Source of the DNA: Chrysophaeum taylorii
Lineage: Eukaryota > Sar > Pelagophyceae > Pelagomonadales > Pelagomonadaceae
DNA length: 39,833 nucleotides
NCBI GenBank assembly: GCA_029834535.1
Contig: JAQMWT010000486.1
Span: 1-39,833, forward strand
Direction of reading: 5' to 3'
The notes beneath the pieces were generated by a model. The model worked only from the letters and a program-made list of their open reading frames with translations. It ran no database searches and had not been told where the DNA came from. Shown one piece after another: positions 1 to 39,833 of this stretch (the stretch's first letter is position 1; every line of letters starts with the position of its first letter). The position numbers and the translations under genes were made by a program.

Positions 1-755
1 CCCGAAGCCGCAGCGCTCGATATGGATGCGTGCCGGCGTCCTTTTTCGGTCCCGTCGCCGCTGCGAGCGGCCACCGCCGTCAGCGAACGCGGCCTCGGGA
101 CTCGTCCCCACAGCGGGCGACAAGCTCGCCGTAAAGTCCGCGGCCCTTTTTTTTTTTTCGTCGAGGCGTCGCGTCGAGCTCGACGCGTCGCGCCCCGATC
201 GACGCTGGTCCGGACGGTGGGTCGCGCCACGTCCTGGGGATGGCCGCGGCTGAGAACGTCGATTAGAATGCGCTGGCCACGTCGCAACATCGACGACCTA
301 CGGATTGAGCGCCTACGGATCGAAGACCAGGAACAACGCGCGACGACCAGCAACCGAGCGCGCTGCCCCCCCCGTGGGCGCGCCGACGGCCGACGACCCG
401 GCCTCGGCCCGAGCGCGTCCACGCACGGGCCTGCCCCGTTGGCCGCGCTACCCGCCCGCGTTACGGCCATTCGCCACGTGAGACGAAGACCTCCCCGCTC
501 GCGTCTACGGCGAAGTCCGCTTCCGCGGCCAACGCCTCCGCTTCCCGCAGCGGCGTCACTAACGCCGCGAGACCTGCCATGGGGACCAGGCTAAACGCGA
601 CGGGCGTCCCGCTAATCTATGGATTACGCGCCACGCCCTCCTCCTCAATACGCCCGCCGCCACCCCGGGCGCCTACACTAGATAATGTATAGGGTCGAAT
701 AAGAGAGCTTAAAACTAGGCCCTAGCTCCATTTCGAACACAGAACGAGAAACCCT
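1..755. other. GC-rich stretch with no supportable gene
   Basis: Both strands hold short arginine- and proline-rich open frames of the kind GC-rich DNA gives by chance. I see no domain, motif or convincing start. A T-run interrupts the GC-rich sequence near 147-160. Around 692-708 there is a sequence resembling the terminal repeat of the hAT-like MITE found at 3728 (AGGGTCGAATAAG compared with AGGGTCGGATAAG), perhaps a decayed end. Nothing else can be assigned. Confidence 0.5.
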
Positions 756-827
756 CATGAAAACCGAAATGCGGCAGTGTGACTTTGAACGTCACACGAA
801 TCGCACCCGATCTCCGCCGCTAAGCCC

Positions 828-1949
828 ATGGAGGCCGTCGAAACGTGCCCGGAGGCGGTTTCGCACCCATCTGGAAGCCACACGGACCCATCCGACCGGG
901 CAGACTGGGCGCCGAAAGCCCAAGGCCGAAGAGGCCTGTCGATAGGCGCGAACGGCGCGACGATTTGGTTGATGGCGAGTGCGCATGTCGGGAAAACGGG
1001 GGGCGCGCCTGGATCTCGAACGGACCTTGTGCATATCGGGCGACTTGCCGGTCCGGTTTTATGTCTGCTCGACGGATTGTCGCCGGGATCTGGCGCCGAA
1101 GAATCGAGAAAAAGCACCGATTCGAGCAATCATCCGTCGGATCTCGGACGCTCTCACGCGGCACTTGAAACGACGATTCGTCCTGGCGACTCGGTCGAGG
1201 TCGTCCAGGACTGCTTGGCGGGGTGGAATGTCCAAGGAGGTGCTGGGACTGTCGAGAGCATGCACGACGTCGCCGACGCCGGGATACTTTTCGCGCGAAA
1301 GACAACCACCCAGACCGTCACCGTCGGGCTTAAGGGCATCGTGGCGGGTGCGACGCGGAGAATCGTGTCCAGCGTCCGGCGATCCGAGCGACGAGCCGAC
1401 AGCCCCCTCGGCCGATTAATTCGTGTGCTCGAAGAGAGTTCTCACAACCGTTGTCGTCATCACCCTAGCTCCGGTTGTGCTCGCGCTAAGAGACAACCAG
1501 ATCCAGCAGCTCAAGACGCCAAGGCGGTGCGAGAAGTGCGCGCTACCGCAGCCGAGCGCGTACGGAACCAGGTCGTGGAGTTGGCCATGGCCGAGGCGGG
1601 GCGTCTTGAAGCTGAGCGGAAGTACGAGGACGAGGTCGCACGTCGGGAGGAGCGACTCCGGGTCCGGAACGAGCGCCAAGTTACCGCGACGGAGAAGCAG
1701 TACGACCGCGATGCTGCGAAGGTGCAGCAATCCATCGGCGAGCTCAACACGACCAAGGCCCAGTCAAAGGAGGCGGCAGGACAGGCTGCGGCGGCGGCCG
1801 AGGTGCGGACGAGGAACCGACTGAAGAAATCGGACCCTCGGGACATGCGACAACTCAAGGACAATTACGCCGCCGTCAACCAGGAGGCGAAGCAAATGGA
1901 GATCGACCTCGCCTTTGCCGAGGACCGTGTCCAGGCCAAGGAGAAGTAG
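828..1949 (+). pseudogene. Tudor-like/coiled-coil protein fragment
   Basis: This is an open frame of 373 codons of unrecognised function. Around 1180-1270 the translation has a GDSVEVVQDCLAGW...GGAGTV pattern that recalls small barrel (Tudor/SH3-like) modules. From about 1500 to 1945 it becomes a long charged helix rich in A, E, K, Q and R, which I read as a coiled coil (for example RLEAERKYEDEVARREER). The frame ends at a TAG (1947-1949), but similar helical sequence continues past it, so the gene looks broken there. The first part, before about 1150, may not be coding. No start site can be defended. Similar charged sequence returns at 5083-6104, and the two may be parts of one old gene. Confidence is good for coding character and low for function. 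Confidence 0.45.
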
Positions 1950-2640
1950 TTCGAGCAGCTGCAGGATCGGGTCACGGCGGGCGAGAGACATGGAGCTCCT
2001 GTCGAACGCTTCATCCGCGACCTGCGCTCCGAGATGGGCGTCCTTCACGGGAACTCCGTTGCCCTCGCGCTGGGCTACGGTGACGTCATCGACGCGGCAA
2101 CGGACGCGTCGACGCTCGAGGGCAAAGATATCGCTACCACCCACGTTCGCGTCAAACGAGGCGGCGAGACGGAGAACTGAGCGCTCGGCGCGTACGAGAT
2201 CTCCACCAGAGCGCGTCTGGCGAGGCCAAGGCGATCGCCAATCGGTTCGGCGATCTGCGTCGAGCGCTCCACGCGCTCCACCTCGTTCGTCAAGTTCACC
2301 AGGAGCGCTACGGAGCCGACGTCGCGACGGTTCTCGAGCTCCAGCCAGCCTCCTTTAGAGTCTGCCAGCATAATCCACAACTCGTCGCGACCGCCGAGTA
2401 CGAGGCCTTCGACACCGAGATCGCTACATACCCCCAGTTCCTCGAGACCCGGGCTGCGTCGGCGAAGCTGTCCGTCGACGGCCAGTCCACGATCCACGAC
2501 GTCGCGGCCGTTTGGGCGCGGCTCTAGTCTCCTACTGACACCAATAATCCAGAGACCAAGACCATGCTCGACGCGCTCCGGGCCTGGGGCCGCGGCAGCA
2601 CGTTGGAGGGAGGGCACGGCCGTTTCAAAGCGCAAATTTC
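1950..2640 (+). pseudogene. Continuation of the decayed coiled-coil gene, two frames
   Basis: After the stop at 1947-1949 the same frame stays protein-like (RDLRSEMGVLHGNSVALALG) until a TGA at 2178-2180. From about 2165 the coding signal moves to another frame, which is open to a TAG at 2525-2527 and reads as a mixed, non-repetitive protein (for example TAEYEAFDTEIATYPQFLET). A shorter stretch in the same frame continues to about 2650 with one further stop. This is what one stop plus one frameshift in a former gene would look like. The minus-strand open frame over the same bases appears to be its shadow. Function is unknown. Confidence 0.4.
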
Positions 2641-2723
2641 GGCGGCTTAGTGGCAGCTCACATTAGAAAGCCTCATTCGCTCAAGCACCTAACCCTCCCT
2701 TGACGACGCCGTGGCCTCCGACT

Positions 2724-3038
2724 CTAGCGCGACGTGTTCGGCGTCTTGGTGTCCGGCCCGCGCGCCCGACGCTGACGGCGAGAGACCCTGTTGTCCTGGA
2801 GGTCCTGCAGGCCCTGGACTTCGAGACTCTGAGCACCGACTCCTGCTTGCCGTCGCCTGGCAAATGCGCAGCGACGATTAATCTCGTTGGCGACCTTGTG
2901 GATCGCCTTGCTGGCGTCCTCGGTGAAGAATCCGACCGTGTGCCAGCGTGTGGCGGTGTACTTGACATGATCATTGATGATGTGGAGCTTGAGCTGCACG
3001 TGGATGGTCGGGTACACCTTGCGAGCCGCGGTTGACAC
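2724..3038 (-). pseudogene. Fragment resembling the C-terminus of a mobile-element protein
   Basis: An open frame of about 100 codons reads KLHIINDHVKYTATRWHTVG and then FFTEDASKAIHKVANEINRR. The pattern (K-x-H-x2-x2-H-V ... G-x-x-x-E-x-x-x-x-x-I-H) resembles a region near the end of transposon-derived proteins common in protist and invertebrate genomes, where a histidine-containing helix precedes a G-x-x-x-E-Q...S-x-H motif. It has no start and no intact neighbours on this strand, so I treat it as a remnant. The family assignment is from memory of the motif layout and is weak. Confidence 0.3.
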
Positions 3039-3719
3039 GGTGTCACAGGCGGCGCAGAGCCTCTCAACCTAGGAGTCAGTCGGGAGCGGATGAGAGGGGA
3101 GAGAGGCGCGTTGGCGCGCTAGAGGGGATCGACGCTCTAGATGGCGACCTCGATCTCTGCCTTTGCCTTTGTTGTCGTGTGACCATCCGTCTCCATGAGC
3201 TCATCGGTGGGCATTATGGTCCACGTGCCGATGTCATCCAGAAAGAGGCTTTCGTGGTTGCTCACGAAGGCCCCGCTGTACAACGCCCGGCAACCAGCGC
3301 AACCTGCGATGTATAAAATGAGATCAACTAACTAACTAACTAACTTCAGACCTCTACCGAGCATGGGAGCCAGGCCGGACAGGCAGGAGCCGATCCGGAA
3401 TCACAGAGGAAAATCACGCAGTTGGGGCAGAGGCGAGGGACGAGGACTCGTTGATGACGGACCGCCACTGCGCGCGGTCTCGTGCGAAGTCGTGCAAAAG
3501 CGTCGCAGGCCGCAAACGTGTTGGTCCACGAACAATCGACCTGTCCGTCGCGTTCTGCCCAACCGAGCGAACCCCATCCCAGCGCGGACTTTCCGGGTGC
3601 TAACCGGCCAGCCCGGGAGGCGAGCAGGCACCGTCTCACTCCGGGACGGCCGGGGCCGCCGCAGGGAGCAAGCGTGTTAGGCGCCGTCCTCCATCGCAAC
3701 CAACGGTTAGCGATCGCAG
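3039..3719. other. Non-coding stretch with an AACT microsatellite
   Basis: Short open frames occur on both strands but none shows a motif or sustained coding character. At 3326-3345 there are five perfect copies of AACT. The rest is unremarkable GC-rich sequence leading into the MITE that begins at 3728. Confidence 0.5.
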
Positions 3720-3727
3720 GGTTAGGG

Positions 3728-3986
3728 TAGGGTCGGATAAGAAAACGAGACTAGCCCGCGCCGCAACGACGGGTCCTACAACGCGTGGGCTTTTTCCTTT
3801 TTTTGCGTGAGGGGACGAAAGGATGCCGACTTCACTATGGGGACTAGTTCCATCGCGACGATCTCGCGGCGTGGCGGCACATACTGCTTGAGTACAAATG
3901 AACATAGCTCAGCGATCCGTTGAGTATGTCTTAGTACAAACTGAAACATAGTTAACGGCTCGTACGAACTTTCTTATCCGACCCTG
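3728..3986. mobile_element. hAT-like MITE, copy 1
   Basis: This 259-bp unit starts (T)AGGGTCGGATAAGAAA and ends TTTCTTATCCGACCCTG, giving 15-16 bp terminal inverted repeats. It is bounded by GTTAGGG at 3721-3727 and again at 3987-3993, which I read as a 7-8 bp target-site duplication. A (C/T)AGGG terminus with a duplication of about 8 bp is what hAT-superfamily non-autonomous elements show. A second, inverted copy lies at 15794-16028 and is nearly identical over most of its length, which confirms mobility. It has no coding capacity. The hAT assignment is inferred from termini only; no transposase is present in the window. Confidence 0.8.
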
Positions 3987-3994
3987 GTTAGGGG

Positions 3995-4709
3995 TGAGAT
4001 CAACGCAACTAATTATCTAGCTACATGCCAGCCCATTACACGGGGGGGTATGCTAATCACAGCGCCTTGACGCGCGAAATATAAACGCAGGGCGTTCAGA
4101 GGAAGGCTGCAGAGAGGAGAATTTAGAGGGATGTGATATCCTGTAGCAATTTGTAACTGTCTTGAGCGAGGAGGTAAGTGGTCTTCGTTGGTTCGCGGAA
4201 TCCGCAGAGTGCCTTGTTGAGACCCCGGCCGTATGTGAACTGCGGAGACTCGCGCGGATGTTTCGAGGCGCACCTTCATCGACTTGAAAATCCTTGGGGC
4301 GTTTCGGGTCGTGGCAGGCCTTGACGGTAGCCTCGGGATCTCTCTGGGAGAGAGTAAACCAATTTATGGGCCTGCTGTTTTCGTCCGTGCCGAAGGGTTT
4401 GTGGTCAGGTTACGTCCTCGAGCCCTTGACGCCGTAGATGCCGTGCAGCGACGGCTGCTTCTTCCCGTTGCCGAGCGCCTCCATGGCCTAGTCGAAGTCC
4501 TCGGGCTCGAGCTGGAGCACCTCGTACGAGGTGCACTTAGGGTGGCTAGCCCAAAAGCTGCGACCGGGCTTCACGCAGAAAGGAGTGCCTTCGAGTGCGC
4601 CATTGACCTTGTCGCTGAGGTCCTTGAACGCATCCACCAGCATAGTTGGTTCGAGGTTCTGCGTCCAGGGCGCCATCACGGCATGCGCGCGCGAACAAGA
4701 GGCCAGCGT
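3995..4709 (-). pseudogene. Decayed minus-strand coding fragment of unknown function
   Basis: On the minus strand, 4679 to 4488 encodes about 63 codons ending at a stop (GTPFCVKPGRSFWASHP lies inside). Protein-like sequence continues in the same frame past the stop to about 4380 (AMEALGNGKKQPSLHGIYG). Further protein-like stretches can be read down to about 4290. No family is recognised and no start is evident. The region may be part of the same old gene or element as the neighbouring fragments, but on the opposite strand. Confidence 0.3.
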
Positions 4710-4850
4710 CGGCGAATTTAGGCCCTACTCCCATGAGGGGAGAAACGGCCCATGGCCCCCCTACTCCCATGAGGGGAGAAACGGCCCATGGGGGCCCATG
4801 GGGGCCATGGGCCGTTTCTCCCCTCATGGGAGTAGGGCCTAAATTCGCCG
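4710..4850. repeat. Foldback element with 51-bp perfect arms
   Basis: Bases 4710-4760 and 4800-4850 are exact reverse complements (left arm begins CGGCGAATTTAGGCCCTACT), separated by a 39-base spacer. The spacer holds a further copy of the arm's inner part (CTACTCCCATGAGGGGAGAA), so the unit contains two direct copies and one inverted copy of a roughly 31-base module. It would form a very stable hairpin. It may be a foldback or MITE-type element. No clear target duplication is visible beyond a possible GCG. Confidence 0.8.
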
Positions 4851-5082
4851 GCGCTCGGCCAGAAAAGCGCACCGCATCCTCAATTCGGACAGCCCCCAAA
4901 CACCGCCGCCCATGCGACACATACAAATTCGCGCGCCACGACGCCGCATACCATGACAAGGATGTGTGTAAAGGAGGTCGCCCAGCGAGTTTGGTCTATC
5001 CTCCTCCATAAGCATCGACGGCCGGCGCAGCGGCGTTTGGAACGGACCTACTTGGTTTTGAAAAGTCGACTAGGGTTTCTAG

Positions 5083-6104
5083 CGAGGGCTGTCAGTAAGC
5101 CGCCGAAGCGAAACGGCCGTGAGGGGCAACCTATGCGCTACGTTGGCGACGGGCGGCGGTCAACCAGACGTCGGAACTCCAGAGGGCATTCAATGGCACG
5201 CGGTGGAACACGAGTTTAGCACCTTGAAGCATTACAACGCCGCCTTCTTCAACATGAGCGTCGAAAGCTGCGCCGGTGTCGTCTCGTGCCAACAAGACAA
5301 CATCTTCGACCGCGCTGCCACGATTTTTGCGGTCAAGCACCAGCGACGCGTCGCCGACGAGGTCGCTGGTCGAACGGCGATGAAGGCTAGAACGTGTGAT
5401 CGAGTTGATGGAGGACGCCTCGCCACGCTCAGCGACGACGTTCAAGGAGCGTTGATGCAGGCGGCTCGTCGTGGTCCGCAGAACCACAAGGTGCAGGCTA
5501 CCGCGCGCCGGGAGGCGGCGATTCAGAACCATCGCCGTCGCGCCGCCGTGTCCGTCGAGAAGGCCCTCGAGCGCAAGATGAACGATTACGCTAAGGCCCT
5601 GGATGCCATGAAAGTTGAGCCTGTCGTCGACGAGCATGCCCTCTTCGGGAGGACCCAGCTCTCCACGGTCAAGACGCGACTCTACGCGGGACTTAAGCAG
5701 CTCCCGAGCGACGCTGCGCGGTCGAACATCCTCAAGGCGAAAATCGAGAGGTGCGTCGTCGGCATGGGCATAGGCGACCTCAAACCCAAGTCTTAAACCT
5801 TGGGCATGGACCTGACGATCGAACAGGCCGGTTTTGAGGCCAACGTCGAATTCCTCGACGCGCACCTCAAGTACGTTCACGAACACATCAAGGCCAACTC
5901 CCACTAGTTGGTCCCCGAGGCAGTAGTACCGGGCGAGCGCCGACTGCAGCTGCCAGTGTTCGGGACCGCGACGACCCTGCGTGTCGAATTCGACGCGAGG
6001 CGGCACTTGCGCGTTGACGAGCTCAAGGTCAAGGTTGTAGAGTGCCGCGCCTCTCGCCAACCGAGGAAGCGGACGCGGACAACGAGTGGCAGCTCGAAGC
6101 TACC
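5083..6104 (+). pseudogene. Coiled-coil gene interrupted by the gypsy element (5' part)
   Basis: An open frame begins after a stop at 5080-5082 and runs to a TAA at 5794-5796. The same frame then continues as protein-like sequence through a TAG (5905-5907) up to the retrotransposon at 6105. Composition is helical and charged (KALERKMNDYAKALDAMKVE), with a helix-rich segment around LKAKIERCVVGMG near 5730-5770. After removing the element and one copy of its 5-bp target duplication, the frame runs straight on into 15593. Two in-frame stops suggest it was already broken or decayed in parallel. The function is not recognised. Layout suggests a scaffold- or transposon-type protein with coiled coil and Tudor-like parts. 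Confidence 0.5.
6100..6104. repeat. Target-site duplication of the gypsy element, left copy
   Basis: CTACC immediately precedes the left LTR and is repeated exactly at 15588-15592 after the right LTR. A 5-bp duplication is the usual footprint of Ty3/gypsy integration. Confidence 0.9.
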
Positions 6105-6441
6105 TGTGGCGTAAGGAGAATTTTAGGGGCTACCTGGCGTGCCTTCGAATCCTGGCTCGCCGCTCGCGTCCGTGCCCTTGGTGGGGTCACTGGACGAGGA
6201 TGGCCGTTCTCCCGCCACCCGACCACAAACAACTCCCGCGCCTGGTCCTCTCAACTTGAGGACCGGCTGTTGCTTTATGATCAAGGATATATCGAAAATC
6301 AGAAATCAGGGTGACGCATGTCACGGAAAAGGAAGATGATGTCTCAGAGAACACTGACATCATCAGAACGGAGTAGGGTGCCCCTGATAAGGGGGGGGCT
6401 AGAAGAGGGGTAAGCCTTAGGAGGCGGGAGTTGCCGCCACA
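6105..6441 (-). repeat. 3' LTR of the gypsy element
   Basis: This 337-bp LTR has perfect TGTGGC/GCCACA ends. Compared with the partner at 15249-15587 it differs by five substitutions (including the first base) and an 8- versus 10-base G-run. It contains two hairpins: GGTCCTC/GAGGACC at 6244-6264 and GATGATGTC/GACATCATC at 6335-6364. Both are kept in the partner, except that the second has one changed loop edge. Confidence 0.95.
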
Positions 6442-6455
6442 GGACTCCCCTGGTA
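6442..6455 (-). promoter_or_regulatory. Candidate polypurine tract
   Basis: On the element's coding strand the bases just upstream of the 3' LTR read CCAGGGGAGTCC, a short purine-rich run (AGGGGAG) in the place where plus-strand DNA synthesis is primed. The tract is short and interrupted, so this is a positional call. Confidence 0.5.
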
Positions 6456-6481
6456 AGAATTCGAGCTGCCCCAGCGAGGTG

Positions 6482-6990
6482 CTAGCGCGAGGAGCGCGGC
6501 TTCGCCTTACGAGCATCTCGTGAACGAATCTTCTGGTAAACGGGGGTGATGACCGGTTCAGGAACTCGGCCACTGCGTAAAGTAAACTTGGGTATCAACA
6601 CATCAATCTCGTGCGGAGCGAAATCCGTGACACAAGGAGTTGTGTTGGAGGAAATTCGGGACTTGTCGGTGAAACTTCGACCTTCAACGTCCTTGAACTC
6701 GGGCTTGAGCTTGCGGTGCGAAAGGTGAGAGGTCGGCTTGAAATAAGCGACATCATCGTTCGGACCCAAATCGGAATAGAAATGTAGAGCAACACGATCA
6801 TTTTGATAATCGTAAGGCTCGTAAACTTCAGCAACATAAATCTTCTTGCGCCAATCGGAGCGCTTCCGGTCGGGAATCCGGAAAACAACAAACTTACCGT
6901 GCTGATAATCATCACGGAAGGTTTCTTCGGGTTTGCGGATGGTTTGATCAACGATCGGAGGTACCATCACAGGCGTGATCTGACTAACAT
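6482..6990 (-). other. Pol C-terminal extension after the integrase GPF module
   Basis: About 165 residues follow the end of the integrase GPF region. They include a stretch rich in aromatic and beta-type residues (KFVVFRIPDRK, then KIYVAEVYEPYDYQ, then VALHFYSDLG). The pattern is that of a small beta-barrel, in the position where chromoviruses carry a chromodomain, but it lacks the chromodomain aromatic cage pattern. It could be a chromatin-reader module of another type; this is inference. Confidence 0.4.
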
Positions 6991-9900
6991 GAACACGTCG
7001 TTCTTCGGGCGGAGAGTCGAGAGACTCAATCCTATAGGTGACCGGGGAAAGGCGTTCCTTGATAATAAACGGCCCTCGCCATTCCGGTCGAAGTTTGTTC
7101 TGAAGGAAAGGAATGTAGAGCAAAACGTGCGATCCTTCCTTGTATTCAACATCAACATGATCAGCATTGTAAGCCAATCGTTGTTTCTTCAAAGCTTTAT
7201 CACGAGCCTCGCGGACGATCTTTGTATAATATTTCAATCGCTCGCGAGTCTCGGCGGCTGCATCAGAGCGAGTCTTCGGCAATAATCGTGTATCGAAATC
7301 TATAAGCGTGTAGTCAGTCGGTAGCATCGGCTGACGGTTCAGGCGCAGCATAAAGGGAGAAATCTGCGTGCCTGGAATAAACTTGCGGTTGTAGCAAAAC
7401 GCAATATAATGAGCAAAGTCAGGCCAATCCGTGATGTTCCGGCCTTGAAGGCAAGCACGGAGGAAGGCCTTGATAAATCGGTTGACACGCTCAGCCGGGT
7501 TCGACTGGGCATGATAGGGAATCGTAGTTTGGTATCGTGTGTTGAAGAGATGGCAAAACTCGCGCATCAACTTGTTCACGAACTCTTTACCGTTGTCGGT
7601 ACGAATCATCTGGGGCAAGTAGCCCTTGAGGAGGATGTTAATGACAAAAGACTCGAGGACAGACTCAGCAGTCTTATCGTTCAAAACATCCAGAATCAAG
7701 AAATGCGAGAACGGATCAAAAAATACTAGAAGATACGTCTCGGGACCAGCGCTGGGCAAGGGTCCAAATAAATCCATGCAAAGAACAGCACCATCACCAT
7801 CGTAGACGGGCTGCTGCAAGAGCCCAGCTCGTTTCGGCTCACGCGTACGAGCTTTCTGGCAAACTAAACATTCAGAAATGAAGACTCCAACTTCGTTCGA
7901 CATGTGAGGCCACCAAAATCGTTCTTGGATAGCCTGGACGGTACTGTGACGTCCCATATGACCACCGTTAGCCGGAGTGTCATGGTAGAGTCGAATAATG
8001 CGCTTGCGCAACGTAGCAGGTGCAACAATCATCGGGTGCAAATCAGCATAAATGCGGTAAAGAACATCTTTAACGACTTCGAATCGTTCGTTCGCTCGGG
8101 AACGTCGCGGCGTCTGACCATGGGCCATTCGGTAGCGAATATCCTCGCAAGTAGCATCAGATTCTTGCTCACGTGCGATCTCAGCGAGCGTCATATTATC
8201 GGGTATCTTATCGATATAATCTTTGTAAGCGGCTGCGTCCTTGAAGATCTGTGGCTCATCGCGCGCACGGTTCTTCCGACGTTGTCTCGTAGCGTGAGAC
8301 GCAGCCAATTTCATCGGATCCTTTTCAGGATCTTCTTCCTCGTCTTCCGGCAGTTCGGTCGTAATAAACGACATTATGAAGTGGCAGCCGGAGACGGGAA
8401 CTCCTCGGTCATCAACAGGTCGGGGAAGCTCATGGAACACCAAATAAGCGTGGTTCAAAGGTTCTCCAAACTCGTCAGTCTCGATGACATGATCTATCGG
8501 GTTGCGGGAGAGACAGTCAGGGATACTCATTCCCGGTGACTTTCCCGGCTTGTAACCAAGTTCAGGGTCAAAATTGGCGAGGCGCATCGCCCAACGAGCA
8601 AGCTGCCCAGACGAGTGCGTCGCCTTACGTAAAAACGTCAAATTTCGGTGATCGGTCTCCAAAACAGTACGGTGCCCTTCGATGTAGGCTCGAAAGTGCT
8701 CTAGAGAAAGTATAACTGCCAGCAGCTCTAGCCGACGGGGCTCGTAATTGCGCATCTCCTTCGGCACAGCTCGGCTCCAATATTCAATCACTCGTTCTTC
8801 TCGAGTCACTCTTCCGGCATCGTCCTTGACTTCGACAATCTGGAAGAGATATGCTCCAAGTCCATCCTTGGAAGCATCGGATCGGATCTGAAAAGGCAGA
8901 TCATAATCGGGGTGGTAGACTCCACGGGAATCAACCAAAGCTTCAATAATCGTATCCCAAGCTTTCTGACACTCGGGCGTCCACTCGAACTTTACACCTT
9001 CGAGGCATAATCGTCTCAGCGGTTCCACAATCTTCGAGTAGCCCTTCACATATCGCCGGCAGTAATTACTCATGCCGATGAAAGAGCGTATCTGGGTCTT
9101 CGGGGAAGTATTCGGTAAAGTACCTGGAATCGGCATCTTCTGCAGTGCTTCCAGCGTCATCGGATTCGGCTTCAAGCCTTCTGGGGTAGAAATGTGTCCC
9201 AGAAATTCTATATCATCCTTGAGAAGGTGGAACTTCGCGGTTCGACCGCTGTACCCTCTCTGTGCCAAATGACACATCACTTCGATCAAAACTTGTAAAT
9301 GTCGATGAAGATCGTCGGATCCCATCATAATATCGTCAACAAACGCAACCAAGTCTTGATACATCCATTTCGAAAGGTCGCTCGCCATTTGCTTGCAGAA
9401 AAGAGCTCCGGCCGTCTTCACACCTAGAGGTAATCGCAAGAAACTATGAGCGCCAAGTGGGCTAACCATCGTGACAGCGTCCTGCGCTGCCGGATCCAGA
9501 CGAAGGTTGTGGTATCCCCATCTAATATCGATGCATGTCCGCCATCGTCTCATGGCGAGAAAAGCTAAAGCATCATCTTGTCGAATGTTCGGCCAACTGT
9601 CATTGACCAATTGATCGTTGAGCTGACGTAAGTCAACTGCAGCACGGAACGCGTTTGACGTTCCAATCTCAGCTCCTTTCTTCGGAAGCATCAACACAGG
9701 AAAGCCCCAAGGTGAGTTGGCCGGACGAATGACTCCATCCCGGCACCACTCGCTGATCTGCTTGCGGAGACAATCGAGCTTCGCAGGCGTCAATCGGTAG
9801 GGCGTCATCTTAATCGGTCGCGGATTCGCGTCTTTGAATCGTAGAGACACAGGAGGCGAGTCCACAGGTCTCATAATCGGGTCGAAAAAGGCCCAAGAAT

Positions 9901-10183
9901 ATTGCACACAGTGACGGAGCATCAGTTTCGCCTCGTCATCTAAGTGCGGATTGTCAGGAATTCCCAGCTCCTGCACAACCTTGTCAACTTCTTCCTTCGT
10001 AGGAATTTTAACTTTCATTGCTTCGTTGTCCTTGACATGCTCGGGAGTTTGCGGCAGCGGTGCACTCTCAGCATCGCGCGGCGCATCTTTCCATGGCACA
10101 TCGAACTTTTCTCGTATTTTCGTTTCACTTCCGGGTGGCTTTTTTTGATTCTCTCGCCTTTGACACGGACACTCGGCTCGCTC
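6482..10183 (-). CDS. Gypsy Pol: reverse transcriptase, RNase H, integrase
   Basis: The frame is open for 1,233 codons from a stop at 10184-10186; the first ATG is at 10018. Domains in order: RT with the catalytic FVDD at 9332-9340 (YxDD variant); RNase H with its acidic residues (RSDASKDG near 8880, RRLELLAV near 8720, ETDHRNL near 8660); an H-H-C-C zinc-binding integrase N-terminus (HDTPANGGH...CLVC, about 7860-8000); the DDE core with Asp at 7772-7774, Asp at 7595-7597 and Glu at 7490-7492; a GPF module (RPEWRGPFI, about 7080); and a further stretch of roughly 190 residues. No chromodomain is seen. The frame does not overlap ORF1, which stops at 10227, so expression needs re-initiation, a subgenomic RNA or recoding. 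All catalytic residues I can place are intact. Confidence 0.92.
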   Translation of the reverse strand, partial: ERAECPCQRRENQKKPPGSETKIREKFDVPWKDAPRDAESAPLPQTPEHVKDNEAMKVKIPTKEEVDKVVQELGIPDNPHLDDEAKLMLRHCVQYSWAFFDPIMRPVDSPPVSLRFKDANPRPIKMTPYRLTPAKLDCLRKQISEWCRDGVIRPANSPWGFPVLMLPKKGAEIGTSNAFRAAVDLRQLNDQLVNDSWPNIRQDDALAFLAMRRWRTCIDIRWGYHNLRLDPAAQDAVTMVSPLGAHSFLRLPLGVKTAGALFCKQMASDLSKWMYQDLVAFVDDIMMGSDDLHRHLQVLIEVMCHLAQRGYSGRTAKFHLLKDDIEFLGHISTPEGLKPNPMTLEALQKMPIPGTLPNTSPKTQIRSFIGMSNYCRRYVKGYSKIVEPLRRLCLEGVKFEWTPECQKAWDTIIEALVDSRGVYHPDYDLPFQIRSDASKDGLGAYLFQIVEVKDDAGRVTREERVIEYWSRAVPKEMRNYEPRRLELLAVILSLEHFRAYIEGHRTVLETDHRNLTFLRKATHSSGQLARWAMRLANFDPELGYKPGKSPGMSIPDCLSRNPIDHVIETDEFGEPLNHAYLVFHELPRPVDDRGVPVSGCHFIMSFITTELPEDEEEDPEKDPMKLAASHATRQRRKNRARDEPQIFKDAAAYKDYIDKIPDNMTLAEIAREQESDATCEDIRYRMAHGQTPRRSRANERFEVVKDVLYRIYADLHPMIVAPATLRKRIIRLYHDTPANGGHMGRHSTVQAIQERFWWPHMSNEVGVFISECLVCQKARTREPKRAGLLQQPVYDGDGAVLCMDLFGPLPSAGPETYLLVFFDPFSHFLILDVLNDKTAESVLESFVINILLKGYLPQMIRTDNGKEFVNKLMREFCHLFNTRYQTTIPYHAQSNPAERVNRFIKAFLRACLQGRNITDWPDFAHYIAFCYNRKFIPGTQISPFMLRLNRQPMLPTDYTLIDFDTRLLPKTRSDAAAETRERLKYYTKIVREARDKALKKQRLAYNADHVDVEYKEGSHVLLYIPFLQNKLRPEWRGPFIIKERLSPVTYRIESLDSPPEERRVHVSQITPVMVPPIVDQTIRKPEETFRDDYQHGKFVVFRIPDRKRSDWRKKIYVAEVYEPYDYQNDRVALHFYSDLGPNDDVAYFKPTSHLSHRKLKPEFKDVEGRSFTDKSRISSNTTPCVTDFAPHEIDVLIPKFTLRSGRVPEPVITPVYQKIRSRDARKAKPRSSR

Positions 10184-10226
10184 TTAATCTTCGGTTCCCG
10201 ATCTCGCTCAGGATCTGGCGGAACGT

Positions 10227-13200
10227 CTAAATTTGGTTGTCGGGGGCAGCAGAAGAAGCATGAGACGTCCCCGGCTCATCTGTTGCAGGCGGAATCAACG
10301 GTACCTCTGGAGGTTTCCATTTGGTGCGATCTTGGAGATCATCAGTCGACACCCATCTTACGACACGTGTGCGCGTGTTTAACAGCGGAACTTGTACGTG
10401 ACGAAGGGTGGTTTCATCAATTTGCAAATAATAATCAAACGGTCGGTCTGCAGGACTCAACGCTGACGGCAAAGCTTCGCCGCTCAGGTGAAATTCCTTG
10501 GTCACAGAGTTGTGCAGATCGAGCACTAATAAGGCCATCGTGTCAGGTGGCACGACGGACGCCAAGTGTTTCAACGAGGTCGTCCTGGAGAAGCCGGCCC
10601 AATCAAAATCAGGGGGCATCGTCAGCAACTCCGAAGTCATTTTCAGATTCAGAGATCTGTAATCGGAACGGTGCGGTCCTACGCGAAGCGGGACACGCGT
10701 AACGGTGTAAGCTGCGTCTGTCGCGGCTCGTGATGATCCTAAATTGTTCATCTGAAGTAAATGTCGTTCGTCGGCGTAGCCAAGTGCTGCGGCGAACTCT
10801 TGCTGCATATTCTTGCAAGTCTTTGGAACTGCGCGCAAATGGAGCGGATGGCTGGAAACCAACAATCGCACGCGACAGCTCATCAAACTGGGAGTTATGT
10901 CGTAAAAATTGACGACGTACACGTAAGGGTGCAAACGTGCAACGTAAGAAATAATCGAAGCCTCCTGCTCTATCAACCACATGAAGAAACCAGCCATCTT
11001 GCATAATTTCATCGTCCAGTGGGTAGCGGTGACTCCTTTCCCAACATCTCTGGAGGTCAAGTTGCACAGAGCGGAGTGTACGCAGGGTGGCGACGCGACA
11101 CACATCGACGACGACCATTCCGCGTAGGGTAAATAAGATTCGATCAACCGTAAGGTTGTAACATAGCGACCACACAGTGTGTGCTGCACCACAGGAATGT
11201 TCGGAAAATTCTTATGGTGGATCTGGTTGGCGGTATCCGACGCATCGAGTGCTAGCACGACTCGAAGCGACGTCCCACACGTTTCGTTGGCTCGTTGGAG
11301 ACCTAAAGTACTGCCTCCGGCTCCACTGAACAGCATCACCACCTTGCGATAAGTGATTGGAAGCCATTGAACCTTTTCATATCGGCGGCGGATCTCCGCT
11401 TCGGTGATCTCGCGGCATTTCTTTTCATCTTCTTCTGACCTTCGAGCGAAAATCAACTGATCATTGGCCAACTTTTTGACCATTTCCCGGCAAATATAAG
11501 AAACATCTGCCATACCATCGACACCGATGGTCGTCGAGAATTTCGGTCCGTCACGATCCCTGTAGATGTGACAGGCTATAAACGTAAGAGTACCCGTATC
11601 TAAACGACGGAGGGTAACCAAATCATCTTCGATCGTCTTGCCGTCTCGCGGCGTCAACGAAGTGTGAGCACATCGGGCTCTGACTCGCTCATCTCCGGGG
11701 TTGGGCATCGATACCGCGGCTTGAGCTTTCGTATCATCTGTTGTTGGCGTCTTCGCCATAACGCTCGCGTCAGCCTCTTTATCTGGCGGCTTCCGCTCTT
11801 CCTCCAAGACAATCTCGGAGGGAATCAACGCTGGTAGGGGATCCTGGTCTTCGTAATCCTTGGAAGCAAACGACCCCTCCCATAAATCATTCATTTCGTC
11901 GTTCCAGAATGCATCTGTGAATTCATTCGTCGCCTGCTGATCCTCATCAGCATCGGCGATCGGTTCCGTGTCAGCTGCGGCTTTGAGTCTGTAGCTGCGC
12001 GGTTGTTCTGGTGGCTTCTTTAGCAAGAAATTCTGAGTTCTCGTCCACCAATCCTGCAGGTTCCACGTCGGCTCGTCTTCGTCCCACTTGAGAACGCTGC
12101 TAATCTTCTTCATAAATCTATCCTTTTCTTCCGGCGGCGTATCCGTGTCTCGATCCGTAGTAACCGAAACCGTTTCGGGGGGGTCCGCAGGAAAAGATGG
12201 CGTCGTCCCCGACGTCAACTCTATCGTAAAATCGTCGTCTGCATTACTCGCGCTGGTCATCGTCTCGTCAGTCGAATGCGCGCACGAGCTATCACTGCAG
12301 AAATCCATGTCTGGCTCACAGCCAGTTCGGTCGCCAGCGGTCGTCTCTGGAGGGTCCAAAGATAAGCCGATGGTATCGAGGGCTTCCTCATCAAAAATAA
12401 ACGGTGGGTCGTCCGTGGACGACTCGTCAAATAACGTTATCGCGGACACTGGTTCACAAAGTGTAGCTTCTTCATCTTCCGAATCTGAATCGCCTTCCCA
12501 GTATCGTGGAGCTTCGAGTTCCTCGCTCGAATCTTCGAGCTCATCGCTCGACATCTGCTCATAAATCTGTGCCAAAGACCGACGATTGGTCAGCACGTCG
12601 TTGGGTGGCTCGTCCATCGGTGGGCGAGCAAGATCTTCGAATGCGGCCGCGGCAAGGGCGTCGGCTGCGTCGTCGGTGCGGGTGTCCGTGTTCGGGTACA
12701 CCGTCACTCCTAATGGTATCTGTTGACCGCAAGGGGTCGTAAATGCGAACGTTGTAGACGACTGTCCCGAGTCTTCTCGGTAACGACCATCGTCCGAATC
12801 GCGATCGCGAGATCTTCGTCGCCGGCGGCGGCGTGAATGTCTGCTAGAGCTCCTGCTATCTTTCCGTCGGCGCTGGCACGAGCTGCTACGGCTCTTGTCG
12901 TGGCGTCGGGGGCTCCGGCTATCTCGACGGCCCGGTCGTGTCGAAGACGATCGGCCGTGTCCATCTGTTAAGTGCTGCACGGTATCCATAACCGTGGTTA
13001 GCTGCGTGCCCATATCATTGAGTCTGCTCTGAATATCGTGAGCAGCGCTCGAACCGAGGGTGGCATTAGAACTGCCGTCGTCACGCGAGTGATTATTTTT
13101 CCTTTGTCGGCTCTCCCATCGTCCTCGCGAAATGGGCTTTCTGCCGTCTTCGATGTATTTGCACATCGCTACATAATAGTCGTCGGGCTCGCGGTTGCAA

Positions 13201-14417
13201 ATGACGCGGTTCCCGTGTTCATCCTTGTCGTGGGTCGCTAAGAAAAACCCACAGTCCTTGCACGTCCTCTCGAACCACTTTTTCGGATTCTCTTCGAGGC
13301 GCAAGGCTTCATATTTCGTCGTTTTATCTTTCGTTCCCGAGACGAGAGCTCGTCCTCCGCGTCCAGGCGGTGGCTTCTGCGGCTTCCCGCTCGATGGGTT
13401 CATTGAGTTTCGGCTGTTCTTCTCCGCCATGGCTGTTGCGAAGTCGTTCTCGAGCCGTGTAATCAGCGACAACGTAGACGTGAACGTCTTATATGTCGTC
13501 GGGTGTCCGCTGCGCATCGTTCGCACGCGGGATTTCAATTCGCTGGACTCCAGTCCGCGTATCAAGTAAGATATGATCTCCACATCGTTGAGATCTCGGT
13601 TGGCCACGGAACAGTACGCCATGGCTTCTTGCTGAAATTTAATGCAATACGTATGCACGTGACGTTCTCCAGAGCGTTTCGGAACGGTCGCTTGGGTCGT
13701 GCATTGTAACTTTCGTAATGATTCTTCTGCCGTCACCGGCAGCGGACAACTCCCTCGGAAATATTTCAAAATCTTGAGGCAATACTTCTCGTTCAATCGT
13801 CGTGTCCGTCGTACCACGGAACCGTACTCCTCATCGTCGATATCCTGACGTAAATAGAAAGACGCTGGGTGATCGAGGTCTTTACACAGGTCTTCATACT
13901 TCTTTAAGTGTTCTCGAAAAATCGGTGCGACTGTGTCGCGCAGGGTCGCGGGAAGCAAATATCGGAGTTTCTCCAAGCTGAAATGGTCTTCGGCTAGCGT
14001 ACTCATCACCGCGCCCGCATCTAAATCGAACTGGTCCTGATCGCGTCCATCGAGAACCAGTTTAAAAGTTTCGGTTTTTAATCCAGAGGTTGATCGCCGC
14101 TCCTTGTTGCGATCGTGTTTAGCTAACGCGCTGGCGAGTCGATCCGTAAAACCCATCAAGAACTCTTGGGTGTCGATCCTTCCGGCGCCACGCGTCTCCT
14201 CCTTATCTTCTTCATCATCGTCTTCATAGCGCGGCTTCCTAGCTTTCGCGCGTGATCGTGTAGTCGGCGGCTCTTCCTCAGCTCGGGACTCCGGGCTGCT
14301 CGCTCGCCTTGATCGACTCGGCGTACGCAACTCGTCTCTTTCACGGGTCAACGAGCTTACTTGCTCTTGGAAGGCGTCTGCTCGAGCGTTGGCCCGACGC
14401 AGTTGCTCTATTAGTTC
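10227..14417 (-). CDS. Gypsy ORF1: Gag, protease-like segment and C5 DNA methyltransferase
   Basis: An open frame of 1,396 codons between the TAA at 14418-14420 and a TAG at 10227-10229. It opens with coiled-coil sequence, then an alpha-helical Gag capsid region (about 13,450-14,100), a Cys/His cluster (CKDCGFF...H...C...C, about 13,150-13,265), an Arg-Ser-rich tract (about 12,770-12,960), a long acidic/Ser linker (about 11,650-12,700), a retropepsin-like start (GVDGMADVSYIC, 11,490-11,535) and a C5-cytosine methyltransferase domain (about 10,330-11,345). There is no ATG near the 5' edge of this frame, so translation probably begins upstream at 14783 or by readthrough of the TAA. ORF1 and Pol are in different frames. 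Fusion of a DNMT to Gag-PR is the remarkable point. Confidence 0.88.
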   Translation of the reverse strand, partial: ELIEQLRRANARADAFQEQVSSLTRERDELRTPSRSRRASSPESRAEEEPPTTRSRAKARKPRYEDDDEEDKEETRGAGRIDTQEFLMGFTDRLASALAKHDRNKERRSTSGLKTETFKLVLDGRDQDQFDLDAGAVMSTLAEDHFSLEKLRYLLPATLRDTVAPIFREHLKKYEDLCKDLDHPASFYLRQDIDDEEYGSVVRRTRRLNEKYCLKILKYFRGSCPLPVTAEESLRKLQCTTQATVPKRSGERHVHTYCIKFQQEAMAYCSVANRDLNDVEIISYLIRGLESSELKSRVRTMRSGHPTTYKTFTSTLSLITRLENDFATAMAEKNSRNSMNPSSGKPQKPPPGRGGRALVSGTKDKTTKYEALRLEENPKKWFERTCKDCGFFLATHDKDEHGNRVICNREPDDYYVAMCKYIEDGRKPISRGRWESRQRKNNHSRDDGSSNATLGSSAAHDIQSRLNDMGTQLTTVMDTVQHLTDGHGRSSSTRPGRRDSRSPRRHDKSRSSSCQRRRKDSRSSSRHSRRRRRRRSRDRDSDDGRYREDSGQSSTTFAFTTPCGQQIPLGVTVYPNTDTRTDDAADALAAAAFEDLARPPMDEPPNDVLTNRRSLAQIYEQMSSDELEDSSEELEAPRYWEGDSDSEDEEATLCEPVSAITLFDESSTDDPPFIFDEEALDTIGLSLDPPETTAGDRTGCEPDMDFCSDSSCAHSTDETMTSASNADDDFTIELTSGTTPSFPADPPETVSVTTDRDTDTPPEEKDRFMKKISSVLKWDEDEPTWNLQDWWTRTQNFLLKKPPEQPRSYRLKAAADTEPIADADEDQQATNEFTDAFWNDEMNDLWEGSFASKDYEDQDPLPALIPSEIVLEEERKPPDKEADASVMAKTPTTDDTKAQAAVSMPNPGDERVRARCAHTSLTPRDGKTIEDDLVTLRRLDTGTLTFIACHIYRDRDGPKFSTTIGVDGMADVSYICREMVKKLANDQLIFARRSEEDEKKCREITEAEIRRRYEKVQWLPITYRKVVMLFSGAGGSTLGLQRANETCGTSLRVVLALDASDTANQIHHKNFPNIPVVQHTLCGRYVTTLRLIESYLPYAEWSSSMCVASPPCVHSALCNLTSRDVGKGVTATHWTMKLCKMAGFFMWLIEQEASIISYVARLHPYVYVVNFYDITPSLMSCRVRLLVSSHPLHLRAVPKTCKNMQQEFAAALGYADERHLLQMNNLGSSRAATDAAYTVTRVPLRVGPHRSDYRSLNLKMTSELLTMPPDFDWAGFSRTTSLKHLASVVPPDTMALLVLDLHNSVTKEFHLSGEALPSALSPADRPFDYYLQIDETTLRHVQVPLLNTRTRVVRWVSTDDLQDRTKWKPPEVPLIPPATDEPGTSHASSAAPDNQI
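10330..11345 (-). other. C5-cytosine DNA methyltransferase domain in ORF1
   Basis: The conserved motif order of C5 methyltransferases can be followed. Motif I, SAM binding: VVMLFSGAGGSTLGL near 11,300-11,345. Motif II: ALDASDTANQIHHKNFP near 11,210-11,260. Motif IV with the catalytic cysteine: SPPCVHSALCN, Cys codon 11082-11084. Motif VI position: FMWLIEQE (ENV replaced, Glu kept). Motif VIII: SCRVRLLVSS, an R-x-R core. Motifs IX-X: LLTMPPDFDWAGFSR...SVVPPD near 10,500-10,625. There is little room between motifs VIII and IX, so the target-recognition domain is small. Departures from consensus (PPCQ to PPCV, ENV to EQE, GN in motif X to AS) leave activity uncertain, but the catalytic Cys and FxGxG are intact. 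Confidence 0.85.
11430..11560 (-). other. Retropepsin-like segment with altered active site, C-terminal half absent
   Basis: The context FSTTIGVDGMADVSYICREM matches the start of retroviral-type aspartic proteases, but the D(T/S)G triad reads D-G-M. The second half of the protease fold (flap and the hydrophobic-hydrophobic-Gly motif) is not present: after about 60 residues of charged linker the methyltransferase begins. The related copy at 25971-26555 has the same altered triad but keeps the second half. Confidence 0.65.
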
Positions 14418-14876
14418 TTATTTCTCCTTCCGTTGTAGCAGTTCTTTTCGTTCGTCGTCTTCCCATATTTGTTTTAAAAGTTGTTCTTGCGCGCGTTCGT
14501 TCTCTTCGCGTAATTCCCGCAAGTGAGCCTCATAGAACTCTTTCATTATCGTTGCGTCCGGGGGTTCTGCACGCGTTGACGGAGCTGTCGATCGTCCTCC
14601 CGTCGGTCTCTCCGTGGGCTTGCCGTCGTTGTAGTTTAACTCATCTTCCTCGTCAACTTCTGTATCGTGCTCTTCTTCATCGTCATCATTATCATCATCG
14701 TCATTCCGCTCGTTCGTCTCATCCTGACGGCTTGGCGGTTCTTCATATCGTAGCTGCTCGACGGCAGCATCATCGTCTTCCATATCGGCTCTGGCTCGTT
14801 CTAGTCGGCCGAGATCAGAGCGGGTCCAAAATGGTTGAGTCGTCGTCGTTCTCGTGCTCCTTCGACTCTGGAACTT
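14418..14876 (-). CDS. N-terminal Gag segment ending at an in-frame TAA
   Basis: Same frame as ORF1. The first ATG is at 14783; the protein is very acidic (runs of D and E), then becomes a charged helix (ELREENERAQEQLLKQI) that stops at TAA 14418-14420. The helix resumes directly after the stop (ELIEQLRRANARADAFQEQV), so the stop interrupts one coiled coil. Either it is a recent nonsense mutation or it is read through. A TAG at 14877-14879 marks the upstream edge. Confidence 0.6.
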   Translation of the reverse strand, partial: KFQSRRSTRTTTTQPFWTRSDLGRLERARADMEDDDAAVEQLRYEEPPSRQDETNERNDDDDNDDDEEEHDTEVDEEDELNYNDGKPTERPTGGRSTAPSTRAEPPDATIMKEFYEAHLRELREENERAQEQLLKQIWEDDERKELLQRKEK

Positions 14877-15197
14877 CTAATCGTCCACGACACGCGTAAT
14901 ATCGTCGTTGCGTGCGTCTTCCACCGACAAATCTATCAGTCCGGTGGGCGGCAGAACTCGTCTCTGCCCGGCAAACAATGCCTTATCCGTGAGTTGCGAT
15001 CTCACTCCGCTCGCCTGCGGCAGCGGTACCCGGGTTGCGCGTCGGCTAGCACCGAATCGCGCGTCGTCACTTCCGACGACTAACGTATCCGGCCGGGGAA
15101 CTTTCCCACGGCAATGGTCCTTCTGGAATTCCTTGTCGGCGCGCTTGATCAGGGCGCGCACGGCTTGTCCGGACCGTGTAGAGAATGCAAGATGCAC
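14877..15197 (-). other. In-frame leader open reading frame of the gypsy element
   Basis: A further open stretch in the same frame as Gag, about 106 codons, lies between the primer-binding site and the TAG at 14877-14879. It has no ATG near its upstream edge and no motif. It may be untranslated leader or a third piece of an originally longer Gag N-terminus. Confidence 0.35.
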
Positions 15198-15230
15198 TAG
15201 TTCGTTGCGACCGATATAGTCGCTCGAATC

Positions 15231-15248
15231 TCGTATTCCTCCACCACC
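15231..15248 (-). promoter_or_regulatory. Primer-binding site of the gypsy element
   Basis: Directly after the 5' LTR the coding strand reads TGGTGGAGGAATACGAG after one extra G, so its complement ends in CCACCA. TGG at this place is the standard start of a tRNA-primed site. The complement reads CTCGTATTCCTCCACCA and is preceded by CGAATC, resembling a tRNA T-loop, which suggests complementarity with the tRNA 3' end may be long. I cannot name the tRNA. Confidence 0.65.
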
Positions 15249-15587
15249 AGTGGCGTAAGGAGAATTTTAGGGGCTACCTGGCGTGCCTTCGAATCCTGGC
15301 TCGCCGCTCGCGTCCGTGCCCTTGGTGGGGTCACTGGACGAGGATGGCCGTTCTCCCGCCACCCGACCACAAACAACTCCCGCGCCTGGTCCTCTCAACT
15401 TGAGGACCGGCTGTTGCTTTATGATCAAGGATATATCGAAAATCAGAAATCATGGTGGCGCATGTCACGGAAAAGGAAGATGATGTCATAGAGAACACTG
15501 ACATCATCAGAACGGAGTAGGGTGCCCCTGATAAGGGGGGGGGGCTAGAAGAGGGGTAAGCCTTAGGAGGCGGGAGTTGCCGCCACA
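15249..15587 (-). repeat. 5' LTR of the gypsy element
   Basis: This 339-bp partner of 6105-6441 begins AGTGGC on the plus strand (first base changed from T) and ends GCCACA. It should carry the promoter for the minus-strand transcript. I see no unambiguous TATA box. Confidence 0.95.
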
Positions 15588-15592
15588 CTACC
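15588..15592. repeat. Target-site duplication of the gypsy element, right copy
   Basis: CTACC, identical to 6100-6104. Confidence 0.9.
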
Positions 15593-15728
15593 GACGATCG
15601 ACATGGCGTTGTTTGGGCCGCGCGTCGAGTTTCTCTGGGAGTTGTCGGGTCATCCGGGTTGCTACTGGATGGCCGACACCATAGAGGCGGTATTCGACGA
15701 AAACTCCAAGGACGGTCGCAAGAAACTC

Positions 15729-15793
15729 GGGCTGGGTTGTATCTTCGTTTCCTATAACGACGGGGGCTGGGTTGTATCTTCGTTTCCTATAAC
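15729..15793. repeat. Tandem duplication, 30-bp unit at 35-bp period
   Basis: The unit that begins GGGCTGGGTTGTATCTTCGT and ends TCCTATAAC occurs at 15729-15758 and again, identical, at 15764-15793. The second copy abuts the MITE. The 35-bp period shifts the reading frame of the host sequence. Confidence 0.9.
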
Positions 15794-16028
15794 CAGGGTC
15801 GGATAAGAAAGTTCGTACGAGCCGTTAACTATGTTTCAGTTTGTACTAAGACATACTCAACGGATTGCTGAGCTATGTTCATTTGTACTCAAGCAGTATG
15901 TGCCGCCACGCCGCGAGATCGTCGCGATGGAACTAGTCCCCATAGTGAAGTCGGCATCCTTTCGTCCCCTCACGCAAAAAAAGGAAAAACCCCACGCGTT
16001 GTAGGACCCGTCGTTGCGGCGCGGGTAG
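15794..16028. mobile_element. hAT-like MITE, copy 2, inverted and truncated at one end
   Basis: This is the inverted relative of 3728-3986. It begins CAGGGTCGGATAAGAAAG and matches copy 1 (reverse complement) with only scattered differences, but the last 25 or so bases including the far terminal repeat are missing. TATAAC flanks it on both sides (15788-15793 and 16029-16034), presumably the remains of the target duplication. Confidence 0.8.
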
Positions 16029-16310
16029 TATAACGACGGTTTCCGCGGGTGACTCGTAAACGAATCCAAGCCGGCTTCCTGGCGCTTTGTGTCCGAGGAC
16101 AAGGAATACGATGAGGAGGGGGAGGGGGAGGAGGGCGCGATGGTCGTCAATGACAACGACGACTTCGAATGGCTGTGTTCGAGGGCCCCGACGCAGGTCT
16201 TCCCCGAGGGTGCCCAGCGTGAAGGCCGGGCCAATAGAAGTGGCCCCAGCGCGCGAAAGGCGCAGTCTAAACGCCCGCACGACCCTCATTGTGTCTACAG
16301 TTCCCGATGC

Positions 16311-17314
16311 GCCGGGTGTTGTATTTGGAGCCGATGGTATCGTGCAGAATATAGCCACCTAGGCTCCCGACTCCCCCGAGAGGCCATAATACCTCACCCC
16401 CATGTAGATTCTCCAAATCGGCAGCTACCGACTTCGCTCCATTATAAAATCGACGCCAGTGTAGGTCAACTTGACGACGGACAAAATGTCGGCCGGTCCT
16501 TGTTTGGCCACGGCGCGAGATCCCCACGTGCCTTATCCGACCCTAACGTAAGTTCCCGACGAACTTTCTCAATTTGGCAGCTACGGAGATCGTTCCAAGG
16601 CAGATCGGGGTCATTTGGGGTGTATTTCAGGGTCCTTCAAAATCCGGGCCAGTCCTTGGGGATTTTCGGACCCGGCATGGGACCCCCACATTTCTTATCT
16701 GACCCAAGCTTGGCTCTCGTGCCGTCCGTTAAGAACGACATCTTTCCCTAACCTCCTTCCCGTCCCTCTTCACACAATATATGGTCTCTGCGTAGTGCTC
16801 GAGCTCAGCTCATGGATCAGCGCGCCCCGTAGGTACGAATTTCTACGTGTAAAGTTGCGCGTATCTCTATGTGTCGTCTGTCGTGCACCGAGGGTCGGGA
16901 AACTGACCACGTTCCCCGATCATTTCTGCCAAATTCACACGAAGAGGCGGGATGGTTCTTCACTTCTTTAACCACTGCACTTCAAAATCAAAATCTCCTG
17001 GAAAAATGCTTGTCTAGCTGTCGCCTTAACTTTGTCGCAACACCATGACTACAAAGTAAAATGTGCAACATCCACTCGATTAGCAGAGTATCAAACACAT
17101 GAGCCTCATGCGAGTGTTACTCATACGCTCTCGGCAAACATCTCGCCACCACCACGAAGTTACGCTGTGAGCATTTCGTGAAACCCAATGACACTCTCCG
17201 CCCGCTCCTATTAACGCTCACAGGATGTGTCGAGCCACTAGTCAGGATTTTGGCCCTGCGGGCAGCTGAGCGAAAGCTCGCCAGTTTTCACATTCCTGAC
17301 CTCCTGCATTGATG
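16311..17314. other. Intergenic region with a solo MITE-like terminus
   Basis: No convincing gene. CCTTATCCGACCCT at 16531-16544 matches the end of the hAT-like MITE, with another similar site (CTTATCTGACCC) near 16686, and may mark decayed copies. The motif TTTGGCAGCTACGGAG near 16575 resembles ATCGGCAGCTACCGAC near 16420, another possible repeat. The final 500 bases are the 3' flank of the cyclase gene and more AT-rich than the rest. Confidence 0.45.
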
Positions 17315-19978
17315 CTAGAACCCACCCAAATAATGGGTTCCGTCCCAGTTTGCTGGGACAATATCATTGCGGCTTGCCATGAAGTTGATCAGGTATTCTG
17401 ACGGTCCGTCTCTGCCCTTGAGTGCCAGTGACTCCTTGAAACCAGACTTCGCACCTGTCCAGTCACCAGCAATGAACTTGGTGAATGCCTTCACGAAAGT
17501 CGGCCGGAAATCCGGATGAAGGTCACGTTGGATACGTTTGTACTCCGCTTTATTCCAATTAAATATATGTTGACTTTTGGACTTCTCGTCACCAGTACCT
17601 GCTATACTTCCGAAGTCCTTATCGTTGTTCGTCACATCAAATGTGTACACAATGAAAGGGACCGGTACTCCATCGCACCGAATATGGGCTATTGCACGAA
17701 CCTCTTTCTTTAAGTCTGGAGTTGCTAGATTCACCAACCAATGCGATAAGTTGAGCTTGGCTTTGAAGATTTTCGATGCAGCTTCGAGACGGTCAGACAT
17801 CTCCACATGAGGTGAAAGGTAAGTTGCATCAATTTTAAGATCGGAACCAATTGCTCCCTCGATAGCCCAGCCAACATGCATACCAAAACCCATCTCGATT
17901 TTGAACCCGAGTCCGAAGCGCCGCACGACTGCGTCGTAGGCAGCATAGCATGTGAGGCAACCATCTTCATTTTCATTTTCAAGCTCGATCTGGCACTTCA
18001 AAAATGCCGTGATCGCCGCATCAGCCAACTGTGAGGGGGTTATTTGCCGCTTCATGCGTGCAGATCCGTTTGTTGCATGACAGAGTATAGATTCATTTGC
18101 CGCATTGCGCTGGGTTTCAGAAGCTTCATCCGTGAAGCTGGTAAAACCACTGACTGAGCCATCACATATCTTCCAAGATAGCAAGAAAGCATCTCCGACG
18201 TTTTTGTTTGCCATTCCGTAGTATGAATGGGTCACTGTGTGCACGAGGTTGCCTAGCTTGTTCACATAAACCATGACCTCCTCCTGGAGACATTCCGTTG
18301 TATCAGTGAACTGACGTATATCACAGAAGCCGTAGATGGCTGTGATTTTCTTGCCAGCAATCATGGGATTTAATTTACCTGAGCCCGAATTCATGTTCTT
18401 GCCGATAATTTCGGCGCCAGCAGCACCAAAACCAACTTGAAGGAGCTGTCCAATGCGTTCGAGAGTCTGTTCGAGGAGAATGGTCTCATAACCCTGATCC
18501 CGGACTTTTTTTTTATCGACATTGAGATAAGTTGAAGAATCCAGATTGGCAGAATCCAGCGGATTCTCGGACAATCTCTTGATCAAGGTCATCATTCGTT
18601 CAATAGGGCCTATCACAAATGCTTGAGCATCGCGATTGAATTCGACAGAAGCATACACCAAAACCAACATAATGAAGAGCGTCTTCAGGATTGCTAAACC
18701 AGAGAGTAGTCTTTCTTGTCGTCGGATAGAGAAAACTGCAACTGACAAACACGTGGGCGACTGATAACGTTGTCGATAGTCACGTTCTTCCCGGTCGATA
18801 TGTCCGCCTCCAGTAGGGCCGTCAAGTTTCAAGCCGCCATAAAACTCTAATGGTGGAGCCGCCACATAACATCCGACATGAGATGAGATTAGAATTTCGG
18901 AGGCGCGATGTTTTGTCCGCTTTGCAACAGACATCGCCCGTCTACGCGACCCTTTCACACCATCCTTACCAAGACCACGTCTGGGTTCTTTTATAAACTT
19001 ACCAGAAAAACCCGTTTCATCACGTGCCCAACGCCGCAGAGTGCCATGAGACCATGTCGTGTTGCATTCTTCGGCATAGACATATTCTGCAAAGCCAACC
19101 TGGGGCTCACAAACTTCCAGATACAAGACAGGAAACAACGACTTCTTGACATAGAACGTAACAAGATTTCTGAAACACCCCTCAGAGATGTTGCCTGTTG
19201 CGTTGTAATTCTGCGGATACTGATGCAAGTGCCTCAGAAAATTATGATGGAAGTTGTAAGTATTGGCTACGAGCGAGGATGAGTGAAGCCAGGGCAACAC
19301 CATGATCATAGTCAACATCATCAAAATCAGTCTACGCGTTGTCACTTCTGTTAACTTCTTTCCGACTTGGGTGGCCTCCAACGTGTCGTCAACCAGAGCT
19401 TCGTTAGCATTATGCATTTTGTACAGCTTCACGACACGGACCATCCTTACTAGTCGAACAATACGGATAATTCGTGAAGCACGAGTTCCTACTCGTCCAG
19501 CTTTGCCAGCTCTCATCATTTCCGTTGTGGATCCCCGCTCGCCAGACAGTACAGAGGATAGGTTATCCAATACAATCGGAATCTCTGATAAGATTGAAAG
19601 CGTCGAAACGATGTCAATCCAGAAATAAAAGCTTCCAAAATAATGGTCGAACGCGAAGGAGTTGAACATAATCTCCAGTAAGAAAAGCGCGATGCAGAGC
19701 CAGGCACAGACTATAAAACCTCGATCAGAAGACGTATCTGTCACAGATAGACGCAAATCGTTTCCAAAAAGCGCATAAAGAGTGATAAACGTCATTAAAG
19801 CAGAGAGGTAACTGTTTTCCATAGAGCACTTTGCGAAAAACCGCATGCTGTTCAGCCATTCGTGCCTGCACTTCACCTGAGAGAGTTTATAAGTTTCAGC
19901 CAAACCAAGAACCTTGGGTGCTTTCGCGCATTCTTCCGCTTGAGCTTGGGCATTTGTGTCAGCTACTTTGGATCCCAT
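17315..19978 (-). CDS. Voltage-sensor membrane protein fused to a class III nucleotide cyclase
   Basis: An intact single-exon gene of 887 codons. ATG at 19976-19978 is the first in frame after a stop at 20015-20017. Membrane helices lie at about residues 58-75, 88-110, 117-143 and 160-185; the last is an S4-type helix with Arg/Lys at every third position (RIIRIVRLVRMVRVVKLYK). A fifth helix is near 215-240, then a soluble, Cys-containing extracytoplasmic region, a helix near 423-446, a linker helix (IGPIERMMTLIKRLSENPL) and the cyclase domain from about 540. Metal-binding Asp residues are present (FCDIRQFT, codon 18320-18322; NVGDAFL, codon 18191-18193). The Arg of the transition-state pair is present (codon 17789-17791), but the Asn four residues earlier is Glu (17801-17803). 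It would make cAMP or cGMP at a membrane, possibly voltage-gated. Base composition is less GC-rich than the flanks. Confidence 0.9.
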   Translation of the reverse strand: MGSKVADTNAQAQAEECAKAPKVLGLAETYKLSQVKCRHEWLNSMRFFAKCSMENSYLSALMTFITLYALFGNDLRLSVTDTSSDRGFIVCAWLCIALFLLEIMFNSFAFDHYFGSFYFWIDIVSTLSILSEIPIVLDNLSSVLSGERGSTTEMMRAGKAGRVGTRASRIIRIVRLVRMVRVVKLYKMHNANEALVDDTLEATQVGKKLTEVTTRRLILMMLTMIMVLPWLHSSSLVANTYNFHHNFLRHLHQYPQNYNATGNISEGCFRNLVTFYVKKSLFPVLYLEVCEPQVGFAEYVYAEECNTTWSHGTLRRWARDETGFSGKFIKEPRRGLGKDGVKGSRRRAMSVAKRTKHRASEILISSHVGCYVAAPPLEFYGGLKLDGPTGGGHIDREERDYRQRYQSPTCLSVAVFSIRRQERLLSGLAILKTLFIMLVLVYASVEFNRDAQAFVIGPIERMMTLIKRLSENPLDSANLDSSTYLNVDKKKVRDQGYETILLEQTLERIGQLLQVGFGAAGAEIIGKNMNSGSGKLNPMIAGKKITAIYGFCDIRQFTDTTECLQEEVMVYVNKLGNLVHTVTHSYYGMANKNVGDAFLLSWKICDGSVSGFTSFTDEASETQRNAANESILCHATNGSARMKRQITPSQLADAAITAFLKCQIELENENEDGCLTCYAAYDAVVRRFGLGFKIEMGFGMHVGWAIEGAIGSDLKIDATYLSPHVEMSDRLEAASKIFKAKLNLSHWLVNLATPDLKKEVRAIAHIRCDGVPVPFIVYTFDVTNNDKDFGSIAGTGDEKSKSQHIFNWNKAEYKRIQRDLHPDFRPTFVKAFTKFIAGDWTGAKSGFKESLALKGRDGPSEYLINFMASRNDIVPANWDGTHYLGGF

Positions 19979-20014
19979 CACTTTACGTTGGTGCCGACAC
20001 CCTTTATGGAGTCG

Positions 20015-20100
20015 TCATGCGCCTGTGTCTTGCTTGGCGCTACTCCCAACCCAGGTTGCATCCAAGGGGATATTAATATCTGGGGGGTCTGGTGGGCGTC
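20015..20100 (-). promoter_or_regulatory. Candidate upstream region of the cyclase gene
   Basis: A 12-bp AT-rich palindrome, GATATTAATATC (20069-20080), lies about 90 bases upstream of the cyclase ATG in otherwise GC-rich DNA. It could be a TATA-like or protein-binding site; this is position-based only. Confidence 0.25.
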
Positions 20101-21399
20101 GTGTGGGCGTCGTGGCGCGGACGCCGAACCCGAAGAAGACGTTGAACGAGCGGATGAGGTACGGGACCGCCCGGTTGATCGTGAAGGGCGAGCAGTTCGA
20201 CGGAGAGCTGCCGATCGTCGTGAAGAGGGGTCGAAAGGAGCATCGGCCGCAGAAGAAGCACCTGATTTGGGAGGTGCAGCAGCGTGACCCGGGCCAGCGG
20301 CCTGCGCAGTCGCAACGCGGACACCTACGTTCGTGGCGCGGCGGTTGACGTCAGGTACGACCGGCCGCGACAGCATCGCGACTGCGCGCATCAAATTTTC
20401 GTCGTCAAGCTCGGAGGACACGGCGACCAGCTCCAGGTCGAGGGCGAGGTCGCGCCAGGCCGCAGGGGGCAGCGAGTTCTGGAAGTCTCAGGCGAGGAGC
20501 TCGGCGCAGAGTCCCGCGAGCCGATGGTCTCTGCGCGCTAAACGCGCGCTAAACCCCAGCCATCCTTCGGAGACCAAGCTCTCGTCATCTCACGCTCCCA
20601 CCGCTGACGCGCCTCGGCGCGCGTACCCTCAACCCCGTCTTGGCGGCGAACGTGCCCACGAACGACCGGAGGGCTTCGACGCCGACCTGGCTGGCGCTGG
20701 CGCACAACTCCACTTCCAACGCACCGCTCCACCCCGCTCCACCCGTCGAGCAACCTGCACATCCACACCAGAGCGAGCGCGCTGAAGGCCGCCTTCACTG
20801 CCATCATTTTCCGCGCCTTCTGGCACGTCCCCCACAGATACTCACGCGGCCTCACCCGGCCCACGGCCGCCCACCGTTGCAGCCAGGCGCCCCGCAACGC
20901 GGCGACTGCCTGCAACTGGGTGGCAGCCCGCGGACTCCAGGAATAACCGCTTGATGTGTGTTGCTGCATCCGCAACAGCCCCAGCAAGCACAAGTTGAAC
21001 AACAGAAGCACCCACCGTCATCCCAGCGCACTTACGTTTGCGACCGGCCTTCATCGCGTGATTCATCACTACAAGCATATTCGACCATGAACCAAAACAA
21101 CATAGTGCACGATTTTGTGAGGGTTTAGTGTCAAGTTCGTTGTTCGGCCATCCAGGAGGGCCAAAGACGCTTCGATCGGTATCCCGGCCTACGGATTCGT
21201 CGATAGCACACATCTAGACTAGGAGTAAAAACTGCTTTTGTCTGTAGAGTCTGCTCAGCGTCACCACTGCCTTAGGCCAGGATGCCGATCGACGCGTCCT
21301 CGACCTCCCTTTGACATCCAATATCAAGTTTAACCCAAAACCCTCCCAAATTCCTGCACTAGTCGTGTCAGGGTGAGCTGGTGAGCACGCAGGGCGTTG
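20101..21399. other. Decayed sequence without an assignable gene
   Basis: Several overlapping frames look partly protein-like. On the plus strand, 20110-20290 includes NERMRYGTARLIVKGEQFDG. On the minus strand, 20540-20290 includes AAWRDLALDLELVAVSSELD, but with a TGA. Another minus-strand frame at 20540-20960 reads KMMAVKAAFSALALVWMCRL. None is long, clean or recognisable, and they overlap on opposite strands, so only some can have been genes. I assign none. Confidence 0.4.
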
Positions 21400-21515
21400 G
21401 GTGGTAAGGAGTAATATTAAAGGGTTAGGGAGTATAATTAAGTGGTAAGGGAGAAAACTAAAGGGTTTAAGAGTAAACTCAAAGGTTAAAGGCGGAAGGT
21501 TAGGGAGTAAATTTC
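21400..21515. repeat. Degenerate tandem repeat with TTAGGG-like core
   Basis: About five imperfect units of 18-22 bases, each containing GGTAAGGG, GGTTAGGG or a variant followed by AGTAAA/AGTATA (for example GGGTTAGGGAGTATAATTAA). It resembles an interstitial, degraded telomere-type or satellite repeat. The units are too divergent for recent array growth. Confidence 0.6.
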
Positions 21516-22790
21516 AGAGGTTGGAGTTTGCGATATCTCTTGATTTTCGCGTGGCGCTGGTGGCGCCTCGCGGAGGAGCCGACGAGCGCGACAACATGTC
21601 GGCAGCGCACGTATTAGAAGTGCTGCTGGACACTCCTGCAACTGTTGATGGCCTCCACGGACGAAACGCTCTTCACACGAACCCGGCTCCACTGGTTTAT
21701 AAAAGGTCTTCCTATCTGAGCGCGGCGGCGTCAAGTGGTTCCAGTCTGCGGCTCTCTAGACGCTCAAGGTTGGCAAGCAGCACCAAGGCTTCTGGGACTC
21801 GGACAATTTTCTCCTTCAGGTCGAGGACGTCCTCGATGTCATGGAGATTTGGTACCTTCGTCACCAGTTCCTAATTGAGGTCGACCACTCGTTGGGACAA
21901 GTATCACTCGCTCAGTGGCCAGCTCGACAAGGTCGGCGACATCGTCCCTGGGACCTCAACCAAGGAGATCCTCGGCAATTGCCCGGACTTCAAGAACGAA
22001 CTCAACCTCCTCCAGCAGCTCGTTCTTGACCGTGGCCACATCATACTCTCGTCGCGAAATTCCACCCAGAGCTCGCCGGCGATGGCGTTGAGTATGGTCG
22101 GGCCAGTCAAGGCGGTACTACCGCCAACTTAACACCGGAACAGAAAGTGAGATGGCGCGCCGACAACGTGAGCGCGTCTTCGACAGCATTGGCCCCCTAA
22201 AGCCTTCCGCCTCTCCGGCTCATGCGGCTCTCTCTCGTCGCCCGCGAGTACAAACTCGTCTACCGGTGCGAGGACGTGGGCACCGCCGAGTTCGAACACG
22301 CCAAAATCGCTCAACGAAGAGAGGCTGCGCGTCTCAAGCGCATACACTCCTCCCATCGCGCGATCGACGCGCCAATTCTATCCGCGTTGACTCTGGAGGA
22401 TAACGTCGCTGACTAGCTATATGCATGACTCTGGTGATGACCTCGACACTCGAAAAGCGCGGCGAGAGGACAGGAACAGTCCCCTCGCGTATCGGGGCCG
22501 CTCTGCCGTCCGACTTGAGTCGCTTCCGACCGCTCGCGGTACGTAGGGCGTCGAGATTGGATTCGCCATACAGTCGCCAACTTCCGGCATAGTGTATATA
22601 AGTCATACGGGCTCGCCCGGGGTCACTTGTACCTTCACGGACAGCCCAAGAGGACCCCCTCGGAGGCCCGAGCGAAACTCCGGTCCAAATCGACCGATTT
22701 CGCGCTCAAAAAAACCTGCCGACTCAAACGGGGTTTATGGTCGAATATGCTTGTAATAGACAGAGAAAGTACGTATATAATAGCGGAAAT
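21516..22790 (+). pseudogene. Decayed coding fragments of unknown function
   Basis: Protein-like stretches on the plus strand change frame repeatedly: LQVEDVLDVMEIWYLRHQF near 21,810-21,870, LDKVGDIVPGTSTKEILGN near 21,925-21,980, and a 64-codon frame at 22222-22416 (LVAREYKLVYRCEDVGTAEF). No intact gene and no recognised family. They could be remains of the same kind of gene as the 828-6104 region. The part from 22417 to 22790 shows nothing. Confidence 0.3.
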
Positions 22791-22866
22791 AAGGGCGTTT
22801 CCGTAAAGAATGACCCTTATTTTTTGGGTATGTACCAAAAAAAAATAAGGGCTCCGTAAAGAGCGT
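22791..22866. repeat. Inverted and direct repeat at the edge of a pol fragment
   Basis: AATAAGGGC...CCGTAAAGA appears twice as a direct repeat (starting about 22791 and 22846). CCCTTATTTTTTGG pairs with CCAAAAAAAAATAAGGG to make an AT-rich hairpin around 22820-22850. It sits exactly where the truncated pol fragment ends and may be a small insertion or rearrangement scar. Confidence 0.55.
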
Positions 22867-22867
22867 G

Positions 22868-24795
22868 TCTAAAATGCACATCACGGCGTTCGGGCGGAGG
22901 GTCGAGAGACTCGATCTTGTAGGTGACAGGAGACAGGCGTTCCACGATAATAAATGGGCCGCGCCATTCCGGTCGAAGCTTGTTCTGGAGAAAAGGAATG
23001 TAGAGCGAAACATGCGATCCCTCTTCATACTCAACACCAACATGGTCCGCAATGTAAGCGAGCCCTTGCTTCTGGAGAGCTTTCTTGCGAGCATCATTCA
23101 CCGTAGCGGTGTAGAACTTCAATTTCTCGCGGATCTCTGACACAACATCAGAGCGAGTTTCCGGCAAACGTCGGGCGTCCAGATCCATGATCGTGTAATC
23201 AGTCGGCAGCAGCGGCTGTCGATTGAGGCGAAGCATGAACGGAGAAATCTGCGTACCCGGGATGAATTTGCGATTATAGCAGAGCGCTATATATTCTGCA
23301 AAAAGTCCGTGATGTGCCGGTCCTGAAGGCACGAACGGAGAAAGGCCTTGATAAAGCGGTTGACCCGCTCAGCCGGATTCGCTTGAGCATGATACGGAAA
23401 CATAGTGCTATACCGCATGTTGAATAGCTGACAAAACTCTTCCATCAACTTGTTGACGAACTCTTTTTTCCATTGTCGGTACAAATCATCAGAGGCAAGT
23501 ACCCCTTGAACAAGATATTCGCGACGAAAGACTCGAGGATCGCCTCAGCAGTCTTATGATGCAGCACGTCGAGAATCGGGGAATGAGCAAATGGATCGAA
23601 GAACACCATGAGATACGTCTCGGGACCTGCACTGGGCAAAGGCCCGAACAGATCCATGCAGAGGACGGCGCAGTCGCCGTCATACGCCGGTTGCTGAAGA
23701 AGACCGGCTCTCTTGGGTTCTCGCGTGCGGGACTTCTTACACACCAAACACCCAGCGATGTATCTGCCCACTTCATTTGACATGTGGGGCCACCAAAAAC
23801 GTTCAAGTATCGATTGCACGGTACTGTCACGACCCATGTGACCACCATTGAGAGGGGTATCATGGTAAAGTCGGATGATGCGCTTCCGCAAGGTGCGGGG
23901 AGCGACTATCATTGGATGAACATCAGGTGCGACACGGTAGAGGACACCCTTCACAACTTGATAGCGAATGTTAGCCTCTTGTCGGCGAACAGTATGCCCC
24001 TGAGCCATGCGATGGCGAATGTCTTCGCAAGTGGCGTCAGTGATCTGTTCCTTGGCAATCTCTTCCAAAGTCAAATTATCCGGAATCTTGTCGATGTACT
24101 CTTGGTAATCATCGGCATCTCGGAAAATACTCGGCGGGGATCGCAGACGCTTCTTCTGACGTTGTCTCGTGGCGTGAGACGTAGCCAACTGCATCGGGTC
24201 GTCGCGATCATCTTCTTCTTCATCCTCAGGCAACTCAGTCGTGATAAACGACAAAATGACCTGACATCCAGCTAGTGGTACTCCTTTGTCATCGATGGGC
24301 CGAGGAAGTTCTTGGCACACCAAATAGGCCTGATTTAAGGGTTCACCAAACTCGTCCGTCTCGATAACGCGATCGATGGGATTGCGAGAGGGGCAGTCCG
24401 GGATACTCATTCCCGGCGACTTCCCTGGTTTGTAGCCCAGTTCAGGATCAAAGTTGGCAAGTCGCATCGCCCATCGAGCCAACTGACCGGACGAATGCGC
24501 CGCCTTCCGTAAAAACGTCAAATTGCGGTGATCCGTTTCGAGGACCGTCTTGTGCCCTTCAATGTAAGAGCGAAAATGGTCGAGAGAAAGAATAACTGCC
24601 AGTAGCTCTAGCCGACGGGGCTCATAGTTCCGCATTTCTTTCGGCACAGCTCGGCTCCAATACTCGATCACTCGTTCTTCTCGGGTCACCTTTCCGGTGT
24701 CGTCCTTGACTTCCTCGAGTGGGTAAAGATACGCGCCCAGGCCGTCCTTGGAAGCATCCGAGCGGATCCGAAAGGGAAGATCGTAGTCCCGGGTT
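22868..24795 (-). pseudogene. Gypsy Pol fragment of a second family member: RNase H and integrase
   Basis: Closely related to the Pol at 6482-10183 and collinear with it. It begins abruptly inside RNase H (RIRSDASKDGLGAYL near 24,750) and runs through the RNase H acidic motifs, the zinc-binding integrase N-terminus (HDTPLNGGH...CLVC), the DDE core and the GPF module, ending before the C-terminal extension. Two frameshifts are visible: one in a T-run at about 23463-23469, right after the second catalytic Asp, and one near 23300 where bases are missing relative to the intact copy. No LTRs are attached. RT and the C-terminal extension are absent, so it is inactive. Confidence 0.9.
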
Positions 24796-25080
24796 AGAGA
24801 TAGAAAATTTGATTTAGGGTTAGTACCCCCCTATCCTAGGGTTAGCTCTCTTACTTTTAGCACCTTTTAATTTCAGAAAAACGCTGTGTTATTCACACCG
24901 TGCTGTCCTCGTTGTTAGAGACAGAACGAGGGCAGACTACCACTGCTCTCACTCTGCTGAAGGGTAACACAGTTGAAATTACTGTTCTCTAGGTATTGGG
25001 CACCAGTCCCGGTATCAGCAGAGTATCAGGATTTCCAGTCGAGTTCCGCTCCCTGACGTTCCTGAAAAAAAACAAGAAGA
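24796..25080. other. Unassigned sequence upstream of the second Gag fragment
   Basis: A block less GC-rich than its surroundings, with GGGTTAG and CTAGGGTTAG motifs near 24,790-24,845, begins where the pol fragment ends. Near 25,005 it has GGGCACCAGTCCCGGTATCAG, in the place where an LTR end and primer-binding site of the following element could be. No partner LTR is found in the window, so this stays a suggestion. Confidence 0.35.
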
Positions 25081-25900
25081 TGCCGACAAATCAAGAACTC
25101 CAAAAGGAGATAAAAGATCAAGAGGCAAGGCATCAAAAAGAGATGACCAACATGCGAGCCAACCATCAACAAGACATTCAAGATCTTCGCGGTATGACGA
25201 GGCAAATGCAAGCTACGCAAGGAACAACACCACCTGCCGTCGCTGCTGCGACTGCTCCTCCCACGGCTCCACAAGACCCCAAAAACAAGACTAACACCTT
25301 TAGTGACCCACCAAGCTCTGTCCTCAAGTCCATGGACGGCGCTCAAGTCACCCCCAAATGCGCGTTATGCAGTTGTTCGCTGAAGATCTCGTGCTCGAAA
25401 CCGGCATTACGCAATACTTCCTCCAGGGCTTCTACCCGTGGGAGTCCGTCTTACGCAGATCTAACGATCTGGCAGGCGCTCTCCTAAGCCACTGTATCAA
25501 GGAATATGACAAGGACCCCGATAACCATGCCACCGCCGGCAATACTCTAGATTTCCAAGGCCGTTTCGTCTACAAGGGCGTCTACCGCAAGTTCGGCAAG
25601 CACTTCCTTGCGAACGTCTATGAGCCAAAACTCCAAGAATTCAAAGACCAAGACAAAGATCCGACCGATACGACGAAAGGGAAGTTATATCAGGTCACGC
25701 AACCTCACCTCCAAGGAAAAGAAGCCGACTTCATCGTGTACCTCCGCGAGACCGTGCACCCCCTCTTTCGCCGTTTCCTGCATGCCGGTAGCGACTCCGT
25801 CAAGCACCCAGCATACGACGAAATTGATGCACTCGGATCCTCCCATCCGATAGGACTCGAATTCGTACTACAAGTCCGTCTCGCACTTAGTACACGGGCC
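25081..25900 (+). pseudogene. Gag-like fragment of a second methyltransferase-bearing element
   Basis: ATG at 25081 starts a charged coiled-coil leader (QELQKEIKDQEARHQKEM) and a Pro/Ala-rich stretch. A frameshift near 25,350 then moves the coding signal to another frame, carrying a capsid-like helical region (LETGITQYFLQGFYPWESVL and later FIVYLRETVHPLFRRFLHAG) to about 25,880. It aligns poorly with the Gag of the 6105-15587 element, so it is either a divergent Gag or a different capsid type. No zinc cluster is seen between it and the protease, suggesting a deletion near 25,880. Confidence 0.55.
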
Positions 25901-25970
25901 AGAACGAACGAGCCGACAGAGCTGGTGGTCGAGAGCCCACCGATTCTTCGCCGAATGCGCGCACGTATCG

Positions 25971-26555
25971 ATGCCGATGGCAGGGACGGAGGACGAAGCG
26001 ATGTGCATGCACTCCTCTTTCGCCTCCATCAACGCCGAAACGATCGGCAGAGACCTGCGCGTCCTTAACTGCTTGGAAGCCGGCAGCCTGACGTTCATGC
26101 CCATCCCCGTGTTCAATAAGCCGGGCGACTCATCGTATGCCACAGTGATCGGTGTGGACGGAATTGCCGACGTCACCTACATCTGTCGCGACCTCGCCCG
26201 CCTAATGCGACGGCGAGGGATGTTGCTGGACAGCGGCAAGCTGCCTTTCGAGCGAACGCTCGTCGGATCGGGAAAGAACACGACCTCGATTTCAGAGTGG
26301 ATCGCCCTGCGAGTATCCGTCTCGGACGAAATGGCCGTACCGGTAGTCGCAATCGTGGCAGACACCAACAAACAACTTCTGCTGGGAGCCCGCGACATCC
26401 GAGCCTTGGGCGCTGTCGTAGATTATCCCCGAGACCAAATTTCCTTCTCGCGAACCCAAACAGTCTTCCAGATGATGAAGCTTCCATACGCTGGGGAAAT
26501 CGTTCGGTCACCCCCACTCTTTATCGGGCAGCGTACGAAAGACACCCTGTTGTAG
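25971..26555 (+). pseudogene. Retropepsin domain with DGI active site
   Basis: The segment reads VIGVDGIADVTYICRDL at 26147-26200 and later LLLGARDIRALGAVVDY at 26365-26425, the two signature parts of a retroviral-type aspartic protease. The catalytic triad is D-G-I instead of D-T/S-G. The upstream 60 residues match the corresponding region of the other element (CMHSSF... compared with CAHTSL..., then ...GSLTF... compared with ...GTLTF...). The open frame ends at a TAG at 26553-26555 and continues in frame beyond it. Confidence 0.75.
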
Positions 26556-26606
26556 CGCCGATTTGCGGTTTTCGAGGGCAAGCGATGACGCAGAGTCGGA
26601 GTCAAG

Positions 26607-27026
26607 GTGGCAAGAGAGCTCTGCCACCACTGCTCACTGAGAAGGATCTCCTCTCGCCGCCCCCCCCAACGAGCATCGGCCGCCGTAACCTTAGCCGAGG
26701 ACCCGTCTACGCCGAGCAACGACCCGAAAACGTCCGCGCCCGAGATCCGAGAGTTCGCAACCGGCTCCCAGCGCATCGACCCTGGTCGAACCCACAACAT
26801 CCCGGTCAAGCTGAGTCAAGCGCTGAAGCCCGGAGAAGCCTTCGTCGCCACCGCGCCAAGCGTGGATCACCTCGGCGTCGTCACCGGGACATGCTCGACG
26901 TGTGACCGCTCCGACGCGACCGCGGCCGCAGTGGCCGTATCGTCGATGGACGACACGCCGATGTCGATCATCCCAGGTCAAGAGCTCGCGCGGGGGGAAT
27001 CATCAACTGCGAAGACGTTCAGGTGA
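26607..27026 (+). pseudogene. Post-protease linker domain
   Basis: Same frame as the protease, after one stop. It reads QRIDPGRTHNIPVKLSQALK, then GEAFVATAPSVDHLGVVTG, and ends near SIIPGQELARG. The layout (a basic/Pro start, a VP-x-hydrophobic strand, then a final PG-x-x-L/V-A-x-G) is what is often found between protease and RT in gypsy polyproteins. It stops at 27024-27026, overlapping the next frame by four bases (GTGA). The other element lacks this segment. Confidence 0.5.
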
Positions 27027-28329
27027 CAACCACATTGCCAAGCGCCGACCCTCGAAACGCCCACGAGAGCGACCCCGAGGGCACGGCCTCCTTCACGGTC
27101 TCGGTCACCAGTTACCCAACTCCAGACCCCGGAGAACTACACGGCCAAGCATTTCGAACGTCTTCAATCAAGCCGCGTCTGCAAGCCTCGAAGGCGCAGT
27201 CGCAAGAACCGCCGAAATCCCGGGGCGCCGAACAAGCGATCATCGACAAGCACCAGGCGCTCTCCTGGATCCCTGAGAACGTGACGCCCGTCGTGATGTT
27301 CTTCGGCGGTATTGGAGGTGGCACACAGGGTATCTACCGGAGCAATTACTGGTTCGGAACCGCGTATAAGGTCGTGCTCGTCATCGACGCATCCGACACC
27401 GCCAAAGAAGTCCATGAGAGAAACTTTCCAGGAGTACCTGTCGTCCAGCACACCCTCGGCGGTCGGTACGACAGGGTCTTATCTCTGGTCAAAGGTTACC
27501 TGCATGAAAGCCTATGGCCCACAGCACTTTTTGTTGGCACGCAAACATTCGTAGATTCCGCCTTGTGCAACCTTACGGCCCGCGACGCCGGGAAAGGGGT
27601 CTCCATGACCAACTGGACTATCAAGCTTTTCCAGCTCTCCGGAGTCGGACGCTGGATCATCGAGCAGGAACCTTCCATCCGCTCGAAAATCACGCTGCGG
27701 CAAGGTTTCATCACCGTCGTCGATCTATGGACGACGACGCCGGACCCCATGAGTACCCGTCGGCGCATGATCATCACGAGCTGGCCTCTTCAGCTCATCC
27801 GACGTCCCAAAACGTGCGGCACTATTCAGGATACCTTCGCCGCCAAACTCGGACTCGACCCTTCGCAGCCTCTCATCCAGCGCAACAACTTTGGATGCAC
27901 GCGAGATGCCACGGCACCGATATACACCATCACGCGGAACGGGGTGCGAACAGGACCCACGCCTTCGGACACCAAAGAGCTCAGACTAGAGATGCTCACG
28001 GAGGCTCTCACGATGCCACGCGATCTCGCATGGGGTAAACTCGCAGTCACGGACCGAATGAAGCATCTAGCAGCCGTGATACCCCCGTCCGCCATGGCGT
28101 ACATAGTCCTCGACGCCCACAACGCGTTGCCGCCCACGCTCCGCAACATCGGAATCGCGCGCCCGAACGTAGTCGCACCCACCGACGCACCTTCCGAAAC
28201 ATACATCATCGAGCGCGCCCCCTCCGACCACACCCGCACCGGAGTCACCGCACCCGAGCCTCGGGGCGCCCTCGTGAACGTTTCGACTCGCGTAATCCGC
28301 AGGGTGCCCAACCGCGACCTCCAGGACAA
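27023..28329 (+). pseudogene. C5 DNA methyltransferase domain lacking its catalytic motif
   Basis: Clearly homologous to the methyltransferase at 10330-11345. Motif I is present: VVMFFGGIGGGTQGIYRSN at 27290-27345. Motif II: LVIDASDTAKEVHERNFPG. The PPC of motif IV is replaced by TQT (27539-27547; the catalytic Cys position is Thr), while the following DSALCNLTARDAGKG is conserved. Motif VIII keeps RRRMIITSWPL and motifs IX-X keep LTMPRDLAWGK and VIPPSAMAYIV. The C-terminal tail matches as far as RVIRRVPNRDLQD, where a truncated LINE copy begins. It cannot be an active methyltransferase as it stands. Confidence 0.85.
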
Positions 28330-28456
28330 AGCCCGTCAGGCACATCCCTCCTACCCCACACACCCACCCACATCCTTCATGCTCCCCACACACACGCCCC
28401 TCTTCCTAACTACTAATCGACAGATGTTTGTTTGTCTGTTTGTCTTTAAATGTCGA
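28330..28456 (+). mobile_element. 5'-truncated LINE copy with tail module
   Basis: The bases from GCCCGTCAGGCACATCCCTC onward match, in reverse complement, the 3' part of the non-LTR element at 35,008-35,085, including the stretch ending CCCCACACACAC. The copy ends with a tail that reads CTAACTACTAATCGACAGAT and then TGT(T)TG-rich sequence and TTTAAATGTCGAC. It cuts off the methyltransferase fragment. A short 3' piece without its 5' part is typical of target-primed reverse transcription. Confidence 0.65.
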
Positions 28457-28734
28457 CAAGTGCAGGCCAGTAAGTTCACCTAGTCCCAATCTCTAACCCC
28501 AGTAAGTTCGGCGTAAACCCACACTCACCCCACTCTCCTGCCAGCTCGTCGCTCTCACCCCCGCCAATCAAAGCTGCTTTGATCCGCACACGCCGCTAAG
28601 CTTTGAGTTTACTCTAAAAGCCCCAGTAAGTTCACCTGGTCACTAAGTTCTCCTAGTCCCAATCTCTAACCTCAGTAAGTTCACCTGGTTCCAGTAAGTT
28701 CACCTGGTCCCAGTAAGTTTACCTATAGTGCGCG
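28457..28734. repeat. AGTAAGTTCACCTGGT repeats
   Basis: At least six copies of a CAGTAAGTTCACCT(G/A)GTC-type motif are scattered here, five of them between 28,620 and 28,735. A longer unit that continues into CCAATCTCTAACC occurs twice (about 28,467 and 28,635). No open frame. The motif contains a 5'-splice-site-like string (CAGTAAGT) but its repetition argues for a satellite-type origin. Confidence 0.7.
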
Positions 28735-29325
28735 TGTAGACGCTGGGAGGGGGCTTATCAGTATTGCGCAGCACGTGTGGAGTAGGGTGGAGTCGTCGAC
28801 CAATAAGAGGATATCCTCGGGGTTGCCGATCGACAGAGAGCCACGTAGAGCTGGACGTGGCAGAAGACGGGCTTCGCCAAGAGGATGCCGACCTCGCGGG
28901 GCGTCTGGCCCTGGCTCTTGGTGATCGTTTGGCGTCGGCGGGCCTTAAGGGATACAGGCTGGAGGAGCCTCGGTGACAACGACACGATCGATCATGTATC
29001 TGGTACCGTTGCAGTGGCCGTGCGACGGGTCGAGGTTGCGAAGACTTTGAGCTCGCGATCAAAGTCAGCATGCCGTTGGTTGTCAGGGAGTTCAAAACTC
29101 GACTCTTGAGAGCGAGGCGTCGTCTTCCGACCCAGCCTAGTCAGCCGAAAAGAACTCCGACGCCTCGTCTCCGGGAAAAAAAGGCCGCGGTCATGCGCGC
29201 GTTGTCAGCATCGACAACATCGTTTCGACGGGGCGTGAGAATGGCGCGCTGAAAGAGCCGCCGCGGGTCGTGGAAATAGTCTGCGAGGTCGCCGTAGACG
29301 GCTTGGAGGATCACTGTCTGGCTCT
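28735..29325 (-). pseudogene. PIF1/Helitron-type helicase C-terminal remnant
   Basis: Successive pieces in different frames on the minus strand match the order of PIF1-family helicases: ERAILTP-like sequence (RAILTPRRNDVVDADNARM, about 29,200-29,260), FLNSLTTNGM-like sequence near 29,080, NLDPSHGHCNGTRYMIDRV near 28,990-29,045, and TITKSQGQTPREVGILLAKP followed by QLYVALCR near 28,830-28,920. Three frame changes and a stop show it is dead. Such helicases occur in Helitron transposons and as cellular PIF1; the Helitron origin is preferred because of the setting but no Rep domain or Helitron end is seen. Confidence 0.75.
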
Positions 29326-29503
29326 CGCGCCTACCTGATCCTTACTCTCGCGCCTACCTGATCCTTACCCTAAATCGAGGGACAAACAAACAGACAAACA
29401 GACAGACAGCCAGACAGACAAACATCTGTCGATTAGTAGTTAAGACTGCTAAGAGGGGGGGGGTGTGTGTGGGGAGCCTGCTTGTCTGTTTGTCTTAACT
29501 ACT
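29326..29503. repeat. LINE-tail modules and short duplications
   Basis: CGCGCCTACCTGATCCTTAC is duplicated in tandem near 29,328-29,367. From about 29,372 a (GACA/AACA)n-rich tract leads to CATCTGTCGATTAGTAGTTA, then GACTGCTAAGAG(G)n GTGTGTGTGGGGAG, inverted relatives of the modules at 28,400-28,456 and 34,907-35,040. This is the repeat into which the copia element inserted. Confidence 0.65.
29499..29503. repeat. Target-site duplication of the copia element, left copy
   Basis: CTACT, repeated exactly at 34907-34911. Confidence 0.85.
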
Positions 29504-29668
29504 TGTTACGAATGGTATGAGGCGTTAGACTAGCGATAAGAGAAAGACGTAAGTACCCACCCACATCCTTCATGCTCCCCACACACACCCCCCTCTCAGC
29601 AGTCGACATTTAAAGACGTAAGGATACTGGATACGTGGTGCAGGGGTAAGTGTCATAGCTTCTTCACA
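29504..29668 (-). repeat. 3' LTR of the copia element, carrying an insertion
   Basis: It begins TGTTACGAATGG and ends TTCACA. It differs from the other LTR only by a 61-bp insertion at 29554-29614 and the associated 8-bp duplication GACGTAAG. Confidence 0.9.
29554..29614 (+). mobile_element. 61-bp LINE fragment inside the copia LTR
   Basis: The insert (starts TACCCACCCACATCC, ends CAGTCGACATTTAAA) matches the 3' end of the non-LTR element at 34,986-35,047 in reverse complement. GACGTAAG flanks it on both sides (29546-29553 and 29615-29622), while the other LTR has a single GACGTAAG. This is a complete, very short integration event and shows where the LINE 3' end lies. Confidence 0.85.
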
Positions 29669-29780
29669 CAGGTGCTGGAAAAGAAGGAAAGGGGAAAAGG
29701 GTAAGTGAGGTCCTCACACAGGTGCTGGAAAAGAAGGAAAAAGAAAAAGGGGTAAGTGAGACGCTCACAGAGGAGAAGCT
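29669..29780. repeat. Two tandem copies of a ~50-bp unit next to the copia 3' LTR
   Basis: TCACACAGGTGCTGGAAAAG and the following purine-rich stretch ending GGTAAGTGAG occurs from about 29,664 and again from about 29,715, with a partial third start (TCACAGAGG) near 29,766. On the element's coding strand the sequence beside the LTR is pyrimidine-rich, so no normal polypurine tract is visible. Confidence 0.75.
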
Positions 29781-29843
29781 CTGAGGAAGACGTCACAGAG
29801 GCATTGTGGCAAGAAAAAGAGACAACAGAGATCAGGGCGAAGA

Positions 29844-32696
29844 TCACGAAGTGAGGTAACGAGCACGAAGCCGGAGGAAGGAAGGAGCTTCCGTACTGCG
29901 GGTGAAAATGTCGCTAAGATTGTGAAGGCGGGGTATGTGCTTGAGATCGATGATGTGGTTGCGATGATATTCGGCGGTACTGTAAAAGCGAATGTCAATA
30001 TGGCGGGTGCGCCGTGTGAGACATTGGAGACGAACTTGGGTGACGGTGGTGCTATTATCAACATACATTGGGACCGTGTGACGAGGGAGATCAAAGTCAT
30101 CCAAAAGTTTGAGAAGCCAAGAGAGCTCAGCAGTAGCAGCGTAAAGAGCAAGCAATTCAGCTTCGAAAGAAGAACGAGCAAGTAAGTATTGCGAGCGGGA
30201 GCAGTAGGCTATCATAGAGCCGCCGAGAAGGAAGCAAAACCCAGTTGTAGAGTGGCGGTCATCAGGGTCGTCGGCCCAGCTGGAGTCGGAATAACCACAG
30301 AGATGAAGGGTAGAATCGCGACCAAGAATAAGGGCAAGATCCTGAGTACCGTTGAGATAACGCAGAGTGTGGGATAAAGCGTGCCAGTGGGGTTTACCAG
30401 GATTGTGGGGGAAACGCGCACACTGATTGACGGACCAAGTGATATCAGGGCGAGTCATGATGGAGATGAAGAGGACACAGCCAACAATACGGCGAAAAGG
30501 GATGCGTGCCATGAAAATGTGATCTGGAGAACCAGGAGCCGGACAATCAGCCACAGAAAGATGAAGACCTTTGGGAGCGGGAGTGAGTTCGGGTTTACTG
30601 TTGATGAAGCGATGTTCGGTAAGGATTTCACGGATAGCATGGGATTGGTCAAGAGTGAGGGTTCTGCGAGGGCGATCACGCGTAATGCGAAGACCAACGT
30701 AAGAGGTGAGATCGAGTTCATTGACGTCAGTGAAAGCGCGGAAACGGAGGCAAAAGGCTTGGTAATGGCCAATGCAATGAGGAGGGTGCGCCACAAGAAG
30801 ATCATCAACGACCAAAACGAGACGGAGGACCACGGTAGAATTGAGCACGAGCTTGTAATGGCGAGTGTCACCAGATCCGCGGACGAAGCCACAATCATTG
30901 AGAAGGAAGCGTTCCAAATAAAGCCACCAATTGCGACAAGCTTGTTTGCAACCATACCAAGAGCGACGGAGCTTGTAAACGATTTTGGAACCATCGGTGG
31001 GTTGGCGAGGAGCATAGCCTTCGGGTGGCCAGACATAGATGTCTTCGTCAATGGGAGCTTGAATAAAAGCGGAGCTAACATCCAACTTGTGCAAATCCCA
31101 GTCATGAACAGCGACAAAGGTCAGAAAGAAACGGATCGTGACGATGTTGGCAACCGGTGAGTAGGTGTCATGATAATCAATGCCGTGAACCTGGGTGTAA
31201 CCGCGGACGACAAGGCGAGCCTTGTACGATTTGAAGCGGCCAGAGTCATACTTCTTGCGGAGGATCCACTTGAGGGTACAAATGTTGCCAGAAAAAGTTT
31301 GAGGGAGGCGAATCACATCCCAACAACCAAGTTGACCAAGAGAGCTGTATTCTTTAGCGATGGCTTGCAACCAGCCAGGACGCTCAGGATTGGTCGGAGC
31401 TAAAGCTTCACGTAAATGGGTGGAAGTGATAGTAGTTTCGTCAAGGTCTGAATACTGGGACATTTCTTCGGAAGCAGAGTAATAAACGTGTGCATGAGGA
31501 TCAACAAGGGTGTTAGCTAAACAAAGGGGGAGGAAGACATAATGAACTAACAAACGAAAGCTAACAGAAGAGACATACAAAGAGTTACAGGGGGAAACAG
31601 AAGCGACAGAGGAAACAGAATGGCCCGTATCGACATCAGAATGGCCCGTATCAACATCAGAATGGCCCGTATCAACATTGTGACAGGATGAAACATGGCC
31701 CGTAAAAAAGTTTGTTGGTTGTTGTAACGCGCGTTGGTCGACTTTGCGCGGTCGGCCCCGTTTGGCACGACGTAATGGTGCACGTTTCGTATTGGCCGGT
31801 AACAACGTAGGCAGTGACTCTGGGGTGATCAGTCCCGATAAGGCCGGCTCCGGAGCATCAAAAACAGAAGATATGGGGGCTACGGCCGAAGATAGACGAG
31901 GGTCGTAATAAAACAAGTCAGGAAAACGAGAATCCACGAGAGACGGAGGAAGGGGTTGGGTGGACAGTGACTTACGCAGAGCGAAATTTTCGTCAAAAAC
32001 AACATCAATCGAGGTGTGGATGACAGGACCTGTGGGGCGTTGAAGCAATATGCGATATCCAGGGCCTGCAGAGGGATACCCAATGAAGATACCGGTTATA
32101 GCTTTGGTAGGCCATTTGTCGCCAGTAAGAATTGCAGCAGGACAGCCCCAAACACGAAGAAAATCGACACGCGGGAGTGTTTCATGTAGCATTTCATATG
32201 GCGTCATATATCCAGGATTAGAGGCATTTGGCATACGCTCAGAGATGAAGTCAGCCGTTTCCATGGCCCAACGCCAAAAATCAGGTGGACGGTGCGCATG
32301 TACCAAAAGAGTGCGAGTAATATCCGCGGTTGCGCGATGAGAGCGTTCCACAACACCGGAAAAAGCGTGAGCCTGTGAAGTTTTGGACTGTGCTGCCGGA
32401 GCGCGCCGAAGCGCAATATTGTTGCCCAGACAGAAGGTTTCGAATTGGCCCATAAGAGAGCGGTCACGATCGGTGTAGATGAGGGCAACGCGATATCCGA
32501 ATGGGCGAACCACGGTAGACAGAAAAAGTTCGAGTTGTCGAGCGTTCGTAAGGGCATCGTGTCGTGGAGCAAAGTAACGCGTGCGGCGGCGCGTATGATC
32601 ATCGACAAACGTGAGGATCGCGCGATCTTGATATATAGGATGGGACGCCAACAAACATGAGATCGGCGTGGATAATAAGGTAGGGCGCAACGGCAC
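29844..32696 (-). CDS. Copia Pol: integrase core, reverse transcriptase, RNase H
   Basis: An open frame of 950 codons. The integrase DDE core is complete: Asp in ILTFVDDHTR, Asp in LIYTDRDRS, Glu in GVVERSHRA. Then comes the copia-type RT (KARLVVRGYTQVHGIDYHDT, LDVSSAFIQAP, and catalytic VVDD in place of YVDD), and RNase H (GYSDSSWADD, SSFEAELLAL, MYVDNSTTV, and TRHIDIRFYS near the end). A run of DVDTGHS repeats (three 21-bp units, 31,618-31,690) lies in the linker between integrase and RT. The true start is upstream in another frame. The termination point, just before the 3' non-coding repeats, is typical. Confidence 0.93.
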   Translation of the reverse strand: MPLRPTLLSTPISCLLASHPIYQDRAILTFVDDHTRRRTRYFAPRHDALTNARQLELFLSTVVRPFGYRVALIYTDRDRSLMGQFETFCLGNNIALRRAPAAQSKTSQAHAFSGVVERSHRATADITRTLLVHAHRPPDFWRWAMETADFISERMPNASNPGYMTPYEMLHETLPRVDFLRVWGCPAAILTGDKWPTKAITGIFIGYPSAGPGYRILLQRPTGPVIHTSIDVVFDENFALRKSLSTQPLPPSLVDSRFPDLFYYDPRLSSAVAPISSVFDAPEPALSGLITPESLPTLLPANTKRAPLRRAKRGRPRKVDQRALQQPTNFFTGHVSSCHNVDTGHSDVDTGHSDVDTGHSVSSVASVSPCNSLYVSSVSFRLLVHYVFLPLCLANTLVDPHAHVYYSASEEMSQYSDLDETTITSTHLREALAPTNPERPGWLQAIAKEYSSLGQLGCWDVIRLPQTFSGNICTLKWILRKKYDSGRFKSYKARLVVRGYTQVHGIDYHDTYSPVANIVTIRFFLTFVAVHDWDLHKLDVSSAFIQAPIDEDIYVWPPEGYAPRQPTDGSKIVYKLRRSWYGCKQACRNWWLYLERFLLNDCGFVRGSGDTRHYKLVLNSTVVLRLVLVVDDLLVAHPPHCIGHYQAFCLRFRAFTDVNELDLTSYVGLRITRDRPRRTLTLDQSHAIREILTEHRFINSKPELTPAPKGLHLSVADCPAPGSPDHIFMARIPFRRIVGCVLFISIMTRPDITWSVNQCARFPHNPGKPHWHALSHTLRYLNGTQDLALILGRDSTLHLCGYSDSSWADDPDDRHSTTGFCFLLGGSMIAYCSRSQYLLARSSFEAELLALYAATAELSWLLKLLDDFDLPRHTVPMYVDNSTTVTQVRLQCLTRRTRHIDIRFYSTAEYHRNHIIDLKHIPRLHNLSDIFTRSTEAPSFLRLRARYLTS

Positions 32697-32739
32697 GTGG
32701 ACGAGACAAAGCTCGGAGGAAGGAGACGAAGTGGAAGCA

Positions 32740-33700
32740 TGAGCTTTACGTTGGCCAACATGCGCAGCATTTTACCGAGAGCACAAGCAGGACAAAAAGA
32801 AAGCGACGCGGAGCTCGGGAAAAACGGTGCGCCAACAGCAAGAGAAGACAAACGCCGAAGATAGGGAGGACTATAATGACCAAGACGAGCATGCCAAAGA
32901 TCGAAGTTAGTTGAGTGCGTTGAGACACAGCGGGAAACGCACAAGGATCATGGACACGAGGGGAAGAAGAAAATGCCACAAAAGGTGAAACGTAGTCCGT
33001 GTAGGGCGCAGCGGTCGTATTGCCGATCCAACAGACGATCAAAAGAAGACCACAGCGACGAAGCAGGGGAATAACGTGATGCGTTTGGCGGTGACGTAAA
33101 ATACGTTGCGGATAAGCAGGATCAACGGCCTGAATGGTGTGGCAATCGTAACCAACTTGTTCAAGGGAATGATCCGAAAGAATCCGTTTGTCACCAAGGC
33201 CAGGAGAGATGAGGGTATGCGGAAACGCGACGTATACCATGAGGGGCGGAAAGAGTGGGTGCAGGAGAAGGAAGACCACGATTGTCAAGAGGACCAATTG
33301 AAGGGAACGTTAAGTGACCAGTGCCAGAACCGGAAACAGAGCCAGTGCCGATAGCACAAGTGATGGAATGCTGTTGAGTGTTGTCAAGGTCAGTGAAGCC
33401 AGCGGGAGAATTAAAAAGCTGACGTTGGCGCCGGTATCATAGACAACGAGACGAAGGTTGGTGCTGTGAAGGTAGCCGCGCTCACGAGCGGTGAGCAGAG
33501 CGGTAAGGGCGTTGGTGGAGGAAAGGACTTGGTGAATGGAGGGGGAGATGGAAGAAGGTGGAAATTGTAGGACGGGTAGGTGGGTGCAAAGGGATGGGTC
33601 AGGAAGGGTGACAGCGGTGGAAGGCGGGACAGAGGGTGTGGTGGAGGGTGGCAACGCAAGAAGCGGCGGAGAGGATTGAGATGGTGGCAAGGGTGGATTG
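32740..33700 (-). pseudogene. Copia protease and integrase zinc-binding region, frameshifted
   Basis: The protease active site DTGA is present (RLVVYDTGANVSFL near 33,420-33,450) in one frame. The following segment leading to the integrase changes frame, and the integrase N-terminus (LWHARLGHYSPPYLRRLSSL ... CPACALGK, H-x3-H and C-x2-C) sits in another frame near 32,770-32,900. At least two frameshifts separate protease and integrase core, so no single polyprotein can be made from this copy as written. Confidence 0.75.
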
Positions 33701-34776
33701 GGGGAAAGATGGTGTTGGTAGAAGGTGGATGGGGCCTAGGTGGGTATTGGGGAGTGGACCGAGGTGGGTATTGGGAATGCAACCGACGTGGGTATTGGTG
33801 TTGATGCCGTGGGCGGGCGGTAGCTTGTGAGAGCAAATAGCGCTGACGCTTATGACAATCTTTCTGGTGATGGCCAGGAATACCACAAAAGTGACAAAGA
33901 CCAGTATGGCGTTGGCGCTTGCGATGAAAACCACGTGAAGATGAAGGTGGGTGACGGAATGATGATCGAAAAGAGGGGCGTGGACTAGAACGTTGTTGAG
34001 AGCGCAAAGCGTTGAAGCGATGAAAATACTTTTCAGAAGGATGGCGACCGTAAAAGTTGGAACGTTCACGATGACGGGGACTTTCACGGAACGTAGCATG
34101 GACGTGCACAGACTTGGTCTGAAGATAATCAAAACTTTACTGTGGGCGATCAACGAAACCATCATATGTGCGCAATTTAGGATCAAGTGCAATGAGATCC
34201 TTAGACAAGAGCGAGTCGGGGATTTTCGTTTGAAGCAATTGCAATGCACTTGAGTCAGGGAAATCTTGATGATGCCGAGCAACTTGAACACCAGTGATGA
34301 ACTTGTTAAGAAAGACTCAAGTTCATCGATGTTATTGCACACCAAGGAATGCAGTGAAGCCAATTGCAGACTGAGCGACACGATCTCCATGACCCATGTA
34401 AACATCAGCGTTTGTAAAGCCGCGTGAAGTTCATATCGCGGTTTTCACGGATATCCGCACGATCAGTATCATGCATTGGTAGTGCCATGAAGAGTGCACT
34501 GTACCAGCGTTGCTGCTTGAGACCAAATTCTTCAGAGCAGCCAGAAGCGGAAATGCTAGTCCAAGTGTCAGTGGTCAAGATAATGCGATCACCGGTGGAA
34601 TGATCATGTTTTCCAGGCGCCGGGTCCTTGGTGAAAAAGATGTCGCTCACCACTGAAAGCATCGAGTTTTTAAAGCTTGCTATCCCATTTCGATCGAGGA
34701 CATGATAGACGACAACGAACCGATACGTAGCAATGAACTGAAGCCGAGGAGGAGTCGCTGTTGTCCGTGAAGTCAA
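33701..34776 (-). pseudogene. Copia Gag with CCHC zinc knuckle, broken
   Basis: The C-terminal half is basic and contains a canonical zinc knuckle, CHFCGIPGHHQKDC (C-x2-C-x4-H-x4-C) near 33,860-33,910. The N-terminal half (34405-34776) is in a different frame, and between them one stop (TAA near 34,137) and a frameshift occur. The conserved helical Gag core is recognisable by position only. Confidence 0.7.
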
Positions 34777-34792
34777 GCCCAGGGCGTTCGAC

Positions 34793-34810
34793 CTTGGACA
34801 CCTGGTACCA
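34793..34810 (-). promoter_or_regulatory. Primer-binding site of the copia element
   Basis: On the coding strand the bases directly after the 5' LTR read TGGTACCAGGTGTCCAAG. TGGTA(C/T)CAG is close to the site used by many copia elements to bind initiator methionine tRNA, but the exact tRNA of this host is unknown. Confidence 0.6.
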
Positions 34811-34906
34811 TGTTACGAATGGTATGAGGCGTTAGACTAGCGATAAGAGAAAGACGTAAGGATACTGGATACGTGGTGCAGGGGTAAGTGTCATAGCTTC
34901 TTCACA
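34811..34906 (-). repeat. 5' LTR of the copia element
   Basis: A 96-bp LTR, TGTTACG...TTCACA, identical to the partner apart from the insertion described at 29554-29614. Confidence 0.93.
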
Positions 34907-34911
34907 CTACT
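34907..34911. repeat. Target-site duplication of the copia element, right copy
   Basis: CTACT, identical to 29499-29503. Confidence 0.85.
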
Positions 34912-34929
34912 AATCGACAGATGTTTGTT

Positions 34930-35025
34930 CCACACACACCCCCCTCTTAGCAGTCGACATTTAAAGACAGATGTTTGTTCGTTTGTCTTTAAATGTCGAC
35001 TGCTAAGAGGGGGGGGTGTGTGTGG
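34930..35025. repeat. Large palindrome at the LINE 3' end
   Basis: The arm CCACACACACCCCCCTCTTAG...TTTAAAGACA (34930-34969) is the reverse complement of 34984-35025 apart from the length of the C/G run, with a spacer of 14 bases (GATGTTTGTTCGTT). It appears to be two LINE tails joined head to head. Confidence 0.8.
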
Positions 35026-35283
35026 GGAGCATGAATGATGTGGGTGGGTTTGTGGGGTATGAGGGATGTGCCTGACGGGCGGAGATAAGTACGCGGGACC
35101 TAGTCGGGGTCATCGCCGAGGCGTGGGGCAGGCGAAGAGAGGACGGGCCCCGCCCGTAGGTCGTACGCATGCGCCGCCGGACGATGTGCGACGAAGGGTG
35201 ACGTCCTGCTGGGATCGGGCGGCTGGGCGGGGTTCCCGAGGCGGCGACATGGGTGAGGGCGGTGAGGGCACAGCGAGCCCGGC
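35026..35283 (-). other. LINE 3' untranslated region
   Basis: It lies between the stop of the nuclease-like frame and the palindrome. It contains the CCCGTCAGGCACATCCCTC block shared with 28,330. An open frame across it has no recognisable domain. Confidence 0.5.
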
Positions 35284-36027
35284 CTAATGCGTTGGCGATC
35301 CCCACTCACGGTAGATGCGGCGAGTTTGGGCCGCCTTTGCCTCTGTGAAGTTGGCGCAGCCGCTTGTCACCCAGGTTCGCGCAGCGATGCGCTCTGCGCA
35401 TGTTTGGGCGAGAGCGTGGCACGCCGCGCTGGCCTCACCGAAGGCACCAAAGACGAGGCCGGCGACGGTGCCGTAGCTACGTAGCCGCTGTTCGACAGGG
35501 CCCAAGAAGCCAGGCGGTGGTGCTGTACCCGGCTGGGGATGATGGCGTCGATGCCGCGGGCGTGAGCGAGGTGTTCGGAGTGGACTTGCGCTGCGCGCCG
35601 ATCGACAGGCGACGGGTGGGAGGGATGGAGGGCGTGGGCGGTGTACAACGAACCCAAGCGAGGGTTTTGATGTCGTAGAGTTGCTCCTTGTTGTCGAGCG
35701 TGGTGAGGATGTCTGGGACGACTTGACGTCGGGCGAGATTGCCTCGGTACCGGCCGTAGAGGCGCGTGCGAATGGTAGGGCGACGACGTCAGCAAAGATG
35801 CCGAAAACCTCGGACAGGGCTGGGATGCCGGCCTCTTTGACGCTGCCGTGGACGCAGTCGAGCTGGCCGTCATGCCAGGTGGTCCGCGCTCCTCCGCGGT
35901 TGACAAGGTTGGCCTGCGTGAGAAGCACCTTGCCGTGAGCGTCGAGAACGACGTCAGTGCCCAGAATGCGAGTGCCCACGAGGCCCAAACAAGCTGGAGA
36001 GGGGTAGCCAAAGTACTGGGCACACAT
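35284..36027 (-). pseudogene. LINE C-terminal region with PD-(D/E)xK-like nuclease motif
   Basis: The first part (HDGQLDCVHGSVKEAGIPAL) and last part (GTVAGLVFGAFGEASAACHA) share a frame. Between them the real coding signal shifts frame and reads VPDILTTLDNKEQLYDIKTL, giving Asp at 35711-35713 and D-I-K at 35666-35674. P-D...D-x-K is the core of restriction-like endonucleases, as found at the C-terminus of R2/CRE-type LINEs. No zinc cluster is clear. Two frameshifts break the domain here. Confidence 0.6.
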
Positions 36028-36116
36028 CTAAGCCCAGCAACGGTTGGGGATTTGAAGGCCAGAGCTGGGCCACGAGCTGATGAACGTGGTCGAGAAGCGA
36101 TCCCATGAGGACGCCG

Positions 36117-36903
36117 CTACTCGAGTGCTTCGGTGATGGGAAGGGCGGCCGCAAGGCGCTGGAGTGCAGTGGCCCGAGCTGTCTCGCGCTGGGAGGTTAG
36201 AGCACGCTGGAGTTGGGGTATGAGCACGGGTGTCGAGATGGTGGGGTCGACGAGGACGCCCATGGAGACGAATTCGTGGGAGAGAGGACCGTCGACGAGA
36301 TGAACGTTGGCGGGGTCGCCGGAACCAGCGCCGCCGTGGGAAGCCAGCGTGGTACGGAGATCAGCCCGAAGTCCGTCCCACGCAGTCTCGAGTGCCCGCC
36401 CCAGGCGGCAACCGGATGCGAGGAGGTGGTGCCGACGGTGCAACTCGTTACCTGTGCGAAAAGAAGTGGCACCCAGGACCGAGGCGAGGCGGGGAGGTGC
36501 CAGGGACCTCCAAGGCACCCGTAGGATCACGAAGGTCGACGAGGTGTGGGAGGGCCTGGGCCGCCGTGCCAACAAAGGCGGCGGGGCTGTGGTCGGCGCA
36601 GAAGCGAATGCCGCCACCCCCACTTCGAGCAGGAAGACGGAGGCGTTGGAGGACGATGCCGTTGGAGTCAAAAACCTGACGCGGATCTGCGCCAAGTGCT
36701 GTGGCGACGAAGCTGAGGGCGGCAACGTCGAAGCGGCGGAGCGCGCTCAAGGCATTGGTGGGGTAGCAGTGTTGCGCGATGTAGTCCATGCGCGGGGCGA
36801 TGCAGTAGCGGCCCGACGAGTACATGCAGTGGAGGGAGACGTTCTGGAGCTTGGTGCGAATACGGCTCATGTAGCTCACCTGAGCGTCAACCTCGCGTTG
36901 CAA
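36117..36903 (-). pseudogene. LINE region between RT and nuclease
   Basis: In one frame (36903 to about 36480) it reads MSRIRTKLQNVSLHCMYSSG and RLRLPARSGGGGIRFCADHS, the usual after-RT pattern of this LINE type. A frameshift near 36,480 moves the signal to the frame ending at 36117 (GRALETAWDGLRADLRTTLA and later VDGPLSHEFVSMGV). A stop at 36117-36119 separates it from the nuclease-like part. Confidence 0.6.
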
Positions 36904-38480
36904 GGTAGCTTCGACATAGGCATCTCCGGCGTGGCCGGGGAGCCGATGGGCACACCGTAGATTACGAGGCCGTCGGCGACAACGGGGATACCAGCAAGAG
37001 TACGCGTGCCGTCAGGCGCAACTTGGACGTGGTCGTGAACATCGGGGTGGTCGAGAAGCCCCATGCCAAGTGCCGGACAGAACGCCTCGCACTTGTCGAG
37101 GCGGCTCCTCGCCGCTAGCTTGGATGTCGCGGGCGTACTGCAGGAGGGGTCGACAACCTCACGAGGGGAACCAGAGATGACGCCGTCGTCCATGCCAAAT
37201 CGGGCGTAGCCGGCACATGAACGTAAGCGGGTGTCAAGGGCCTGAGCGGCGTCATGCGTTGCCAGACAGTACGCCGGTGGATAGGTGGGGTCGCCTTGCT
37301 GGCCGCCTTCTTGAGAGTCGAAGGGGGCGCGATCGAGGCCGGTGGGGCCGTGGAGGGCCACCCAGGATGCCGGCCGCAATTGCTTGAACATAAAGTGGCC
37401 AAAGGCACGCAGCTTAGCGTTGGCGTGGTTTGCGAGTTTGTCCACGACGGTCCGGCGCTTGAGCTCGTTGAAGGCGTTGCGTTGTCCAGCTTGATGATGA
37501 CCTGGTCGGGGTACTGCTCCGCGTGGGTGCGGACGCCAAAGACGAGGCGCGAGGGGCCGCCCTTGACCCCGACGGCAACGTTGATCGGGTACAGTGCCTC
37601 AGAGAGCTCGGAGTGGAGGCTACGCACAAGGCACCGTCCAGTGGCACGGCGGCGGACGGTGCCAATGCCGATAGGTCGAACGTCAGGTGCTTGGTTAGCG
37701 TCAGCGGCGCGTCGTTTTACCAACGGAATGAGGGTTACCGTGGTGGTGATGAAGTAATACCAGTCAGGAAGAGCTCCACGAACGAACAAGGTCTCAAGGT
37801 TGTCGATTTTGTCCATCGCCGAGCGTGCCTTGACGTTGCTCGGGAAGGGCTGGGCGAAAACGGAGAGGAATTCATTGCGGCACTGGTCGGGGCCCACACC
37901 AGCCTTCGGCCGGAGCGTGCGGTAAGTTTCACGCAGGGCGACCGAGAGTGTGGCGAGCCCTTGCGGGTGGTTGGGGAAAGTGTGAAGGTCCTCCTTGCGA
38001 GCAGGATGTTTGGACACGAGTTGGCGCATGACGTCTGGGTGGCATGGGTCGGCGATGCCCAGGCTGGTGAGAATACGGCACGCCCGAGAGAGGTCGCCAG
38101 ATTCAGCGAGTCGCAATGCACGAAGTGCGTCCGCGTCATCGTCGGGGGCCGCCCGTGAGCGTACATGGGAGCGCACGCGAGTCACGTCGTGGAGGTAGCC
38201 GTCAATGAGGAGGTCGTAACGCCCTGCGGCGAAGGCTGTAAAGCGGTCAGTGAGCACGTCGGGCCGACGGGCGCCGCCTCGTGGTGCTCGCCGAAGAAGT
38301 AGGCTGTGAAGGCTCATGTACCAAAGGAGGGCACGGTCACGAGCGTTATCGGAAGTGGCGTCTTCAAACCATGAACACACCTCGGCCATTGCGCTCGCCC
38401 ATGCCTCGCGGAATTGGGCGGGAATGGTGCGAATGCAAGAGCACGGCGATAATGAGGTCTTTGATGGAGACCTCGTCGAT
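36876..38480 (-). pseudogene. LINE reverse transcriptase, broken by frameshifts
   Basis: The frame from 38,389 covers helical sequence and RT motifs 0-2 (TLRPKAGVGPDQCRNEF, then PDVRPIGIGTVRRRATGRCL) and reaches motif A at about 37,480 (VIIKLDN). A one-base shift there is needed to continue as NAFNELKRR in the frame that then carries GGQQGDP (about 37,290) and the catalytic GMDDGV (Asp-Asp 37185-37190). Catalytic Asp residues are present. A further shift near 36,925 leads into the next region. Confidence 0.8.
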
Positions 38481-39833
38481 CGCAGAGCGCAAATCGCTCA
38501 GGTCACGTGGACGGCGTGTCGGGAGGGAGGGGGCTGGCCCGGATGACGTAGGGTGGCGGGGGCAACAGACGGTGGCGCCGAATGTGACCGAGGCCCAATG
38601 GGAGAAAATGCCCGGAGACGCGCTCGTGGGGGCTGCAGCCATGACGAGGGGTGTTGCGGTGGCTGGTGGCAGGGGCAGGGGCGCGGCGGTTGCCGGCGGC
38701 AGCGGCGGGGGTGGTGGAGGGCTAGTAGTGGGGGTGGTCCGGGTGCCAGCGGCAGGGGTGTGGCGGCTGGCTGTTGCATTCGCAGTGCGGTTGCCAGACG
38801 CAGTGGTGCGGCGGTTGCCAGCGGGAGGGTGGTGGTAGGGTGTTGCGGGTGCCAGTGGATCGCGTGCGGGAGCCATGTGGGAGAGCGGGCGGCACGGGCA
38901 GCTTGAGCAGCGTGGGCGGCAGCGCGATGGGCGAGGTAAGCGTCGGCGCTGGCAGCAGCGGCGGCGGCCCGTCCCGTGTCGAGTTGGAGTGCCGCAGCAG
39001 CGGCAGCAGCAGCGTGCATAGCGGCGAGATGGCGTTCCGCAGCAGCAGCGGCTCGAGCGGCAAGGGCGGCGTCGCGCATACGCGCTCGAATGCGATATCG
39101 GCGGTAGTGGCGGCAAGGGCTGCAGCAAGTGGGAAAATGCGGTGGGGTGCGGCAGCGCGGACCTGGGGGAGAGAGTGCACAGACACCCAGCGTTGATGAG
39201 GGCGGACCATGCGTATAGGACTGCGGCAGTTTGGGCACGGCGGAAGGCGCGCGCGGTTGGTGGGCGCCACGTCAGGGTCGCCTGGTCGCCGGCGAGGTTG
39301 CTTAGCGCCCACTGACCAACGCAGGCGTGGTGCAGGACCACGCGACAGCAGCGGACTTGGCAACGGGTAAGCAAGGGCTGGAGCATATAGGACAAGCGCG
39401 GTCCCGGAGGTAGCTGACATAGCGGCCGGCCGTGTGGCGCAGGAAGCGGCGGATTATTGCCAGGGATCGACGAGCACGTTATCGCTTCCAGGCTCGAAAT
39501 TGGTGCTGAAGAAGGACCCGCTGCGTAGTGGGAGTGGCGGGCCAGGAGTCTGGCGCAAGGCGCGACGCGGTTTTGCCGGCAGCAACGCGCTTGAGCGTGT
39601 TGAGCGCGGGTGCGTATGCAACTGGGCGACATCCGATGTGCAGAGTTGGTGCATGCGCGTGAAGGCGAGGCAGATAGCGGCGGCTGAGGGTAGGTGACGG
39701 GCCCGAGGTTGGCGACGGAATTTGGCGTGGGTGTGGCAGACGCCGGGAAAGTATTGGTGGCAGTGGGTGTTACGGACTGTGTGGGCGTAGCAGGTGGCGA
39801 CGGCACGGAGGTGCTGCTAGCGCGGACAGGGCG
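38481..39833 (-). pseudogene. LINE N-terminal region, Pro/Ala-rich, incomplete
   Basis: The frame open from 39,806 to 38,364 includes YMLQPLLTRCQVRCCRVVLH and GDQATLTWRPPTARAFRRAQ, then becomes low complexity (Pro, Cys or Ala according to frame, with GCA/GCC repeats around 38,900-39,120). It ends with SDLRSAIDEVSIKDLIIAVL, which leads into the RT-bearing frame. No DNA-binding finger is certain. The element continues beyond 39833. Confidence 0.5.

Follow-up and report, generated by a model that had tools for sequence, protein, structure and literature searches.

Retrotransposons that carry a DNA methyltransferase (DNMT) are an already known kind. de Mendoza 2018 (PMC5890265) described SymbioLINE-Dnmt, SymbioDIRS-Dnmt3 and KnitGypsy-Dnmt3, which were found with the profile PF00145, and earlier reports present such enzymes as captures in dinoflagellates and one charophyte. 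Texts citing this work speak of C5-methylase sequences revealed in Ty3/Gypsy and DIRS (PMC6338049) and of DNMT3 in "LTR Copia and DIRS" elements (PMC12344493, 2025), and PMC12477816 mentions, for an Ectocarpus DNA transposon, a methyltransferase predicted to act on N4 of cytosine or N6 of adenine. The family that we report here is a variant of this kind, and we compared it with the Klebsormidium and Symbiodinium elements by their published description. According to PMC5890265, KnitGypsy-Dnmt3 of Klebsormidium nitens likewise has the Ty3/gypsy set of domains, its polyprotein includes a C5 methyltransferase under purifying selection, and the family is intronless and multicopy. Its domain is classed as Dnmt3 and its repeats are arranged as in DIRS elements, whereas our element has plain direct long terminal repeats (LTRs) with a 5-bp target-site duplication, its domain scores close to the Pfam cut-off or under it, and its host has a plastid of the red type. 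SymbioDIRS-Dnmt3 and SymbioLINE-Dnmt from Symbiodinium resemble it in the many retrotransposon-borne C5-methyltransferase copies in one algal genome, but they are DIRS (tyrosine recombinase) and LINE elements and not LTR elements with a DDE integrase. The words "stramenopile" and "haptophyte" do not occur in the main text of PMC5890265, and the accessible portions of PMC9998398, PMC6338049 and PMC12477816 do not describe our family. A literature search over titles and abstract openings, subscription papers and preprints aside, gave no report of a domain-bearing Ty3/gypsy clade.

The window, by which we mean the whole stretch of 39,833 nucleotides that was analysed, corresponds to contig C486 in an assembly of 697 contigs and 70.8 Mb. 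It contains an LTR retrotransposon at 6105-15587 on the minus strand, flanked by two direct LTRs and not by the DIRS-like repeat arrangement of KnitGypsy-Dnmt3. The 5' (right) LTR covers 15249-15587 (minus, 339 nt) and the 3' (left) LTR 6105-6441 (minus, 337 nt, with the ends TGTGGCG / CGCCACA). They are 98.5% identical, the differences being five substitutions and a 2-nt gap within a run of G, and they are bordered by a perfect CTACC target-site duplication at 6100-6104 and 15588-15592. This bears out the preliminary description, which had seen a real and recent mobile unit. ORF1 (10227-14414, minus) is an open frame with a Gag region, assigned by position, a truncated protease (PR) and the methyltransferase. 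ORF2 (pol; 6482-10099, minus) gave profile matches to reverse transcriptase (RT, RVT_1, 9191-9685), RNase H (8570-8908), H2C2 (7844-8020) and the integrase core (rve, 7511-7792), all on the minus strand. This is the Ty3/gypsy order, and it is accompanied by two TG..CA LTRs, the right one starting with A and not T, and a short duplication. No aspartic protease was matched by Pfam in ORF1, and we assigned the protease region by eye. Elsewhere in the window, a pair of 241-nt inverted repeats (98.8% identical) lies at 3750-3990 and 15790-16029, with one arm immediately outside the element. A broken pol from RNase H to integrase at 22874-24788 (minus) encodes protein 78-81% identical to ORF2 of the main element. 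Finally, a probable host gene at 17315-19981 (minus) matches Ion_trans with 29.3 bits; its C-terminal part looks nucleotide-cyclase-like by eye only.

The C-terminal part of ORF1 had been read, from the letters alone, as carrying the ordered motifs of a C5-cytosine methyltransferase, and both motifs and fold confirm this. The fold core spans 10503-11345 (minus), and all motifs, likewise on the minus strand, follow in order: motif I FSGAGG, the SAM site, at 11313-11330; motif IV PPC at 11082-11090 with the catalytic Cys codon at 11082-11084; motif VI IEQE with its Glu at 10962-10973; motif VIII CRVR (RxR) at 10866-10877; the motif IX region at 10605-10640; and motif X SVVPP at 10545-10559, with a profile match to M.HaeIII across the IX-X region. 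Structure prediction, which had been proposed as a check, delivered the C5-methyltransferase fold with a pLDDT of 84.4 and a pTM of 0.83; AF2 run from the two window sequences alone reached a pLDDT of 32.5. The 50 best PDB rows listed by each of Foldseek and VIA are all structures of the C5-methyltransferase family, one of them a C5-carboxymethyltransferase. Foldseek ranks DNMT2 first (E 2.1e-12), and DNMT2 is also among the best profile matches of the domain. VIA places M.HaeIII (23.5) and DNMT1 (23.1) before DNMT2 (20.9), with small differences between them. In the VIA rows listed, M.HaeIII, M.HhaI, DNMT1, DNMT2 and DNMT3 are 11-17% identical to the window domain, which differs from them by EQ in place of EN in motif VI and by being part of a retroelement polyprotein. 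In C5 methyltransferases motif VI usually reads EN. The profile check gave a divided answer: the domain alone scored 23.3-23.8 bits with PF00145, above the cut-off of 22, while the whole ORF stayed below it with 19.2 bits, and the profile matched just 6 of 11 family members at E 1. Protein searches with the domain alone or with its 11-row profile returned no homologue. Such low scores are what one would expect if the motifs were a chance resemblance in a fast-changing linker. We nevertheless reject this reading as next to impossible, given the fold, the motifs and the purifying selection, to which the homologues described below add, and we are almost certain that the domain is a C5 methyltransferase.

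Loss of catalysis, with the domain kept for nucleic-acid binding or for a structural role in the polyprotein, has to be weighed more carefully, since motifs IV and VI are variant. Within the clade motif IV reads PPC, PSC, VDC or PDC, and a second methyltransferase domain in the window, at 27230-28324 (plus), has lost the motif IV Cys. It belongs to a subfamily of the same clade that we call A2 and is 44% identical to the first. This copy is the sole loss among 41 distinct genomic copies, 40 of which keep the catalytic Cys, while the motif VI Glu and the RxR are present in 41/41. In a 9-row alignment of domain-bearers, EQ and RxR are found in 9/9 rows and the Cys in 8/9, and all three residues, Cys, Glu and RxR, are retained even among rows only 22% identical. 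The variant motifs and a selection that is weaker than on the RT (see below) speak for loss of catalysis, which is very unlikely in our view; the conserved residues speak against it, and the domain is probably active.

The copy in the window is itself incomplete. It is short of 334 codons (1,002 nt) that the copies L039, L042 and L044 have between the protease start and the methyltransferase. Only the N-terminal part of the protease region remains (11478-11588, minus), with the deletion junction near 11447. The C-terminal protease part is kept by 31 of 34 distinct loci in tblastn and is absent in the window copy, L019 and L046. Because the missing 1,002 nt take in much of the protease, the window copy is probably not autonomous. 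Its split into ORF1 and ORF2 accompanies a C tract between methyltransferase and RT (10242-10246, minus), which is 5 long here and 5 to 12 long among the aligned copies. The length of this tract varies with the frame among otherwise near-identical copies. It may mark a genuine slippage site, or the assembly may have got the homopolymer lengths wrong. We counted the frames at this junction by hand in 34 distinct copies, a set without L039, L040, L041 and L044, which repeat L014, L031, L038 and L013. Methyltransferase and RT share one frame across the junction in 19 copies, 16 of which are stop-free in the stretch examined, and lie in different frames in 15. In L039 and L040, about 24 kb apart on one contig (G000:C5), a single frame runs for 3063 and 3067 codons, but roughly 1.46 kb of the window copy's gag region is missing from both. 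In the metagenomic relatives P0006 and P0007, a single ORF holds a PR-like motif, the methyltransferase, RT, RNase H and integrase. The preliminary description had taken the domain to close a Gag-PR ORF; that ORF end turns out to belong to the window copy, and the shared frames, the single-ORF copies and the single-ORF relatives rule it out as a family trait. Because of these shared frames and single ORFs, sequence comparison places the domain between PR and RT.

Relatives outside the genome surfaced only with a longer query, the methyltransferase plus RT of L039, and not with the domain alone. This search gave 23 related polyproteins, seven of which have the same domain upstream of the RT: P0003 from MMETSP, and P0004-P0007, P0009 and P0010 from metagenome sources. 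In blastp the first window domain is 26-33% identical to these seven (E 1.2e-46 to 7.6e-18) and the A2 domain 22-31% (E 3.7e-35 to 7.7e-13). The other 16 polyproteins gave no blastp match with E < 0.5 to either domain, and searches of a viral contig collection gave no relative. In the main RT tree (23 rows; P0023, P0024 and P0025 excluded) the window element, its close subfamily A1' (see below) and P0003-P0007 form a clade with 100/100 support, in which all seven rows bear the domain, while P0009 and P0010 form a separate clade (100/99). Two changes of the domain label are needed on this tree, as on an earlier tree with fewer rows; the smaller tree had 21 rows, its length filter having removed P0008, P0009, P0016 and P0025. 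All domain-bearers in a single clade would also be compatible with the data (p-AU 0.285), a grouping seen in 11% of the bootstrap trees. The homologues at the same place and the RT tree therefore suggest that the domain predates the split of these lineages, with one or two acquisitions, and that such enzymes are long-standing in some retrotransposons.

Within the genome, the search with the domain gave at least 112 rows, 96 with 87-100% identity (A1) and 16 with 79-82% (A1'); this number is a lower bound, as 112 of 1078 candidates were scored. Subfamily A2 adds 25 rows at 80% identity or more, fragments included. The A2 copy in the window is the remains of an element at 25358-28483 (plus) with gag/PR-like ORFs and the methyltransferase, whose catalytic PPC reads QTF; PPC is kept in six other A2 copies examined. 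For selection we used 34 sequences (27 A1, 2 A1' and 5 A2), omitting L022 and L025 (shorter match), L033, L035, L036 and L056 (stops), L058 (partial) and repeats of other loci, and computed dN/dS by Nei-Gojobori with our own script. For the domain, dN/dS was 0.071 between A1 and A1' (54 pairs), where a dS of 1.78 is close to saturation. Inside the subfamilies it was 0.18 for A1 (27 copies, 702 ordered pairs), 0.20 for the single A1' pair and 0.27 for A2 (20 ordered pairs). No ratio was obtainable between A1 and A2 (133/135 pairs saturated) or between A1' and A2 (10/10). The RT of six copies gave 0.023 between A1 and A1' and 0.079 within. The domain is hence under purifying selection, weaker than that on the RT. 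A recent capture is ruled out by the many genomic rows under purifying selection, the 44%-identical subfamily and the domain in 7/23 relatives. The elements are a real C5-methyltransferase-bearing Ty3/gypsy family, in which the domain is an old and selected part of a clade that is older and wider than the preliminary description supposed.

What, then, may the enzyme do? Element anatomy, fold, motif set, copy number, purifying selection and homologues at the same place were established in this analysis, and they are the basis of the reading that we mildly favour: in a Ty3/gypsy family whose algal host has a red-type plastid, an old selected domain of a PR-methyltransferase-RT polyprotein would mark the element's own new DNA. 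The methyltransferase would be made as part of the Gag-PR(-Pol) polyprotein and packaged with RT into the virus-like particle. There it could methylate C5 of cytosines in the freshly copied DNA of the element, ahead of integration or while it takes place, and the new copy would arrive pre-marked, either to be taken for host DNA or to establish a chromatin state of its own. The position between PR and RT would imply that the enzyme is made together with the particle proteins and can reach the nascent cDNA. That the own cDNA is the main substrate is a possibility that we rate at slightly less than even. Against the favoured reading stand the EQ for EN in motif VI, the variable motif IV, a dN/dS above that of the RT, and the null results for CpG that follow.

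Heavy and lasting CpG methylation of the copies would lead one to expect CpG loss. The CpG observed/expected ratio is 1.30 for the whole element and 1.18-1.33 for A1 and A1' stretches, compared with 0.97-1.23 in other parts of the window taken as host and 1.26 and 1.46 at host-gene loci; the LTR alone (337 nt) is lower, with 0.79. Among 27 copies, singleton transitions are no more frequent at CpG (11 of 176 columns) than at the remaining C or G columns (24 of 348; p 0.85), and they show no C-to-T/G-to-A strand bias (p 0.60). In a cell-based count, which overweights shared changes, the top class is G in CHH with 25.5 per 1000. CpG is thus neither depleted across the element nor hypermutable and lends no support to self-methylation. 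These data speak against lasting CpG methylation, or for another sequence context, a passing mark, an RNA substrate or good repair. SymbioDIRS-Dnmt3 likewise has no significant CpG depletion and is active in yeast; KnitGypsy-Dnmt3 showed no activity there, a result that its authors call inconclusive (PMC5890265). The missing footprint would also fit an RNA C5-methyltransferase that acts, in the manner of DNMT2, on the element RNA or the tRNA primer, as would the ranking of DNMT2 in the Foldseek and profile searches. We consider this unlikely, as the best VIA rows are DNA methyltransferases, albeit by small differences. Action in trans on host or rival DNA, which would alter silencing or provide defence against other elements or DNA viruses, is in keeping with the many copies in the genome, and a defence role for retrotransposon methylases has been proposed in PMC6338049. 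It seems distinctly unlikely to us, because the stretches examined show no genome-wide CpG loss and relatives encode the domain in one frame with the particle proteins, which favours in-particle action.

The preliminary description had also supposed a lineage other than the published ones, and this is supported by the host. The large subunit of RuBisCO (rbcL) on contig C697 is of the red type, judged by its PDB matches and their organisms. Red-type RuBisCO implies a plastid of red ancestry, so the host is no charophyte, and 70.8 Mb is a small assembly for a dinoflagellate. The genome has a DNMT2-like gene of its own (L001, 69.6 bits) and a gene that joins a DNMT domain (61.9 bits) to an SNF2 domain (L059), presumably of the DNMT5 type. 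In the methyltransferase tree both sit on long branches, L001 in an open fork with the clade of the elements.

Additionally, the same genome holds a Ty1/copia family that carries a C5 methyltransferase (L047 at G000:C314:149000-158999, L048-L051 and L003-L008), with 134 genomic rows, fragments included. In L047 one frame contains DNA_methylase (29.9 bits, residues 355-492) and RVT_2 (97.9 bits, 1686-1848). A DGGAS protease-like motif, seen by eye, precedes the methyltransferase, which lies far upstream of RVT_2. PF00145 matches 7/7 aligned members, and PCQ (LPCQ) and ENV are invariant. The profile of this domain gave three PDB matches with E about 0.03, all cytosine-specific methyltransferases, and a profile comparison of the gypsy and copia domains found no similarity (probability 0.1%). 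Taking both families together, we tentatively picture, with somewhat more doubt than belief, a standing Ty3/gypsy clade across several eukaryotic lineages in which the methyltransferase is a regular component between protease and RT, largely missed because of its near or sub-cut-off Pfam score, and marks new DNA in the particle; the copia lineage here would have gained one separately, just after its protease. An older, selected clade with metagenome and MMETSP homologues would imply a long history, in some mobile elements, of the enzyme class by which their hosts silence them. What a retroelement gains from a methyltransferase becomes testable, in members with and without the domain and in two unrelated families of one genome. 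The window itself has an ordinary-looking Ty1/copia pol (RVT_2, retroviral SH3-like) at 29844-32696 (minus), in an ORF without a methyltransferase match. The copia copy L049 has a 198-nt LTR-like pair with 96.5% identity, about 8.9 kb apart.
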